Of a stretch of DNA of 64,000 nucleotides, positions 1 through 64,000 are shown piece by piece (position 1 is the stretch's first letter; each line of letters begins with the position of its first letter). The stretch is from Nocardioides mesophilus (GTDB lineage: Bacteria; Actinomycetota; Actinomycetes; Propionibacteriales; Nocardioidaceae), in assembly GCF_014395785.1 (NCBI RefSeq), contig NZ_CP060713.1:3500501-3564500 (forward strand), read 5' to 3'. A program made the translations under genes and the position numbers. The notes below the pieces were generated by a model. That model was given only the letters and a program-made list of their open reading frames with translations. It did no database searches and was not told where the DNA came from.

Positions 1-15
1 GGCCGACAAACTGAT

Positions 16-52
16 GGATTTCGTTGCCTCGAGGTTACGTATCGACCGAATC
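16..52 (+). promoter_or_regulatory. candidate operator upstream of potD (GATTTCG ... CCGAATC)
   Basis: Two arms, GATTTCG at 17-23 and CCGAATC at 46-52, form an imperfect inverted repeat 84 bases upstream of the potD start. The same arms (GATTCCG and CCGAATC) occur with exactly the same 29-base start-to-start spacing upstream of the aldehyde dehydrogenase at 54061-54096, and related GAATC elements lie upstream of the aminotransferase and gabT. I infer a shared polyamine/GABA regulator site. No regulator gene for it is in the window. Confidence 0.4.
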
Positions 53-135
53 CCTTGTCGGGACCGGCACCCTCTGCCAAGATCCTCAGCAGAGCGTGAC
101 CATGCGTGGTACGGCCCCAGAGAGGAACTGCTCGG

Positions 136-1371
136 ATGTCGCAGACCGATGCCCACCTTCGCGAGCTCCTGCGCGCGACCACCGGCCGGGGCGTCAGTCG
201 CCGCGGCTTCCTGCGCGGTGCCGGCCTCGCCGGTCTCGCCGTGGGAGCACCCAACCTGCTCGCCGCCTGCGGCACCCAGGGCGCCAAGCAGGCTGCCGGC
301 GAGTGCGTCAGCAAGGACCTGTCGGCCACGGAGAAGAAGATGAAGTTCTCCAACTGGCCGCTCTACATCGACGAGAAGCGGGTCAAGCAGGGTGGCAGCA
401 AGGTCACCGTCTACCCGACGTTGCAGAAGTTCGAGGACCAGACCGGGATCACGGTCGACTACGTCACCGACATCAACGACAACAACGAGTTCTTCGGCAT
501 CGTGCGCAACCAGCTCGCCGACTGCCAGAGCACCGGGCGTGACATGTTCGCCCTCACCGACTACATGGCCGCCCGGATGATCGACCTCGGCTGGATCCAG
601 GAGCTCGACAAGGCGAACATGCCCAACGTCGAGGCGAACCTCTCCGAGAGCCTGCGGAGCCCGTCGTGGGACCCCGAGCGGAAGTACTCCGCCCCGTGGC
701 AGAGCGGCCTGACCGGGATCGCCTACAACGCCGACCTGACCGGCGAGGTGAAGAGCTTCGACGAGCTGCTCACCCGCAGCGACCTCAAGGGCAAGGTCAG
801 CCTGCTCTCGGAGATGCACGACACGATGCTCTTCATGCTGCTGCTCGAGGGGGCGGACCCCGCCGACTTCACCGCCGACGAGTACGCCGCGGCGATCGAG
901 CGGCTCGACAAGTCCGTGCAGGCCGGTCAGATCCGTGCCTTCACCGGCAACGAGTACGCCCAGGACCTGTCCAAGGGCAACATCGTGGCCTGCGAGGCGT
1001 GGTCCGGCGACATCATCCAGCTTCAGTTCGACAACCCGAACATCAAGTTCATCGCTCCCGAGGAAGGCCTCGCGATCTGGAGCGACAACATGATCGTGCC
1101 GAACAAGGCCACCCACAAGGCGAACGCCGAGAAGTGGATGGACTTCTACTACCAGCCGGAGATCGCCGCCGAGCTGGCCGCCTGGGTGAACTACATCTGT
1201 CCCGTCGACGGAGCCAAGCAGGCGATGGAGAAGATCGACCCGAGCCTGGTCGACAACGAGCTGATCTTCCCCGGGCAGGACCTGCTGGCGAAGACCTACT
1301 CGATGATGGGTCTGGACAGCAAGACCGAGCAGGACTACCAGCAGCAGTTCGCAGCCGTGACCGGAGCATGA
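136..1371 (+). CDS. potD: polyamine ABC transporter substrate-binding lipoprotein (PotD-like)
   Basis: Predicted spermidine/putrescine-binding protein of 411 residues. The N-terminus has a twin-arginine motif (SRRGFLRG, about residue 22), a hydrophobic stretch and a lipobox ending LAAC, so it should be exported by Tat and lipid-anchored. The body resembles PotD/PotF-type binding proteins (early FSNWPLYIDE segment). I chose the ATG at 136 because AGAGAGGA lies upstream; the in-frame GTG at 106 has no ribosome site. It overlaps potA by ATGA. With potA, potB, potC and an amine oxidase directly downstream, polyamine import feeding catabolism is the natural role; the exact substrate is inferred. 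Confidence 0.88.
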   Translation: MSQTDAHLRELLRATTGRGVSRRGFLRGAGLAGLAVGAPNLLAACGTQGAKQAAGECVSKDLSATEKKMKFSNWPLYIDEKRVKQGGSKVTVYPTLQKFEDQTGITVDYVTDINDNNEFFGIVRNQLADCQSTGRDMFALTDYMAARMIDLGWIQELDKANMPNVEANLSESLRSPSWDPERKYSAPWQSGLTGIAYNADLTGEVKSFDELLTRSDLKGKVSLLSEMHDTMLFMLLLEGADPADFTADEYAAAIERLDKSVQAGQIRAFTGNEYAQDLSKGNIVACEAWSGDIIQLQFDNPNIKFIAPEEGLAIWSDNMIVPNKATHKANAEKWMDFYYQPEIAAELAAWVNYICPVDGAKQAMEKIDPSLVDNELIFPGQDLLAKTYSMMGLDSKTEQDYQQQFAAVTGA

Positions 1372-2546
1372 GCATGAGCACGTCCTCGCACGACACCCCG
1401 GGCACCGAGGCGGGAGCCGATCTCAGCCTCCGCGCCCTGACCAAGAAGTTCGGCGCCTTCACGGCGGTGGACGAGCTCGACCTCGAGGTCGGCAGCGGGC
1501 GCTTCTTCGCCCTGCTCGGCCCGTCGGGGTGCGGCAAGACGACCACGCTGCGCATGGTGGCCGGTCTCGAGGAGCCCACCAGCGGCCGGATCGTGCTCGG
1601 CGGCGACGACATCGGCCGCCTCAAGCCTTACAAGCGACCGGTCAACACGGTGTTCCAGAACTACGCGCTGTTCCCGCACCTCGACATCACCGAGAACGTC
1701 GCGTTCGGCCTGCGCCGCCGCGGCGTCAAGGACGTCAAGAACCAGGTCCAGGAGATGCTCGACCTGGTCGAGCTGGGGGCGTACGGCGGCCGCCGACCCG
1801 CGCAGCTCTCCGGCGGCCAGCAGCAGCGGGTCGCGCTGGCCCGGGCCCTGATCAACAAGCCGCGGGTGCTGCTGCTCGACGAGCCGCTCGGGGCGCTGGA
1901 CCTGAAGCTGCGCCGGCAGATGCAGATCGAGCTCAAGCGGATCCAGACCGAGGTCGGGATCACCTTCATCCACGTCACCCACGACCAGGAGGAGGCCATG
2001 ACGATGGCCGACACCATCGCGGTGATGAACAAGGGTGTGATCGAGCAGATGGGCGCTCCGGCCGACCTCTACGACAACCCGGCGACCACATTCGTCTCCA
2101 ACTTCCTCGGCCAGTCCAACCTGGTGAGCGCGGAGGTGGCCGGGCGGCGCGCCGAGGAGATCGTGGTCGACGTCAACGGCAGCAAGGTCGGCGCGCCGGC
2201 GAGCCGGGCGCGACGCACCGAGGGGACCGTCTGGGTCGGGGTCCGCCCCGAGAAGGTGTTCCTCGCCGCGGCCGGGGAGGAGACCGCCGACGGCACCAAC
2301 ACCCTGCCCGGCGGCGTGGTCAGCGACGTCAGCTTCATCGGCGTCAGCACGCAGTACCTCGTCGAGATGCCGTGGAAGCAGGAGCTGACGGTCTTCGAGC
2401 AGAACACCGGCGCCCGCGACGGGTTCCGGCCCGGCGACCGGGTCGACCTGCACTGGGCCACCGCCCACACGTTCCTGCTCGACGCCGACCAGGACGCCCA
2501 CGCCGGCGACGAGAGCTATGCGGCGCTGGCGGGAGCCGCGTCGTGA
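1368..2546 (+). CDS. potA: polyamine ABC transporter ATP-binding protein (PotA-like)
   Basis: Cytoplasmic ATPase of the polyamine importer, 392 residues, the usual PotA length. It shows the Walker A motif GPSGCGKTT, the Q-loop region, the ABC signature LSGGQQQR, Walker [12 protein letters not shown] and the switch histidine in [11 protein letters not shown]-terminal regulatory TOBE-like domain follows from about residue 280. The start ATG overlaps the potD stop (ATGA) and the stop overlaps the potB GTG start, which indicates translational coupling in a potDABC operon. Confidence 0.93.
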
Positions 2547-3448
2547 GCGTCGCGCAGCTCAGCCACGTCGTCGAGGGCCACGCCCCCGAGCCGCCCCGCA
2601 AGAGGCGCGGCCGAGCCACCGGCTACCTCCTGCTGCTGCCCGGCCTGCTGTGGCTGGTGATCTTCTTCGTGCTGCCGACGATCCAGCTGGTCGCCACCTC
2701 GCTCTACGACCCGAGCGGCTCCCTGGACACCGGCTACGCGATGACCTGGTCGGTCAGCAACTACTTCGACGTGCTCTCGACGTACCAGGAGCAGTTCCTG
2801 CGCTCCCTGCTCTACGCCTCGATCGCGACCGCACTCTCGCTGCTGCTCGGCTACCCGCTCGCCTACGCCATCGCGTTCAAGGCCGGCAGGTGGAAGAACC
2901 TGATGCTGGTGCTGGTGATCGCGCCGTTCTTCACGAGCTTCCTGGTGCGGACGCTCGCCTGGAAGTCGATCCTGGCCGACAACGGCTTCCTGGTGGACAC
3001 GCTGAAGACGCTGCACCTGCTGGCCCCGGACGGCCGGCTGCTGGCGACGTCGCTGGCGGTGGTGACCGGCCTGACCTACAACTTCCTGCCGTTCATGGTG
3101 CTGCCGCTCTACGCGAGCCTGGAGAAGATCGACCCCCGGCTCGTCGAGGCCGGCAAGGACCTCTACGCCAGCCCGGCGACGTCGTTCTTCAAGATCACGC
3201 TGCCGCTCTCGATGCCCGGCGTGGTGGCGGGCACCCTGCTGACGTTCATCCCGGCGGCCGGTGACTACATCAACTCCGAGCTGCTCGGGACGCCGGCCCA
3301 GCGGATGATCGGCAACGTCATCGACAGTGCGTTCCTCGTCCAGCTCGACTACCCCTCCGCCGCGGCGAGCTCGGTGGTGCTGATGGTCGCGATCACGGTG
3401 CTGGTGCTGTTCTACGTGCGACGAGCCGGGACGGAGGAGCTCTTGTGA
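2543..3448 (+). CDS. potB: polyamine ABC transporter permease (PotB-like)
   Basis: Inner-membrane permease of 301 residues with about six hydrophobic segments, the first at GYLLLLPGLLWLVIFFVLP. The EAA loop, which contacts the ATPase, is visible as EAGKDLYASPATSFFKITLPLSMPG-type sequence around residues 207-230. The GTG start at 2543 overlaps the potA stop (GTGA), and the stop overlaps the next GTG start. It belongs to the MetI-like superfamily and pairs with the following permease. The assignment as PotB rather than PotC follows gene order and the loop sequence. Confidence 0.9.
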   Translation: MSVAQLSHVVEGHAPEPPRKRRGRATGYLLLLPGLLWLVIFFVLPTIQLVATSLYDPSGSLDTGYAMTWSVSNYFDVLSTYQEQFLRSLLYASIATALSLLLGYPLAYAIAFKAGRWKNLMLVLVIAPFFTSFLVRTLAWKSILADNGFLVDTLKTLHLLAPDGRLLATSLAVVTGLTYNFLPFMVLPLYASLEKIDPRLVEAGKDLYASPATSFFKITLPLSMPGVVAGTLLTFIPAAGDYINSELLGTPAQRMIGNVIDSAFLVQLDYPSAAASSVVLMVAITVLVLFYVRRAGTEELL

Positions 3449-3553
3449 GCGACGGAGCCGAGCGAGGGACGAGCGAGCGACCGAGCGAACGATCCGGCGC
3501 TGTGAGCGACGGAGCCGAGCGAGGGACGAGCGAGCGACCGAGCGAACGATCCG
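3445..3553 (+). repeat. two direct copies of a 52-base GAGCGA-rich repeat, period 57
   Basis: Copy 1 is 3445-3496 and copy 2 is 3502-3553, identical by eye and separated by five bases. Each begins GTGAGCGACGG and ends GAACGATCCG. The period is divisible by three, so the potC frame stays open. The composition resembles the small GAGCGA-type interspersed repeats seen between genes in some actinobacteria, which is a recollection rather than something shown here. Confidence 0.9.
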
Positions 3554-4404
3554 TTGCCGTGCGTGCGACCCGGACCGAGCCGCGGTCCAGCTCGCCGAGC
3601 CCGCTGCAGCGTGCCGGTCGCTGGATCGGGGAGCACGCGGTGATGTTCGTGGCCCTGCTGGTGCTGGGCTACATGTTCCTGCCGATCGCCTTCGTGGTGC
3701 TGATGTCGTTCAACGACCCGGCGGGCCGGCTCAGCTACCAGTTCGACGGCTTCACCTGGAACAACTGGCTGAACCCGTGCGCACCGGCGGGGATGTGCGA
3801 GGCCGTGACCAAGAGCCTGCAGATCGGGTTCCTCGCCACCGTCTTCGCGACGCTGCTGGGGACGTTGGTCGCCTTCGCCCTGGTCCGGCACCGGTTCCGC
3901 GGCCGGGCGGCGACGAGCCTGCTGATCTTCCTGCCGATGGCCACCCCGGAGGTGGTGATGGGCTCGTCGCTGCTGGCGCTGTTCGCTGCGGCCGGGGTCG
4001 CGGGCTCGCTGGGCTTCTGGTCGATCCTGGTGGCCCACATCATGTTCTGCCTGTCGTTCGTCGTGGTGACGGTGAAGGCCCGGCTCGCCGGTCTGGACTC
4101 CACCATGGAGCAGGCGGCGATGGACCTCTACGCCAACGAGTGGCAGACGTTCTGGCGGATCACCTTCCCGCTGGTGTTCCCGGGCATCCTGGCCGCGGCC
4201 CTGCTGAGCTTCTCCCTGTCGTTCGACGACTTCATCGTCACGAACTTCAACCACGGCAACACGATCACGTTCCCGATGTTCGTCTGGGGATCGGCGCAGC
4301 GCGGCATCCCGCCGCAGGTCAACGTGGTCGGCACGGTGATGTTCCTGGTGGCGCTGCTGCTCGTGCTCGGCGGCGGACTGCTGCAGCGCCGGCGCCCGCA
4401 GTGA
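3445..4404 (+). CDS. potC: polyamine ABC transporter permease (PotC-like) with duplicated N-terminus
   Basis: Second membrane permease, 319 residues. The conserved core begins near residue 55 (about six membrane segments; EAA-type loop EQAAMDLYANEWQTFWRITF). The first 38 codons are two copies of a 19-codon, 57-base direct repeat rich in GAGCGA, giving a charged tail (SDGAERGTSERPSERS twice) that permeases of this family do not normally have. Every copy starts with GTG, so translation could begin at 3445 (overlapping the potB stop), 3502 or 3559. I keep 3445 because of the GTGA overlap, but the true start is uncertain. Confidence 0.87.
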   Translation: MSDGAERGTSERPSERSGAVSDGAERGTSERPSERSVAVRATRTEPRSSSPSPLQRAGRWIGEHAVMFVALLVLGYMFLPIAFVVLMSFNDPAGRLSYQFDGFTWNNWLNPCAPAGMCEAVTKSLQIGFLATVFATLLGTLVAFALVRHRFRGRAATSLLIFLPMATPEVVMGSSLLALFAAAGVAGSLGFWSILVAHIMFCLSFVVVTVKARLAGLDSTMEQAAMDLYANEWQTFWRITFPLVFPGILAAALLSFSLSFDDFIVTNFNHGNTITFPMFVWGSAQRGIPPQVNVVGTVMFLVALLLVLGGGLLQRRRPQ

Positions 4405-5789
4405 GCCACCCCTCCCTCGCGGAGGTCCGGCACGCCGTCTTCTGGCTCGAGGACCCCTCCCGTCCCGACCCGTTGCCGGCGCTGGCGCACCGGGAGGAGG
4501 CGGACCTGCTGGTCGTGGGCGGCGGCTACACCGGGCTCTGGTCGGCGTTGCGGGCCAAGGAGCGCGACCCCGGACGCGACGTGGTGCTGCTGGAGGCCGG
4601 CCGGTGCGGCGAGGAGGCCAGCGGACGCAACGGTGGCTTCGCCTCGGCGAGCCTCACCCACGGCTTCGGCAACGGCCTCTCGCGGTGGCCGGAGGAGCTG
4701 GCGGTGCTGGACCGGCTGGGAGCGGAGAACCTCCGGGCGATCGGGGAGACGGTGGCCCGGCACGGCATCGACTGCGGCTGGGAGGAGACCGGGGAGCTGA
4801 CGGTCGCGAGGGCCCCGCACGAGGTGGAGTGGCTCGCCGAGGAGGCGGAGCAGATGCGCGCGGGCGGGCATCGCGTCGAGCTCCTCGACGCAGCGGCGGT
4901 ACGCCGGCGGGTCGACTCACCGACGTACGCCGGTGGGCTGCTGGCCCCCGACGTCACCGCCATGGTGGAGCCGGCCCGGCTGGCCTGGGGGTTGCGCCGG
5001 GCGTGCCTGGACGCCGGCGTCCGGATCTTCGAGGGGACGCGGGCGGACTCCCTCGAGCGGACCCCCGCGGGGGTCGAGGTCCGCACCCGGCACGGTGCGG
5101 TGCGGGCGAACCGGATGGTGCTGGCCACGAACGCGTTCCCGCCGCTGGTGCGGCGGCTGTCGTTGATGACCGTGCCCGTCTACGACTACGTGCTGATGAC
5201 CGAGCCGCTGTCCGCGCAGCAGCGGGAGAGCATCGGCTGGGCGGGGCGGGAGGGTGTCGGCGACGCCGCCAACCTGTTCCACTACTACCGGCTGACCCGC
5301 GACGACCGGATCCTGTGGGGCGGCTACGACGCGGTCTACCACTACGGCAGCAAGGTCGACCCGCGGTTCGAGCGGTCGCCGACGCACGACCTGCTGGCGG
5401 AGCACTTCTTCGGCACCTTCCCGCAGCTCGAGGGGCTGCGGTTCGGCCATGCGTGGGCCGGGGTCATCGACACCTGCACCCGGTTCGCCGCCTTCTTCGG
5501 CACGGCCCACGACGGCCGGGTGGGCTACGCGCTGGGCTACACCGGTCTCGGGGTCGCCGCCACCCGTTTCGGGGCCGACGTGGTCCTCGACCTGCTGGAC
5601 GGGGAGGACACCGAGCGGACCCGGCTCCGGATGGTGCGCGAGCGGCCGCTGCCGTTCCCGCCGGAGCCGCTGCGCTACGCCGGGGTGCAGCTGACCCGGC
5701 GCTCGCTGGCCGCGGCTGACGCCCGGGGCGGGCGGCGCAACCTCTGGCTGCGGGGCCTGGACCGGCTCGGCCTCGGCTTCGACTCCTGA
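4401..5789 (+). CDS. FAD-dependent amine oxidoreductase (PuuB/DadA-like)
   Basis: Flavoprotein of 462 residues. Near residue 35 it has the dinucleotide-binding motif LLVVGGGYTGLWSA followed by LLEAGRCGEEASGRNGG, typical of the DAO family that includes gamma-glutamylputrescine oxidase. A C-terminal GYTGLGVAATRFGADVV segment closes the FAD site. The GTG start overlaps the potC stop, so it is in the pot operon and probably oxidises the imported amine or a derivative. No gamma-glutamylputrescine synthetase is in the window, so the substrate could be a free polyamine or another amine. Confidence 0.8.
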   Translation: MSHPSLAEVRHAVFWLEDPSRPDPLPALAHREEADLLVVGGGYTGLWSALRAKERDPGRDVVLLEAGRCGEEASGRNGGFASASLTHGFGNGLSRWPEELAVLDRLGAENLRAIGETVARHGIDCGWEETGELTVARAPHEVEWLAEEAEQMRAGGHRVELLDAAAVRRRVDSPTYAGGLLAPDVTAMVEPARLAWGLRRACLDAGVRIFEGTRADSLERTPAGVEVRTRHGAVRANRMVLATNAFPPLVRRLSLMTVPVYDYVLMTEPLSAQQRESIGWAGREGVGDAANLFHYYRLTRDDRILWGGYDAVYHYGSKVDPRFERSPTHDLLAEHFFGTFPQLEGLRFGHAWAGVIDTCTRFAAFFGTAHDGRVGYALGYTGLGVAATRFGADVVLDLLDGEDTERTRLRMVRERPLPFPPEPLRYAGVQLTRRSLAAADARGGRRNLWLRGLDRLGLGFDS

Positions 5790-5804
5790 GCCGCTCCCCG
5801 CGGC
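5790..5804. terminator. short hairpin between convergent genes
   Basis: GCCGC-TCCCC-GCGGC forms a perfect 5-base-pair stem between the FAD oxidase stop and the stop of the convergent esterase. There is no T-run, so a terminator role is only suggested by its position. Confidence 0.3.
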
Positions 5805-5805
5805 C

Positions 5806-7269
5806 TCACCAGACGGCGCGCTCGTCCCCGCGGGGGTCCTCTACCTCCCGGCCGCCGGCTGCGTCGAAGACCCGCACCGTGCGGCGCTCGTCGTACGAAC
5901 GCCAGCCGGGGTCGCCGGTGGTCGCGAAGCGGACCCAGGAGGCGTGCATCTCCTCGGCCAGCGACTGCGGCGCCGAGTCGCCGACCAGGCCGGAGGCACC
6001 CTTCGCCTGCAGGGCGTCGAAGACGAACGGGATGTCGACGGCGTGCGCGGCGCCGAGGTCGAACCGGTCGCTGGGCCAGGCGAACTCGTAGACCCAGGAC
6101 GGGGCGCTGCCACGTGCGGCCACCATCGCCAGCATCGGGCGGCGGAAGTAGACGTCGGTGACCAGCGCGGCCAGCAGGTCGCCGGGGGAGGCGCCGGGCC
6201 GGTTGGCGCGGTAGACCTCGAGAACCCGGGGCTCGATGCCCCGACCGGCGGCGAATGCGGCGAGGCCCTCCTCGGTCATCGCAGCCGCGAGGCCGACGGG
6301 GACCACGAAGAAGCGGAACTCCTCGGTGGTGGTGCCGGTCAGCAGCGGCACGTCCTGCGACGCGCCGGCCTCGAGCGCCCGGAGCGGGTGCTCGGGCAGC
6401 AGGTCGCCGTCGACGACCGGGATGAACGCCATCGAGCTCGCCACGATGCTCGGCCCGAAGCGGGCCGGGTCCGGCTTGAGGGCGAGAGCGTCGGACACCT
6501 GACGCTGGGCGGCGACCAACGTGTCCGGGTCGACCCCGCTCAAGGCGGCGGCCGAGGCCTCGTGACCCAGCACCTGCGCGAGCGCCTCGGTCACCAGGGC
6601 GGCGTCGGCGGGTTCAGCGGCGGCCTGCGCGGCACCGCTCTGCGTGATCGTCCGGGCGAACAGGCCGCGGGCCCGCGGCATCGCCATCAGGCTGGTCACG
6701 CTCATCGCGCCGGCGGACTCGCCGAAGATCGTCACCCGGTCGGGGTCACCGCCGAACGCGGCGATGTTGTCGGCCACCCACTCCAGCGCGGCGAGCTGGT
6801 CCAGCAGTCCCCGGTTCGCCGGGGCGTCGGGCAGCGCCGCGAAGCCCTCGACCCCCAGGCGGTAGTTGAAGGTCACCAGGACGACACCGTCGCGGGCGAA
6901 GGGCGTGCCGTCGTACATCGGGATCGCGGCGTTGCCGTTGGAGAAGGCGCCGCCGTAGATCCACACCATCACCGGCAGCCCGTCGCCGCCGGTGTCGGGG
7001 GTCCAGACGTTGACGCTCAGCCAGTCCTCGCCCGGGACCGTGGGCTGGTAGAGGATCTGGTCGATCGGCGCCCGGTAGCCGGGTGCCGGGGGAGTGGCGC
7101 CGAGCGCGGTGGCAGGCCGGATCCCGTCCCAGGGCGCGGGCGGCTCGGGGGCCCGGAAGCGGCGCTCGCCGACCGGAGGGGCGGCGTAGGGGATGCCGAG
7201 GAAGCGGGCCACGCCGTCCTCGACGGTGCCGCTGACCCGTCCGTGCCGGGTGCTGACCACTGGTTCCAC
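5806..7269 (-). CDS. carboxylesterase/lipase family protein (type B)
   Basis: Alpha/beta hydrolase of 487 residues, the usual size for type B carboxylesterases. Visible marks are the N-terminal FLGIPYAAPPVGERRF, the oxyanion segment VWIYGGAFSNGN, the nucleophile elbow FGESAGAMS, and the C-terminal histidine in GAAHAVDIPFVFDAL. No signal peptide is seen, so it is probably cytoplasmic. GTG start at 7269, preceded by a strong GGGGGA ribosome site. It lies between polyamine genes but points the other way, so a link to polyamine use is not shown; the ester substrate is unknown. Confidence 0.88.
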   Translation of the reverse strand: MEPVVSTRHGRVSGTVEDGVARFLGIPYAAPPVGERRFRAPEPPAPWDGIRPATALGATPPAPGYRAPIDQILYQPTVPGEDWLSVNVWTPDTGGDGLPVMVWIYGGAFSNGNAAIPMYDGTPFARDGVVLVTFNYRLGVEGFAALPDAPANRGLLDQLAALEWVADNIAAFGGDPDRVTIFGESAGAMSVTSLMAMPRARGLFARTITQSGAAQAAAEPADAALVTEALAQVLGHEASAAALSGVDPDTLVAAQRQVSDALALKPDPARFGPSIVASSMAFIPVVDGDLLPEHPLRALEAGASQDVPLLTGTTTEEFRFFVVPVGLAAAMTEEGLAAFAAGRGIEPRVLEVYRANRPGASPGDLLAALVTDVYFRRPMLAMVAARGSAPSWVYEFAWPSDRFDLGAAHAVDIPFVFDALQAKGASGLVGDSAPQSLAEEMHASWVRFATTGDPGWRSYDERRTVRVFDAAGGREVEDPRGDERAVW

Positions 7270-7315
7270 GTCTGTCCCCCTTCGTGCCGGCCCGGGTGGC
7301 CGGTTGCGTCGCGCC

Positions 7316-7321
7316 AGCCTA
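7316..7321 (-). promoter_or_regulatory. candidate -10 box TAGGCT for the esterase
   Basis: On the minus strand TAGGCT lies about 46 bases upstream of the esterase start. The same hexamer precedes other genes in this window (54111, 62405), so it may be the local vegetative -10 element. No convincing -35 was seen. Confidence 0.3.
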
Positions 7322-7336
7322 GGCGGCGGCTTCCCG

Positions 7337-7380
7337 GACAGCAGAACGACCCGCCTCCAGGACGGGTCGCTCTCGCTGTC
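7337..7380 (-). terminator. long hairpin downstream of the aminotransferase
   Basis: Outer arms GACAGC (7337-7342) and GCTGTC (7375-7380) and inner arms CGACCCG (7347-7353) and CGGGTCG (7363-7369) are perfect complements separated by small internal loops. The structure starts 10 bases after the aminotransferase stop on the minus strand, the place expected for its terminator. There is no long T-run. Confidence 0.6.
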
Positions 7381-7389
7381 AGGGCTGGC

Positions 7390-8775
7390 TCAGAGCCGCG
7401 CCCAGGCCTCGGTCAGCACGTGCCGCAGCTTCTGCTCCATCTCGTCGAAGTGCTCCTGGTCGCAGATCAGCGGCGGTGCCACCTGGATCACCGGGTCGCC
7501 GCGGTCGTCGGCCCGGCAGTAGAGGCCGGCCTCGTAGAGCGCCTTGGAGAGGAAGCCGCGCAGCAGCTTCTCCGCCTCGTCGTCGTCGAAGGTCTCCTTG
7601 GTGGCCTTGTCCTTGACCATCTCGATGCCGTAGAAGTAGCCGTCCCCGCGGACGTCGCCGACGATCGGCAGGTCGAGGAGCTTCTCCAGCGTGTTGCGGA
7701 AACCCTGCTCGTTGGCGCGGACGTGCTTGTTGATGCCTTCGTTCTCGAACGCGTCGAGGTTGGCCAGCGCCACCGCCGAGGAGACCGGGTGGCCGCCGAA
7801 GGTGTAGCCGTGGGCGAACATCTCGGTGCCGTGCAGGAACGGCTCCATCAGCCGGTCGGAGGCGATCATGCCGCCGAGCGGGGAGTAGCCCGAGGTGATC
7901 CCCTTGGCGAAGGTGATCATGTCCGGCTGGTAGCCGTAGCGGTCGGCGCCGAACATGTGGCCGAGCCGGCCGAAGGCGCAGATGACCTCGTCGCTGACCA
8001 GCAGCACGTCGTACCGGTCGCAGATCTCCCGCACGCGCTGGAAGTAGCCGGGCGGCGGCGGGAAGCAGCCACCGGAGTTCTGCACCGGCTCGAGGAAGAC
8101 CGCCGCGACGGTCTCGGGGCCCTCCATCTCGATGGCGTAGGCGATCTGGTCGGCCGCCCACCTGCCGAACGCCTCGAGGTCGTCACCGTGCTCCGGTGCG
8201 CGGTAGAAGTTCGTGTTGGGCACCTTGTGGCCGCCGGGCACCAACGGCTCGAAGAACTTCTTCGCGTCCGGGATGCCGGTGATGGACAGCGCGCCTTGCG
8301 GAGTCCCGTGATAGGCGACGTAGCGGCTGATCACCTTGTGCTTCATCGGCTTGCCGGTCAGCTTGAAGTACTGCTTGGCCAGCTTCCAGGCGGTCTCCAC
8401 CGCCTCGCCGCCACCGGTGGTGAAGAAGACCCGGTTGAGGTCGCCGGGCGCGTAGCCGGCGACCCGCTCGGACAGCTCGATCGCCTTGGGGTGGGCGTAG
8501 GACCAGAGCGGGAAGAAGGCCAGCTCGGAGGCCTGCTTGGCGGCGGCCTCGGCGAGGTCGCGACGGCCGTGGCCGAGCTGGCTGACGAACAGGCCGGCCA
8601 GCGCGTCGAGGTACTTGCGGCCCTTGGCGTCGTAGATGTAGGCGCCTTCACCACGCACCATGATCGGCACGTCGGCGTGCTCGTAGCTGGAGTGTCGGGT
8701 GAAGTGCATCCACAGGTGGTCCCGGGCAGACCGCTGCAGGCTGTCGTAGCTCTCGGCGTCCATCGGCTGGTCCAC
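7390..8775 (-). CDS. class III aminotransferase, putrescine-pyruvate type (SpuC-like)
   Basis: PLP-dependent aminotransferase of 461 residues. The PLP lysine lies in ITFAKGITSGYSPLGG and the aspartate in VLLVSDEVICAFGR. The family is that of polyamine/omega-amino acid:pyruvate aminotransferases. I chose the GTG at 8775 because GATGAGG lies eight bases upstream; the ATG at 8763 (MDAESYDS) is an alternative without a ribosome site. It would turn putrescine into 4-aminobutanal, matching the dehydrogenase at 54.2 kb. The upstream region carries a 22-base phased motif array. Confidence 0.82.
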   Translation of the reverse strand: MDQPMDAESYDSLQRSARDHLWMHFTRHSSYEHADVPIMVRGEGAYIYDAKGRKYLDALAGLFVSQLGHGRRDLAEAAAKQASELAFFPLWSYAHPKAIELSERVAGYAPGDLNRVFFTTGGGEAVETAWKLAKQYFKLTGKPMKHKVISRYVAYHGTPQGALSITGIPDAKKFFEPLVPGGHKVPNTNFYRAPEHGDDLEAFGRWAADQIAYAIEMEGPETVAAVFLEPVQNSGGCFPPPPGYFQRVREICDRYDVLLVSDEVICAFGRLGHMFGADRYGYQPDMITFAKGITSGYSPLGGMIASDRLMEPFLHGTEMFAHGYTFGGHPVSSAVALANLDAFENEGINKHVRANEQGFRNTLEKLLDLPIVGDVRGDGYFYGIEMVKDKATKETFDDDEAEKLLRGFLSKALYEAGLYCRADDRGDPVIQVAPPLICDQEHFDEMEQKLRHVLTEAWARL

Positions 8776-8845
8776 GGTCGCTGCCTCATCTCTCGTGCGT
8801 CGTGCTGACCTCCCCATGGTGCCCGTTGCCACCGGCTCAAGGCAA

Positions 8846-8916
8846 GTGAATCCGTGGTTGGAAGGCCGTGAATCGTGGCGATCACGCGTGCGAATCGTTG
8901 CGGACCACGGATTCCG
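8846..8916. promoter_or_regulatory. phased GAATC repeat array in a divergent promoter region
   Basis: The region between the divergent aminotransferase and amidohydrolase genes (8776-8932) has three direct copies of GTGAATC/GCGAATC starting at 8846, 8868 and 8890, exactly 22 bases apart (two helix turns). An 11-base perfect inverted repeat, GAATCCGTGGT (8848-8858) with ACCACGGATTC (8904-8914), frames them. This is the layout expected for cooperative binding of an oligomeric regulator. Which regulator binds is unknown. Confidence 0.55.
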
Positions 8917-8932
8917 TCGCCAGAATGCCGCA

Positions 8933-10576
8933 ATGACGACAGTGGACCTGCTCTTCCGGAACGGCTCGCTCTTCGACGGGGACCGGCACCGACCGGGCCG
9001 GGCGGTCGGCGTCCGCGCCGGGCGGATCACCGCGGTGGTGGCGGAGCAGGAGGCCGACGACCTCGTCGGGCGCGGGACCCGGGTCGTCGACCTGGCCGGC
9101 GGTCTGCTGCTGCCCGGCTTCCAGGACGCCCACGTGCACCCGGTGCAGGGCGGGCTCGAGCGGATCCGCTGCGACCTGTCCGAGCTCGGCACCCGCGAGG
9201 AGTACGTCGCCGCGGTGGCCGACTACGCCGCCCGGAACCCCGGCAGCGACTGGGTCTGCGGCGGCGGCTGGGCCATGCCCGCCTTCGGGGCCGGGGGGCC
9301 GACCGCGGCGCTGCTGGACGCCGTGCTGCCGGACCGGCCGGTGTTCCTGCCCAACCGGGACCATCACGGCGCCTGGGTGAACAGCGCCGCGATGCGGGCC
9401 GCCGGCATCGACCGCGGCACCCCGGACCCTGTCGACGGGCGGCTGGAGCGTGACGCCGACGGCACCCCGACCGGGACGCTGCACGAGGGCGCGATGGCGC
9501 TGGTGCAGCGGCTGGTGCCCGCGCCGGACGTGGCGGACTACGACCGGGCGCTGGCGGAGGCACAGGCCTACCTGCACAGCGTGGGGGTCACGGCCTGGCA
9601 GGACGCGATCCTCGGCGACTACGCCGGCCTGGACGACCCGGCGCCGACGTACCAGCGTGCGGTGGCGGCCGGACGGTTGACCGCCCGGGTGCGTGGCGCC
9701 CTGTGGTGGGACCGGGCCCGCGGCCTCGAGCAGGTCGTGGACCTGCTCGAGCGGCGCGAGCGGTTCACCGGCGGTCGGCTGGTGGCCGGCAGCGTCAAGG
9801 TGATGCAGGACGGCGTCGCCGAGAACTACACCGCCGCGATGACCCGGCCCTACCGGGACGGCTGCGGCGGGCACACCCACAACGCGGGACTCTCCTTCGT
9901 CGACCCGGAGCTGCTGGCCGAGGCCGTGACGCGGCTCGACGCGCACGGTTTCCAGGTGCACGTGCACGCGATCGGCGACCGGGCGGTGCGGGAGGCGCTC
10001 GACGCGGTCGCGGCCGCCCGGAGGGCCAACGGCACGACGGACGGACGACACCACCTCGCGCACCTGCAGGTCGTGCATCCCGAGGATCGGCACCGGTTCG
10101 CGGAGCTCGACGTCACCGCCACCGTGCAGCCGCTGTGGGCCGCCTACGACGAGCAGATGGTTGAGCTCACCATCCCTTTCCTGGACGAGGCGGCGGTGGC
10201 CTGGCAGTACCCGTTCGGGGACCTGGCCCGGGCCGGGGCCCGGCTGGCCGCCGGCAGCGACTGGCCGGTGTCGTCGCCGGACCCGCTGGCCGGCATCCAC
10301 GTCGCGGTGAACCGGCGGTTGCACGGCGAGACCGGCCGGGCCGGCTCCGAGGCGTTCCTGGCCGACCAGGCCCTGGGCGCGGAGCAGGCCTTCGCGGCGT
10401 ACACCAGCGGTTCGGCGCGGGTGAACCACCTCGACGAGACCGGTCGCGTGGCGCCGGGCCTGCTGGCCGACCTGGTGGTCCTCGACCGGGACCCCCTCGT
10501 CGCCCCGGCCGAGGAGATCGGCGCGGCGCGCGTCCGGGAGACCTACGTCGACGGCGAGCAGGTCTTCATCCGTTGA
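8933..10576 (+). CDS. amidohydrolase (YtcJ-like)
   Basis: Metal-dependent amidohydrolase of 547 residues. It shows the first metal site FQDAHVHP, a later VHVHAIGDRAV, an LAHLQVVHPEDR segment and the aspartate in GSDWPVSSPDPL, in the order found in YtcJ-type enzymes. No signal peptide. The ATG at 8933 matches where homology begins. It is transcribed away from the aminotransferase and shares its operator-like region, so it may be co-regulated with polyamine use. Members of this family hydrolyse varied amides and imines; the substrate cannot be told. Confidence 0.85.
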   Translation: MTTVDLLFRNGSLFDGDRHRPGRAVGVRAGRITAVVAEQEADDLVGRGTRVVDLAGGLLLPGFQDAHVHPVQGGLERIRCDLSELGTREEYVAAVADYAARNPGSDWVCGGGWAMPAFGAGGPTAALLDAVLPDRPVFLPNRDHHGAWVNSAAMRAAGIDRGTPDPVDGRLERDADGTPTGTLHEGAMALVQRLVPAPDVADYDRALAEAQAYLHSVGVTAWQDAILGDYAGLDDPAPTYQRAVAAGRLTARVRGALWWDRARGLEQVVDLLERRERFTGGRLVAGSVKVMQDGVAENYTAAMTRPYRDGCGGHTHNAGLSFVDPELLAEAVTRLDAHGFQVHVHAIGDRAVREALDAVAAARRANGTTDGRHHLAHLQVVHPEDRHRFAELDVTATVQPLWAAYDEQMVELTIPFLDEAAVAWQYPFGDLARAGARLAAGSDWPVSSPDPLAGIHVAVNRRLHGETGRAGSEAFLADQALGAEQAFAAYTSGSARVNHLDETGRVAPGLLADLVVLDRDPLVAPAEEIGAARVRETYVDGEQVFIR

Positions 10577-10798
10577 GGACCGCCCGGCGCGGGCTCGGGC
10601 CCGGTGGCCGGTGACCGGTGACCGGTGACTAGTGAGGGGAGCATGCCAACAGCCCCGAACCGTGGAAACCGGACCCCCTGACGGTGGTGGCGGGGGAGGG
10701 CGGGTACCCCCGATCGGGGAGCGACGGACGCCTCCACGCTGCTTACTCTTGCTGAGCAAGGGGAAGCGTGACCACGCCGGGTGCATAGGGGAGCAGAC
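10577..10798 (+). promoter_or_regulatory. intergenic region with tandem CCGGTGA and two palindromes
   Basis: This 222-base gap holds three tandem copies of CCGGTGA (10608-10628), the palindrome CCCCGATCGGGG (10708-10719) and the palindrome CTTGCT-G-AGCAAG (10748-10760) about 40 bases before the start of the Tat-exported protein. The second palindrome is well placed for an operator; the two LuxR-type regulators in the facing operon are obvious candidates to bind it, by inference only. Confidence 0.4.
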
Positions 10799-11326
10799 AT
10801 GGGTGGGGACCAGCCGGACAACATCGACGACAACATCGAGCGGCGCTCGTTCCTGAAGCGCGCGGCCGTCGTGGCGGGCGTGACCGTCTGGTCCGCGCCG
10901 ACGGTGCAGTCGCTGACCGCGCCGGCGTTCGCGACCGGCACGGCTTCGTGCGCGCCGGGGCGGGTCATCCGGTTCAAGTACGACGTGGGGACGAACTCGT
11001 TCGACAGCGGCGCCGCCGGTGGCGGGGGGGCCAGCTGGTGCCTGCCGGACGGGTACGCCGACGCCGACCACTCCATCTTCGGCTCCGACAGCACGGGGTG
11101 CGCGGTGGTGGAGGGGACGTCGTACTGCGTCACGGTCGCGATCTCCGCCGACGGCAAGACCGCCCAGGTCACGGTGCCCGCGGGGGCCGTGATCGAGGGT
11201 CTCCAGGCGAAGGCCGGAGCCTCCTTCAACGGCGAGTGCGGGGACATGGACTACCAGACCTCGAACACGGCGGTCGTGCAGATCACCAAGCAGATCTCCT
11301 ACGTCGCCGGAGTCATCTGCGTCTGA
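10799..11326 (+). CDS. Tat-exported small cysteine-containing protein, function unknown
   Basis: 175-residue protein that I do not recognise. The N-terminus is a clear Tat signal: ERRSFLKR at about residue 15, a hydrophobic VVAGVTVW stretch and a cleavage-like APAFA-TG near residue 41. The mature part is small, glycine-, serine- and threonine-rich, and has six cysteines, which suggests disulfides outside the cell. ATG 10799 has AGGGGAG five bases upstream; a GTG at 10781 is less likely. It ends 28 bases inside the convergent HPr-kinase-like gene. Its place opposite the HPr-kinase/PqqD genes makes it a candidate client of that module. Confidence 0.72.
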   Translation: MGGDQPDNIDDNIERRSFLKRAAVVAGVTVWSAPTVQSLTAPAFATGTASCAPGRVIRFKYDVGTNSFDSGAAGGGGASWCLPDGYADADHSIFGSDSTGCAVVEGTSYCVTVAISADGKTAQVTVPAGAVIEGLQAKAGASFNGECGDMDYQTSNTAVVQITKQISYVAGVICV

Positions 11327-12231
11327 GCTCGCGGCTCGCCCACGGCGACGCCTCGGGGCGGTCTTCCCCCCGCCGCCCGGCCGGGGTGGTGGGCGAGCCC
11401 GCGGACACGGTCCACCAGCGCGGAGTCGGGCACCGCACCGACCGCGCCGGCGGGCACCTCGGTGAGCACGGCAGCGAGCATCCTGAGGGCGCTGCCGGCG
11501 CCGAGGGTGTCGGCGTTGACCACTGATCCGAAGCCCGCCTGCACCGCGAGGGCCGGCCGGATCCGCTCCGCGTCCTCTGCGGTCCGGAGCACCCAGGATC
11601 CCAGGCGGACCGCTCGGGTCGGCCGGCTGCGGTCGACCAGCTCGAGCGCATCCACGTCGAGCAGGTGACTGCGCGCGGTGCGCAGGTCGAGGCCCTCGGC
11701 CAGCAGGCGCTCCTGGTGCAGCAGCAGACGGCCGTGCCAGACCTCCGGCAGCAGCACCGCGGTGCTCCCGCGCACGACGGCCGTGGCTCGCACGGCGAGC
11801 AGACCCACGGTGTCGGGATGCCCGGCCGAGTCCAGGAGGTCGAGCAGGTCGGCCAGCAGCCGTTCGGGTTCGCGGCGCCGGGCGACGACCTCGTGGTCGC
11901 GGTAGACGAGGTGCAGGCCGCGCCGCGGGGCCGCCGTCCGGTCCGCGACGGCCAGCTCCACGGAGAAGTGCGCGGGCACCACGCCGTCCAGAGTGGGCAC
12001 CCTCCTGGGCCGCAGCAGACCTTCCACGACCGAGTCGGCGCTCTCGTCACCGGTGGTCCGGACCCCGACGACGCGCTGGCCGACCCGGACCGCCCTGGTC
12101 GGCCGCCACACCCGGGACCGGTCGAGCCGCGCCAGGCAGGGCGTCCGTCGCTGCGGGGCGATCCTCAGGCCAGATGCAGTCTCCGGGACCGGTCGCGGCC
12201 CGGCCGCGCGGGCCCCGGACGTCGACGTCAC
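11299..12231 (-). CDS. degenerate HPr-kinase-like protein lacking the P-loop
   Basis: 310-residue protein with no certain family match. Its middle third lines up by eye with the HPr-kinase-like protein two genes upstream: the segment AVVRGSTAVLLPE (about 151-163) matches AVRAGLTLLLPG there. Where that protein has GDQERGKTT, this one has EVWHGRLLL, so the ATP-binding lysine and threonine are absent. I infer a non-catalytic paralogue, perhaps a partner or binding subunit. GTG start overlaps the PqqD-like stop (GTGA). It is the last gene of the 13-gene minus-strand operon and overlaps the convergent Tat-exported protein gene by 28 bases. Confidence 0.6.
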   Translation of the reverse strand: MTSTSGARAAGPRPVPETASGLRIAPQRRTPCLARLDRSRVWRPTRAVRVGQRVVGVRTTGDESADSVVEGLLRPRRVPTLDGVVPAHFSVELAVADRTAAPRRGLHLVYRDHEVVARRREPERLLADLLDLLDSAGHPDTVGLLAVRATAVVRGSTAVLLPEVWHGRLLLHQERLLAEGLDLRTARSHLLDVDALELVDRSRPTRAVRLGSWVLRTAEDAERIRPALAVQAGFGSVVNADTLGAGSALRMLAAVLTEVPAGAVGAVPDSALVDRVRGLAHHPGRAAGGRPPRGVAVGEPRAQTQMTPAT

Positions 12232-12527
12232 GAGCCGGCCACCCGGTCGACCAGGTCGAGGTCGAGGAGCCGGTCCGCGAACGCGGTGACGTCGGCGTGC
12301 ACGTCGGAGCTGCGCCCGCCGAAGACCCGGGCCAGCTCGTCGCTCACCTCGCCGAGGGTGGTGACGCCGTCGAGCGCCGCCCAGATCAGGCTGCCCACCG
12401 GGTCCAGCAGGTGCAGGCTTCCGCTGCGGCTGTCGTAGACCACGGTCTCGCCGTCCACCTCGACCTCCTCCACGATCGGCGTGCCGTGCCGGCGGAGCAC
12501 CAGCGCGTCGTCCGGGACAGGTGACAT
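12228..12527 (-). CDS. PqqD-like peptide-binding protein (copy 1)
   Basis: 99-residue protein of the PqqD family, a winged-helix fold that in other systems binds a leader peptide and presents it to a modifying enzyme. Visible marks are a beta-rich start (ETVVYDSRSGSLHLLDPVG) followed by IWAALDGVTTLGEVSDELA and a C-terminal helix. ATG start shares one base with the upstream HPr-kinase-like stop (TGATG) and the stop overlaps the next GTG, so the three are translated together. The partner is presumably one of the two kinase-like proteins; what peptide it binds is unknown. Confidence 0.8.
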   Translation of the reverse strand: MSPVPDDALVLRRHGTPIVEEVEVDGETVVYDSRSGSLHLLDPVGSLIWAALDGVTTLGEVSDELARVFGGRSSDVHADVTAFADRLLDLDLVDRVAGS

Positions 12528-13516
12528 CACAGCTCCCTCATCAACGTCTGGCTGACCAGGCCCTCGATCGCCTCGACGGCACCGTCGAGGTCTCCGATGC
12601 GCAGCCGCACGACGTCGGCTCCGCGGACCAGGTCGGCGGCCACCCGGAGGTTCCGGGCGGGGTGCTCCTCGAAGTGGAAGCTGCACAGCGCCAGGTCGCG
12701 CACCGCCTCGGCCGCGCTCAGGCGGATCGACTCCGTGCGGCTGCCCGCGAGGAAATGGGGGAAGACGATCAGTCGCGGCGGACGCGCGGGTCCGCGTGCC
12801 ACGTTGGCGCCCAGCTGTCGGGCGGGCACCTGGCACTGGTCGTTGGGCGTCGTGCTCCCCGGAGGCGGGGACGGCAGGCCGCAGTCGCGGAACAGTCCCC
12901 AGGACCCCGGGTCGAGGCTGAGCGCCTTGGGGAACAGCTCGACGTGCAGGGTGGCGGGGTGCACCGCGGTCGCCTCGTCGGTGACGTAGTCGTAGCCCTC
13001 CCGCAGCAGACCGGCCACCGTCGTGGTCTTGCCGCGTTCCTGGTCGCCCGGCAGCAGCAGCGTGAGGCCGGCGCGGACCGCGGCTGCCGCGTGGAAGACC
13101 ACGTGGGTGCTCGAGGTGCTGTCGATCATGCGCTGGTTCACGTGCCAGGCGAGGAACCGCACCAGGGTCCGCGGGTCGGAGGCGACCCGCACCCGTCGGT
13201 CGTCGAAGTACAACGCGTACGGCGGCCCCTGCGGCGAGCCGAGCAACCGGTAGCAGGGCAGCTCGCCGTGCCGGTGCGCCCGCACCCGCAGCGAGGAGGT
13301 GATCGGCCCGAGCAGCTCGTCGAGACCGCTCGGCTCGCAGAGCACCTCGAAGGAGTGGCCGCCGGCCCGACACTCCCCGCTGCGCCAGCTCCAGTGGCGC
13401 CTGTCGAGCTCGTGCACCGGTGCGAGACTGGGAAAGCCCGGGTCGGCGGCGACCCCCGGGTGCGGACCCGGACGTCGGATCCGCCCCCGACGGGCCTCAG
13501 ACGTCGAGGGGCTCAC
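12527..13516 (-). CDS. HPr-kinase-like protein (HprK-related)
   Basis: 329-residue protein with the HPr kinase/phosphorylase type of nucleotide site: GDQERGKTT at residues 157-165, preceded by VVFHAAAAVRAGLTLLLP, where the histidine matches the conserved HprK histidine region. The rest is divergent, and no HPr protein is encoded nearby, so carbon control is unlikely. Related kinases occur next to PqqD-like and nucleotidyltransferase genes in exopolysaccharide and lasso-peptide loci, which is the arrangement here. The GTG start at 13516 overlaps the upstream LuxR gene by 20 bases; later starts near residue 34 are possible. Confidence 0.72.
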   Translation of the reverse strand: MSPSTSEARRGRIRRPGPHPGVAADPGFPSLAPVHELDRRHWSWRSGECRAGGHSFEVLCEPSGLDELLGPITSSLRVRAHRHGELPCYRLLGSPQGPPYALYFDDRRVRVASDPRTLVRFLAWHVNQRMIDSTSSTHVVFHAAAAVRAGLTLLLPGDQERGKTTTVAGLLREGYDYVTDEATAVHPATLHVELFPKALSLDPGSWGLFRDCGLPSPPPGSTTPNDQCQVPARQLGANVARGPARPPRLIVFPHFLAGSRTESIRLSAAEAVRDLALCSFHFEEHPARNLRVAADLVRGADVVRLRIGDLDGAVEAIEGLVSQTLMREL

Positions 13517-14174
13517 GACGGTCGACCTCGACCTCGACCGCGACCTCGAACCCGATCTCGTTGGCCAGCGCCGCCGCCTCGACCCGTGAGCGCACGCCGA
13601 GCTTCGTCAGCACGTGCCGGATGTGCGTCTTCGCGGTCTCCGGCGCGATGTCGAGCGTCCGGGCGATCTCGGTCTGGTCGCAGCCCGCGCCGAGCAGCGC
13701 CAGCACCTGGCGCTCGCGTTGGCTGAGTCGCTCGACGGCCGGTCGGCTGTGCGGACCACGGCGCTGCCGGTCGATGAGACCGTGCAGCACGCCGACGAGC
13801 AACGTGGTGGAGACGTACATGTCGCCCTCGGCGACCGTGCGGCACGCCCGCACGACCCCGGGCAGCCCCTCCCGGTGGGAGACCACGGCATCTGCCCGCG
13901 CCTCCACCAGCTCCAGGGCTCCCGGCTGGCTGTCGGTCAGGAAGATGCTCCGGGTCCGCGACTCGTGCAACGCCTCGCAGAGCTGGCGCAGCGCGTGCGA
14001 GGGCAGCTGGACGTCGACGACGGTGAGGTCCGGGTGCGCCCGGGCGACGACCGCCAGGCACTGGGCCGCGCTGGTCACCGGCTCGATGACCGAGCCGGCG
14101 AACTCGCGGCCGAGAGCCAGTCGCAGACCGAGCAGGACGATGGGGCGGTCGGCCGCCACGGCGATACGCATCAT
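13497..14174 (-). CDS. LuxR-family response-regulator-like protein (1)
   Basis: 225-residue transcription regulator. The N-terminal half looks like a receiver domain, with a candidate phosphoacceptor in LTVVDVQLP near residue 53. The C-terminal half is a LuxR-type helix-turn-helix, LSQRERQVLALLGAGCDQTEIARTL followed by ETAKTHIRHVLTKLGV. The ATG at 14174 overlaps the stop of the next LuxR gene (ATGA). There is no histidine kinase nearby. It is co-transcribed with the HPr-kinase-like and PqqD genes and probably controls this locus or the facing exported protein (inferred). Confidence 0.85.
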   Translation of the reverse strand: MMRIAVAADRPIVLLGLRLALGREFAGSVIEPVTSAAQCLAVVARAHPDLTVVDVQLPSHALRQLCEALHESRTRSIFLTDSQPGALELVEARADAVVSHREGLPGVVRACRTVAEGDMYVSTTLLVGVLHGLIDRQRRGPHSRPAVERLSQRERQVLALLGAGCDQTEIARTLDIAPETAKTHIRHVLTKLGVRSRVEAAALANEIGFEVAVEVEVDRREPLDV

Positions 14175-14797
14175 GCCCCTGTCCTCGCCTCGACCCCGAG
14201 GGCGCGCAGGTCCTGCAGTCGCGAGCGCATGATGCCGCTCCCGCGGGCAAGGGCTGCGGCTGCGTGTCGGTTCGTGACGTCGAGCTTGGTCAGCGAGTGC
14301 TGCACGTGTGCGCGGGCCGTGTGCGGACTGATCCGCAACCGGTCCGCGATCTCGTCGTCGTGGTCGCCCAGGGCGACCAGCGCGATCACCTCGCGCTCCC
14401 GCTCGGTGAGCTCCACGAAGGGGTCGTCGACGACCGGGCCGCCGAGGTGCGGCGTCGGCCGCCCCTCGACGAGGCTGCGGATCGCCTGCGCGAAGGTGGG
14501 TTGCGGGCTGTCCCAGCTGACCACCGCGGTGGCGCTGACGGCCCGGCCCAACGCGATCGTCCAGGGTTCGACCGCGTCCACGAGCAGCAGCGTCGGCAGC
14601 TTCCACGGCTGGGTCTGCTTGGCGAGGTCCTGCGCGGTGAACCGTTGCCCGCGCGGCAGTGCGATCACGATCGCCACCGACGAGTGCAACGGCGCGGCCA
14701 CCGGGGTCAGGTGCAGACTCTCGAGGGTCAGCGCCAGGCAGTCGGCCTCCAGGGTCGACCACGGGGCCACGACCACGGACGGTTTCTTGGTTCTCAT
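14171..14797 (-). CDS. LuxR-family regulator with degenerate receiver (2)
   Basis: 208-residue regulator. The C-terminal helix-turn-helix is clear (LTEREREVIALVALGDHDDEIADRL, then TARAHVQHSLTKLDV). The N-terminal 120 residues have receiver-like length and strands, but the strand after which the phosphoacceptor should sit reads LPTLLLVDAVEPW and the acidic pocket is not evident, so it may not be phosphorylated. ATG start one base after the DegT stop; its stop overlaps the LuxR 1 start. A pair of unlike LuxR proteins translated together suggests they may act as heteromers. Confidence 0.82.
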   Translation of the reverse strand: MRTKKPSVVVAPWSTLEADCLALTLESLHLTPVAAPLHSSVAIVIALPRGQRFTAQDLAKQTQPWKLPTLLLVDAVEPWTIALGRAVSATAVVSWDSPQPTFAQAIRSLVEGRPTPHLGGPVVDDPFVELTEREREVIALVALGDHDDEIADRLRISPHTARAHVQHSLTKLDVTNRHAAAALARGSGIMRSRLQDLRALGVEARTGA

Positions 14798-14798
14798 C

Positions 14799-15995
14799 TC
14801 ACGTCACATCCCCCTCGGTGGCACGGATCTGGTCGGCGTGCCGGGCGATGCGTGCCACCGCGTCGCGCATCCCGGTCATCTGCTGGTCGGTCATGTGGGA
14901 CCACAGCGGCAGCGAGAGCACGCGCTGGGACATCTCCTCGGTCACAGGGAGGTCCCGCTGCGGAAGGTGCCGGTAGGCACGCTGCTCGTGGATGCTCGGG
15001 CTGTAGTAGCGCCGGGTGTCGATGCCCTCCGCGTCGAGTGCCCGGGCGAACCCGGGCACGTCCAGCCCCAGCACGTCCGGGTCGACCACCACCGTCAGGT
15101 CCTTGTACGTCGAGACGTCCCCCTCCTCGACGACGGGGCGGCTGAGCCCCCGCAGGTCCGCGAGCCCGGACCAGAAGTCGTCGACGAGCTCGTTGCGTCG
15201 CGCGACGTGCTCGTCGAGGAACCGCAGGGAGTGCAGCCCGATGGCGGCGTGCAGCTCCGACATCCGCGCGTTCAGGCCGGCGAAGAGGCAGTCGTAGTCG
15301 CCGGGGTTGCCGTAGTTGCGGCCGAGGCGGACGGTTTCGGCGAGCCCCGCGTCGTTGGTCGCGACCAGGCCGCCCTCGCCGGCCACCATCACCTTGGTCG
15401 GGCTGAGGCTGAAGACCTCGGCCGTGCCGAAGCCGCCCACGGGACGGCCCGCCCGGCTCGATCCCAGGCCGTGGGCGGCGTCGAAGACGAGAGGGACGCC
15501 GGCCTCGCGCGCCACCTCCTCGAGCGCCTCCGTGCGGCACGGTGTGCCGTAGATGTGCGTCGCGGTGATCGCGGACGCCCCGTCGACCCCGGCCCAGACC
15601 TCGTCGGGGTCGACGCACAGCGTGCCGGCCTCGATGTCGACGAAGCGGGGTTCCGCCCCCGCCCACATCACGGCGTGCGCACTGGCCGAGAACGTGAAGC
15701 TCGGCATCACGACGGCGTCGTGGACGCCGAGCGCCTGCAGGGTCAGCGCCAGCCCGCTGGTGCAGCTGCTCACGGCGACCACGTGCGCGACGCCGAGACG
15801 CTCCGCGACACGCTCCTCCAGCTCGGCCACCGTCGGCCCGCTCGTGAGCAGTCCCGACTCCAGGATCTGTCCCAGCCTCCGCTCCAGCGCGGGAAGGTCG
15901 GGCAGGGTCGGTCGCATCAGGGCTAGGCCCTCGGGGAACGCCGGGGTCCCTCCGAGCGTCGCGGGTGCGTCGGCACTCTTCTGCAGGATCGTCAC
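14799..15995 (-). CDS. DegT/DnrJ/EryC1 family sugar aminotransferase
   Basis: 398-residue PLP enzyme that transaminates nucleotide-linked keto sugars. The PLP lysine is in VFSLSPTKVMVAGEGG, the aspartate in LVFDAAHGLGSS, and the N-terminal half shows SSCTSGLALTLQALGV. The GTG start at 15995 has GAGGAG upstream and overlaps the upstream stop (GTGA). It could act on the keto product of the CapD/PglF-like dehydratase in the same operon. A second DegT protein at 43.4 kb competes for that role, so the assignment is open. Confidence 0.85.
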   Translation of the reverse strand: MTILQKSADAPATLGGTPAFPEGLALMRPTLPDLPALERRLGQILESGLLTSGPTVAELEERVAERLGVAHVVAVSSCTSGLALTLQALGVHDAVVMPSFTFSASAHAVMWAGAEPRFVDIEAGTLCVDPDEVWAGVDGASAITATHIYGTPCRTEALEEVAREAGVPLVFDAAHGLGSSRAGRPVGGFGTAEVFSLSPTKVMVAGEGGLVATNDAGLAETVRLGRNYGNPGDYDCLFAGLNARMSELHAAIGLHSLRFLDEHVARRNELVDDFWSGLADLRGLSRPVVEEGDVSTYKDLTVVVDPDVLGLDVPGFARALDAEGIDTRRYYSPSIHEQRAYRHLPQRDLPVTEEMSQRVLSLPLWSHMTDQQMTGMRDAVARIARHADQIRATEGDVT

Positions 15996-17356
15996 GCCGG
16001 TATCTCCTCATGAGTGGTGTGTCGGACCGTCCCCGCACGGAAGGTGCGGTCCAGCGGCAGGGCAAGGAACACGAGCACGAACGGCAGCACCTGCACGCGT
16101 TGGCGGGTGAGGATGCCGAAGTTCGAGAAGTTGGAGAACGCGTAGACGAACAGCAGCGTGTACACCAGGCACATGAGCAGGTACGGCTGACGTCTGAGTC
16201 GGCGAGGCAGCCCGCGCAGGGTCGGCACGGCCCGCAGGGTGAGAAGCATGAGCACCGCCCCCTCCGTGGCCACGATCAGCGACTGCGCGTTGTCCGCCTC
16301 GAAAACGAAGGGTCGGAACAGCACCGAGACAGTGGCGACCGGGAGGTCGGCCGGGCTGTTGACGACCGTCGGCGTGAACTCCGAGCCGCCTTCGCCGGTG
16401 CGGTGCTGGGTGTCCCGGATCGCCGCGTCCACGTTGGAGACCGTGACCGACTCGACGTTGAGGAAGGTGGCGGCGCGTGCCACGATGAGCGCTCCGAGCA
16501 GCATCAGGACGGCCAGCACGCCGACCTTGACCACCGGGGTCAGTGGAGTGGCCGCCCGTGTGGACTTGCGCAGGAACATCGCGGCCGTCAGACCGACGAA
16601 CAGCGCGGCACTGATGTGTGGCCGGACCAAGGAAGTCATCGTCAGCCCGATGGCCGCGGGCAGCAGCCAGTGCCGCACCCCGGTCAGCAACCGCGCCGAC
16701 CCGAAGGCCGTCAGGCCGATGCCCATCGTGATCCAGGCCTCCTTGCCGAGCCCGGAGGGCCAGAACAGCATCGAAGGCAGCAACAGCACCAGGACGGCGT
16801 ACCGGTGGTAGTTGCCGTCGGGCACGGCCACTCGGAACGCCCGGTAGAAGAAGTAGCAGCCCCAGAAGCTGAGGGCCGCGAAGATGGCGAAGGCGATGTA
16901 GATGCTGGTGCCGAACGCGGTGTAGATGAGGCCGGTCAGCATCCGCACGAACCCCGACCCGATGAAGCTGTGCCCGAGGTTGGCGTCGAGGAAACCGAGT
17001 CGGTAGCTCACGGCCAGCCGTCCCCCCTCGGCGTCGTAGACCGAGGCGTCCGACTCGCCGTTGTAGAGCACGAAGGCCATCAGGTAGCGCGCAACCGTCG
17101 CCAGCACCTTGGCGGCCAGGGCCCACAGCAGCAGCCGGGCGATGAACGGGTCCTGCTCGGCGCGGCCCGCACGGACCACGAGGTGCAGGGTGAGCAGCAG
17201 GAGCGCCGGGATGACGACCAGGGCGCCGAAGAGGTCGTAGCGGTCCCGGCCGCCCGCCCACGCCAGCAGCAGCGCGTACCCGCCCACGGCGAGGACGCCC
17301 GCCACCTGGGCGGCGCCCAGGCGGACGGGGTCACCGGTCCGCAGTCGTAGAAGCAT
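15992..17356 (-). CDS. polytopic membrane protein, candidate polysaccharide polymerase
   Basis: 454-residue integral membrane protein with about ten or eleven hydrophobic segments, a middle segment with GKEAWITMGIGLTAFG and a C-terminal TRQRVQVLPFVLVFLALP. A large soluble loop (about residues 300-360) holds SEFTPTVVNSPADLP. Similar proteins are found in actinobacterial exopolysaccharide loci without a proven role; a Wzy-like polymerase is plausible, a flippase less so because the segment number and pattern do not fit Wzx. ATG at 17356 is two bases after the upstream stop. Confidence 0.65.
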   Translation of the reverse strand: MLLRLRTGDPVRLGAAQVAGVLAVGGYALLLAWAGGRDRYDLFGALVVIPALLLLTLHLVVRAGRAEQDPFIARLLLWALAAKVLATVARYLMAFVLYNGESDASVYDAEGGRLAVSYRLGFLDANLGHSFIGSGFVRMLTGLIYTAFGTSIYIAFAIFAALSFWGCYFFYRAFRVAVPDGNYHRYAVLVLLLPSMLFWPSGLGKEAWITMGIGLTAFGSARLLTGVRHWLLPAAIGLTMTSLVRPHISAALFVGLTAAMFLRKSTRAATPLTPVVKVGVLAVLMLLGALIVARAATFLNVESVTVSNVDAAIRDTQHRTGEGGSEFTPTVVNSPADLPVATVSVLFRPFVFEADNAQSLIVATEGAVLMLLTLRAVPTLRGLPRRLRRQPYLLMCLVYTLLFVYAFSNFSNFGILTRQRVQVLPFVLVFLALPLDRTFRAGTVRHTTHEEIPA

Positions 17357-17358
17357 GC

Positions 17359-18438
17359 TCAGAACACCTCGAGGTCGCCGAGGGGAAGCTGCCAGGTCCG
17401 GGGCGTCAGCACGTCGACGTCGAGGCGGCGGCGCGGGTTGACCACCAGGCCCACGCCCTGCCCGGGCACCGGCAGGAACCCCGGCGCAGCACCGAGGCCG
17501 GCCTCGACGGAGCCCGGCGGAGTGCGCACCGTGACGTGGTCGGCGCCCGAGTGTCGCGCGGCAGCCAGCAGCCGCCGGCAGGAGCGCGTGTCCCCGTCGG
17601 CGACCACCAGGTCCGCCACCGTGAACTCGGTGAGCGGACCGCGTGCCCGCATCCGGCCGAAGGCCAGTCCCGTCGGACGGCCGCCGGACTCGACGACCAC
17701 GCACCGGTAGTCCAGCCCGGGAGCCTGCCCGTACCGCCACAGCAGGTACTCGAAGCTGCGGGGGGTGTGCAGGCCCGTGGGAGTGCGAGCCTCCTCGAGC
17801 AGCCTGCACACCTCGGGCCCGAGGTCGGCGAGCACCTGCCCGGCCGGCTCGAACGGGCATCGCGGCAGCCGCGCCGGTGAAGCTGGGGCGGGCGGCAGCG
17901 CCCCCCGACGTGCCGCAGAGGCGGTGGTCGCCCGGGCTGCGCGGGCACCGCGGGCCATCGCCACCGGGTGCACCGGTGACAGGCGCACCGGCAGGATGCC
18001 GACGGGCTGCCAGCCCATGGACAGGTAACCGGGGCGGCTGTTGGCGTTCGGCGTGTTGAACACGAGGTCGACGTCGTCGACACGGTCCAGCTCGGCGAGG
18101 AGACCCAGGGTGAGGCGCTTGAAGATGCCGCGGCCCTGGTGGTCCGGCGCCGTCGCGGTGTCGACAGCTCGGACCGCCCGCAACGTGGTGGGCCCGGACT
18201 GCAGCCGCCACCGCAGGAACAGCCGGACCCCGACCAGGCGGTCCTCTGCGTGCGCCAGCAGGCCGGCGGAGACCCCGAACGGGTTGTCACGGTGCTTCCA
18301 CCGGAAGAACTCCGGCGTGTTCTGGCCGGTCGGCCCTCCGCCGAGGGCGTCGGTCATCAACCCCAGGATCTCCGTCTCGTCCTCCTGGTGGGCCGGGCGG
18401 ACGCTGATCTCGGTGGCGCCGGCATCGGTCGTGGTCAC
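17359..18438 (-). CDS. GNAT-family N-acetyltransferase
   Basis: 359-residue acyltransferase. The acetyl-CoA loop is VDTATAPDHQGRGIFKRL at about residues 90-107, preceded by an N-terminal ISVRPAHQEDETEILGLM. The protein is longer than a single GNAT fold (about 150 residues), so the C-terminal half may be a second, degenerate fold. The GTG start overlaps the nucleotidyltransferase stop (GTGA). A neighbouring nucleotidyltransferase and PqqD-like protein suggest it modifies either a sugar or a peptide in this locus; the acceptor is unknown. Confidence 0.75.
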   Translation of the reverse strand: MTTTDAGATEISVRPAHQEDETEILGLMTDALGGGPTGQNTPEFFRWKHRDNPFGVSAGLLAHAEDRLVGVRLFLRWRLQSGPTTLRAVRAVDTATAPDHQGRGIFKRLTLGLLAELDRVDDVDLVFNTPNANSRPGYLSMGWQPVGILPVRLSPVHPVAMARGARAARATTASAARRGALPPAPASPARLPRCPFEPAGQVLADLGPEVCRLLEEARTPTGLHTPRSFEYLLWRYGQAPGLDYRCVVVESGGRPTGLAFGRMRARGPLTEFTVADLVVADGDTRSCRRLLAAARHSGADHVTVRTPPGSVEAGLGAAPGFLPVPGQGVGLVVNPRRRLDVDVLTPRTWQLPLGDLEVF

Positions 18439-19565
18439 TGCTCGCTCCTGTTCGCGCGGATCTCGGTGACGCCGTGACGGAGCCGGCTCATCAGGCCCGA
18501 GTGCCGGTCCTCCAGGTAGGAGCGCTCGGGCAGCGCCAGCGACAGCACGTAGCGCGGCCGCTGCCGGATCGGGAGGGTGCGCACCGCCGCGAAGGAGCGG
18601 GCCGCGTAGCTCGAGGACGCGCCGTAGACCGAGAGGTGCGACGCCTCGCGGCGGGTGCTCCGGTGGGCGCTGGCCCAGGCGCTCGCCTGCAGCACGTCGG
18701 CGAGCCGAAGCTCGTTCCAGCTGGTCCGGATCGCTCGCGCCACCACGGCCTCGCCCCGGCTGTTGCGCATCAGCTCGCGGAAGCGGCTCCAGTCGATCTC
18801 CCGAGTCAGCAGGATCTGCGCCACGTCACGTAACGGCACCAGCTGCGGACGGCGATCGCCGAGCGCGGCGTGGTAGCAGGCGTGCAGCAGCCGGGCCTCG
18901 CGCGGGAGGGCATGCATCGTGCGGCCACCGAGCGAGAACGGCTCGCTCTCGCGCCACAGTCCGTCGAGGTCGAGAAGCCCGCCGTACGGTCCCATCGTGA
19001 AGGTCCGGTGCAGGTCGATCTCCAGCCCGGCGGGCGTCCGCATCGCCGTGCCTTTGCCGAAGCGCTGGTCGAAGCCGGGCCGCGGCTCGGGATAGCTGCG
19101 CCGGCACCCCTGCGACTCCAGCAGCCGGACCGCGTCGTAGTAGGAGGAGCTCGGGACCAGCAGGTCGATGTCCCCGTAGGCGCGGTGGCTGACGTCGGTG
19201 TGGTCGAGCCGGGCCGAGACCGGCCCCTTGAGGACCCGGACCGGGATGCCGGCGTCGTCGAGCGCGGTGACGGTGCGCACCAGGAGGTCCTCCAGCATCA
19301 GGATCGCCACAGAGGCGCGGATGTGGATCTCCTCGGCCTGGTCGCGCTGCTCGTCGGTGACCGGCAGCGCGCCGCCGCGGATCGCCGCCCAGAAGAGCCC
19401 GGTCAGCTTCTGCTGCCGGACGTTCGCGTGCAAACCGGCGAAGGCGGGGTCGCCCAGGGGTTCCGAGGGCAGCTCGAGCACCGTCCCGGCGAGCCCGTAG
19501 GCCGCGACGGCACGCACGGCAGGGGAGTAGTGACCGCTCTCGGACCAGGTCGGCACGTCACTCAT
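18435..19565 (-). CDS. nucleotidyltransferase family protein (NTP_transf_5 type)
   Basis: 376-residue protein. The nucleotidyltransferase signature is RVLKGPVSARLDHTDVSHRAYGDIDLLV at about residues 110-140, with the metal-binding DIDLL; EIDLHRTF supplies a later acidic site. Such proteins accompany PqqD-like, HPr-kinase-like and asparagine-synthase genes both in lasso-peptide loci and in exosortase-type polysaccharide loci. Their substrate here is unknown. The stop overlaps the GNAT start, and the start overlaps the upstream PqqD-like stop by eight bases. Confidence 0.78.
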   Translation of the reverse strand: MSDVPTWSESGHYSPAVRAVAAYGLAGTVLELPSEPLGDPAFAGLHANVRQQKLTGLFWAAIRGGALPVTDEQRDQAEEIHIRASVAILMLEDLLVRTVTALDDAGIPVRVLKGPVSARLDHTDVSHRAYGDIDLLVPSSSYYDAVRLLESQGCRRSYPEPRPGFDQRFGKGTAMRTPAGLEIDLHRTFTMGPYGGLLDLDGLWRESEPFSLGGRTMHALPREARLLHACYHAALGDRRPQLVPLRDVAQILLTREIDWSRFRELMRNSRGEAVVARAIRTSWNELRLADVLQASAWASAHRSTRREASHLSVYGASSSYAARSFAAVRTLPIRQRPRYVLSLALPERSYLEDRHSGLMSRLRHGVTEIRANRSEQ

Positions 19566-19854
19566 CCCCTTCGACCACGCCGTGGTTCACCAGCTCGTGG
19601 AGCGCGCACTCCACCTCGTCGGCCACCTCCACCCGGGGGTCCGGCTCGAAGGCCGCGACGATCTCGGTCATGGTCGGCCGCGAGTCCAGAAGGCGCCACA
19701 GCTCGGCGGTTCCGCCGCCGAGGACCAGCGGGACCCGGTCCTCCCCGCGGGGCAGCAGCACCACGTGACGACCGGTGTCACGCCACAGCACGCCATCGGC
19801 GCGCCGGTAGCGTGCGGGGAAGCTGCCCCGCTGCAGTCCCCCGTCGTGGGTCAC
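19558..19854 (-). CDS. PqqD-like peptide-binding protein (copy 2)
   Basis: 98-residue small protein with the PqqD-type layout: a beta-rich first half (GRHVVLLPRGEDRVPLVLGGGTAELWRLLD), then RPTMTEIVAAF and a C-terminal helix ending in LVNHGVVEGDE. It is diverged from copy 1 at 12.2 kb, so the two probably serve different partners, this one the nucleotidyltransferase. GTG start overlaps the WbpA-like stop (GTGA). The family call rests on length and pattern more than on strict motifs. Confidence 0.68.
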   Translation of the reverse strand: MTHDGGLQRGSFPARYRRADGVLWRDTGRHVVLLPRGEDRVPLVLGGGTAELWRLLDSRPTMTEIVAAFEPDPRVEVADEVECALHELVNHGVVEGDE

Positions 19855-21176
19855 AGCGTCACGACTCGCTCGTCACCACGGACCCCGAGGGCGTTGCGGG
19901 CGTCGAAGACCAGCTTCGCCCCGCCCTGCAGCCACTGCAGGTCGTAGACGTCGTGCGGGGTGAGCAGCGCGACCGCGTCGGCCTGCGCCAGCACGTCGGC
20001 CGACAGCTCGCTGCGCTCCAGCGAGAGACCGTGGCTCTCGAGCCTCTCGACGAAGGGGTCGTGGAAGCTCACCTTCACCCCGCGACGGGCCAGCTGCGCC
20101 AGGGTCTCGACGGCCGCGGACTCCCGCAGGTCTCCGACGTTCGGCTTGTAGGTGACGCCGAGTGCGAGCACCGAGGCGTCCCGCACCGAGACGCCGCGCT
20201 CGCCGAGAGCGTCGACGATCCGCCGGCACACGTAGTCCGGCATCTCGGCGTTGATGTCCTGCGCCAGCTCCACGAGCCGGAAGCGGCGGCCGGTGTCGCG
20301 ATGCGACTGCCAGGCGAGGTACGTCGGGTCCAGCGGGATGCAGTGCCCGCCGACACCGGGACCCGGCTGGAACGGCATGAAGCCGAACGGCTTGGTGGCC
20401 GCCGCCCGGATCACCTCCCAGACGTCGATGCCCTGGTCGTGGCACTGGCGGGCCAGCTCGTTGACCAGCGCGATGTTCACCATCCGGAACGTGTTCTCGA
20501 GCAGCTTGGCCAGCTCGGCCGAACGGGCGCTGGACAGCTCGGTCACGTCGTCGACGAGCAGCCGGTAGAAGGCGCCCGCCGCCGCTGTGGCGCGCGCGTC
20601 GATGCCGCCGACCACCCGTGGCGTGTTGCGCAGCCCGTACTTCGTGTTGCCAGGGTCGATGCGCTCCGGCGAGAACGCGAGCAAGAAGTCGTCTCCGGCG
20701 CGGAGCCCGCTCGCCTCGAGCAGTGGCTGCACGACCTGCTCGGTGGTGCCCGGGTACGTGGTCGACTCCAGAATCACCAGCTGCCCTGGCCGGAGCATCT
20801 GCGACACCAGGCGGCTGGCGCCCTCGACCGCGCCGAGGTCGGGTCGGTGGTCGGTGATGGGGGTTGGGACGCAGATCACCACTACGTCGGCGTCCGCGAC
20901 GCGTGCGAAGTCGGTCCCGAAGCTCAACCGACCGCTGTCGGTGGCCATGGCGAAGACCCCGTCGTCGACCCCGGGAACCACGCTCTCGCCCCGGGACAGC
21001 GCACCGACACGGGCGGCGTCGATGTCGATGCCGTGGACGTCGAGACCTTCGACGGCCGCCGCCGCCGCGAGGGAGAGGCCGACGTAGCCCTGCCCGATGA
21101 CGACCAGCCGCAACCGTCCGGTCGGCAGCCGGTCGAGCAAGGATGCGACGACGTCGGTGCTGGGCTCACTGTCCAT
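19851..21176 (-). CDS. nucleotide-sugar dehydrogenase, UDP-GlcNAc type (WbpA/WecC-like)
   Basis: 441-residue NAD-dependent enzyme oxidising C6 of a UDP-amino sugar to a uronic acid. Marks: the NAD site LVVIGQGYVGLSLAAAAA, a middle LESTTYPGTTEQV, the catalytic cysteine segment GVGGHCIPLDPTYLAW and the C-terminal LGVTYKPNVGDLRES. The HCIPLDP form fits the UDP-GlcNAc/ManNAc dehydrogenases rather than UDP-glucose dehydrogenase. ATG 21176 was chosen over an earlier in-frame codon at 21221 because homology starts here and AGAGG lies upstream. With WbpB-, WbpE- and WbpD-like genes in the window it completes a UDP-diacetamido-uronate route. Confidence 0.86.
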   Translation of the reverse strand: MDSEPSTDVVASLLDRLPTGRLRLVVIGQGYVGLSLAAAAAVEGLDVHGIDIDAARVGALSRGESVVPGVDDGVFAMATDSGRLSFGTDFARVADADVVVICVPTPITDHRPDLGAVEGASRLVSQMLRPGQLVILESTTYPGTTEQVVQPLLEASGLRAGDDFLLAFSPERIDPGNTKYGLRNTPRVVGGIDARATAAAGAFYRLLVDDVTELSSARSAELAKLLENTFRMVNIALVNELARQCHDQGIDVWEVIRAAATKPFGFMPFQPGPGVGGHCIPLDPTYLAWQSHRDTGRRFRLVELAQDINAEMPDYVCRRIVDALGERGVSVRDASVLALGVTYKPNVGDLRESAAVETLAQLARRGVKVSFHDPFVERLESHGLSLERSELSADVLAQADAVALLTPHDVYDLQWLQGGAKLVFDARNALGVRGDERVVTL

Positions 21177-21230
21177 GGTCGGGACCTCTCTTCTCGTGGC
21201 TTTCGTCTGGCTGCACTGCACGGGCGCTCG

Positions 21231-22868
21231 TCAGGCCCTGGGAGAGCGCGTGTCGCGCCGGGTGGCCGGCACCGGACTCCTCCGCGTCCCCGCCCCGGGC
21301 GTGGCTCCGGCGCCGGAGCGCACCTGCCAGGTCGGGTAGGGGTCGAAGGAGACCGAGGAGCTGCCCACGAGCACCGCTCCCAGGGCGGGGACGCCCATCC
21401 GCGAGAGCAGCCGGTGAGCGGAGCGTCCGTGCTCGGAGGTGGCGCGGTTGGCCCGCACCACGATCAGGGCCGCGTCGACGTGGGGCGAGACGTCCACGGC
21501 GTCGGACACGGTGAGCAGGGGCGCGGTGTCGATGATCACCACGTCCGCGAGCTTGCGGGCCTTGCGGATCAGCGGTCCGGCGCCTGCCAGCAGCGCACCC
21601 GGGTGCCCGAGCTCGGTCCCGGCGGTGGCGATCAGCACGTCCGGGTAGTCGGTCTCCCGGACCACGTTGGCCAGGTCCAGGCCCCGGTCGGCTCCCAGCA
21701 GGTCGGAGAGGCCGACCGAGGAGCCCACGTTGAAGAACGCGTCGATCGCCGGGTCCCGGAAGTCCATCGACAGGATCAGGACGCGGCGCCCTGACTCGGC
21801 CATGACCACCGCCAGGTTGGCCACGGTCGCCGACTTCCCCTCACCCGGGTTGGCGCTGGTGACCAGGATGACCTCCGGGTGCCGCCGGCCGGCGACGGAC
21901 TGGCCGCCGGGACGGCGCACGTCCGGCACCATCAGCAGAACCGCGGAGCGGAGCGCGCGGTAGGCCTCGGCCACCGCACCGCCCGGATCCGTGGCCGTGA
22001 CCACGGTGCGACTCTCCCAGTCGCGCCAGGGCCGGCCGGGGATCTCGGCGATGACCGGCAGGTGGAACTCCTGCTCGACGTGCTCGCGGGTGCGCAACCG
22101 CGAGTCCAGGCGCTCCATCAGCAGGGCCAGTGCGAGTCCGAGCAGCAGACCGACACCGGTGCCGATCATCAGCCGCTGGACCGGGCTGCTCGGCGGCGCG
22201 AAGCCGGTCGTCGGCTGGGCGATCGGCACCGCTGGCTGCAGCAGCTCAAGTGGAGACGTCGCCACCGTCGCGTCCTGCAGCGTGATCGCCCGGGAGATGG
22301 CCGCCTGGTAGCCGGAGCTCAGACCCGCGCGCTCAGCGCTCAGGGAGCTGTTGCCCGGCTGGGCTGTGACCCGGGCGTCCAGCTCCTTGAGTCGGATGGC
22401 GTAGTCCTGGAGCTGCGGCCGGAGGGCGGCCAGCTGCTTCTCGGCGTCGATGCGGTCCTTCGCCCCGAAGTACTCGACGAGCTGCCGGGCGAACACGTTC
22501 GCCCGTTCCGCAGCCACCTTCTCGCTCTTGTCGACGGTGGAGATGGTGACCGTCAGGTTCTCGGGGTTGGCAGTGGGCTTGATCAGCGAGGCCAGGACCT
22601 GGGGATCCTGGGTGCCACCGAGCTCCTTGGCCGCGCGCTTCGGAACGTCGCCGGCGGTCGCGTAGAGGGCGACCGTGGACAGGTTGGTCGCCTGGTTCGC
22701 GGACGGCCTGAGCACGATCGTCGCGGTGGCCTTGTACTCCATGTGTGACTGGGTGACTGCGTCGCCCGAGGGAAGGGTGACCCACACCGCGAACATGGCG
22801 ACCGCGGTGGCTGCGACGATCAGCACCCAGCGGCGCCGAAAGACCTCCAGGTAGTCGATCAGATCCAC
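21231..22868 (-). CDS. polysaccharide co-polymerase/tyrosine autokinase (Wzc-like)
   Basis: 545-residue membrane protein that controls chain length and export of surface polysaccharide. Domains: Wzz with a membrane segment at about 13-31, a periplasm-side coiled region (KQLAALRPQLQDYAIRLKELDARV), a second membrane segment near 230-250, then a BY-kinase with Walker A SANPGEGKSATVANLA and Walker A-prime VLILSMDFRDPAID. The C-terminal tail has only one tyrosine (FDPYPTW) instead of the usual cluster, so autophosphorylation may be reduced or occur elsewhere. GTG start overlaps the upstream stop by ten bases. Confidence 0.87.
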   Translation of the reverse strand: MDLIDYLEVFRRRWVLIVAATAVAMFAVWVTLPSGDAVTQSHMEYKATATIVLRPSANQATNLSTVALYATAGDVPKRAAKELGGTQDPQVLASLIKPTANPENLTVTISTVDKSEKVAAERANVFARQLVEYFGAKDRIDAEKQLAALRPQLQDYAIRLKELDARVTAQPGNSSLSAERAGLSSGYQAAISRAITLQDATVATSPLELLQPAVPIAQPTTGFAPPSSPVQRLMIGTGVGLLLGLALALLMERLDSRLRTREHVEQEFHLPVIAEIPGRPWRDWESRTVVTATDPGGAVAEAYRALRSAVLLMVPDVRRPGGQSVAGRRHPEVILVTSANPGEGKSATVANLAVVMAESGRRVLILSMDFRDPAIDAFFNVGSSVGLSDLLGADRGLDLANVVRETDYPDVLIATAGTELGHPGALLAGAGPLIRKARKLADVVIIDTAPLLTVSDAVDVSPHVDAALIVVRANRATSEHGRSAHRLLSRMGVPALGAVLVGSSSVSFDPYPTWQVRSGAGATPGAGTRRSPVPATRRDTRSPRA

Positions 22869-24772
22869 GCGACGTCACTCCTGCTGATGGCGGGGGCGGA
22901 CTCGGGCGTCTTCTGCGCCGGTATGCGCGACGATTGCGCGGCACCCACAGCGTCGAAGAGCAGCCTTCGGGACAGGTCGTCGGCGCGTTCCGCGACGGCG
23001 GCCGTGAGCTTCTCGAGGAGCTGGTCCAGCCGAGCCCGCGGCACGGGCATCGGACGCAGCTGCATGATCGAGGGATGGTTGGTCGGCCTCTGCAGCTCGG
23101 CAGGGGTGTGCAGCTCCTCGTAGAGCTTCTCCCCGGGGCGCACCCCGGTCACCCGGATCTCCACGTCGAGGCCCGGCCGGCGGCCCGACAGACGGATCAG
23201 TCGGTGTGCCAGGTCGAGGATGTGCACGGGCTTGCCCATGTCGAGCAGGAAGATCTCGCCGCCATCGGCCATCGCCGCTGCGTTGACGACCAGGCGGACC
23301 GCCTCCGGGATCGACATGAAGTAGCGCGTCATCCGACCGTCGGTGATGGTGACCGGCCCTCCCCGACGGATCTGGTCGACGAACGTCGGTACGACGCTGC
23401 CGCGGCTGCCCAGCACGTTGCCGAACCGGACGACGCAGCTGGTCATCGCGCCGGAGTGCTGCAGCACGATGCTCTCGCCCAGCGACTTGGTGGCACCCAT
23501 CACGTTGCCGGGCTGCACCGCCTTGTCGGTGGAGATGAAGACGAAGTGCTCGACCCCCGAGGTGCGAGCCGCCTCCACCACCGTCTGGGTCCCCAGCACG
23601 TTGGTCTGGACCGCCTCCACGGGATGCGACTCGAGCAGCGGGACGTGCTTGTGCGCGGCGGCGTGGAAGACGATGTGCGGCCGCTCCGCCTCGAAGACAC
23701 GACGCACCGCCGCCTCCTCCCGGATGTCGGCCAGGTGCTGCACGGCCGTGGTCGCCGGCAGGTGCGCCGCCGCGTCGAAGAGGTGCGTCTCGTCGTGGTC
23801 GACCAGGGCGACGCGCTCGGCACCGAGTCGGGCGACCTGACGCGCGATCTCCGAGCCGATGGAGCCGCCGGCGCCCGTCACGAGGACGCGGCGGCCCTGC
23901 ACGAGGGAGAGCACCGCGTCGAGGTCGGTCTCGATCTGCCCACGGCCGAGGAGGTCGCTGGGCTCCACGTCGCGCACGTCGCTGAGCTGGACGCGACCGT
24001 CGACCAGGTCCGAGAGCCGTGGCAGCACCCGCAGCACGGTGCCGCTGCCCTCCGCGAGCGCGGCGACCCGACGTACCAGCTCCGGTCCGGCCGACGGCAC
24101 CGCCAGGATGGCCGAGGACACACGCAGCCGGTCCACGATCAGCGGGAGGTCGTCGATGGCCCCCTCCACCCGGACTCCGCGGATACGACGTCCCTGCAGG
24201 GCCGGATCGTCGTCGAGGAAGGCGACGACGCACGCCCGTTCCCCGTGGCGCTGCGCGTCCTCGGCGAGCGCCACCCCCGCGCTGCCGGCGCCCAGGACCA
24301 CGAAGCGCACCACGTCGTCGCCCGTGCGGTGGCCGTCACCGACCAGTCGGGGTTGGAAACGGATGGTCCCCACCAGACCCACCGAGAGCACGGCCGCCAC
24401 CAGCGGCACCGAGAGCGGAACCGGACGGTCGCGCAGGATCACGATCGGCACGACGACCAGGACGCTGGCGCCGTGGGCGAGCAGGATCTGCCGCGCCTCG
24501 TAGATGCTGGCGTGGCGCCACACCCCGGAGTAGAGACCGGTGGCCCCGGTGCACACCACTGCCACTCCCACCCACAGCGGCAGCAGCGACGCCCAACCCG
24601 GCCAGGCCTCCGCCGGCACGTCGGCGTCGTAGCGCAGCACGATCGCGGCCAACCAGGCGATCGACAGCAGCGCCGCGTCGACACCCGCCGTCTTCCAGTA
24701 GGTGCGCGCGTGGAGGAGCTTGCCGATCAGCTTTGACGCAAGGCGCAAAGACAGAAAAGAACGAACAGACAT
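22859..24772 (-). CDS. membrane-bound UDP-sugar 4,6-dehydratase (CapD/PglF/WbpM-like)
   Basis: 637-residue protein of the FlaA1/CapD family. About four N-terminal membrane segments, a CoA-binding-like Rossmann domain (FVVLGAGSAGVALAEDA), then a short-chain dehydrogenase domain with GAGGSIGSEIARQ, FISTDKAVQPGNVMGATKSLGE and IRVTGVRPGEKLYEELHT. It should convert UDP-GlcNAc to the 4-keto-6-deoxy sugar, the first step to UDP-diNAc-bacillosamine. I chose ATG 24772; earlier in-frame starts at 24808 and 24841 would add residues unlike the family. It is the first gene of the minus-strand operon. Confidence 0.87.
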   Translation of the reverse strand: MSVRSFLSLRLASKLIGKLLHARTYWKTAGVDAALLSIAWLAAIVLRYDADVPAEAWPGWASLLPLWVGVAVVCTGATGLYSGVWRHASIYEARQILLAHGASVLVVVPIVILRDRPVPLSVPLVAAVLSVGLVGTIRFQPRLVGDGHRTGDDVVRFVVLGAGSAGVALAEDAQRHGERACVVAFLDDDPALQGRRIRGVRVEGAIDDLPLIVDRLRVSSAILAVPSAGPELVRRVAALAEGSGTVLRVLPRLSDLVDGRVQLSDVRDVEPSDLLGRGQIETDLDAVLSLVQGRRVLVTGAGGSIGSEIARQVARLGAERVALVDHDETHLFDAAAHLPATTAVQHLADIREEAAVRRVFEAERPHIVFHAAAHKHVPLLESHPVEAVQTNVLGTQTVVEAARTSGVEHFVFISTDKAVQPGNVMGATKSLGESIVLQHSGAMTSCVVRFGNVLGSRGSVVPTFVDQIRRGGPVTITDGRMTRYFMSIPEAVRLVVNAAAMADGGEIFLLDMGKPVHILDLAHRLIRLSGRRPGLDVEIRVTGVRPGEKLYEELHTPAELQRPTNHPSIMQLRPMPVPRARLDQLLEKLTAAVAERADDLSRRLLFDAVGAAQSSRIPAQKTPESAPAISRSDVAWI

Positions 24773-25024
24773 TGGATACCCCGAACCCCTCCAGGCGACG
24801 ACCCGCATTGCAAACCCACCCCGGGCCGAGTCGAACCTCACCTGCTGATCGACTCTTACACGGCGGCGACGGACGGGGAATGAGACGTTGTGACTAATCC
24901 GGTGGCTGGTTTCGGCGGCCTTTCATCCGAGCTGCGCGGGCTATCCGTTTTGGGGGTGGTCCCAAATGACTAAAGACGCTGCACGGAACCGGGTGACACG
25001 CTCTTGCCGAGGGGGGAATCCGTT
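24773..25024. promoter_or_regulatory. divergent promoter region of the two polysaccharide operons
   Basis: This 252-base gap separates the 13-gene minus operon from the plus-strand genes. It contains a 6-base inverted repeat, TTTGGG-N6-CCCAAA (24949-24966), followed by the less GC-rich TGACTAAAGACG. A strong GGGGGG ribosome site (25012-25017) precedes the plus-strand start. I saw no certain -10/-35 pair. Confidence 0.4.
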
Positions 25025-25660
25025 ATGCCATTGAGGATTGCCGTCATCGGGACCGGCTACCTGGGGACTACCCACGCCGTGGGGATGAGCCACGTCGGTC
25101 ACGAAGTGGTCGCCGGTGTCGGCTTCGGGAGCGGTTGCCTGCCCAAGGACATTCGGGCCTTCATGGCTCGTGCCGGCAAGCGCGGGGTGGACCAGGCGCT
25201 CACGTTCCTCCGCGAGGTGGACTCCATCAATGTGCGACGCCGTCACCGGCTGGTGGAGCTGGCCCGGCAGGAGTGCGACGGCGACGTGCTCGGCAAGCGG
25301 ATCGCGGTCCTGGGGATCGCCTTCAAGCCCGAGTCGGACGACGCCCGGGAGTCACCGGCCCTCAATGTGGCGGCGCAGCTGCAGCTGCAGCGGGCACACG
25401 TCTCGATCTACGACCCCCGCACCAACCAGAGCGCCCGCCGCGTCTACCCGACGCTGCGTTACGTCGACGACCTGGCCTCGGCGGTCCGGAACGCCGACCT
25501 GGTCCTGCACCTGACCGAGTGGGAGGAGTTCCGCGGCATGGATCCCGAGGACGTGGGCGCGATGGTGGCGAAGCGCCGGATGCTCGACGGACGCAACGTC
25601 CTCGACCCCGACCGTTGGCGTTCCGCCGGCTGGAGCTACCGCGCCCTCGGACGGCCGTAG
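25025..25660 (+). pseudogene. UDP-glucose 6-dehydrogenase remnant with large internal deletion
   Basis: An open frame of 211 codons that reads as the two ends of a UDP-glucose dehydrogenase. The first 30 residues are the NAD-binding start (LRIAVIGTGYLGTTHAVGM, then HEVVA). It then jumps to VGFGSGCLPKDIRAFMARA, which normally lies near residue 260, and continues to the natural C-terminus (LGIAFKPESDDARESPA, LTEWEEF). About 225 residues, most of the NAD domain and central helix, are missing in frame. The catalytic cysteine (38 here) remains, in GFGSGC rather than GFGGGC. It cannot be a normal dehydrogenase. Strong ribosome site, so it may still be translated. Confidence 0.8.
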
Positions 25661-25665
25661 CCGTC

Positions 25666-26801
25666 ATGAGCCTGCCCGCCGAGCTGAGGTCCGCCGTGTC
25701 CCGACCGGGTCGGACCGACCCACGCGTGCTGATGCTGGTCACCCGCAACCAGCGCCGGGGTGCGGAGTCGTTCGCCGCGATGCTCTCCGAGGAGCTCGTG
25801 ACCCGTGGACTGAGGGTGCGGCTGGCGAGCCTGGCCGGCTCCCCGCACCCGCCCATCGACGGCATGCACACCCTCGGCCGGACGCCGTTGTCGCCGCGGA
25901 CGCTGGGCCGGCTGCGCGCGGAGATCGGCCGGTGCGACGTCGTGGTGGCGTGCGGGTCGACCACGCTGCCGGCCGCCGCCGTCGCCGGGTCGGCACCGGC
26001 CGCCCGATCGTCTACCAGAACATCGGTGACCCGCTGTTCTGGGCGGGCAGCCCGGCTCGCCGCCTGCGGGTGCGCTCGATGCTGCGCCGGATGGCTGCCG
26101 TCGCCGCACTGACCGAGACCTCGCGGGACGTGCTGATCAGCCACTTCGGGGTGCCGCCGGACCGGGTCGAGGTCCTCCACAACGCCCGACGCAGCGACGT
26201 GTTCCGGCCGCCGGGACCGGAGGAGAAGGTGGCGGCACGTCGCCGGCTCGGTCTCCCCGAGCGTGCCCGTGTCCTCGCCATGGTCGGGGCGCTGTCCCCG
26301 GAGAAGCGGATCGACGTGGCGATCACCGCGGTGTCGCCGCTGCCGCACGACGTGCACCTGGTGGTCGCCGGGGACGGGCCGCTGCGGGGGGAGCTGGAAC
26401 GACGCGCCACCACCCTCGCGCCCGGTCGCGTGACCTTCCTGGGCCAGCTGCCCGAGCCGCTCGTGCTGCTCTGGGCCGCGGACGCGTTGCTGCTGACCAG
26501 CACCACCGAGGGGGTCCCCGGCGTGCTGATCGAGGCAGGGCTGTGCGGGCTGCCGGTGGTGTCGACCGACGTCGGCTACGTCGGCGACGTGGTGGTGCCC
26601 GGCAGGACGGGGCTGCTGGTGCCCGAGGGTGACGTCGCGGGGGTGGGGCAGGCGGTCCGCGAGGTGCTGGCCGGGGCCCCGCGGCTGGGGCTCCAGGCCC
26701 GCCGGCACTGCCTGGAGAGGTTCGACATGGCACGGGTGAGCGACCAGTGGGTGCGGCTGCTGCGCGCACTGGTCACCGTCGAGGGGGAGGAGTCGGCATG
26801 A
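25666..26801 (+). pseudogene. family 4 glycosyltransferase, interrupted by a -1 frameshift
   Basis: The N-terminal part (MSLPAELRSAVSR..., with VLMLVTRNQRRGAESFAAML) reads from 25666 to about residue 107, ending VVACGSTTLPAAAVAG. The remainder continues in another frame from VGTGRPIVYQNIGDPLFW through the GT4 donor-site region (LVVAGDGPLRGELE, TSTTEGVPGVLIEAGLCGLPVVSTDVGY) to 26801. The join is at the GGG of 25987-25989: one extra G there restores a single frame of about 378 residues. Either a real mutation or a sequencing error. It starts five bases after the dehydrogenase remnant, and its stop overlaps the deacetylase start. Confidence 0.8.
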
Positions 26802-27595
26802 GCCGGATGAGGCGGGACCTGAAGACGGTGCTCGCGAGGACACCGGACCGGGTGCCCACCCGGGGGAGCACCCTGCTGATCTACCACCGGGTCGGGGGCG
26901 GGAGCGGCGACGAGCTCGACGTGGCGCACGGTGACTTCGAGCAGCAGCTGGACGCCCTCACCGGCCACCGGGTGGTGCCGCTGGACGACGCGGTGGCCGG
27001 GCTCGACGATCCCGGGGCGGCGCCTTCGGTCGTGCTCACGTTCGACGACGGGTTCCGCGACGTCTACGACAACGCCTGGCCGCTGCTGCGGGAGCGGCGG
27101 CTCCCGTTCACCCTCTACCTCGCGACCGCCTACCTCGGGGGCGCGATGTGCTGGCCCGGCTCGACTGCCCGGGACCAGGCGGCGGCCGGCCTCGCCTGGG
27201 ACCAGGTCGCGGAGATGGTCGCCTCCGGGCTCTGCACGGTCGGCAACCACACGCACCGGCACGTCGGCCCCGAACAGCTGGCGGAGCGGGAGCTCGACGA
27301 GTGCAGCGAGGCGATCTCCAACCACCTGGGGGTGCTGCCGGCTCACTTCGCCTACCCGTGGGGTTCGGCCGTCCCGGAGATGGAGCCGGCGCTGCGTGCC
27401 CGCTTCCGCAGCGCCGCCACAGGCGAAGTCGGGCGCAACGAGCCGGGCACGGATCCGCTGCGGCTGCGCCGGGTCCCGGTGCGGGGCAGCGACCCGTTGC
27501 CGTTCTTCCGGGCCAAGCTCACCGGGTCCCTCGCCGCGGAGCGGCTCTACGCCGCCACCGTGTCCACCGCGAAGAGGCTGCGCCGTCATGGCTGA
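26798..27595 (+). CDS. polysaccharide deacetylase family protein (NodB-like)
   Basis: 265-residue carbohydrate deacetylase. Motif 1 is VVLTFDDGFRDVYDNAWP (the TFDDG metal/catalytic site) and motif 2 is VGNHTHRHVGP; a FAYPWGS segment follows. The start STLLIYHRV is typical of the family. No signal peptide or membrane segment is visible, so a cytoplasmic role on lipid-linked or nucleotide sugars is more likely than cell-wall action. ATG overlaps the glycosyltransferase stop (ATGA). It may remove an acetyl group from an amino sugar in the repeat unit. Confidence 0.85.
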   Translation: MSRMRRDLKTVLARTPDRVPTRGSTLLIYHRVGGGSGDELDVAHGDFEQQLDALTGHRVVPLDDAVAGLDDPGAAPSVVLTFDDGFRDVYDNAWPLLRERRLPFTLYLATAYLGGAMCWPGSTARDQAAAGLAWDQVAEMVASGLCTVGNHTHRHVGPEQLAERELDECSEAISNHLGVLPAHFAYPWGSAVPEMEPALRARFRSAATGEVGRNEPGTDPLRLRRVPVRGSDPLPFFRAKLTGSLAAERLYAATVSTAKRLRRHG

Positions 27596-28781
27596 CCTCG
27601 CGGACGCAGCGGCCCCGGTCCGGCTGGTGCACCCCACCGGACGGCCCGTGCGGGTGGCTCACCTCACCACCGTCGACATGAGCCTGGTGCTGCTGCTGGG
27701 CACTGAGCTCGAGTACGACGTGGAGCAGGGGATCGAGACGTGGGGGCTGTCGGCGCCGGGACCCTACGTGCCGCGGGTCGAGGAGCTCGGCGTCGGGTTC
27801 GTCGCCCTGCCGGCCCTGACCCGGGCGTGGAGCATCGGCGACGACCTGCGCGCCGCGCGCCAGCTGCACGCGGCGCTGCGCCGGCTGCGGCCGGACGTGC
27901 TGCACACGCACAACCCCAAGACCGGGGTCCTCGGACGAGTCGTGGGCCGTGCCGCCGGCGTACCGGTGGTGGTGAACACCTGCCACGGTCTGTGGGCTCG
28001 CCGTGAGGACCCGCTCGTCAAGCGGTTGCTGGTCTACGGCGCCGAGGCGGCAGCGGCTGTGGTGTCCGACGCCGAGCTCTACCAGAACGGGGAGGACCGG
28101 CGGACGCTGCGCCGGCTGGTCCGCGCCGGCAAGGCCAGCGTGGTCGGCAACGGCACCGACCTGCGCCGCTTCGTCCGCGACCGCGAGCTGGGGCTCCGGC
28201 TGCGCCGGGAGTGGGGCATCGCGCCCGACGAGCTCGTGGTGGGCGGGGTCGGACGGTTGGTCGCCGAGAAGGGCATCGCCGAGTTCGTCGAGGTGGCCCG
28301 CCGGCTGCGGGGACGCGCCACCTTCGTCTGGGTGGGGCCCGCCGACCTGGACAAGCGGGACGCCGTGTCCGCTGCCGAGGAGGCGGTCCGCTTCGTCGGG
28401 GAGCGCTCGGACATGGCGGCGGTCTACAACGCGCTGGACGTGTTCGTGCTGCCGTCCTACCGGGAGGGCTTCAGCCGGTCGGGCATGGAGGCGGCCGCCT
28501 GCGAGACGGCGATGGTGCTCTCCGACATCCGTGGCTGCCGCGAGATCGGCCAGGACGGCGTCGAGGTGCTGCTCGTGCCGCCCCGGGACGCCGCGGCGCT
28601 CGGCACGGCCGTGCAGAGGCTCCTCGACGAGCCGCTGCTGCGACACCGGCTCGCCCGGGCCGCGGGGGCGCGGGCCCGTGAGGAGTTCGACCAGAGACGC
28701 GTGGCCCGCGCCTCGGTGACGACGTACGCCCAGGTCGCGGCTCGCAAGGGTCTCGGCTGGGGCAGGGGAGGGGTCCGATGA
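27588..28781 (+). CDS. family 4 glycosyltransferase
   Basis: 397-residue GT-B enzyme. N-terminal VRVAHLTTVDMSLVLLLGTEL, an acceptor-side HTHNPKTGVLGRVVG, the central GGVGRLVAEKGIAEFVEVA and the donor-site region LPSYREGFSRSGMEAAACETAMV. The pattern is close to the GT4 enzymes that act early on undecaprenyl-linked sugars in Wzy-type loci. ATG 27588 lies just inside the deacetylase end (eight-base overlap) and its stop overlaps the PglC-like start, so it probably adds the second sugar after that transferase. Donor and linkage cannot be told. Confidence 0.87.
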   Translation: MADLADAAAPVRLVHPTGRPVRVAHLTTVDMSLVLLLGTELEYDVEQGIETWGLSAPGPYVPRVEELGVGFVALPALTRAWSIGDDLRAARQLHAALRRLRPDVLHTHNPKTGVLGRVVGRAAGVPVVVNTCHGLWARREDPLVKRLLVYGAEAAAAVVSDAELYQNGEDRRTLRRLVRAGKASVVGNGTDLRRFVRDRELGLRLRREWGIAPDELVVGGVGRLVAEKGIAEFVEVARRLRGRATFVWVGPADLDKRDAVSAAEEAVRFVGERSDMAAVYNALDVFVLPSYREGFSRSGMEAAACETAMVLSDIRGCREIGQDGVEVLLVPPRDAAALGTAVQRLLDEPLLRHRLARAAGARAREEFDQRRVARASVTTYAQVAARKGLGWGRGGVR

Positions 28782-29365
28782 GACGTCTCGTGGACGTGCT
28801 GGTGGCGCTGTGCGTCGCCGTGCTCGCCGCCCCGGCGTACCTCGTCACCGCGGTGCTCGTCAGGCTCAGTCTCGGCCGCCCGGTGCTGTTCCGGCAGACC
28901 CGGGTGGGCAGGGACGGCCGGGAGTTCTCCATCGCCAAGTTCCGCACCATGCGCGCGGAGCGCTGGCCTGGCGAGCCCGACGCCGACCGCGACTGCCGGG
29001 TCGGCCGGATGCTGCGGACCCTGAGCCTCGACGAGCTGCCCCAGGTGTGGAACGTGCTGGCCGGTGACATGAGTCTGATCGGTCCCCGGCCGACGCTGCC
29101 CGAGCAGGTCCGTCACTACTCGGCGCACCAGCGGCGGCGGCTGGAGGTCCGCCCCGGCCTGACCGGCTGGGCCCAGGTCAACGGCCGCAACTCGATCTCC
29201 TGGCCGGAGCGGATCGAGCTCGATATCTGGTACATCGACCATCGGAACCTCGCGCTCGACCTGCGCATCCTCCGGCGCACGGTGCTCCAGCTGGTCCGGC
29301 CCAGCGGCGTCTACGGGGACGGCGGCATCAACCCCGGCTTCCCCGCCCCCGAGGAGCGCGCGTGA
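28778..29365 (+). CDS. initiating sugar-phosphate transferase (PglC/WcaJ-C-terminal type)
   Basis: 195-residue monotopic membrane enzyme that transfers a sugar phosphate from a UDP-sugar to undecaprenyl phosphate. One N-terminal hydrophobic segment (LVDVLVALCVAVLAAPAYLVTAVLV) is followed by FRQTRVGRDGREFSIAKFRTM, the DELPQVWNVLAGDMSLIGPRP core and RPGLTGWAQVNGRN. Its small size is that of PglC, which takes UDP-diNAc-bacillosamine, and the next gene is PglD-like, so that substrate is likely. ATGA overlap upstream and downstream. Confidence 0.9.
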   Translation: MRRLVDVLVALCVAVLAAPAYLVTAVLVRLSLGRPVLFRQTRVGRDGREFSIAKFRTMRAERWPGEPDADRDCRVGRMLRTLSLDELPQVWNVLAGDMSLIGPRPTLPEQVRHYSAHQRRRLEVRPGLTGWAQVNGRNSISWPERIELDIWYIDHRNLALDLRILRRTVLQLVRPSGVYGDGGINPGFPAPEERA

Positions 29366-30009
29366 GCGGCACCCGCGTGGTCGTGGTGGGCGCCGGCGGG
29401 CACGGCCGCGAGGTGCTCGACGTGCTCGACGCGTGCAACCGTCAGGACCCGGGCAGCTTCGACGTGCTCGGCGTCGTCGACGACGCACCGTCGGAGCTGA
29501 ACCAGAAGCGTCTGGCGGCCCGGGGACGTCCTCACCTCGGCAGCCTGGAGGAGTGGCTGGTCTCGCCGCCACCGGACGCGCACTACCTCGTCGGGATCGG
29601 CACCGCCGCGGCCCGGCGCGCCGTCGACCGGCGGATGACGGCGGCGGGGATCCCTGCCGCGACGGCCGTGCACCCGAGCGTGGTGACCGGGTACGACGTG
29701 CGCCTGGCCCCCGGCGTGGTGGTCCTCGCGGGTGCGGTCCTGGCCACGAACATCGGGCTCGGCCGGCACACCCACCTGCACCGGTGCGCCACCGTCGGAC
29801 ACGACTGCACCGTGGGTGACTACGTCACCGTGAACCCGTCGGCGAGCATCTCCGGTGACTGCGTGGTGGGTGACGACGTGATGGTCGGGGTCGGCGCCGC
29901 GATCCTGCAGGGGCTGCGCATCGGCGACGGTGCGGTCGTCGGAGGGTGCGCCTGCGTCGTCCGGGACGTGGCCGCCGGCAGCGTCGTCAAGGGAGTCCCG
30001 GCCCGTTAG
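29362..30009 (+). CDS. sugar O/N-acyltransferase (PglD/NeuD-like)
   Basis: 215-residue enzyme with an N-terminal nucleotide-sugar-binding Rossmann part (VVVVGAGGHGREVLDVLDAC) and a C-terminal left-handed beta helix of hexapeptide repeats (HTHLHRCATVGHDCTVGDYVTV, then VVGDDVMVGVGAAI). The histidine in GHDCTV matches the catalytic base of PglD. It probably acetylates the 4-amino group of UDP-4-amino-4,6-dideoxy-GlcNAc to make UDP-diNAc-bacillosamine. It is the last gene of the plus-strand run and meets the convergent ligase gene with no gap. Confidence 0.85.
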   Translation: MSGTRVVVVGAGGHGREVLDVLDACNRQDPGSFDVLGVVDDAPSELNQKRLAARGRPHLGSLEEWLVSPPPDAHYLVGIGTAAARRAVDRRMTAAGIPAATAVHPSVVTGYDVRLAPGVVVLAGAVLATNIGLGRHTHLHRCATVGHDCTVGDYVTVNPSASISGDCVVGDDVMVGVGAAILQGLRIGDGAVVGGCACVVRDVAAGSVVKGVPAR

Positions 30010-31035
30010 TCAGTCGCGGTGGTGCGCGGCCGCGCGCTCCAGTCGTGCGGCTGTGGTCGCGGCGGCGCCGAGCACGACGCCGTACATCGCCACGACGACG
30101 GCGAACGACAGCACGTAGTCGACCATCGGTTGCAGCGCCAGGACGGCCAGGAACACCGAGAGCCGTCCGAGCCGCCACACCATCCAGGCCACCAGCCCGG
30201 CGAGCAGCGTCAAGCCAACCAGGCCGAGCTCGGCCAGGACCTGCAACGGGGCGGAGTGCGCCCAGCGCAGGTCGGGGTCGCTGCGGGCCACGGGGCTCTC
30301 CTGCGCGAAGTCGCCGGCGCCGATCCCGGTGACGGGCTCCCGGGCGGCGAGGTCGAGCGCGTCGGACCACAGGGACACCCGGGCCTCGCTGAGCAGCGAG
30401 GTGGCCACCGAGGAGGTGCCGGGCTCGTGGGTGGCCGCCAGCGTGACGGTCGTGGCGGGACCGAGCACCAGCACGGCGGCGCTGAGTGCCCGCCAGAAGG
30501 CCGGACCCCGGTGCGGCACCAGCCACCAGGTGAGCATCAGCAGCGCGCAGGCGAAGCCGCCTGCCCGCGACCCGGTGGCGAAGGCGACCACGGTCAGCAC
30601 CGCGCAGCCGGCGAGAAGGCGCTGCCGCTCGCGTCCGGTCACCCACCAGGCGGCGACGAGCAGGCCGGCGACGGCTGCCTCGACGAGCGCGGCATTCGCG
30701 TTCGCGTAGCCGAGCACGCCGGCGTCGGCGGCAGCCGTCAAAGAGCCGGGCAGCCCGGTGACCAGCACCAGCAACGCCACCCCGGTCACGCCGTACGCCA
30801 TCCGGACGGCATTCGGGTGCACCACCACGCTGCCCACCGCCCAGCCCGCGGTGCCGAGCAGCAGCGTGCCCGCCATCGCGGCGCTGCCGGAGGCGGTCGG
30901 GTCCGCGAGCAGCGCCCATCCGGCGAGCAGCACCGCGAGGGTGAGCCCCACCGCGACCACGGCGTGGGCATGGCCGCGGACCGACCCGGTGCTTCGCTCG
31001 CGGGGCAGGCCGGTCATGGCCGGCTCGCTCGTCAT
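30010..31035 (-). CDS. O-antigen ligase/polymerase family membrane protein (Wzy_C type)
   Basis: 341-residue membrane protein with about nine hydrophobic segments. The family signature is the soluble loop SLWSDALDLAAREPVTGIGAGDF ... HSAPLQVLAELGLVGL between late segments. Such proteins polymerise or ligate lipid-linked oligosaccharides; in a Gram-positive, polymerisation or transfer to a protein or wall polymer are the options. It is shorter than the usual 400-450 residues. ATG overlaps the formyltransferase stop (ATGA). Confidence 0.8.
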   Translation of the reverse strand: MTSEPAMTGLPRERSTGSVRGHAHAVVAVGLTLAVLLAGWALLADPTASGSAAMAGTLLLGTAGWAVGSVVVHPNAVRMAYGVTGVALLVLVTGLPGSLTAAADAGVLGYANANAALVEAAVAGLLVAAWWVTGRERQRLLAGCAVLTVVAFATGSRAGGFACALLMLTWWLVPHRGPAFWRALSAAVLVLGPATTVTLAATHEPGTSSVATSLLSEARVSLWSDALDLAAREPVTGIGAGDFAQESPVARSDPDLRWAHSAPLQVLAELGLVGLTLLAGLVAWMVWRLGRLSVFLAVLALQPMVDYVLSFAVVVAMYGVVLGAAATTAARLERAAAHHRD

Positions 31036-32048
31036 GGCGCCGGCCGCCCGGGGCTCACGGCCTCGGACCGGGTTTCGACAGCGTCGGCGGTGAGGTCGGC
31101 CAGGGCGCGCTCGAGCAGCGCCACCCGCTCGACGAGGTCGGTGGTGCGCAGCCCGAGGGTCTGCCTGCTCCCGCGGACCACGGCGGCAGCGGCGCTGACC
31201 TCGTCCCCGAGCCGGACCCGGTGCAGCCGGAGCAGCCCGTCGCCGGTGAGCACGTCGCACCAGCCCTGGTCCGCTGAGGACGCCACCACCCGGCCCGGGA
31301 CGCGGCCGGCGAACGTGCGCCGGTCCGGGCTCGGCTCGGCCGCCAGCACCTCCAGCCGGGCCAGCCCGAAGAAGGTGAACGCGCCCGGGTACGGCGCCGA
31401 GAGCGCGCGGACCAGCCGGTCGATCTCGTCGGTGCTGCGCGACCAGTCGATGAGCCCGTCGTCGGGGAGCCGGGTGCAGCCGTACGTCGCCTGCGCCTCG
31501 TCCTGGGGATCGCCGGGGTCACCGTCGAGGCACCGCTGGACCGCACCGGCCAGGATCCGCCGCTGCAGCTCGTTGAGACGGTCGTAGAGCAGCCCGATGG
31601 TGTCGCGTCGCCCGATCGGCACGGTCGCCTGCGCCAGGATCCCGCCGGCGTCGAGGCCGGGCACCATCGTGTGGACGGTGACGGCGGCCTCGGGCTCGCC
31701 GTTGAGGATCGCCCAGTTGACGTTGGCCCGGCCGCGGTAGCGGGGCAGCGGCGCATAGTGGACGTTCACGAACCGACACCGGTCGAGCAGCGCGGCGGAG
31801 AGGATCCGGTGGTAGGACGAGACCACCACGCAGTCCGGCCGGGTCTCGTCGACCAGCCGGGCCAGGTCCGCCGGAGTCGTGGCCAGGATCACCGGGACGC
31901 CGTACGCGCGCGCCGCCCGGGCGACCTCGTCGTCGCAGTCACGCACCAGGCCGACCACGTCGAAGCGGCCGGCCAGGGCTTCGAGCGCACTGTGGGTCGT
32001 CGGACCGAGCCCGACCAGCAGCACCCGAGCACGTGTCTCAGAGGTCAT
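31032..32048 (-). CDS. sugar N-formyltransferase-like protein
   Basis: 338-residue protein of the methionyl-tRNA formyltransferase fold. The N-terminal domain has VLLVGLGPTTHSALEAL, and the active-site region FVNVHYAPLPRYRGRANVNWAILNGE holds the expected asparagine (FVN) and histidine. HTMVPGLDAGGILAQ supplies the conserved aspartate-containing segment. A C-terminal domain follows. In polysaccharide loci these enzymes formylate amino groups on nucleotide sugars using N10-formyltetrahydrofolate. It overlaps its upstream neighbour by eleven bases. A housekeeping Fmt role is unlikely given the context. Confidence 0.82.
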   Translation of the reverse strand: MTSETRARVLLVGLGPTTHSALEALAGRFDVVGLVRDCDDEVARAARAYGVPVILATTPADLARLVDETRPDCVVVSSYHRILSAALLDRCRFVNVHYAPLPRYRGRANVNWAILNGEPEAAVTVHTMVPGLDAGGILAQATVPIGRRDTIGLLYDRLNELQRRILAGAVQRCLDGDPGDPQDEAQATYGCTRLPDDGLIDWSRSTDEIDRLVRALSAPYPGAFTFFGLARLEVLAAEPSPDRRTFAGRVPGRVVASSADQGWCDVLTGDGLLRLHRVRLGDEVSAAAAVVRGSRQTLGLRTTDLVERVALLERALADLTADAVETRSEAVSPGRPAP

Positions 32049-33087
32049 CGAGGAACTCCTCGTCGAACGGGGTCCGTCGCTCGGACGGCAGCAGCAGCAC
32101 CGAGGCGACCTTGAGGCCGCCCGCCTGCAGGCGGACGACCGGCTCGGGGCCGACGGCCGAGGGCAGCACGCCCATGTGTCCCTGGCCGGGCGCCTCGAGC
32201 GGCCAGTACCGCAGCCCCAGCTCGTCCAGGGCGGTCCGCTCGAGGTCCCCCCAGAACTGCGCGACCAGCGTCCCCGGCCATCGGTGCGCCAGCGCGCCAA
32301 GGTCGTCCTCGGAGAGCACCGGGCCGCCGCGCGGGCGCAGCGCGACCAGGACCGCGTCCGGCCGGACGTCGCGAGGGGCAGAGTCCCACCCGGCCGCCAG
32401 CCGGACCCCGGCGCCGGCCCCGCTCAGCCCCGCTTCGAGGTACGGCCCGAACGGGTTGTCGCACAGCACCAGGACCGTGGCCCCGTGCACGGCGGTCGCC
32501 GAGTCGGTGAGCAGCCGGACCGCCATCGTGCCCAGGTGCGAGAAGACGTCGATCGTGGGATGCCGCTCGTTGGTCCCCGAGAACGCGATGCCCCTGGTTC
32601 TCAGGGCGGGCAGGTCCACGTCGAACCTCCCCGCCTGGATCTCCCAGGCCTCGAACATCAGCGGGACGACCGTGGTGGGCCGCATCCTCTCGACCATCTC
32701 TGGGCCGATCGGGCGCAGGTGACCGCTGTTGGTGACCACGTCCGCCCGGCTCGCGTAGTCGGTGGCGGGACGGTCGGAGACCAGCACCCGGTCGGCGACG
32801 CCGGCGAGGGCGGCCAGCCCCAGGGTGGCCCGTCGCACCTCCTCGACGGTCCCGTAGCGACTCTCCCGGGTCACCCCGATCACCTCGCGCGCCCCGGCGA
32901 GGGCAGCGAGCACCGGCGTGACGACGTACGGTCCGGTGGCCGCCTCGGTGAGCACGACCGCCCCGGAGAGGTCGATGCGCATCTGCTCCACGCACTCGCG
33001 CATCAGCTGCAGCAGCCGCTCGGGGTGCAGACCGGGCCGAGCGGCGAGCGCATGCGCGGGTGAAGCCTCCGCGTCGGAAGCGGTCAC
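32038..33087 (-). CDS. protein of unknown function in the polysaccharide locus
   Basis: 349 residues; I do not recognise the family. It looks like two Rossmann-like halves: an N-terminal one with AVVLTEAATGPYVVTPVLAAL and DVVTNSGHLRPIGPEMV, and a C-terminal one with GATVLVLCDNPFGPYLEAGL and DAVLVALRPRGGPVL, joined by a TNERHPTIDVFSHLG segment. No membrane segments. This two-domain layout recalls hydroxyacid-dehydrogenase-type folds but lacks a glycine-rich GxGxxG motif. GTG start overlaps the WlbA-like stop (GTGA), and the stop lies inside the formyltransferase start, so it is tightly coupled to sugar modification. Confidence 0.75.
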   Translation of the reverse strand: MTASDAEASPAHALAARPGLHPERLLQLMRECVEQMRIDLSGAVVLTEAATGPYVVTPVLAALAGAREVIGVTRESRYGTVEEVRRATLGLAALAGVADRVLVSDRPATDYASRADVVTNSGHLRPIGPEMVERMRPTTVVPLMFEAWEIQAGRFDVDLPALRTRGIAFSGTNERHPTIDVFSHLGTMAVRLLTDSATAVHGATVLVLCDNPFGPYLEAGLSGAGAGVRLAAGWDSAPRDVRPDAVLVALRPRGGPVLSEDDLGALAHRWPGTLVAQFWGDLERTALDELGLRYWPLEAPGQGHMGVLPSAVGPEPVVRLQAGGLKVASVLLLPSERRTPFDEEFLDDL

Positions 33088-34127
33088 CGGGCGCTCCGCA
33101 GCGGGACGACGGCGCCCTTGTAGTCCAGGCTCGCCGAGGCGGCCTCCAGCACGTCGAGGACCCGCAGTCCGGAGCGGCCGTCGGTCAGGGCAGGCCGACC
33201 TTCGCGGATCGCGTGCGCCAGCTCGCCGATCACCCCCCGCAACGCCTCTCCCTCGGGCAGCGCCGGGGCGATCATGTCGCCGGTGCGGTAGGAGACGGCC
33301 GTGGCGCGACGCTCGTCGGTGTCGATCTCCTCGGGACTGGCCATGTCCACGCCGCGGTCGAACACCGAGATCCGCTGCGCGGGATTCAGGTCGTCCCAGA
33401 CCAGGGTGCGCTTGGAGCCGCCGATGATGGTGGTGCGCACCTTGGTGGGGGAGAGCCAGTTGACGTGGGAGTGGGCGATCGCGCCGCCGCTCAGCTGGAC
33501 CGTCAGGTAGGCGATGCACGCACGGCCGGCTCCGATCGGGTCGGCTCCCTGCGCCGCCACCGCGAGAGGCCGGCAACCCTCGGGGAGCACGTGGTCGAGG
33601 ATGGACAGGTCGTGCGGCGCCAGGTCCCACAGGACGTCGACGTCTCGTTGCACCAGGCCGAGGTTGATCCGGACCGAGTCGTAGAACTGCAGGTCGCCCA
33701 GCATCCCGGACTGCACGATCTCGCGGATCTTGATGACCGCGGGCGTGTAGCAGTAGGTGTGGTCGCACATCAGCACCAGGCCCTTGGACTCGGCCAGCCG
33801 GACCAGCGCCTCGGCCTCGGAGAACGAGGCGGCCAACGGCTTCTCGATCAGCACGTGCCGGCCGCTCTCCAGGACCGGAACGGCGACCTCGCCGTGGGTG
33901 CGGGCCGGGGTGGCGATCGCGACCGCCTCGACCGCCGGGTCGTTGAGCACGTCCTCGAGCCGGCTGGTGACCTTCACCGGACTGCCCTCGCCCAGCACCC
34001 GCCGGGCACGGTCCTCGTCGATGTCGCACACCCACTGCAAGGTGGTCTCCGGCGATGCCTGCACGTTCCTGATCAGGTTGGGCCCCCAGTAACCCGCTCC
34101 CACCACAGCCACTCCGACCGCCTTCAT
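33084..34127 (-). CDS. Gfo/Idh/MocA oxidoreductase (WlbA/WbpB-like)
   Basis: 347-residue NAD(P) enzyme. The N-terminal site is VGVAVVGAGYWGPNLIRN, followed by the family motif HVLIEKPLAAS and the DHTYCYTPAV segment typical of WlbA/WbpB, which oxidise C3 of UDP-GlcNAc-uronic acid. The later DLAPHDLSILDH carries the conserved histidine. Together with the WbpA-, WbpE- and WbpD-like enzymes it fits synthesis of UDP-2,3-diacetamido-2,3-dideoxy-uronic acid. Start ATG 34127; stop overlaps the unknown gene. Confidence 0.86.
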   Translation of the reverse strand: MKAVGVAVVGAGYWGPNLIRNVQASPETTLQWVCDIDEDRARRVLGEGSPVKVTSRLEDVLNDPAVEAVAIATPARTHGEVAVPVLESGRHVLIEKPLAASFSEAEALVRLAESKGLVLMCDHTYCYTPAVIKIREIVQSGMLGDLQFYDSVRINLGLVQRDVDVLWDLAPHDLSILDHVLPEGCRPLAVAAQGADPIGAGRACIAYLTVQLSGGAIAHSHVNWLSPTKVRTTIIGGSKRTLVWDDLNPAQRISVFDRGVDMASPEEIDTDERRATAVSYRTGDMIAPALPEGEALRGVIGELAHAIREGRPALTDGRSGLRVLDVLEAASASLDYKGAVVPLRSAR

Positions 34128-34163
34128 GCGGTCCCCCTTCCCCTGTTGCCGGTCCGTGCTCTC

Positions 34164-37100
34164 TCAGTGCGCATCTGGTACCTCGCTCGCCGGGCTGCCG
34201 AGCACCCCGTCGTGGCTGAAGCCGATCGCCTGGACGGCGGGCGCCCCCGCCGTCGCGGTCATCGTCAGCCGGTACTGCAGGTAGCGCCCCTCGGTCCCGA
34301 TCCGGCTTCCGGAGCCGGTCAGCGTCTTCCAGCCGCTCCACGTGCCGTCCGGATCGGGCCTGCTCCCGGTGCGCACCTGCACCGTGAGCGACGCGCCGGC
34401 CGGCAGGTCGGCGATCCAGGTGGCCCGGTCCCAGGTCACCTTCTGCCGCGAGTCGAGCACGTGGGAGGTCAGCGTGCCCGTCCCGCCGCCCTGCAGGGTG
34501 ACGGTGCCGTGGGCCTGATCGGTGACCACGGTGGTCCCGGTGAGGGAGCCGCTGCGGAAGTCGGCGGCCGCCTGGTCGGCGACACCGGGCGGCGCGGTCG
34601 CGACGGGCACTTCGGACCGCTGCCGTCCGAGGTTGCCGGCCTGGTCCTGGGACTCCACCCGTACCCAGAGCCGAGCGTCGGGAGCCAGCTCGGTGAGCAC
34701 GACCACGTGCTGTCGCGTGAGCTGGTCGTCACGGCGCAGCTGGTCGAGGCGCTGCGCGCTGCTCCCGAAGCGGACCAGCGACGTCGCGGGCTCGTCCGTC
34801 GTCCAGCTCACGCGTGCGGTTCCGTCGGGCAGCGGTGCCACCGCGACGTCCGAGACCGCGGGAGCGGTCGCGTCCGCGGCGCTGGTGGTGAACCGGGCCG
34901 GCGGCTGGCCGGTCGCTGGCCAGGTCTGGGTCTGGCCGCCGCCGTCGACGGAGCGCACCCGGTAGTAGTAGGTGCGGTCCGCGGACAGGTCGTCCACGGT
35001 CAGGCTGTGCGAGCTGGTGAGGCCGCCCTGGGTCTGGGTGGCGCTCAGGTCGGTCGGGCTGGTGCCCAGCAGCAGCGTGCCGGTGGACGGCTGGCTGCTC
35101 TGCCAGGCCAGCGAGGCGGAGTCCGCGGTCACGTCACTGGTCCGGGCGGTGGTCAGGGCCGGCGCCTGGGCACCGCTGGTGTAGGACGCGGTGAACGTTC
35201 CCGAACCAGCCGGGAACAGGGCGTACTCCTGGCCCTTGATCGTGCTGCGCGTGAAGGTCACCGGCGTGCCCGCACGCGAGATCGAGCCGAGCACGGATCC
35301 GCCGGGACCTGCGGTGGGCAGCATGACCGTGAGCCGGTTCGCACCGGCGCCGACCGCGGTGCCGAAGGTGAGGGTGGAACCGCTCCACGCCACGTTCTGG
35401 AACGAGGATGCGTTCCGTCCGTCCAGCCAGGTCAGCATCTGCTTGGCGGTCACCATCGGTACGCCGGCGTTCTTCGCGCTGGTCAGCAGCGAGCTGCTCT
35501 CGAAGGTCGACGCGTTGTCGGTGTGCATGTTGACGGTGAACGCGCCGTAGTAGCCCAGTGGCCCCGTTGCGTTGGCGAACAGCGTGTCCGCCGTGTAGGG
35601 GTAGCTCTGGCCGGACTCGTCGGTCATCGAGGTGTTCCCCTGGAAGACGTCGATGAGGGACCCGTCCGTGTCGGTGAACCGCATCGGCAGGCCTGAGCCG
35701 TTCATGAAGCCGGGGCGGTCCTGGATCCAGGTTCCTGGCCAGTAGTAGTAGTTGGCGTCGTACCGCATCCCGTGGTCCAGCTCGACCTTGGGCTGGGAGG
35801 CCCAGTCGCTCCACACCATGCAGTGGAACCGGTTCGTCGTCGGCTTTGCGATGCCCGTGTAGCGCGACTGCCACGCCGCCAGGTCGCTGTCGTAGGTGCT
35901 GCTCAGGTCGGCCGTGGAGGCGAAGTCGCGGCAACCGTTCTGCGGGTGGAGCGCCACCTCGAAGCCGTCCGCGGTGTAGCTCACGGCCTGGGCGTTGGTC
36001 AACGGTGAGCTCGGGTAGACGTAGGACGTCGAGCGCAGGCACTGCCAGTCCGCCACCGAGCAGCCCGCCGGGCTGTTGGCCTTGTAGGTGTCGAAACGCC
36101 CGGCCGTGCCGCCGCCGGCGTGGTCGTCACCGGTGGCGACCACGACAGCTTTGTACTGTCCCGGGAAGTACCAGAACCGCGGCACCGGCAGCTTGTCGCG
36201 CGCCATCACCGTGATCAGGTTGGCCAGCAGCCGCTGCTGCTCGTCGGCCTGCGGCACCGCCACCTTGCCGAGGTTGACCCAGTCGGTCGCCGAGCCCCGA
36301 AGAACTGGTCGTCGGAGCGGATCGGCGCGGAGCCGTCGCGTTCCTGGCCGGCCCATGCCGGGTTCCCCTGCCGGGTCTGGATCACCGAGCTCGCCAGGTC
36401 GAAGGCGAAGGCCGCGGCCTGACCGCCGCTGGTGCCGACGTCGTTGAGGGTGACCGCCGGGAAGGCCGTTGCCGCAGTGGCGCTCGAGTAGAGCCGGGCG
36501 ACCTGCTGCGCGCCGGCCAGCGTGTAGTTCTTCGCCGAGCCGTGGAACTGCAAGGTGTCCGTGGCGATGCCGGCGCCTGGACCGGTCGCGGCGTCGACGG
36601 CCAGGTAGCCGTTCGACGTCGTACCGCTCTGCGTGGTGACGCCGAGCAGGCTGTCCAGCTGGGCGTCCGGTCGCATGGCGACCAGGTTCCCCCCGCCGCT
36701 CACCCAGGTGCTCAGCGCGCTGAGCTGCGTGGAGGTGAGCGCGCCCGTGCCGAGCACCACGACGTCGAAGTTGGCGAGGTTGGTGGAGTTCAGACCGGTG
36801 GCGTCGATGGAGGTGAACTCGTTGAGCCCCTCCGCGCGCAGGATCTCCGCGAGGTACTTGGTGGACGGAGCGGCCGAGCTGGTCACCAGTCCGATCCGGC
36901 CGCCGGGCCCCTGGTCAACGGGCGGCGGAGGGGGCGCGGCGGTGGTGAAGGTCCAGCTGACCGGGTCCATCACGTTGCCGGCGGCATCGGTCGCCGAGCT
37001 CACGGCGGCGGTGTAGTCGGTGCTCGCGGCGAGCGCCGCCGCGGGCGTGAAGGTGGCGGTGTTCGTCGAGGACGAGTACGTGGTCGTCCCGCTCACCGTG

Positions 37101-40100
37101 GTGCCGGCACCGGTCTTCAGGGTCATCGCCACCGACGACCCGGTGACCGGCTCGTCGAACTGCGCGGTCACGGTCGTCGAGCTCGAGACGCCGGTGGCGC
37201 CGGCAGCGGGGCTCCGGGCGATCACCGAGGGCTTCGTCGTGTCGGTCGCGGTGGTCGAGAAGACGACGTCGACCCAGTAGTTCTCGGAGTTGTAGGTGCT
37301 CCCGGGGTAGGTCCCGTCCGGCCCGTAGCCGTAGACCCCGTTGCCGCCGTCGGTGCCGTTCTGCAGGGCGGTGAGCGGTCCGCGGGTGGTGGCGCTGGTG
37401 GCGAAGTACTGCGCGGTCGTGGAGTACCTCCCGACCGGCGCGTGGTAGGAGACGACGTACGTCGTGTTGGCGACGATCCGGATCGGCGAGGCGAAGGTGG
37501 CCTGCTGCCAGCCGGAGGCGCTCTCGTTGCTGAAGCTGACCTGGCCGAGCCGGGTCCCGGCGGTGTTCCAGACGCTGCCGGTGTGCGGGCCGGCGTTGGT
37601 CGTGCCGCCCTTGTAGAAGCGCACTCCGGTGGCGTAGCCGTCCACCGCGGAGCGGAACTTCACCCCCAGCTCCACCGAGTTCGTGTCGCTGTCGGTGCCG
37701 GCGGGGGTGGCCGTCGAGGGCCAGATCGTGCAGGGACACCCGTCGGCGGTGGCCGCCGTCGTGAAGCTCCAGCTGACCGGGTCCATCACGTTGCCGGCCG
37801 CGTCCCTGGCACCGCTCAACGCGACGTCGTAGCTGGTGTTCGTGGCCAGCGGCGCCAACGGGGTCAGGGTCACGGTGCTGGTCGTGGAGCTGTACGTCGT
37901 GGTGGCCGACACCGGGGTGGTGCTCCCGGACGCGGTGAGCGTCATGGTGATCGAGCTCTCCACGACCGGCTCGCTGAGCTGGGCCGTCGGGCTGGTCCCG
38001 CTCGGCACGCCGGTGGCACCCGGCGCCGGGGTCCGGGCGACCACGGTCGGCTTGCTGGTGTCGGGTCCGCCGGTGTCGTAGACGACGTCGACCCAGTAGT
38101 TCGTGGAGTTGTAGGTGCTCGTCGGGAAGGTCCCTGCGGGTCCGTAGCGGTACACGCCGTTGCCGCCGTCGGTGCCGTTCTGGAGTGCGGTGAGCGGTCC
38201 GCGGGTGGTGGCGCTGGTGGCGAAGTACTGCCCGGTCGTGGAGTAGCCGCCGTTGGGTGCGTTGTAGGAGGCGATGTAGGTGGTGTTCGCGGTGACGGCG
38301 ACAGGCGTGGAGAAGGTGGCCTGCTGCCAGCCGGAGGCGCTCTCGTTGCTGAAGGTGACCTGCCCGAGCCGGGTTCCAGCGGTGTTCCAGAGACTGCCGA
38401 CGTGGGTGCCGGTGTTGGCGGTGGCCTTGTAGAACCGGATCCCGGTGATCACCCCGTCCTGGGCGGCGCGGAACTTCACTCCCAGCTCCACGGCGCGCTT
38501 CTCGGTCTGGGTGACGGCGGGGGTGGCCGTCGAGGGCCAGATCGTGCACGGGCAGGTGCCGGCGGTGGCGGCGGTGGTGGTGAAGGTCCAGGTGACCGGG
38601 TCCATGACGTTGCCGGCGGCGTCGCTGGCGCCGCTGACGGTGGCGGTGTAGGTGGTGCCGGCGGTCAGGTTGGCGCCGGGGGTGAAGGTGGCGGTGGTGT
38701 TCGCCGTCGAGTAGGTGGTGGTGCCGGTGACCGCGGTGCCGGCTGCGTTCTTGAGCGTCATGGTGACCGAGGAGCCGGTGACCTGCTCGCTGAAGGTGGC
38801 GGTGACCGGGCTGGCGACCGGAACGTCGGTGGCGCCCGACGCGGGGGTCCGATCGACCACGGTCGGCTTGCTGGTGTCGGGTCCGCCGGTGTCGTAGACG
38901 ACGTCGACCCAGTAGTTGGTCGAGCCGTAGGTGCTGGACGGGAAGCTCCCCGCAGGTCCGTAGTTGTAGACGCCGTTGCCGCCGTCGGTGCCGTTCTGGA
39001 GTGCGGTGAGCGGTCCGCGGGTGGTGGCGCTGGTGGCGAAGTACTGCGCGGTCGTGGAGTAGCGGCCGTTGGGTGCGTTGTAGGAAGCCACGTAGGTGGT
39101 GTTCGCGGTGACGGCGACAGGCGTGGAGAAGGTGGCCTGCTGCCAGCCGGAGGCGCTCTCGTTGCTGAAGGTGACCTGGGCCAGCCGGGTCCCGGTGCGA
39201 CTCCAGAGGCTGCCGACGTGGGTGCCGGTGTTGGCGGTGGCCTTGTAGAACCGGATCCCGGTGATCACCCCGTCCTGGGCGGCGCGGAACTTCACCCCCA
39301 GCTCGACCTGGCCGGTGTCGGTGTCGGTGGCGGCCGGGGTGGCCGTCGAGGGCCAGATCGTGCACGGGCAGGTGCCGGCGGTGGCGGCGGTGGTGGTGAA
39401 GGTCCAGGTGACCGGGTCCATGACGTTGCCGGCGGCGTCGCTGGCGCCGCTGACGGTGGCGGTGTAGGTGGTGCCGGCGGTCAGGTTGGCGCCGGGGGTG
39501 AAGGTGGCGGTGGTGTTCGCCGTCGAGTAGGTGGTGGTGCCGGTGACCGCGGTGCCGGCTGCGTTCTTGAGCGTCATGGTGACCGAGGAGCCGGTGACCT
39601 GCTCGCTGAAGGTGGCGGTGACCGGGCTGGCGACCGGAACGTCGGTGGCGCCCGACGCGGGGGTCCGATCGACCACGGTCGGCTTGCTGGTGTCGGGTCC
39701 GCCGGTGTCGTAGACGACGTCGACCCAGTAGTTGGTCGAGCCGTAGGTGCTGGACGGGAAGCTCCCCGCAGGTCCGTAGTTGTAGACGCCGTTGCCGCCG
39801 TCGGTGCCGTTCTGGAGTGCGGTGAGCGGTCCGCGGGTGGTGGCGCTGGTGGCGAAGTACTGCGCGGTCGTGGAGTAGCGGCCGTTGGGTGCGTTGTAGG
39901 AAGCCACGTAGGTGGTGTTCGCGGTGACGGCGACAGGCGTGGAGAAGGTGGCCTGCTGCCAGCCGGAGGCGCTCTCGTTGCTGAAGGTGACCTGGGCCAG
40001 CCGGGTCCCGGTGCGACTCCAGAGGCTGCCGACGTGGGTGCCGGTGTTGGCGGTGGCCTTGTAGAACCGGATCCCGGTGATCACCCCGTCCTGGGCGGCG

Positions 40101-42103
40101 CGGAACTTCACCCCCAGCTCGACCTGGCCGGTGTCGGTGTCGGTGGCGGCCGGGGTGGCCGTCGAGGGCCAGATCGTGCACGGGCACGTCACCGCGCCCC
40201 CGACGCTGACCGTGACACCGGCCGCCGGCGTCTCGATGTTGCCGCTGTCGTCCGTGGCCCGGCTGCGCACCGTCAGGTTGCCCGACCCCGGCGTGGTGAA
40301 GGTGTAGCTCCAGGACTCCCGGCCCTCGGCGCGGTGCCAGGTGGTGCCGCCGTCGGTGGACACCTCGACGCCACCGACCCGGCCGCCGCCGGCGTCCGTC
40401 GCCGTGCCGGTCACTGTCACCGCGGTGTTGGCGGCGAGCGTGCCGTTGGCGGCCGGCGAGGTGATCGTCGACGTGGGCGTGCTCACGTCAGAGCTCTTGG
40501 TGGTCGCGACGAGACCGGTCTGCAAGGTGGTGGGCTGCACAGACATGTCCGCGAAGAGGTTGACCGTCGCCTGCTGCGCAGCGGGATCCGCGGCCGCCGA
40601 ACCCCGGTCGTGGTTCTCGTCGAGCGCCCACGACCACTGGATGGTGCCGGCGCCGAAGACCAACGCACCGCTGGCCGCGCGATACATCGTCATCGAGTGC
40701 GTGGCGCTCCCGTTGGAGTACGTCGACCCGTAGTCCTGCAGCACCTGACCACTCGCGTCGGTCTCCGAGAGTCGGAAGGCACCGGGGGGACGGGAGCCGT
40801 TGTCGAGGTCCTCGTCCCACTCGTAGCCGATGACGTTCGAGCCGATCGTGGTGGTCTGCGTCCCGGTCAGGTTCGCGACCCGGGTGTTGCGCCAGAACCG
40901 CATCTGGCCGTCTGCCGCCCGCACGCTCATGTCGGTCTGGCAGCAGTTGACCATGAAGATGTTGCCGGTCAGCGCGTTCTCCGGGCGGCCCCCGTCCTCG
41001 GGAGGGCTGAACCGGGGGTCGCGCCAGGTGCCGGTCCACGTCGGGCTCGCGGGGTCGGTCACCGCGTTGTCGAGGGTCTCCTTGTAGCTGACCAGGGTCC
41101 GGTACGGCGTCCCGGACGCGTCGATGCTGTTCTCCCAGCGGGTCTTCCAGAACACCTCGTTGCCGCTGAAGAACGCGAGGTTGACGCCGGCGGCCCGCGC
41201 CTTCTCCACGTTCGACCGTTGGTTGCCCGACCAGTACTCGTCGTGCCCGACGGAGAGGAAGACCTTGTGCTCGAGCAGCTCGGCGCCCCTGCGGTCGGTG
41301 TCGACGCCGGTCGAGTAGCTCACGTCGTACCCATTGCGCTCCATGAACCGGACCATCGGGTACTCGGAGTTGAAGACCATGTCCTCGGGAGCGTTGTCAC
41401 GCGTGGTGAACGGCCGGTTGTAGCTGACCTTGTAGGCACGGCCGGCCGGCTGGCCCTGGTACAGGCTGTTGCCGCCGTAGGCGTTGTAGGCCTGCCAGGT
41501 GGTGTCCGAGGTCTGGAAGAGCATCTGGGAGGCGCCGTCGTCGTCCCGGACCACGAAGTAGACGTGGCTCGCCCCGGCGGTGCCGTCGGTGCGCACCAGC
41601 CGGGCGAAGTAGATCCCGGAGACCGCGTCGGCGGGGACGGACCACGAAGCGCTCACCGTCCAGTTGCCGCAGTCGATGAGGCCGGTGGTCGAGCTGGTCA
41701 GGCAGGCGGGCTGGTTGCGCACCGACGTCGGGGTCACGGTGGCGACCTTCCGGGCGCCGTCACCCCCGTAGTAGCCCATCCGATAGATGTCGAGGCGGAA
41801 CGAGCTCGCCGAGGTGTCGACCTTGAACTGAACGGTGCCGCCTTGGTCGATGCTGATGTCGGTGGCGAACCCCTGGATCGTCGAGCTGCCGGAACCTGTG
41901 ATGCCCCACTCCGACTCCGGGTTGCCCGGCTTGGTGTTCTCGCACGCCACCGGGCTGGTGACCGGAGCGTCGCAGGGTGCGGCGGCGGCCGGGCTCGAGG
42001 TGGCCAGGGGCACGGTGAGCAGCGCGGCGAGCATGGCGAGCACCAGCGCTGCAACGTGCCAGCCGCCTGCCCGGAACCGGACGTGCTTCGTGATGCGTGC
42101 CAT
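34164..42103 (-). pseudogene. giant secreted repeat protein, interrupted by a -1 frameshift
   Basis: About 2646 residues if one base is restored. Order: Sec signal peptide (to about 42, SSPAAAA); an N,N-dimethylformamidase-beta-like domain (SVGHDEYWSGNQRSNVE) to about 530; an Ig-like domain; four units of DUF4082 plus SbsA-type Ig (each about 272 residues, from about 640 to 1729); an amidotransferase-like region (VVVLGTGALTSTQ); then, after the frameshift, a deacetylase-like VVVATGDDHA region, two fibronectin type III domains and a beta-sandwich tail. No sortase signal. The break follows residue about 1935 at the CCCC of 36295-36298 (GGGG in the gene): one more G joins QFFG to GSATDWVNLGK. 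It leads the minus-strand WlbA operon. Confidence 0.82.
38518..40187 (-). repeat. two 816-base tandem repeat units, identical by eye
   Basis: Two adjacent units with a period of exactly 816 bases (272 codons) encode identical DUF4082-plus-Ig modules; every stretch I compared between 38518-39333 and 39334-40149 matches at the DNA level, with a partial third start up to 40187. The neighbouring units (36915-38517) are related but diverged, mainly in their Ig half. Identity at synonymous sites indicates a recent duplication or gene conversion. Confidence 0.88.
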
Positions 42104-42324
42104 CGGTGACCCCCACGGTCGAAAACTTCCATCGAGCGCGCAGCCTGCTCGACGCCCCGAAACCCCTGACCGACGCTAAGCCGGGTCCGAAGACCCGGTC
42201 CATGACCCGTTATGCCCACGGGAAGTCGGGTTTTTCGGGGGGTCTTCGGCCGTAGGCATCGCTTTGTGAGGCGTCGAAACCCCAGACTGCACAGGGGAAT
42301 CGACAACATGGGGGTTGTAAACGC
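42104..42324. promoter_or_regulatory. divergent promoter region with stem-loop
   Basis: This 221-base gap holds a perfect 7-base-pair hairpin with a CGAA loop (CCGGGTC-CGAA-GACCCGG, 42181-42198), a weaker CCCGT/ACGGG stem just after it (about 42207-42223), and a GTCGGGTTTTTCGGGG stretch. Before the epimerase start is GGGGG flanked by ACAAC and GTTGT, which could fold around the ribosome site. Candidate leader structure for either operon; no known riboswitch is recognised. Confidence 0.4.
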
Positions 42325-43365
42325 ATGTCTTGGAACACTTCGGAGAGAACGGACGAAGAGCGGCCCGCAGCGGTCGATCTGGCCGGTGCAAGAGTGCTGG
42401 TCACGGGGGGCGCGGGCACGATCGGCTCCGCGATCGTGGACCAGCTCCTGACCCGTGACGTGGGTCGGGTTCTGGTCCTCGACAACTTCGTCCGGGGTCG
42501 CCGGGCCAATCTCGCGGACGCTCTCGACAGCGGCCGGGTCGAGATCGTCGAGGGCGACATCAGGGACCGCGCCGTGGTCGAGCGCTGCATGCACGGCACC
42601 GACGCGGTGTTCCACCAGGCGGCGATCCGGATCACGCAGTGTGCCGAGGAGCCGGAGCTCGCCATGGGCGTGCTGGTGGACGGCACGTTCACGGTGCTCG
42701 ACGCGGCGCGCCGGGCGGGGGTGCGCAAGGTGGTGGCCGCCTCGTCGGCCTCGGTCTACGGACAGGCGACCCGGTTCCCGACCGACGAGCTGCACCACCC
42801 GTACGCGAACGACACGTTGTACGGCGCGGCCAAGACCTTCAACGAGGGACTGCTGCGCAGCTTCCACGCGATGTACGGCCTGGACTACGTCGCGCTGCGC
42901 TACTTCAACGTCTACGGGCCACGCATGGACGTGCACGGTGTCTACACCGAGGTGCTGGTGCGCTGGATGGAGCGGATCGCGGCCGGCGAGCCGCCCCTCA
43001 TCCTCGGCGACGGCTCGCAGTCGATGGACTTCGTCTTCACCGAGGACATCGCGCGGGCCAACCTGCTGGCCGCGGAGAACGACGTCACCGACGAGGTCTT
43101 CAACGTCGCCAGCGGGCAGGAGACGACCCTGGCCGGGCTCGCCTCGGCGCTGCTGTCGGTGATGGGCTCCGAGCTCGAGCCGCAGCACGGCCCTCCGCGC
43201 GCCGTGAACGGGGTGGCGCGCCGCCTGGCGAGCACCGAGAAGGCCCGCGAGCAGCTCGGCTTCGTCGCCGAGGTGGACCTCGAGGAAGGGCTGCGACGGC
43301 TGGTGGACTGGTGGGCGTCCGAGCGGTCCGTCTCCCCGGTGGTCCAGGGCGCGGTGACGCGATGA
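42325..43365 (+). CDS. NAD-dependent sugar epimerase/dehydratase
   Basis: 346-residue extended short-chain dehydrogenase. NAD motif VLVTGGAGTIGSAIVDQLL near residue 24, a VVAASSASVYGQA serine site, and the YGAAK catalytic Tyr/Lys motif, then LRYFNVYGPRM. These fit UDP-glucose/GlcNAc 4-epimerase-like enzymes; the exact reaction (4-epimerase or other) cannot be read from motifs alone. ATG 42325 heads a plus-strand operon whose next start overlaps its stop (ATGA), placing it with two aminotransferases and an acetyltransferase. Confidence 0.86.
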   Translation: MSWNTSERTDEERPAAVDLAGARVLVTGGAGTIGSAIVDQLLTRDVGRVLVLDNFVRGRRANLADALDSGRVEIVEGDIRDRAVVERCMHGTDAVFHQAAIRITQCAEEPELAMGVLVDGTFTVLDAARRAGVRKVVAASSASVYGQATRFPTDELHHPYANDTLYGAAKTFNEGLLRSFHAMYGLDYVALRYFNVYGPRMDVHGVYTEVLVRWMERIAAGEPPLILGDGSQSMDFVFTEDIARANLLAAENDVTDEVFNVASGQETTLAGLASALLSVMGSELEPQHGPPRAVNGVARRLASTEKAREQLGFVAEVDLEEGLRRLVDWWASERSVSPVVQGAVTR

Positions 43366-44489
43366 CGATCCCGGTGATGAAGCCCTACCTGGGCGAGGAG
43401 GAGGCCCTCGCCGCGGCCGAGGCGGTGCGGTCCGGTTGGATCGCGCAGGGTCCACGAGTGGCCGACTTCGAGCGGGCGTTCGCCGCCGAGGTCGGCGCCA
43501 CGCACGGGGTGGCCGTCTCCTCGTGCACCGCCGCCCTGCACCTGGCCCTGGCGATGCTGGGCGTCGGACCTGGCGACGAGGTGGTGGTCCCGTCGCTGTC
43601 GTTCATCGCCACCACCAACGCGGTGCGCTATGTCGGGGCCCGCCCGGTCTTCGCCGACGTGGACCCGGCGACGGCCAACCTGACGCCGGAGTCGGTCAAG
43701 GCGGCGCTCGGTCCGGCGACGCGCGCCGTGCTGCTGGTGCACCAGGGCGGCATGCCCGCCGACCTCGACGCCGTACGCGCGGTCTGCGAGCCGTCGGGAA
43801 TCCCGGTCCTGGAGGACGCCGCGTGCGCGATCGGCTCGACGTACCGCGGTCACCCGGTCGGCCACGGCTCCCTGCTGGCCGCCTGGTCGTTCCACCCGCG
43901 CAAGATCCTCACCACCGGTGAGGGCGGGATGCTGACCACCGAGGACCCGGACTGGGCGGTGCGGCTGCGCCGGCTGCGCGAGCACGGGATGAGCGTGAGC
44001 GCCGCCGACCGGCACCGGAGCGCCCAACCGATCCTGGAGCAGTACCTCGAGCTCGGCTTCAACTACCGGATGACCGACATCCAGGCGGCGGTCGGGCTGG
44101 TGCAGCTGGACCGGCTCGCCGGCGTCATCCAGCGCCGGCGGGAGCGGGCCGAGCGCTACCGCACGCTGCTGGCCGACGTTCCAGGGTTGAGTGCGGTCGC
44201 TGACCCGGCCTACGGCACCAGCAACTTCCAGTCGTTCTGGGTTACCCTCGCCGACCACTTCCCGGTGGATCGGAACGAGCTCCTGCGCCGTCTGGCCGAG
44301 CAGGGCGTCTCCGCCCGTCGCGGGATCATGGCGGCGCACCTCGAGCCGGCCTGTGCCGACCTCGAGCACGGGCCGCTCCCCGTCACCGAGTGGTTCACCC
44401 GGTCCTCGCTGATCCTGCCGCTGTTCCACGAGCTCACCGACCAGGAGCAGGAACGCGTCGTCGCGGTGATCGAGGAGGCGGCCCGATGA
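43362..44489 (+). CDS. DegT-family sugar aminotransferase (PglE/PseC-like)
   Basis: 375-residue PLP enzyme. The start IPVMKPYLGEEE, the SSCTAALHLALAMLGVGPGDEV segment, the aspartate in PVLEDAACAIGSTY and the PLP lysine in WSFHPRKILTTGEGG match aminotransferases acting on UDP- or GDP-4-keto-6-deoxy sugars. It is a good candidate for the PglE step between the CapD/PglF-like dehydratase (22.9 kb) and the PglD-like acetyltransferase (29.4 kb). The DegT protein at 14.8 kb could do the same. ATGA overlaps on both sides. Confidence 0.86.
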   Translation: MTIPVMKPYLGEEEALAAAEAVRSGWIAQGPRVADFERAFAAEVGATHGVAVSSCTAALHLALAMLGVGPGDEVVVPSLSFIATTNAVRYVGARPVFADVDPATANLTPESVKAALGPATRAVLLVHQGGMPADLDAVRAVCEPSGIPVLEDAACAIGSTYRGHPVGHGSLLAAWSFHPRKILTTGEGGMLTTEDPDWAVRLRRLREHGMSVSAADRHRSAQPILEQYLELGFNYRMTDIQAAVGLVQLDRLAGVIQRRRERAERYRTLLADVPGLSAVADPAYGTSNFQSFWVTLADHFPVDRNELLRRLAEQGVSARRGIMAAHLEPACADLEHGPLPVTEWFTRSSLILPLFHELTDQEQERVVAVIEEAAR

Positions 44490-45607
44490 GCGCCGAGCGC
44501 CGGGTGCCGCTGGTCGACCTCGCCGCCCAGCACACGGAGGTCGCTGAGGAGGTGCGGGCCGGCTGGGACGAGGTCTGCCGGCGCACCGGCTTCGTCGGCG
44601 GCCCTGAGGTCGCCGGCTTCGAGCGGGCCTTCGCGGACTACGTCGGGGTGCGCCACTGCATCGGGGTCGCCAACGGCACCGACGCGCTGGAGATGGCGCT
44701 TCGGGCGGCCGGCGTCGGCGCCGGCGCCGAGGTCGTGCTGCCCGCGAACACCTTCGTGGCGACGGCCGAGGCCGTCGTCCGGGCGGGAGCCGTTCCGGTG
44801 CTGGCCGACGTCGACGACGACTGCCTGCTGCTGGACCCCGAGCGGGCGGCGCAGCGCGTGACGCCGCGCACCCGGGCGCTGGTGCCGGTGCACCTGTACG
44901 GCCAGTCGGCTCCCGTCGAGCAGCTGCTGGGCACGGCCGAGGAGGCCGGGGCCGTCGTGGTGGAGGACGCCGCCCAGTCCCAGGGGGCGACCCGGCACGG
45001 CCGCGCCGCCGGCTCGCTCGGCACGATCGCGGGGACCAGCTTCTACCCGGGGAAGAACCTGGGCGCCTACGGGGATGCCGGCGCGGTCGTGACCGACGAC
45101 CCGGACCTCGCGGACCGGGTGCGCGCCCTGGGCAGCCACGGCAGCACCGTGAAGTACGAGCACCCCGAGCTGGGCTTCAACTCCCGGCTCGACACCCTCC
45201 AGGCCGTGGTGCTGACCGCCAAGCTGCGCCGGCTGGAGCGGTGGAACCAGGCGCGGCGGGAGGCGGCGCGACGCTACGACGAGCTGCTCGCCGACGTCGA
45301 CGGGGTGCGGGTGCCCGCGACGCTGGCCGGCAACGTGCACGTCTGGCACCTGTACGTCGTCCGGGTGGAGCACCGCGACGAGGTCCTGCAGCGGCTGAAC
45401 GAGGAGGGGATCGGTGCCGGGATCCACTACCCGTTGCCGGTCCACCTGCAGGGGGCGTTCCGGTGGCTCGGGCACGGGCCGGGGGACTTCCCCGTCACGG
45501 AGCGCGCGGCCACGCAGATCCTCTCGCTGCCGCTGCACCCGCACCTGACCGCGGAGGACCAGGAGCACGTGGTCGAGAAGCTCGCCAAGGCGGTGCGCAA
45601 TGTCTGA
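44486..45607 (+). CDS. DegT-family sugar aminotransferase (WbpE/WlbC-like)
   Basis: 373-residue PLP enzyme. The start VPLVDLAAQH, IGVANGTDALEMALRAAG, LVPVHLYGQSAPVE, VVEDAAQSQGA and the PLP-lysine segment SFYPGKNLGAYGDAGA are those of the WbpE/WlbC and FdtB group, which aminate a 3-keto sugar. The product gene order WbpE then WbpD, and a WbpB-like gene at 33 kb, support amination of UDP-3-keto-GlcNAc-uronic acid. ATG overlaps the previous stop; the end overlaps the acetyltransferase start by eight bases. Confidence 0.88.
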   Translation: MSAERRVPLVDLAAQHTEVAEEVRAGWDEVCRRTGFVGGPEVAGFERAFADYVGVRHCIGVANGTDALEMALRAAGVGAGAEVVLPANTFVATAEAVVRAGAVPVLADVDDDCLLLDPERAAQRVTPRTRALVPVHLYGQSAPVEQLLGTAEEAGAVVVEDAAQSQGATRHGRAAGSLGTIAGTSFYPGKNLGAYGDAGAVVTDDPDLADRVRALGSHGSTVKYEHPELGFNSRLDTLQAVVLTAKLRRLERWNQARREAARRYDELLADVDGVRVPATLAGNVHVWHLYVVRVEHRDEVLQRLNEEGIGAGIHYPLPVHLQGAFRWLGHGPGDFPVTERAATQILSLPLHPHLTAEDQEHVVEKLAKAVRNV

Positions 45608-46160
45608 CCCGGCGGCGCCGTACGTGCATCCGCGGGCGCTCTGCGAGAGCACCGAGGTCGGTGCCCGTACCCGGGTGTGGGCCTTCGCGCACGTCATGGA
45701 GGGGGCGGTGGTGGGGGAGGACTGCAACGTCTGCGACCACGCGTTCATCGAGTCCGGAGCACGGGTCGGCGACCGGGTGACGGTGAAGAACGGCGTCCTG
45801 GTCTGGGACGGCGTGCGGGTCGAGGACGACGTGTTCCTCGGACCGGCGGTGGTCTTCACCAACGACCTGCGACCCCGCGCGCACCTCAAGCGCTCCGGTG
45901 ACGCGTTGACGCCCACGCTGGTGCGCCGGGGCGCGACCCTGGGGGCGAACGTCACGGTGGTGTGCGGGGTGACGATCGGCCGGCACGCGTTCGTGGCGGC
46001 CGGCAGCGTGGTGACCCGCGACGTGCCCGACTTCGCGTTCGTGGCCGGGAACCCGGCCCGCCAGCGCGGCTGGGTGTGCCGCTGCGGTGAGCGCCTCGTC
46101 GACGGCACCACGTGCCCGGCGGGACACCCGGCCGAGGCGTCCCTGACGACCGTGCCGTGA
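45600..46160 (+). CDS. sugar N-acetyltransferase (WbpD/WlbB-like)
   Basis: 186-residue left-handed beta-helix acetyltransferase with hexapeptide repeats from the start (YVHPRALCESTEVGARTRVWAFAHVM), a DHAFIESGARVGDRVTVKNGV run and VFTNDLRPRA, characteristic of the WbpD/WlbB group. The C-terminus has a CXCGERL...CPAGH zinc-ribbon-like tail with three cysteines. It would acetylate the 3-amino group to give UDP-2,3-diacetamido-2,3-dideoxy-glucuronic acid. It overlaps the WbpE-like gene and ends nine bases before a convergent glycosyltransferase. Confidence 0.9.
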   Translation: MSDPAAPYVHPRALCESTEVGARTRVWAFAHVMEGAVVGEDCNVCDHAFIESGARVGDRVTVKNGVLVWDGVRVEDDVFLGPAVVFTNDLRPRAHLKRSGDALTPTLVRRGATLGANVTVVCGVTIGRHAFVAAGSVVTRDVPDFAFVAGNPARQRGWVCRCGERLVDGTTCPAGHPAEASLTTVP

Positions 46161-46168
46161 GCGGGCCG

Positions 46169-47287
46169 CTACCGTCGCGCGGCGGCCAGCTCGGCGTACG
46201 CCGTCTCGGTCGCCGCGACGGCGGTCCGGACGTCGAACCCCTGGCCGCGGGCACGGGCGCGTGCTGCCATCGCCTGCCGGCGGCCGGGATCGCGGGTCAG
46301 GTCGACCAGCGCCGCGGCCAGCGCGTGAGGGTCCCGGGGCTCCAACAGCAGGCCCTCCTGGCCGTCGGTCACGGCGTCCGGGATGCCGCCGACCCGGGTG
46401 GCGACGACCGGCAGCCCGCTGGCCATCGCCTCCATCAGCGCGATCGGGAAGCCTTCGTAGTGCGAGGCCATCACGAAGACGTCGGCGGCGCCGAGCAGGC
46501 GCATCACGTCGTCGCGGTAGCCCTCGATCCGGCAGCGTTCCCCGAGCTCCAGCTCGGCGTGCAGCCGGCGGACCTCGTCCTCGAGCGGGCCCTGGCCGAC
46601 GATCACCAGCCGCAGCCGCGGCTCCTCGGCGAACGCGACGGCCGCGGCGTGCAGCAGGTCGGGGTAACCCTTCTCGTGCCGGAAGTTGGCCACCGTCACC
46701 GCGACCACGTCGTCCGGGCCGGCCCCGAGCTCGCGGCGCAGGGCCTCCCGGTCCGCGCCGGTGCTGACGTCGTCGAGCACGATGCCGTGCACCAGCACGT
46801 CCACGCCGTCGCGCTGCCGGGGCCACATGGACTCGCGGACCCGGGTCGAGACCGCCCACCGGCGCCGGTCGGAGCGGTGCAGCGAGGCGTTCAGGAACCG
46901 GGTGGGCCGGCTGTAGCTGTCCCAGGCGTTGTGCTCGGTCGAGACGAGGGCCGGCCGGGCGTCGCGGGGCAGGGTGCGTACGACGAGCCGGGTCACGCCG
47001 GCCACCAGCGGGGAGTGCAGGTGCACCACGTCGTAGCGCTCCCGGAGCAGGTGCCGCCGCAGCGCCCACGGCCACCAGCGGGGCCGGCCCTCGCCGACGA
47101 GGCAGTGGCTGGGCACGCCGTTGGCCTCCAGGTCGGCGACCAGCGCGGTCTTGTGCGGCAGCACGTAGGCGGCCTCGTAGCGGAACCGCTCGTGGTCCCC
47201 GACGCGGGCAGCGGAGACGAGCAGGCGCTCGGCGCCACCCGCTCCCAGGCCCTTGATCAGCCACAAGACCCGCACCGGTCGATCCAT
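46169..47287 (-). CDS. family 4 glycosyltransferase
   Basis: 372-residue GT-B enzyme. N-terminal RVLWLIKGLGAGGAERLLVSAA, an HLHSPLVAGVTRLVVRTL segment, the mid-domain TVANFRHEKGYPDLLHAAAV and the donor-site MASHYEGFPIALMEAMASGLPVVATRVGG with the EX7E pattern. The only gene in this stretch on the minus strand, divergent from the asparagine synthase by 57 bases. ATG 47287 fits the homology start. Specificity unknown; one of four GT4 enzymes in the locus. Confidence 0.88.
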   Translation of the reverse strand: MDRPVRVLWLIKGLGAGGAERLLVSAARVGDHERFRYEAAYVLPHKTALVADLEANGVPSHCLVGEGRPRWWPWALRRHLLRERYDVVHLHSPLVAGVTRLVVRTLPRDARPALVSTEHNAWDSYSRPTRFLNASLHRSDRRRWAVSTRVRESMWPRQRDGVDVLVHGIVLDDVSTGADREALRRELGAGPDDVVAVTVANFRHEKGYPDLLHAAAVAFAEEPRLRLVIVGQGPLEDEVRRLHAELELGERCRIEGYRDDVMRLLGAADVFVMASHYEGFPIALMEAMASGLPVVATRVGGIPDAVTDGQEGLLLEPRDPHALAAALVDLTRDPGRRQAMAARARARGQGFDVRTAVAATETAYAELAAARR

Positions 47288-47344
47288 GCCGACAGTCTGA
47301 CCGAGGGCGCGCTCGTGCGTGCCCGGTTTCCGAGGAGGTAGCCC

Positions 47345-49285
47345 GTGTGCGGCTTGGCAGGCGTCCTGGACCCGCGAGGGACCGGTGCGGAGCGCCTCGA
47401 GGAGATCGCGGTCGCACTCGGCACGGCGCTGCGGCACCGGGGCCCGGACGGGCACGGCGTCTGGTCCGACGCCGCGGCCGGCGTGGCGCTGGCCCACCGG
47501 CGGCTCTCGATCATCGACGTCTCGGAGCAGGGCAGCCAGCCGATGGTCTCGGCCGACGGCCGCTACGTGCTGGTCTTCAACGGCGAGATCTACAACCACC
47601 CCGAGCTGGCGCAGCGGCTGCGCGGCGACGGCGTCCGGCTCCGCGGGCACAGCGACACCGAGGTGCTGCTGGAGACGATCGCCAGGCGGTCGCTGGCGGA
47701 GGCGCTGGGCGACGCCAACGGCATGTTCGCCCTGGCGCTGTGGGACCGGCGGGAGCGGCGGCTCACCCTGGCACGCGACCGGTTGGGGGAGAAGCCGCTG
47801 TACTACGGCTGGGTCGGCGGCCGCTTCGTGTTCGCCTCCGAGGTCCGCTCGCTCGTGCTGGCGCCCGGCTTCGAGGGCCGCCTGGACGCCGGGGCCCTCG
47901 CGCTGCTGCTGCGGCACTCCTACATCCCGGCGCCGCACACCGTCTACGAGGGTGTCCACAAGCTCCTGCCGGGGCACCTGCTCGACGTGACCTCGGCGGG
48001 CAGCGGGGAGCCGCGGCCGTTCTGGACGCTGGCTCAGGCGGCCACCGCCGGGCGCGCGCACCTGCTGGACGAGACCGACGAGGCGCTGGTCGAGCGCGCG
48101 GAGTCGCTGCTGCAGGACTCGGTGCGCATGCGGATGGTCTCTGATGTGCCCCTGGGTGCGTTCCTCTCCGGCGGCGTCGACTCCTCGCTGGTGGTCGCGC
48201 TGATGCAGTCGGTCGCCGACCAGCCGGTCCGGACCTTCTCGGTCGCGGTGGGCGGGCAGTACGACGAGTCGCAGCACGCCGCCGCCGTGGCCGCCCACCT
48301 GGGCACCCGGCACACCGAGCTGCGGCTGAGCGAGACCGAGGCGCTGACGCAGGCCGTCCGGGTGCCCGCCCTCTACGACGAGCCGTTCGCCGATCCCTCG
48401 GCGCTGCCGACGGCGCTGGTGTGCGCCGCGGCCCGCGAGCACGTGACGGTGTGCCTGACCGGCGACGGCGGGGACGAGGTGATGGCGGGCTACAACCGTT
48501 ACCTGGCAGCGGATCGGGCGCTGTCCCGGGTCGGACGGCTGCCCGCCGGAGTGCGCAGCGGCGTGGCCGGCGCGATCCGGTCCGTCCCCCCGCAGCAGTG
48601 GGACCGGATGGGTGCGCTGCTCCCGGCCCGGCGCCGACCTCCCGACCTCGGCACCAAGCTGCACAAGCTCTCCGGGGTTCTGGGGTCCGCCGACACCCTC
48701 GGGGCCTACCGGTCCCTCACCACGGTCCTCGACCCCGCGGTCCTGCTCCCCGGTGTGCGCGAGCCCGCAACGGCGGCGACCGACCCGTCCGGCCGACCGG
48801 CCGGACTCGACCCGCTGCACCTCATGCTGTTCCTGGACGGCGTGATGACGTTGCCGGACGACATGCTGGTCAAGGTGGACCGGGCGAGCATGGCCGTCTC
48901 GCTGGAGTGCCGGGTGCCGCTGCTGGACCACCGGTTCGTGGAGCTCGCCTGGAGCCTGCCGGCGCGCGCCAAGGTCCGGGACCGGCAGGGCAAGTGGCTG
49001 CTCCGCCAGGTGCTGCACCGGCACGTGCCCCGCGAGCTGCTCGACCGGCCCAAGCAGGGGTTCGACCCGCCGGTGGCGGGCTGGCTGCGGGGTCCGCTGC
49101 GGGACTGGGTCGGCGACCTGTTGTCCCCGGAGCGGCTGCGCCGCCAAGGTCTGCTCGACCCCGCGGCGGTCGCGACGTTGACCGCCGAGCACATGTCCGG
49201 CCGCAGGAACCACGACTACCCGCTGTGGACCCTGCTGATGCTCGAGGGCTGGCTGGAGGGCGAGCGGGTGGTCGCGCCGGCCTGA
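47345..49285 (+). CDS. asnB: asparagine synthase (glutamine-hydrolysing) family amidotransferase
   Basis: 646-residue two-domain enzyme. The class II glutaminase starts with the catalytic cysteine (MCGLAGVLDPRG), continues with LAHRRLSIIDVSEQGSQPM and VFNGEIYNH; the synthetase domain has the ATP PP-loop LGAFLSGGVDSSLVVALM and LTGDGGDEVMAGYNRY. GTG start with GAGGAGG upstream. In polysaccharide loci such enzymes often amidate uronic acids; the WbpA-type route in this window would supply one. An amino-acid or peptide substrate linked to the PqqD/nucleotidyltransferase genes is the alternative. Confidence 0.88.
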   Translation: MCGLAGVLDPRGTGAERLEEIAVALGTALRHRGPDGHGVWSDAAAGVALAHRRLSIIDVSEQGSQPMVSADGRYVLVFNGEIYNHPELAQRLRGDGVRLRGHSDTEVLLETIARRSLAEALGDANGMFALALWDRRERRLTLARDRLGEKPLYYGWVGGRFVFASEVRSLVLAPGFEGRLDAGALALLLRHSYIPAPHTVYEGVHKLLPGHLLDVTSAGSGEPRPFWTLAQAATAGRAHLLDETDEALVERAESLLQDSVRMRMVSDVPLGAFLSGGVDSSLVVALMQSVADQPVRTFSVAVGGQYDESQHAAAVAAHLGTRHTELRLSETEALTQAVRVPALYDEPFADPSALPTALVCAAAREHVTVCLTGDGGDEVMAGYNRYLAADRALSRVGRLPAGVRSGVAGAIRSVPPQQWDRMGALLPARRRPPDLGTKLHKLSGVLGSADTLGAYRSLTTVLDPAVLLPGVREPATAATDPSGRPAGLDPLHLMLFLDGVMTLPDDMLVKVDRASMAVSLECRVPLLDHRFVELAWSLPARAKVRDRQGKWLLRQVLHRHVPRELLDRPKQGFDPPVAGWLRGPLRDWVGDLLSPERLRRQGLLDPAAVATLTAEHMSGRRNHDYPLWTLLMLEGWLEGERVVAPA

Positions 49286-49419
49286 CCGGGCCAGGTCCGG
49301 CGCTGGGCCTGCGCCACCTGACATACGCCCAAACTCGCCAGCGCGCACAGGCGCTTGCAGCGAGAGCGCCCGCCGAGCGGACGCGGTGCTCCGGTCGACA
49401 GCAGACGCGCGAGCAGTCG

Positions 49420-49767
49420 ATGATCCTGGACATGGACCCTTGGCCAACGGAGAAGCTTGCCGACGCCCTTCGCGACGTCCTGGCTCGTGTGTCGGTGGCC
49501 ACGGACTGCTACCAGCCTCTCGACGTCGCCGTCAAAGGACGCACGATCCGGCTCGGCCTCAAGATCTGCAACGACCCGACCACATACGTCGTCATGTTCT
49601 CCCCGGAGGCTCCCTACCTTGGCGCGAGCACCGGGGAGCAGTGCCGGTCTCCCGACGAGTGGGCGAAGGAGGTGTGGTTGATGCTCGACGAAGAGATCGG
49701 CACCCGAAGCGTCGACAACGCCAGGCGCTCCGCCCTGCCAGACGGGTTCGTTCAACTCCACCTGTAG
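49420..49767 (+). CDS. small hypothetical protein
   Basis: 115 residues, not recognised. It starts MILDMDPWPTEKLADALRDVLARV, has a hydrophobic TYVVMFSPEAPYLG strand and an acidic DEWAKEVWLMLDEEIG helix; no signal peptide. Codons such as AAG-CTT, ACA-TAC and GTC-AAA-GGA make it less GC-biased than its neighbours, which hints at separate origin. ATG 49420 or 49432 could be the start; neither has a strong ribosome site. It lies 134 bases after asnB and 33 bases before the end of a convergent epimerase pseudogene. Confidence 0.55.
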   Translation: MILDMDPWPTEKLADALRDVLARVSVATDCYQPLDVAVKGRTIRLGLKICNDPTTYVVMFSPEAPYLGASTGEQCRSPDEWAKEVWLMLDEEIGTRSVDNARRSALPDGFVQLHL

Positions 49768-49800
49768 CGGACCCGCATCAGATGGACGTGGACCCCGGGC

Positions 49801-50741
49801 TCAGCCGGAGACGCCCACCTGCTCACGCTCGAACCACTCGACGGTCGCGCGGACGCCGTCCTCCAGCAATACCGGCTCCACGTCGGGGAAGAGCGCTCGC
49901 AGCCGGGTCGGGTCGGCCTGCGAGTGCGGCACGTCGCCCTCCCGCGTCGGCAGGTCCTCACGCGCGAGCTCGCGGCCCAGGATCCGCTCGAGCAGCGCGA
50001 CGAGCTCGTTCAACGACGTACGGCCCCGAAGGCGAGGTTGACGGGCCGGTCGCTGGTCACGCCCCGCTCCACGGCGTCGGCGATCACCCGGACGACGCTG
50101 CCCACGTAGGTGAAGTCCCGGGTCTGCTCTCCGCCGCCCTGCACCGGCAACGGACGACCGGCCAGGGCCGCGTCGACGAAGGCGGGGATGACCGCGGCGT
50201 AGGCGTGGCCGGCCGGCTGCAACGGCCCGAAGACGTTGAAGAACCGGAACGGCAGCACGTCGAGGCCGTAGCAGTGGTGGTAGGCGATGGCGTAGGCCTC
50301 GGTGGCGAGCTTGCTGACGGCGTAGGGAGACAGTGGCGCGGTCGGCATGTCCTCCTGCTTGGGCATCACCGCACTGGCGCCGTAGACCGAGGACGACGAG
50401 GCGAGCACGACCTGGCGGACGCCGGCGCGCCGCGAGGCCTCCAGAACCTCCAGCGTCCCGGTCGCGTTCGCGTGGTGGCTGGCCAGCGGGTTCGCGACCG
50501 AGCGTGGTACCGACGGGATCGCCGCGAGGTGCACGACGACGTCCGCGCCTCCGAGCGCCGTGTCCAGCATCGGACGGTCGAGGATGCTCGCCTCGAGGAA
50601 CTCCACGTCGCACCCGGACAGGTTCGCCAGCCGACCGCTGGACAGGTCGTCGATCACGACGACTTTGGCGCCGCGCTCGCGCAGCGTCCTCGCAAGATGT
50701 GCGCCGATGAACCCGGCGCCCCCGGTAACCACAGCTCGCAT
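49801..50741 (-). pseudogene. NAD-dependent epimerase, interrupted by a -1 frameshift
   Basis: Reads as a normal extended short-chain dehydrogenase from MRAVVTGGAGFIGAHLARTL through VVLASSSSVYGAS, SPYAVSKLATEAYA (Tyr/Lys motif) and FRFFNVFGPLQ to VNLAFG at residue about 238, then runs into a stop (AVRR). The missing C-terminus (RTSLNELVALLERILGREL ... EWFEREQ) continues in another frame to 49801. The CCCC at 50024-50027 (GGGG in the gene) with one more G would join them into about 313 residues, the normal length. ATG 50741 preferred over GTG 50747. Confidence 0.82.
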
Positions 50742-50873
50742 GTTCACCCGCCGATCCCACTACGGAACTGGCTAGCAGCGAGAGACACGTCTGGGCCATC
50801 TTTGCAGCCACTGGTTCCGTCAGTCGTCGCCGGAGACCTAGCCTCGCTGTGAGATCAGCCGGGGGGGTTGACG
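50742..50873. promoter_or_regulatory. intergenic region upstream of the GT4-glmS operon
   Basis: It holds a 7-base inverted repeat, ACGGAAC (50762-50768) and GTTCCGT (50814-50820), and a possible -10 box TAGCCT at 50839-50844. Beyond this I see nothing definite. Confidence 0.3.
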
Positions 50874-50984
50874 ATGTCTGACGCCGTCGCGAAGACCGCA
50901 CGGGGGGCGAGCCGCCGAACGTCGCACCGGGGCGCGCAATCTTCACGTCCCGGAGGCGACCGGAGGAGAGCCCGATGCGGGTGA
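50874..50984 (+). CDS. possible 36-codon upstream ORF overlapping the glycosyltransferase start
   Basis: An ATG at 50874 follows a run of seven Gs ending five bases earlier, an excellent ribosome site. The frame codes for 36 residues (MSDAVAKTARGASRR..., arginine- and serine-rich) and stops at 50984, ten bases inside the next gene. It could couple translation to the glycosyltransferase or act as a leader. It may also be chance; there is no homology evidence. Confidence 0.25.
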   Translation: MSDAVAKTARGASRRTSHRGAQSSRPGGDRRRARCG

Positions 50985-52123
50985 TGCATGTGATCGACAG
51001 CCTGGGAGCGGGCGGGGCCGAGCAGTCGCTCTTCGAGCTGCTCCCGGGCCTGCGCGCGGCCGGCGTGGAGAGCTCGGTGGTGTGCCTGATCAGGAGGACC
51101 GCCGGCGTGCACGACGCGGTCGTCGAAGCGGGTTACCCCGTGCTGGTCGTCGGGGCCGACCGGATCCGGGCCGTGCGAGCGATCCGCCGGGAGATCCGGC
51201 GCCGTCGCCCGGACATCGTGCACACCTCGGTCTACGAGGCCGACGTGCTCGGCCGGCTGGCGGCAGCCGGCACGCCGGCCAAGGTGCTGACCAGCCTGGT
51301 GAACACCTACGGCTCGATCCGCCTCGCCGACCCGAGCATCGACCGGCGCAAGCTGGCCGCGGCCCGTGCCGTGGAGGGCTTCACCGCCCGCCACCTCACC
51401 GACCGCTTCCACGCCGTCTCCGCGACGGTCAAGGCCTCCGCCGTCACGGAGCTGCGCATCGACCCGGCTGCAGTGACCGTGGTCGAGCGCGGTCGCAACC
51501 TGAGCCGGCTCGGCGAGGCGACGCCGGCACGCCGAGCAGCCGTGCGAGGGCAGCTCGGGCTGCCGGAGAACGCCGAGGTGGTCCTGCACGTCGGGCGCCA
51601 GGATCCACGCAAAGGCCTGCTGACCCTGCTGGAGGCGATGATCGAGCTGGCCCGAGAGCGTCCGCGGCTGGTGCTGCTGCAGGCCGGACGCGAGGGAGCG
51701 GCGACTGACGTCCTGCTGCAGCTGGCCGGCTCGTCCGGCGTCGCGGACCGGCTGCGCTTCCTCGGCCACCGCACCGACATCGGCTCCCTGCTGGCGGCTG
51801 CGGACGTCTTCGCGTTTCCCTCGGTCTCCGAGGGGGGCGGCGGGAGCCTGCTCGAGGCGATGGCGATGAGCGTCCCGGCCGTGACCACCGACATCGCCGC
51901 GATGCTCGACGTCACCGACGGCGGCGAGGGCGTGGCGCTCGTGCCGGTCGGCGACGCGGCCGCGCTGGCCCGGGCGGTCGGCGACTACCTCGACGACCCC
52001 GCACGCGCGGCGGAGCAGGCAGCGCGCGCCCACAAGCTTTTCCTGGACCGGTTCACGCTCGAGCGGAGCGTGGCCGGGATGGTGCAGCTGTTCCGCGACC
52101 TCGCGGCTGAAGGGAGCCACTGA
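50975..52123 (+). CDS. family 4 glycosyltransferase
   Basis: 382-residue GT-B enzyme. Starts RVMHVIDSLGAGGAEQSLFELL, with HTSVYEADVLGRLAA, the central LHVGRQDPRKGLLTLLEAM and the donor-site FPSVSEGGGGSLLEAMAMSVPAVTTDI. GGAGGAG lies upstream of ATG 50975. The stop shares a base with the glmS start (TGATG), so sugar transfer and amino-sugar supply are co-expressed. Donor and acceptor unknown. Confidence 0.88.
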   Translation: MRVMHVIDSLGAGGAEQSLFELLPGLRAAGVESSVVCLIRRTAGVHDAVVEAGYPVLVVGADRIRAVRAIRREIRRRRPDIVHTSVYEADVLGRLAAAGTPAKVLTSLVNTYGSIRLADPSIDRRKLAAARAVEGFTARHLTDRFHAVSATVKASAVTELRIDPAAVTVVERGRNLSRLGEATPARRAAVRGQLGLPENAEVVLHVGRQDPRKGLLTLLEAMIELARERPRLVLLQAGREGAATDVLLQLAGSSGVADRLRFLGHRTDIGSLLAAADVFAFPSVSEGGGGSLLEAMAMSVPAVTTDIAAMLDVTDGGEGVALVPVGDAAALARAVGDYLDDPARAAEQAARAHKLFLDRFTLERSVAGMVQLFRDLAAEGSH

Positions 52124-53994
52124 TGTGCGGCATTGTCGGGTACGTCGGCCGGAGGCCGGTCACACCGCTCCTGCTGGAGGGGCTGGGTCGCCTGGAGTAC
52201 CGCGGCTACGACTCCGCCGGGGTCGCGGTGCTCGAGCAGGACGGTGCGGAGCCCGCCAGCCTGCTGGTGCACAAGGTGGCCGGGCGGGTGCGTGACCTCG
52301 CCGCAGCACTGCCGGTGCCCGCCGGGCCCGCGGACCAGGACACCGCCGACGCCGCCGGGTCCTGCCGCGTCGGCATCGGCCACACCCGGTGGGCCACGCA
52401 CGGCGCACCCACCGACGCGAACGCGCACCCGCACGTCAGCCACGACGGTCACGTCGCGGTGGTGCACAACGGCATCGTGGACAACGCCGCCGCGCTGCGC
52501 GCCGAGCTGCAGGCGGCCGGCGTGGAGCTCCGGTCCGAGACCGACACCGAGGTGCTGGCCCATCTCGTCGCGCAGTGCCACACGGGCTCGCTGGAGGAGG
52601 CCGTGCTGGAGGCGCTGTCCCGCGTGCAGGGCACTTACGGCCTGGCGGTCATCGACGTCCGGCACCCGGACCGCCTCGTCGTCGCCCGCAACGGCAGCCC
52701 GCTGATCATCGGCATCGGCGACGGCGAGATGCACGTGGCCAGCGACGTCTCCGCCTTGGTGCGCTACACCCGGCAGGTCGTGCACGTCGACGACGGCGAG
52801 CTCGCGACGCTGACCGCCGACGGCTTCCGCACCTTCACCCGCGACGTGCCCTCCACCGGCAAGCAGGCGGTGACCGTCGAGTGGGAGGACGTCGACTTCG
52901 ACCAGGGCGACCACGACCACTTCATGGTCAAGGAGATCCACGAGCAGCCCGAGGCGGTACGGCGCTGCCTGCGCGGACGTCTCGACGAACGCTTCCACAC
53001 CGCCCACCTCGGCGGCCTCGAGCTCGACGCCCGGGAGATGCGGGCGATCCGGAGGGTGAAGATCCTCGGTTGCGGCTCCGCCTACTACGCCGGCCAGCTC
53101 GGCGCGCAGCTCATCGAGGAGGTGGCGCGGATCCCCGCGGACGCCGAGCCGGCCTCGGAGTTCCGCTACCGCAACCCGGTGATCGACCCCGAGACGCTCT
53201 ACGTCGCGGTGAGCCAGTCCGGCGAGACCTACGACACCCTGGCCGCGGTCCAGGAGATCAAGCGCAAGGGCGGCCGGGTGATCGGCCTGGTGAACGTGGT
53301 CGGTTCGACGATCGCCCGCGAGTGCTGCGGAGGGATCTACCTGCACGCCGGTCCGGAGGTGGCGGTCGCCTCCACCAAGGCGCTGACCAACATGAGCGTG
53401 GGTTTCGCCCTGCTGGGCATCCACCTGGGACGGATCCGGGACCTGTCGCCGGCGAACGGGCAGCGGCTCCTCGACGGGCTCGCGGCGCTGCCCGCGCAGA
53501 TCGAGGAGGTCTTCGAGAGCCGGCCCAAGATCGCCGACGCGGCCGGCTGGCTGGCCACCGCCTCCAGCCTTTTCTTCGTGGGCCGGGTGCGGGGCTTCCC
53601 GGTGGCCCGGGAGGGCGCGCAGAAGCTCAAGGAGGTCTCCTACCTGCACGCGGAGGCCTACCAGACCTCCGAGCTCAAGCACGGCCCGCTGGCGCTGATC
53701 TCCCCGGAGCTGCCGACGGTGGCGATCGTGCCCGACGACGAGCTGCTCGACCGCAATCTGACCGCGCTGCACGAGATCGGGGCGCGCTCGGGACCGTTGA
53801 TGGTGATCACCCACCAGGGCGTCGACGTGGGAGAGCTGGCGACCAGCGTCATCGAGGTGCCTCGCAACGAGCCGGAGCTCGACCCGATCCTGCTGACCAT
53901 CCCGCTGCAGCTGCTCGCCTACGAGGTCTCGGTGCAGCTCGGTCGCGACATCGACAAGCCGCGCAACCTGGCCAAGAGCGTCACCGTGGAGTGA
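52123..53994 (+). CDS. glmS: glutamine--fructose-6-phosphate aminotransferase
   Basis: 623 residues, full length. It makes glucosamine-6-phosphate, the source of UDP-GlcNAc. The glutaminase begins MCGIVGYVGRR with the catalytic cysteine and contains GIGHTRWATHGAP; the isomerase half has two SIS domains (LGCGSAYYAGQLGAQ, VSQSGETYDTLAAVQ, VSYLHAEAYQTSELKHGPLAL) and ends KPRNLAKSVTVE, the conserved C-terminal tail. Both sugar pathways in this locus start from UDP-GlcNAc, which explains its presence; whether this is the only glmS in the genome cannot be told. Confidence 0.96.
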   Translation: MCGIVGYVGRRPVTPLLLEGLGRLEYRGYDSAGVAVLEQDGAEPASLLVHKVAGRVRDLAAALPVPAGPADQDTADAAGSCRVGIGHTRWATHGAPTDANAHPHVSHDGHVAVVHNGIVDNAAALRAELQAAGVELRSETDTEVLAHLVAQCHTGSLEEAVLEALSRVQGTYGLAVIDVRHPDRLVVARNGSPLIIGIGDGEMHVASDVSALVRYTRQVVHVDDGELATLTADGFRTFTRDVPSTGKQAVTVEWEDVDFDQGDHDHFMVKEIHEQPEAVRRCLRGRLDERFHTAHLGGLELDAREMRAIRRVKILGCGSAYYAGQLGAQLIEEVARIPADAEPASEFRYRNPVIDPETLYVAVSQSGETYDTLAAVQEIKRKGGRVIGLVNVVGSTIARECCGGIYLHAGPEVAVASTKALTNMSVGFALLGIHLGRIRDLSPANGQRLLDGLAALPAQIEEVFESRPKIADAAGWLATASSLFFVGRVRGFPVAREGAQKLKEVSYLHAEAYQTSELKHGPLALISPELPTVAIVPDDELLDRNLTALHEIGARSGPLMVITHQGVDVGELATSVIEVPRNEPELDPILLTIPLQLLAYEVSVQLGRDIDKPRNLAKSVTVE

Positions 53995-54059
53995 GCCGCG
54001 TGGGCCGCCGGGCGAGGTGGCGGCACGTGAAGTCATCGGTGGCAACGGCGATTGGGCAA

Positions 54060-54116
54060 GGATTCCGTTCCGTAGCCCGCGAGGGACTACCGAATCAGTT
54101 GCAGTCTGGTTAGGCT
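54060..54116 (+). promoter_or_regulatory. candidate operator and -10 box upstream of the aldehyde dehydrogenase
   Basis: GATTCCG (54061-54067) and CCGAATC (54090-54096) repeat the arms found upstream of potD with the same 29-base spacing. TAGGCT at 54111-54116 is a possible -10 box, which would place the second arm over the -35 region and suit repression. The remaining bases of the 53995-54170 gap show nothing else. Confidence 0.42.
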
Positions 54117-54170
54117 CGGGCTCGCCGGGACGCCCGGCCGAGACGACGTACGAGCAGGGGACGGAGCGCC

Positions 54171-55601
54171 ATGAGCAAGCAGTTCCACAACATCATCGCC
54201 GGCGAGAAGGTGGCTGCCGCCTCCGGCGAGACCTACGACGTGGTGAACCCGGCCACCGGCGAGGTCTACGCCCAGGCACCGCACTCGTCGGCCGAGGACG
54301 TGGACCGCGCCATGCGGGCCGCCGACAAGGCCTTCGAGACCTGGGGCGAGTCGACCCCCTCCGAGCGGCAGCAGGCGATGCTGAAGCTTGCCGACGCGCT
54401 GGAGAAGCGGGCCGACGAGTTCGTCGCCGCCGAGTGCGAGAACACCGGCAAGCCGATCACGCTGACCGCCGAGGAGGAGCTGCCGCCCTCGGTCGACGAG
54501 CTGCGCTTCTTCGCCGGGGCCGCCCGGGTGCTCGAGGGCCGTTCGGCCGGGGAGTACATGAAGGACCACACCTCGATGGTCCGGCGGGAGCCGATCGGCG
54601 TGGTCGGGCAGGTGACGCCGTGGAACTACCCGCTGATGATGATGATCTGGAAGATCGCCCCGGCGCTGGCGGCGGGCAACTGCGTGGTGCTCAAGCCCTC
54701 CGACACCACGCCGGCCTCCACGACGCTGTTCGCCGAGATGGCGCAGGAGTTCTTCCCGCCGGGCGTCTTCAACGTGATCTGCGGGGACCGGGACACCGGC
54801 CGGGCGATCGTGGAGCACGAGATCCCCGAGATGGTCTCGATCACCGGCTCGGTCCGGGCCGGCATGGAGGTCGCCGGGTCGGCGGCCGCCCAGCTGAAGC
54901 GCACCCACCTCGAGCTCGGTGGCAAGGCCCCGGTGATCGTCTTCGACGACGCCGACGTCGAGAAGGCCGCCGAGGCGATCGCGATGGCCGGCTACTTCAA
55001 CGCCGGCCAGGACTGCACGGCCGCGACCCGGGTGCTGGCCGCGCCGGGGGTGCACGACGAGTTCGTCGCGGCGCTCACCGAGCAGGCCCGCAACACGAGG
55101 ACCGGGGCGCCCGACGACCCGGACATCCTCTACGGCGCGCTCAACAACGCCAACCAGCTCTCCCGGGTCAGTGGCATGGTCGAGCGGCTGCCCGACCACG
55201 CCCAGGTCGAGATCGGCGGCTCCCGGCAGGGGGAGCGGGGGTTCTTCTTCGAGCCCACCGTCGTCTCCGGCCTGCTCCAGGACGACGAGGCCAGCCAGGA
55301 GGAGATCTTCGGCCCGGTGATCACGGTGCAGAAGTTCGACGACGAGGGGGAGGCGCTGCGCTGGGCCAACGGCGTGAAGTACGGTCTCGCCTCCTCGGTG
55401 TGGACCCGCGACCACGCCCGCGCCCTGCGGGTCTCCAAGCGGCTCAACTTCGGCGTGGTGTGGATCAACACGCACATCCCGTTCGTCTCCGAGATGCCGC
55501 ACGGCGGCTTCAAGTACTCCGGTCACGGCAAGGACCTCTCCCTCTACAGCCTCGAGGACTACACGCGCATCAAGCACGTGATGTCCTACATCGGGGAGTG
55601 A
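54171..55601 (+). CDS. aldehyde dehydrogenase, 4-aminobutanal type
   Basis: 476-residue NAD(P)-dependent dehydrogenase. The segment VGQVTPWNYPLMMMIWKIAPALAAGN, the glutamate region LELGGKAPVIVFDDAD and the catalytic cysteine motif YFNAGQDCTAATRV are those of 4-aminobutyraldehyde dehydrogenases (PuuC/PatD/YdcW group). It would oxidise the aldehyde made by the putrescine aminotransferase at 7.4-8.8 kb to GABA, which GabT at 57.2 kb then uses. ATG 54171 has GGGACGGAG upstream. It is separated from the pot genes by the whole polysaccharide locus. Confidence 0.9.
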   Translation: MSKQFHNIIAGEKVAAASGETYDVVNPATGEVYAQAPHSSAEDVDRAMRAADKAFETWGESTPSERQQAMLKLADALEKRADEFVAAECENTGKPITLTAEEELPPSVDELRFFAGAARVLEGRSAGEYMKDHTSMVRREPIGVVGQVTPWNYPLMMMIWKIAPALAAGNCVVLKPSDTTPASTTLFAEMAQEFFPPGVFNVICGDRDTGRAIVEHEIPEMVSITGSVRAGMEVAGSAAAQLKRTHLELGGKAPVIVFDDADVEKAAEAIAMAGYFNAGQDCTAATRVLAAPGVHDEFVAALTEQARNTRTGAPDDPDILYGALNNANQLSRVSGMVERLPDHAQVEIGGSRQGERGFFFEPTVVSGLLQDDEASQEEIFGPVITVQKFDDEGEALRWANGVKYGLASSVWTRDHARALRVSKRLNFGVVWINTHIPFVSEMPHGGFKYSGHGKDLSLYSLEDYTRIKHVMSYIGE

Positions 55602-55605
55602 CCGC

Positions 55606-56838
55606 GTGAGGATCCTGCTGGTCGGGGCCGGCGGCGTCGGCTCCGCGTTCGTCGCGATCGCGGCGCGCCGCGACTTCTTCGAGCACGTCGTCGTGGCCGA
55701 CTACGACCTCGCCCGCGCCGAGCGGGCGGTGGACGCGCAGGGCGGGGACGTCCGGTTCCGGGCCGCCCGGGTCGACGCGTCCTCGGCCGACTCGGTCGCC
55801 GCGCTGGTGCGCGAGCACGGCTGCACGCACGTCATGAACGCGGTCGACCCACGGTTCGTCATGCCGATCTTCGAGGGTGCGTTCGCGGCCGGGGCGGACT
55901 ACCTCGACATGGCGATGAGCCTGTCCCGGCCGCACCCGGAGGCGCCGTACTCCCGGGTCGGGGTCAAGCTCGGCGACGAGCAGTTCGCCGTGGCGGGGGA
56001 GTGGGAGGCGGCCGGGCGGCTCGCGCTGTGCGGCATCGGCGTGGAGCCGGGGCTCTCCGACGTGTTCGCGCGCTACGCCGCCGACCACCTCTTCGCGGAG
56101 ATCGACGAGCTGGGGGTGCGGGACGGGGCGAACCTGAGCGTCGACGGCTACGAGTTCGCGCCCTCGTTCTCCATCTGGACGACGATCGAGGAGTGCCTGA
56201 ACCCGCCGGTGGTGTGGGAGGCGGACCGGGCGGACACGGACGGCGGATGGTTCACCACCGAGCCGTTCAGCGAGCCGGAGGTCTTCGACTTCCCCGAGGG
56301 CATCGGCCCGGTGGAGTGCGTCAACGTCGAGCACGAGGAGGTGCTCCTGATGCCGCGCTGGGTCGAGGCGAAGCGGGTGACCTTCAAGTACGGCCTGGGT
56401 GACGAGTTCATCGACGTGCTCAAGACGCTGCACAAGCTGGGCCTGGACCGCACCGACAAGGTCCGGGTCGGTGGGGTCGAGGTGTCGCCGCGCGACGTCG
56501 TCGCGGCGTGCCTGCCGGACCCGGCCGGCCTCGGCGACCGGATGCGCGGCAAGACCTGCGCCGGTCTCTGGGTGAGCGGCACCGGCAAGGACGGCGAGCC
56601 GCGCTCGACGTACCTCTACCACGTGGTCGACAACGAGTGGTCGATGCGGGAGTACGGCCACCAGTGCGTGGTCTGGCAGACCGCGGTGAACCCGGTGGTG
56701 GCGCTGGAGCTGCTCGCGAACGGCACCTGGACGGGGAGCGGGGTGCTGGGTCCGGAGGCGTTCGACGCGCGGCCGTTCCTGGACCTGCTCACCGCCTACG
56801 GCTCGCCGTGGGGGACGCAGGAGCTGCCGGTCAGCTGA
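55606..56838 (+). CDS. saccharopine dehydrogenase family protein
   Basis: 410-residue NAD(P) enzyme with an N-terminal Rossmann fold (RILLVGAGGVGSAFVAIAARRD) and a central catalytic region with GIGVEPGLSDVFARYAADHL. Members include saccharopine reductase, carboxynorspermidine synthase and related reductive-amination enzymes. The position four bases after the aminobutanal dehydrogenase suggests a polyamine or lysine-derived amine substrate, by inference. GTG start. The end overlaps the convergent small membrane protein by eight bases. Confidence 0.8.
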   Translation: MRILLVGAGGVGSAFVAIAARRDFFEHVVVADYDLARAERAVDAQGGDVRFRAARVDASSADSVAALVREHGCTHVMNAVDPRFVMPIFEGAFAAGADYLDMAMSLSRPHPEAPYSRVGVKLGDEQFAVAGEWEAAGRLALCGIGVEPGLSDVFARYAADHLFAEIDELGVRDGANLSVDGYEFAPSFSIWTTIEECLNPPVVWEADRADTDGGWFTTEPFSEPEVFDFPEGIGPVECVNVEHEEVLLMPRWVEAKRVTFKYGLGDEFIDVLKTLHKLGLDRTDKVRVGGVEVSPRDVVAACLPDPAGLGDRMRGKTCAGLWVSGTGKDGEPRSTYLYHVVDNEWSMREYGHQCVVWQTAVNPVVALELLANGTWTGSGVLGPEAFDARPFLDLLTAYGSPWGTQELPVS

Positions 56839-57127
56839 ACGGGTCGACCCACCAGCCGAGGCTGACCGCCCGCACCTGCGGGCGGCTCTTGTCCCAGCAC
56901 GACCAGTGCGGGGTGCTGCCCGGTCCGGACTCCCAGCTGAGCACGTAGCTGCGGAAGTTGCCGCCGGCGTACTCGTTGCAGGCCTCGTTGGCGGCGGTCC
57001 GCAGCGCGGGGGTCACCGGCGGACCGTAGAAGTAGATCGCGAAGCCCACGAACACCGCGACGACGACGAACAGCGACCGGACGCTGCGCATCGACAGTCC
57101 GTGCTGTCCCGTTGCGGACACTCCCAT
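56831..57127 (-). CDS. small single-pass membrane protein, function unknown
   Basis: 98 residues. One membrane segment (SLFVVVAVFVGFAIYFYG, about residues 18-35) is followed by an extracytoplasmic tail with two cysteines, CNEYAGGNFRSYVLSWESG and HWSCWDKS, that could form a disulfide. ATG 57127 with GGGAGGTGCCCGC upstream. It lies between two convergent/parallel catabolic genes; no functional link can be seen. Confidence 0.7.
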   Translation of the reverse strand: MGVSATGQHGLSMRSVRSLFVVVAVFVGFAIYFYGPPVTPALRTAANEACNEYAGGNFRSYVLSWESGPGSTPHWSCWDKSRPQVRAVSLGWWVDPFS

Positions 57128-57193
57128 GCGGGCACCTCCCGAGGGAACTGTAGGGATGCCGCAGTGTTTTTCGCCGGGAAACGCCCGAGTCGC

Positions 57194-58555
57194 TCAGGCG
57201 GTGGCCTCGAACGCCTCGGCGAGCACGTCGAAGGCCTCCTCGAGCAAGGCGTCGGGCATCACCAGCGGCGGCAGGAAGCGCAGCACGTTGCCGTAGGTGC
57301 CGCAGGTCAGCGTGACCACGCCCTGGCTGTGGCAGTAGGCGGAGAGCGCGCCGGCACGAACGGGGTCAGGGAGTCGCCCGTCCGCGCCGACGATCTCGAC
57401 GGCCACCATGGCCCCCCGGCCCCGGACGTCCCCGATGCAGGGGTGTGCCTTCGCCAGGCCGTCGAGTCTGTGGGTCATCACCGCGCCGAGGCGGCGGGCG
57501 GCGGCGGAGAGGTCGTGGGTCTCCATCGCCTCCATCGCGCCGAGCGCCGCGGCGCAGGCCACCGGGTTGCCGCCGTACGTGCCGCCCAGGCCGCCCGCGT
57601 GCACGGCGTCCATGATCTCCGCGGTGCCGGTGACCGCGGCCAGCGGGAAGCCGCCGGCGATGCCCTTGGCGAGGGTGAGGAGGTCGGGGACCACGCCCTC
57701 GTGGTCGACGGCGAACCAGTCGCCGGTGCGGCAGAAGCCGGTCTGGATCTCGTCGGCGACGAAGACGATGCCGTTGGCGGAGGTCCACTCCTTGAGCCGC
57801 GGCAGGAAGCCGTCGGCGGGGACCACGAAGCCGCCCTCGCCCTGGATCGGCTCGATGACGATGCAGGCCAGGTTGGCGGCACCGACCTGCTTCTCGAGCA
57901 GGTCGATGGCCCGGTCCGCCGCGCCGACGCCGTCGATCTCCGCGGGCTCGCGGAAGGGGTAGGACATCGGTGCCCGGTAGACCTCGTTGGCGAACGGCCC
58001 GAAGCCCTGCTTGTAGGGCATGTTCTTCGAGGTCATCGCCATCGTGAGGTTGGTGCGACCGTGGTAGGCGTGGTCGAACACCGCGACAGCGGTCCGGCCG
58101 GTGGCCGCGCGGGCGATCTTGACGGCGTTCTCGACCGCCTCGGCGCCGGAGTTGAACAGCGCCGACTTCTTCGCGTGGGTGCCGGGGGTGAGCTCGGCGA
58201 GCTTCGCGCAGACGTCGACGTAGCCGTCGTAGGGGGTGACCATGAAGCAGGTGTGCGTGAAGGCCGCGGTCTGGGCCACCACCCGCTCGACGACCTCGGG
58301 AGCGGCGTTGCCCACGCCGGTCACCGCGATGCCGGAGGCCAGGTCGATCAGCGAGTTGCCGTCGGCGTCGACGAGCACGCCCCCTCCCGCGCGCTCGACG
58401 AACACCGGCAGCGTGGTCCCGACCCCGGCGGCCACCAGCTGCTGGCGGCGGGCGAACTTCTCCAGGGAACGGGGCCCCGGTACGGCGGTGACGAGGCGGC
58501 GCTCCTGGGGCAGTCCCGGCCCTCCGGCGCCGCCGGTGGCGGCCTCATGCGTCAT
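57194..58555 (-). CDS. gabT: 4-aminobutyrate--2-oxoglutarate transaminase
   Basis: 453-residue class III aminotransferase that converts GABA to succinate semialdehyde. PLP lysine in [19 protein letters not shown], aspartate in [16 protein letters not shown], and [16 protein letters not shown] in the phosphate-binding area, all matching GabT. ATG 58555. It is divergent from dxr; a GAATCCGTGG element lies about 100 bases upstream, like that before the putrescine aminotransferase. With the aldehyde dehydrogenase it finishes putrescine breakdown except for succinate-semialdehyde dehydrogenase, which is not in the window. Confidence 0.93.
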
Positions 58556-58655
58556 GGGCTCACCCTACGACGCTGTCCCGGGGATGGCTACGGATCGCCG
58601 GGGCGAGGAGGAGTCGGACCGCGGAAACCGGAGGTGGCTCCGGCTCGGACGCGAG

Positions 58656-58665
58656 GAATCCGTGG
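58656..58665 (-). promoter_or_regulatory. GAATCCGTGG element upstream of gabT
   Basis: Ten bases identical to the element at 8848-8857 upstream of the putrescine aminotransferase. A single copy without partner arms, so the support is weaker than at the other two sites. Confidence 0.3.
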
Positions 58666-58694
58666 CACAGGCAGGGATCAGGCAGGATGGAGGC

Positions 58695-59801
58695 ATGTCT
58701 GTGCCTCGACGAGACGTCGTCATCCTCGGCTCCACGGGGTCCATCGGGACCCAGGCGCTGGAGCTGGTCCGCGCGCACCCCGACCGGTTCCGCGTCGTCG
58801 GGCTCACCGCGGGCGGCTCGGATCCCGACGCGTTCGGGCGTCAGGTGCAGGAGTTCGCGCCGCGCTTCGCCGAGCTCGGCGAGGAGGCCTCGTGCGCGGC
58901 CGCCGCCCTGGAGTGCGACGTGGTGCTCAACGGCATCAGCGGCGCGGTCGGGCTGCGACCGACGATGGCGGCCCTGGAGGCCGGCAACACGCTGGCGCTG
59001 GCGAACAAGGAGTCGCTGATCATCGGCGGGCTGGTGGTGCTCTCCCGCGCGAAGCCCGGGCAGATCGTTCCCGTCGACTCCGAGCACAGCGCGCTGGCCC
59101 AGTGCCTGCGCGCCGGTCGTCGCGACGAGGTACGCCGGCTCGTGCTGACCGCCAGCGGCGGGCCGTTCCGGGGCCGCAGCCGCGACGAGCTGCACGACGT
59201 GACGCCGCAGCAGGCGCTGGCCCACCCCACCTGGGCGATGGGCCCGTTGGTCACCGTCAACTCCGCCACCCTGGTCAACAAGGGGCTGGAGGTGATCGAG
59301 GCACACCTGCTCTTCGACATCCCCTTCGAGCGGATCGACGTCGTGGTGCACCCGACCTCGGTGGTGCACTCGATGGTGGAGTTCCACGACGGCTCGACGA
59401 TGGCGCAGGCGTCGCCGCCCTCCATGATGCTGCCGATCGCGCTGGGGCTGGGCTGGCCGGAGCGGCTCCCGGACGCGGCGCCCGGGATGGACTGGAGCCG
59501 GCCGGAGACCTGGCAGTTCTTCCCGCTCGACGACGAGGCCTTCCCGGCGGTCCGGCTGGCCCGTCGGGCGGGCGAGGCCGGCGGCACGGCCCCCGCGGTC
59601 TACAACGGCGCCAACGAGGTGTGCGTCCAGGCGTTCCTCGACGGTGAGATCCGGTTCACCGACATCGTGCCGACGGTCGAGCGGGTTCTGCTTCGTGCCG
59701 CCGAGCGCGACGACGTACCCTCGAACCTGACGGACCTGACCGTCGACGACGTCCTCGAGGCCGACGCCTGGGCCCGCTCCGAGGCCGGCGCACTCCGATG
59801 A
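58695..59801 (+). CDS. dxr: 1-deoxy-D-xylulose-5-phosphate reductoisomerase
   Basis: 368-residue enzyme of the MEP isoprenoid pathway. NADPH motif [30 protein letters not shown]; metal/substrate site [13 protein letters not shown]; flexible loop [31 protein letters not shown]; and the C-terminal [18 protein letters not shown] 58695 has GGAGG close upstream. It is followed after 22 bases by the site-2 protease gene and then ispG, the usual actinobacterial order. Slightly short, as is common in actinobacteria. Confidence 0.96.
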
Positions 59802-59823
59802 GGGAACGAAGGAAAGCTGAGAC

Positions 59824-61146
59824 ATGCTGACGGTGCTCGCCTACACGCTCGGCGTGCTGCTGTTCGTGCTCGGTGTGGCCGCCTCCATCGGTCTGCACGA
59901 GATCGGCCACCTGGTGCCGGCCAAGAAGTTCGGCGTGAAGGTGACGCAGTACTTCGTCGGCTTCGGCAGGACGGTGTGGTCGACGCGGCGCGGCGAGACC
60001 GAGTACGGCGTCAAGGCGATCCCGCTGGGCGGCTACGTCAAGCTCGTCGGGATGCTGCCGCCCGAGCCGGGCCAGGCCGACACCGGCCGGCTGCGCAAGT
60101 CCAACACCGGGATGTTCACCCAGCTGATCTCCGACGCCCGCGCCTCGGAGTACGAGCTCGTCGAGGACGGCGACCACGACCGGCTGTTCTACAAGCTGCC
60201 GTGGTGGAAGAAGGTCATCGTGATGGCCGGCGGCCCGACGGTGAACCTGGTGCTGGCCTTCCTGCTCTTCGGCGCGGTCTTCATGATCCACGGCGCGCAG
60301 CAGACGACCACCACGATCGACACCGTCTCCGACTGCGTCATCGCGGCGACCCCGCAGAACGTCAGCCAGGCCCAGCGCGCCTGCACCGACCAGGACCCGG
60401 TGGCCCCCGCGAAGAAGGCGGGGCTGCGGCAGGGGGACCAGGTGGTCTCCTTCAACGGCACCCCGGTGACCTCGTGGGACCAGTTCAGCTCGCTGATCCG
60501 CGCCAACGACAACGGCGCGGCCACCATCGTCGTCGAGCGGGACGGCCAGCAGGTCACCACGACCACGAACACCACGGTCTCCGCCCGCCCGGGTGAGGGC
60601 GACCCCGCCAAGATCGTGCAGGCGGGGTTCCTCGGCGTGGTGCCGAAGGTCGTCCTCGAGCGCCAGGGACCGGTCTTCGTCATCACGACCATGGGCGACT
60701 ACACCTGGGAGACGGTGAAGGCGCTCGGCCAGCTGCCGGTGAAGCTGTGGGGAGTCGGTCGGGCGGCGCTCGGTCTCCAGGAGCGGGCGCAGGACAGCCC
60801 GATGAGCGTGGTCGGCGCCAGCCGGGTGGCCGGTGAGGTGGCCTCGACGGACGGCATCCCGGCGGCCAACAAGTTCTTCGGGCTGCTCACCCTGCTCGGC
60901 GGCATCAACCTGTTCGTCGGCATGTTCAACTTCGTGCCGCTGCTGCCCCTCGACGGCGGCCACATCGCCGGGGCGCTCTACGAGGCCGCCCGCCGCGGCC
61001 TCGCCCGGTTGTTCCGGCGCCCCGACCCCGGCTACTTCGACACCGCCAAGCTGCTGCCGGTGGCCTACGTGATGGCGAGCGTCATCCTGGTGATGAGCGT
61101 CGTGCTGATCTACGCCGACATCGTCGCCCCGGTCCGGCTCGGCTAG
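59824..61146 (+). CDS. site-2 intramembrane metalloprotease (RseP/Rip1-like)
   Basis: 440-residue membrane protease. Zinc site [14 protein letters not shown] in the first membrane segment (about residues 22-35), a central PDZ domain ([22 protein letters not shown]), and the second zinc ligand in [20 protein letters not shown], with three or four membrane segments overall. It cuts membrane-bound regulators such as anti-sigma factors. The co-location with dxr and ispG is conserved in actinobacteria. ATG with GAAGGAAAGCTGAG upstream. Confidence 0.93.
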
Positions 61147-61216
61147 TGCCGTCCCCGACCTCCAGCACCCAGCACCCACCGGTCGCCGTCGGCGGCCAGA
61201 GAAGGAAAGGCTCTCG

Positions 61217-62377
61217 ATGACCTCGATCGACCTGGGGATGCCAGCCGCACCGCCTCCGGTGCTGGCGCCGCGGCGCAAGAGCCGCCAGATCAAGGTCGGC
61301 AAGGTGCTGGTCGGCGGCGACGCCCCGATCTCGGTGCAGTCGATGACCACCACGCTGACCTCGGACGTGAACACGACGCTGCAGCAGATCGCCGAGCTCA
61401 CCGCCTCAGGTTGCGACATCGTCCGGGTCGCCTGCCCGTCGCAGGACGACGCGGACGCCCTCGCCGAGATCGCGCAGCACTCCCAGATCCCGGTGATCGC
61501 CGACATCCACTTCCAGCCGAAGTACGTCTACGCCGCGATCGACGCCGGTTGCGCCGCCGTCCGCGTGAACCCCGGCAACATCCGCAAGTTCGACGACCAG
61601 GTCAAGCAGATCGCCGCGGCCGCCAAGGATCGCGGCACCTCGATCCGGATCGGCGTCAACGCCGGCTCCCTGGACCCGCGGCTGCTGGAGAAGTACGGCA
61701 AGGCGACCCCGGAGGCCCTCGTGGAGTCCGCGGTGTGGGAGGCGTCGCTGTTCGAGGAGCACGACTTCCACGACTTCAAGATCTCGGTCAAGCACAACGA
61801 CCCGGTGGTGATGGTGCAGACCTACGAGATGCTCGCCGAGCGCGGCGACTGGCCGCTGCACCTCGGCGTCACCGAGGCGGGCCCGGCGTTCCAGGGCACG
61901 ATCAAGTCCTCGGTCGCCTTCGGCGCGCTGCTGTCGCGGGGCATCGGGGACACGATCCGGGTCTCGCTCTCGGCTCCTCCGGTGGAGGAGGTCAAGGTCG
62001 GCCTGCAGATCCTGGAGTCGCTGAACCTGCGCCCGCGCCGGCTCGAGATCGTCTCCTGCCCCTCGTGCGGGCGCGCCCAGGTCGACGTCTACAAGCTCGC
62101 CGACGAGGTGACCGCGGGGCTCGAGGGCCTCGAGGTGCCGCTGCGCGTGGCCGTCATGGGCTGCGTGGTGAACGGTCCCGGGGAGGCCCGCGAGGCGGAC
62201 CTCGGCGTGGCCTCCGGCAACGGCAAGGGCCAGATCTTCGTCAAGGGCGAGGTGATCAAGACCGTGCCGGAGTCGAAGATCGTGGAGACCCTGATCGAGG
62301 AGGCCATGCGGCTCGCCGAGGCGATGGGGGAGCCGGTCGACGGCCAGGGCGGTGGGGCCACGGTCTCGGTCAGCTGA
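61217..62377 (+). CDS. ispG: 4-hydroxy-3-methylbut-2-en-1-yl diphosphate synthase
   Basis: 386-residue iron-sulfur enzyme, next-to-last step of the MEP pathway. N-terminal [36 protein letters not shown], and the C-terminal cluster ligands in [12 protein letters not shown] and [18 protein letters not shown]. Length is normal for actinobacteria. AGAAGGAAAGG lies upstream of ATG 61217. Pairs functionally with dxr in the same run. Confidence 0.96.
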
Positions 62378-62404
62378 TCGCGCCGGGCCAGGCCCCGGGT
62401 CGCG

Positions 62405-62410
62405 TAGGCT
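62405..62410 (+). promoter_or_regulatory. candidate -10 box TAGGCT, leaderless start
   Basis: TAGGCT ends six bases before the GTG of the GNAT gene, the geometry expected for a transcript that begins at the start codon. No ribosome site precedes that GTG, which agrees. Confidence 0.4.
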
Positions 62411-62416
62411 CGCGGC

Positions 62417-63262
62417 GTGCTCCGGACCCTCGACGGCCTACGGCTGCTCGGCCCCTCCGACCTCCCCGCGATGTTGGAGCTGACGGCGCGCGACCCGGTC
62501 GTCAACGTCTTCGCTGAGTACCGCTCCCGGCTGACCCGGCTGGACCCCCGCTGGCTCGGCGGTGAGGTGTGGGGCTACTACCAGGACGGCGAGCTGGTCT
62601 CGGCGTGCCACTCCGCCGCCAACCTGGTCCCGGTCGAGGCCACCCCGGCGGCGGTCGAGGCGTTCGCGCTGCGCGCCGGCGAGCAATCGCGGCGCTGCGC
62701 GACGATCGTCGGCCCCGCCGCGGACGTCGAGGCGATGTGGCGGATGCTCGAGCCGGTCTGGGGCCCTGCGCGGGAGCACCGGCCGCGGCAGTTCCACATG
62801 CAGATCGAGGGCCCGGCGGCGATCCCGCCCGACGCCGCCGTACGCCGGACCACCTCCGACGACCTCGACGCCCTCTACCCGGCCTGCGTGGCGATGTACA
62901 CCGAGGAGGTCGGGGTCTCCCCGGAGCTGGGCGGCGGGGCCAACCTCTACCGCGCCCGCGTCGCGCAGCTGATCTCCAAGGGCTGGTCGTTCGCCCGGCT
63001 CGACGAGGGGCGCGTGGTGTTCAAGGCGGAGATCGCCGCCGCGACTCCTCACGCCTGCCAGATCCAGGGCGTGTACGTCGCACCCGACCGGCGCGGGCAG
63101 GGGCTCGCCGCCGCCGGGATGGCCGCGGTCGCCGAGATCGCCCGGCGCGAGGTGGCTCCGGTGGTCTCGCTCTACACCAACGACTTCAACGTCGCGGCCT
63201 GGCGGGCCTACGAGCGCGCCGGCTTCACCACGACCGGGCTGTTCAGCACGATCATGTTCTGA
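62417..63262 (+). CDS. GNAT-family N-acetyltransferase with N-terminal DUF4081-like domain
   Basis: 281 residues. The N-terminal half ([28 protein letters not shown]) is the extra domain often found in actinobacterial GNAT proteins next to proS and ispG; the C-terminal half has the acetyl-CoA loop [23 protein letters not shown] and ends [21 protein letters not shown]. The GTG start has no ribosome site and follows a -10-like TAGGCT by six bases, so it may be leaderless. Acceptor unknown. Confidence 0.88.
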
Positions 63263-63316
63263 GCCGCCCCGAGGTGCCCGGTGGAATCTGGTGTGCGGCC
63301 GGCCGACACCGGCGGT

Positions 63317-63322
63317 TAGCCT
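63317..63322 (+). promoter_or_regulatory. candidate -10 box TAGCCT before proS
   Basis: TAGCCT ends seven bases before the proS ATG, again the spacing for a leaderless transcript, and no ribosome site is present. Confidence 0.38.
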
Positions 63323-63329
63323 TGCCCGC

Positions 63330-64000
63330 ATGATCCTGCGGATGTCCAGCCTGTTCCTGCGCACGCTCCGCGACGATCCGGTGGACGCGGAGGTGCCGAG
63401 CCACCGGCTGCTCGTCCGTGCCGGCTACATCCGCCGTGCCGCTCCGGGCATCTACTCGTGGCTGCCGCTCGGGCTGCGGGTGCTGCGCCGGATCGAGGGC
63501 ATCGTGCGCGAGGAGATGGACGCCATGGGCGCCCAGGAGCTCCAGTTCCCCGCGTTGCTGCCGCGCGAGCCCTACGAGGCCAGCGGCCGCTGGACCGAGT
63601 ACGGCGACGGCATCTTCCGCCTCAAGGACCGCAAGGGCGGCGACTACCTGCTCGGCCCCACCCACGAGGAGCTCTTCACGCTGGTGGTGAAGGACCTCTA
63701 CTCCTCCTACAAGGACCTTCCGGTCTGGCTCTACCAGATCCAGACCAAGTACCGCGACGAGGCGCGCCCCCGGGCCGGCCTGCTGCGCGGCCGCGAGTTC
63801 ATCATGAAGGACTCCTACTCCTTCGACAGCTCCGACGAGGGTCTGGACAAGTCCTACGCGGCGCACCGTCAGGCCTATGTCAAGATCTTCGACCGGCTCG
63901 GCTTCGACTACGTGATCGTGAAGGCGACCGCCGGAGCGATGGGCGGCTCGAAGTCCGAGGAGTTCCTCGCCACCGCCGCCAACGGCGAGGACACCTACGT
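63330..64000 (+). CDS. proS: prolyl-tRNA synthetase, N-terminal part (cut by the window end)
   Basis: 223 complete codons of a class II aminoacyl-tRNA synthetase; the frame is open to the last base. Motif-like regions visible: [49 protein letters not shown], the motif 2 [26 protein letters not shown]-type segment (written here [14 protein letters not shown]) and [14 protein letters not shown], where the bacterial-type insertion domain begins. This is the bacterial form. ATG 63330 follows a -10-like box. Confidence 0.96.

Follow-up and report, generated by a model that had tools for sequence, protein, structure and literature searches.

The window, i.e., the whole stretch of 64,000 nucleotides of Nocardioides mesophilus DNA that was analyzed, was originally predicted to carry five overlapping minus-strand genes that end tail-to-tail with a gene for a Tat-exported protein, and all six genes were confirmed. 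They are listed here with their neighbors, all gene starts being predicted:

10799..11326, plus strand: Tat-exported cargo protein, 175 amino acids, signal RRSFLKRAAVVAGVTVWSAPTVQSLTAPAFA
11299..12231, minus strand: degenerate kinase paralogue without the P-loop lysine; proposed non-catalytic partner
12228..12527, minus strand: PqqD-like protein; proposed RiPP recognition element (RRE) for the Tat signal
12527..13516, minus strand: HprK-like (HprK_rel_A-related) kinase; proposed modifying enzyme
13497..14174, minus strand: LuxR-family regulator, N-terminal part response-regulator-like
14171..14797, minus strand: LuxR-family regulator
14799..18438, minus strand: DegT-type aminotransferase, membrane protein without Pfam match, and acetyltransferase; context between the two halves
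18435..19565, minus strand: NTP_transf_5 nucleotidyltransferase (PF14907, 109.5 bits); proposed later modifying enzyme
19558..19854, minus strand: second, weaker PqqD-like protein adjoining the nucleotidyltransferase (Pfam 17.4 bits, below the cut-off of 23.4)

Adjacent genes of the minus-strand run at 11299–14797 share 1 to 20 bases, and the end of the second kinase-like gene overlaps that of the Tat gene at 11299–11326. A codon-based gene caller favored starts at 13417 for the kinase and at 12111 for the second kinase-like protein, later than those listed. The genes at 14799..18438 show synteny with loci L054 and L055 and are regarded as context, outside the claimed modification step. The nucleotidyltransferase and the second PqqD-like gene, on the same strand, were absent from the original prediction.

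The kinase has a fold of the PEPCK/HprK class, Foldseek matching it to PEPCK (E 4.9e-5) and to HprK/P (E 2.6e-3). Residues H142, G162, K163, T165, and E181, which include the Gly-Lys pair of the P-loop (G162-K163), are invariant among 12 relatives. The catalytic pair ends in Asp-Glu, in contrast to the Asp-Asp of lasso kinases. Against TIGR04352 (HprK_rel_A) the kinase scores 68.7 bits, under a cut-off of 200 that was exceeded in none of 396 genomes of the phylum. In a close-relative scan of the named genomes the window kinase retrieved no relative; a Jiangella-type kinase retrieved seven loci, among which only that of Jiangella asiatica (L215), the source of the query, shows by profiles the set of Tat, PqqD, kinase, and GT2 genes. 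The second kinase-like protein aligns with the kinase over 172 columns in a profile–profile comparison (probability 95.7%, E 8.7e-9) and has lost the Gly-Lys of the P-loop; judged by its sequence, it is the degenerate paralogue that had been predicted.

The PqqD-like protein passes the cut-off of PF05402 (46.5 versus 23.4 bits) and falls just under that of TIGR04353, "HPr-rel-A system PqqD" (32.8 versus 35 bits). Its sole PDB matches up to E 1 are LppB (9x8z, 4.1e-4), TbiB1 (5v1u, 0.011), and PbaB1 (9x90, 0.15), all of them RREs. LppB is the RRE of linear polyphosphorylated peptides (LPP; PMC13381572). RREs of this type bind [Y/W]xxPx[L/V/I/F/A], and the Asp that fixes the Tyr in LppB is retained in 28 of 47 sequences. 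A structure model of a PqqD–kinase fusion was dropped as docking evidence, the PqqD part being too poor.

The signal of the cargo protein contains the twin arginines, a hydrophobic stretch, and an AxA-type site, and scores 16.2 bits against TIGR01409 on its own (cut-off 16.7) and 17.7 bits when scored with its frame neighbors. It also contains WSAPTV, an RRE-type motif. Cleavage is likely between AFA and TGTASC, which places Ser/Thr directly after the site. Among 49 signals, two of which look spurious (L079 and the L049 row at 1809; excluded from the 44-row cargo count), 44 have Ser/Thr at mature positions +1 to +4; the internal comparison, made with +9 to +12 of the same rows rather than with ordinary exported proteins, gives 26 of 49. 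The cargo frames measure about 100–530 amino acids and include stretches rich in Cys or Gly; an LPxTG-like C-terminal motif is present in 14 of 44. A PDB sequence search with the window Tat protein returned no match.

The predicted co-occurrence of kinase, PqqD-like protein, and Tat protein proved to be conserved. A Tat-signal gene (at least 15 bits, six-frame search with a profile built from 13 discovery signals) lies within 4.3 kb in 27 of 40 test loci, which had been found by the kinase alone, versus none of 20 control regions (19.9 kb each, at hand-chosen, non-random round coordinates in 11 kinase-carrying genomes). The test regions represent 41 kinase places with E 1e-30 or better outside the discovery and weaker sets, two further kinase matches (G1078 and G1009) having been left out. 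The positive loci span 11 families (11 of 15 when counted by family), with 10 of the 40 test loci belonging to a single family; including the discovery loci, linkage is seen in 15 families, with f26 included only on the strength of a gene 6.7 kb away. At 12 bits, the counts are 28 of 40 test loci versus 1 of 20 controls, and 11 of 14 discovery loci (including L066 at 6.7 kb; the window is counted separately). Weaker loci have a Tat signal in 5 of 26 cases (L049, L079, L082, L084, and L088). A PqqD-like domain accompanies the kinase in 39 of 40 test loci versus 1 of 20 controls. The Tat signal is fused to the kinase in L168 and L170, and PqqD to the kinase in L062, L217, and L218; the smallest set, in L065, consists of Tat, PqqD, and kinase. 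Among 245 genomes of the family, nine have kinase matches. Three of these are strong (E below 1e-70), and the same three genomes, and no others, have Tat protein matches, with the genes adjacent there, in agreement with the original prediction. Taken together, these sequence patterns support the view that the kinase belongs to a single system with the PqqD-like and Tat proteins. Thirteen test loci show no Tat signal within reach at the 15-bit level. Six or seven of these lie on short contigs or at contig edges, and in L162, L166, and L171 a signal can be made out by eye; test loci L159, L165, and L178 and discovery loci L060 and L062 have long flanks with no Tat gene nearby.

Other ways of counting Tat genes were set aside. 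The codon-based gene caller (14 of 40 test, 0 of 20 control, and 7 of 14 discovery loci within 5 kb) was superseded by the six-frame profile search because it missed low-complexity cargos. A first text pattern was positive within 5 kb in 20 of 40 test loci and also yielded three control rows resembling shadow frames. A relaxed pattern produced 61 rows, including many shadow frames, and 11 apparently spurious control rows; it was kept for reading cargos only.

With an RRE-binding motif present in the Tat signals, the earlier suggestion that peptides are bound by PqqD-like proteins on behalf of modifying enzymes takes concrete form. With a candidate finder that ignores W, [Y/W]xxPx[L/V/I/F/A] was found in 32 of 48 distinct candidates near a kinase versus 0 of 16 controls, the motif-free 16 of 48 being a mixture of false candidates and true exceptions. 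The test loci alone give 22 of 36, and counting without deduplication gives 40 of 59 versus 0 of 19. Among 29 Tat signals read in six kinase-carrying genomes, the 24 that lie outside the system, at least three of which look like wrong frames, all lack the motif; one system row (L239) was read on the wrong strand. Under our cleavage rule, 21 of 49 signals have W at −16, and the window signal has it at −15. The residues by which LppA is held are Y-16 and P-13 (PMC13381572). W is missing from the signal of L065, which has SVATPLV, and likewise from the fusions in L168 and L170.

An NTP_transf_5 gene is present in 19 of 40 test loci; GT2 takes its place in one test family (f116) and in L058, and 14 of 40 test loci have neither. 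In the window and several other loci the set sits amid polysaccharide genes. The proposed tie to polysaccharide production thus holds commonly but not generally, since L065, L172, L173, L179, and L181 are stand-alone sets among apparent housekeeping genes, with no polysaccharide genes.

It seems fairly probable that a RiPP-type modification system acts here on a Tat-exported protein whose Tat signal doubles as the leader. From what is observed, namely the genomic linkage, the fusions, the motif, and the fold and key residues of the kinase, we infer the following route, including the binding, catalysis, substrate, modification site, sugar, and order of steps. First, the adjacent PqqD-like protein, acting as RRE, would bind the W-x-x-P-x-[V/I/L] of the cargo Tat signal and then, in the cytoplasm, present the cargo to the HprK-like kinase. 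This enzyme would phosphorylate a Ser or Thr, most likely within the first few residues past the signal-peptidase site, the P-loop-less paralogue serving as a putative non-catalytic partner. A sugar may next be added to the phosphate, in many loci by an NTP_transf_5 enzyme, which often has a PqqD-like neighbor of its own, and in one family by a GT2 glycosyltransferase instead. Finally, Tat would export the modified protein, signal peptidase would cut off the leader, and anchoring by a sortase would follow in some genomes. Of the earlier idea that modification precedes Tat export, linkage and motif speak in its favor, whereas phosphorylation is deduced and some kinase loci have no Tat gene that was found. 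A more specific proposal is that in actinobacteria RRE, HprK-like kinase, and nucleotidyltransferase or GT2 put a phosphate-linked sugar on surface-destined proteins in the cytoplasm, before Tat export; in polysaccharide loci such a protein would act as carrier or primer, joined to the polysaccharide by a phosphodiester at Ser/Thr near the mature N-terminus. This is put forward tentatively and is rather doubtful; it is held less likely because GT2 is confined to one test family and L058.

The same genes might instead control export: a PqqD-like chaperone would hold the Tat signal, and the kinase, or an ATPase derived from it, would time release to Tat, with no need for a covalent mark on the mature cargo. 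Other Tat substrates are known to have chaperones for their signal peptides, the motif sits within the signal peptide, and the set may comprise just Tat, PqqD, and kinase, as in L065. This explanation is unlikely, however, given that the catalytic residues of the kinase are invariant, that NTP_transf_5 would be left unexplained, and that relatives of known function are protein or peptide kinases (PMC13381572, PMC9266682). If the kinase acted on a sugar, a lipid, or another small molecule of polysaccharide synthesis, its adjacency to Tat and PqqD genes would stem from shared regulation or gene mobility. The surrounding polysaccharide genes and the kinases of L159, L165, and L178, near which no Tat gene was found, would suit such a substrate, yet the stand-alone sets, the Tat–kinase and PqqD–kinase fusions, and the RRE motif in the Tat signal make it quite improbable.

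A further reading is that the Tat protein, instead of being a modified surface protein, gives rise to a small peptide, a true RiPP like LPP, which a protease would cut free once the precursor has been exported. The enzyme types match those of LPP and paeninodin clusters, and LPP precursors are likewise conserved N-terminally with variable C termini (PMC13381572). The size of the cargo frames and the LPxTG-like motif of 14 of 44, typical of surface proteins, argue against it, as does the absence of the lasso B2 protease Transglut_core3 (PF13471), which the original prediction had not seen nearby and which has no match in the whole genome that carries the window; a small peptide product is very improbable.

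Should modification of the Tat-exported protein itself be borne out, RiPP-style leader recognition would extend from small peptides to whole secreted proteins, and two readers, RRE and Tat, would share one signal peptide. It would provide a genetic route to phosphorylated, perhaps phosphoglycosylated, actinobacterial surface proteins, a function for kinase, PqqD, and nucleotidyltransferase genes so far named by family only, and a portable tag in the form of a Tat signal by which a fused cargo would be modified. It would also open to testing how HprK-like kinases are connected with capsule-type loci, a point that the LPP authors do not settle (PMC13381572).

In searches of the open-licence PubMed Central literature, no account of Tat with an RRE and an HprK-like kinase was found. 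HPr kinase/phosphorylase shares the fold class and the P-loop, whereas PF07475, the canonical HPr kinase model, has no match in this genome, and the partners here are an RRE and a Tat protein. The NCBIfam "HPr-rel-A system" likewise combines a kinase with a PqqD-like protein, and TIGR04352 and TIGR04353 are the best or second-best models for the two window proteins; however, both scores lie under the curated cut-offs and the model names include no Tat protein. The original HPr-rel-A set has a nucleotidyltransferase too. The statement that neither known use of these families explains the locus was too strong, because LPPs and paeninodin-type lasso peptides are made with enzymes of the same kinds. 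Paeninodin-type and pseudomycoidin lasso systems have an HprK-like kinase acting on a precursor Ser, a nucleotidyltransferase linked to hexose on the phosphate, and an RRE binding a W- or Y-containing leader (PMC9266682, PMC8498205). The present loci resemble them in the kinase, the nucleotidyltransferase, and a W-containing leader for a predicted RRE; the cargo, in contrast, is a protein with a Tat signal, and no lasso C protein (asparagine-synthetase-like cyclase) is found among the window genes scanned by Pfam.

LPP peptides also employ an HprK-like kinase and an NTP transferase; LppK phosphorylates core Ser3, the precursors, 35–200 amino acids long, are conserved in the N-terminal region and vary strongly at the C terminus, and the authors regard LPP as restricted to Bacillota (PMC13381572). 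Here, by contrast, the host is an actinobacterium, the leader is a Tat signal with W instead of Y, and the cargo is larger. The full LPP leader motif YxxPxVLxHQxIxFETxxS is absent from the window signal, which reads WSAPTVQSLTAPAFA, and neither a SipW-like (archaeal-type) signal peptidase nor an MsbA-like exporter occurs among the 20 window genes scanned by Pfam. NTP_transf_5 is at most a candidate for the family of PsmN and LppN. Both systems nevertheless have, within polysaccharide loci, a discrete RRE alongside an HprK-like kinase and an NTP transferase, and a conserved leader with [Y/W]xxP, placed about equally far from the cleavage site, ahead of a variable C terminus; LppB is the best PDB match of the window RRE.

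The six genes of the original prediction are present where it had placed them and overlap as described. The first kinase-like protein is a relative of HprK_rel_A, scoring 68.7 bits with TIGR04352 against a cut-off of 200, and the second is a degenerate paralogue of it. The PqqD-like protein exceeds the Pfam PqqD cut-off and falls narrowly short for the model named 'HPr-rel-A system PqqD'. Because of the sugar-related neighbour genes, the Nocardioides mesophilus set is placed inside a polysaccharide locus:

10799-11326, plus strand: Tat-exported protein (cargo)
11299-12231, minus strand: degenerate kinase paralogue
12228-12527, minus strand: PqqD-like protein
12527-13516, minus strand: kinase
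13497-14797, minus strand: pair of LuxR-type regulators
next on the same strand, in order: aminotransferase, membrane protein (no Pfam match), acetyltransferase
18435-19854, same strand as the kinase: NTP_transf_5 protein and a second, weaker PqqD-like protein
then, same strand: UDP-sugar-type dehydrogenase, protein with a weak ParA/AAA match, Polysacc_synt_2 protein
farther along the window than the Polysacc_synt_2 gene: sugar transferase

A 1962-codon reading frame (36215-42103, minus strand) adjoins the polysaccharide genes, and at 136-8775 genes recognized by eye as an ABC transporter, an oxidoreductase and an aminotransferase form a set that may serve polyamine use.

The predicted structure of the window kinase is unreliable over residues 1-116, weak over 201-240 and mostly confident over the remainder of 131-329. 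PEPCK leads its Foldseek matches (best E 4.9e-5), followed by HprK/P (best E 2.6e-3); the fold as modelled is that of the expected PEPCK/HprK superfamily. Across 12 relatives, H142, G162, K163, T165 and E181 do not vary and D180 hardly does; the last residue pair of the catalytic set is Asp-Glu, compared with Asp-Asp in lasso kinases.

Within the same family, 245 genomes were searched; the window kinase has matches in nine, three of them strong (E < 1e-70), and these three are identical to the three that match the window Tat protein. Two of them, G597 and G711 (loci L054 and L055), are syntenic with the window, with kinase, PqqD-like and degenerate-paralogue genes tail to tail with Tat genes. 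G597 is without the LuxR pair. G711 has an additional PqqD-like gene and encodes two Tat proteins that differ in their mature parts and match the window protein over the signal region. A weaker kinase match, in G606, lies on a 3.4 kb contig (L049, 1-3387) together with PqqD, NTP_transf_5 and a Cys-rich Tat protein whose signal reads WAVPVV. LuxR-type pairs recur next to the kinase or within its locus (window 13497-14797, L055 6590-7836, L056 17250-18550, L059 1585-2690), and L054 carries the same set without one.

The co-occurrence of kinase, PqqD-like protein and Tat protein that had been proposed as a check was found across the phylum. TIGR04352 had matches in 66 of 396 genomes, none over cut-off, and the surroundings of its strongest matches contained Tat proteins with a W-x-x-P signal next to the kinase. 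A Tat-signal profile was built from 13 of these signals and an alignment, A1, from 12 kinases. A1 was searched against sets of 66, 5, 148 and 325 genomes, at E 1e-12 for the first set and 1e-30 for the other three, giving 14, 1, 22 and 18 positive genomes, respectively. Regions around new kinase matches formed a test set of 40, with 20 control regions, each 19.9 kb long and placed at round coordinates, taken from 11 genomes that carry the kinase. At 15 bits, a Tat signal occurred in 27/40 test loci versus 0/20 controls (Fisher 1.5e-7), the test loci not being independent since ten come from one family, f116; the positives span 11 of the 15 families, and the closest signal is at most 4.3 kb from the kinase in all 27. 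At 12 bits, the counts are 28/40 and 1/20. Among the 13 loci negative at 15 bits, L162, L166 and L171 show a signal by eye, seven (L156, L158, L161, L174, L177, L182, L194) lie on sequence of 4.9 to 10.5 kb, in several cases at the edge of a contig, and L159, L165 and L178 have none in 16 kb searched. Discovery loci L060 and L062 lack a signal in 19.9 kb each; L059, another without one, sits at a contig edge.

The linear polyphosphorylated peptides (LPP) of Bacillota, as presented in PMC13381572 (Nature Communications 2026), employ a RiPP recognition element (RRE), the HprK-like kinase LppK, an NTP transferase, a SipW-like peptidase and an exporter, embedded in capsule loci. This RRE group binds [Y/W]xxPx[L/V/I/F/A]; in the precursor LppA, Y-16 and P-13 are the residues held, and Ser3 of the core is phosphorylated by LppK. 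LppB, the RRE of that system, TbiB1 and PbaB1 are the only PDB matches of the window PqqD-like protein up to E 1. W-x-x-P had been spotted in the Tat signals ahead of the comparison with this motif, and Tat-like signals were then searched without using the W in order to avoid circularity. The motif occurred in 40/59 such candidates within 3 kb of the kinase (55 loci, window included) versus 0/19 in controls, both sides including some false Tat signals. With each reading frame counted once, the figures are 32/48 and 0/16 (Fisher 2.5e-6); test loci alone give 22/36 distinct candidates (Fisher 2.8e-5). Across the window, the motif is found in one of four distinct candidates, namely that beside the RRE, and it is absent from 24 other Tat-signal-family rows of six kinase-carrying genomes, at least three of which are wrong-frame reads. 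A simple cleavage rule places the W at -16 in 21/49 signals and at -15 in that of the window; the stand-alone set L065 reads SVATPLV, without W. LppB pocket residues are mostly hydrophobic in the PqqD-like proteins as well, and 28/47 retain the Tyr-fixing Asp.

Accompanying genes vary. With profiles made in this analysis, a PqqD-like domain was found in 39/40 test loci versus 1/20 controls, NTP_transf_5 in 19/40 versus 0/20, GT2 in 8/40 versus 0/20 and the degenerate paralogue in 3/40; no control contained the kinase. Fourteen test loci have neither NTP_transf_5 nor GT2, and both co-occur in one, L193 (NTP_transf_5 match weak). GT2 looks as if it might replace NTP_transf_5, a thin case because all eight GT2 test loci are f116 and just one further locus, discovery locus L058, adds to them. 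Judged by eye from translated neighbours, L065 (Tat, PqqD, kinase consecutively), L172 and L173 (flanked by glyA-like and ATP-synthase-like genes) and L179 and L181 (near uvrA-like genes) are stand-alone sets. The named, cultured strain Jiangella asiatica has a Tat, PqqD, kinase and GT2 set (L215 4475-6496). In L067 (match at 16021) and L068 (9603), the neighbours of a weaker HprK-like gene are secreted proteins with repeats; a 60-aa frame at L067 14585-14767 resembles a peptide precursor, perhaps of another RiPP type. In L058 (17207-18178 and 12630-13790) and L221, HprK-like genes of a second kind accompany asparagine-synthetase-like and ABC transporter genes in clusters that are lasso-like by eye.

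Mature cargo is diverse: Cys-containing (window, L054-L057), Ser/Thr repeats (L172, L173), poly-Ser (L175), Pro-rich (f116) or Gly-rich (L084). An LPxTG-like C-terminal motif, present in 14/44 cargos, is partially supported by anchor models: TIGR01167 is over cut-off for L192 and just under for L169, PF00746 just under for both, and L175 is supported by neither. Ser/Thr occurs within mature +1 to +4, the position equivalent to LPP core Ser3, in 44/49, with 26/49 at +9 to +12 as an internal comparison only. In L168 and L170, from one genus, a single protein carries Tat signal (W of the motif lost), low-complexity linker, LPFTG, hydrophobic stretch, Arg-rich stretch and kinase (TIGR04352, 73 and 83 bits), an order that would keep the kinase cytoplasmic. 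PqqD and kinase share one frame in L217 (744-1880) and L218 (4392-5597), both from Acidimicrobiales assemblies, and in L062 (8865-10070).

Going beyond the genomic linkage and the motif, we infer as the simplest account a RiPP-type system with the Tat signal as leader: the RRE would bind the signal of the cargo, which would be phosphorylated ahead of export, with sugar addition optional. PMC9266682 and PMC8498205 describe a precedent in pseudomycoidin, where a kinase and a nucleotidyltransferase put a hexose on phosphoserine; one review of these leaves the exact role of the nucleotidyltransferase open. The window system is classed neither as LPP nor as lasso, because its signal departs from the complete leader motif of LPP, the N. 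mesophilus genome has no match to the lasso protease family, and its cargo and export route are unlike those of both systems.
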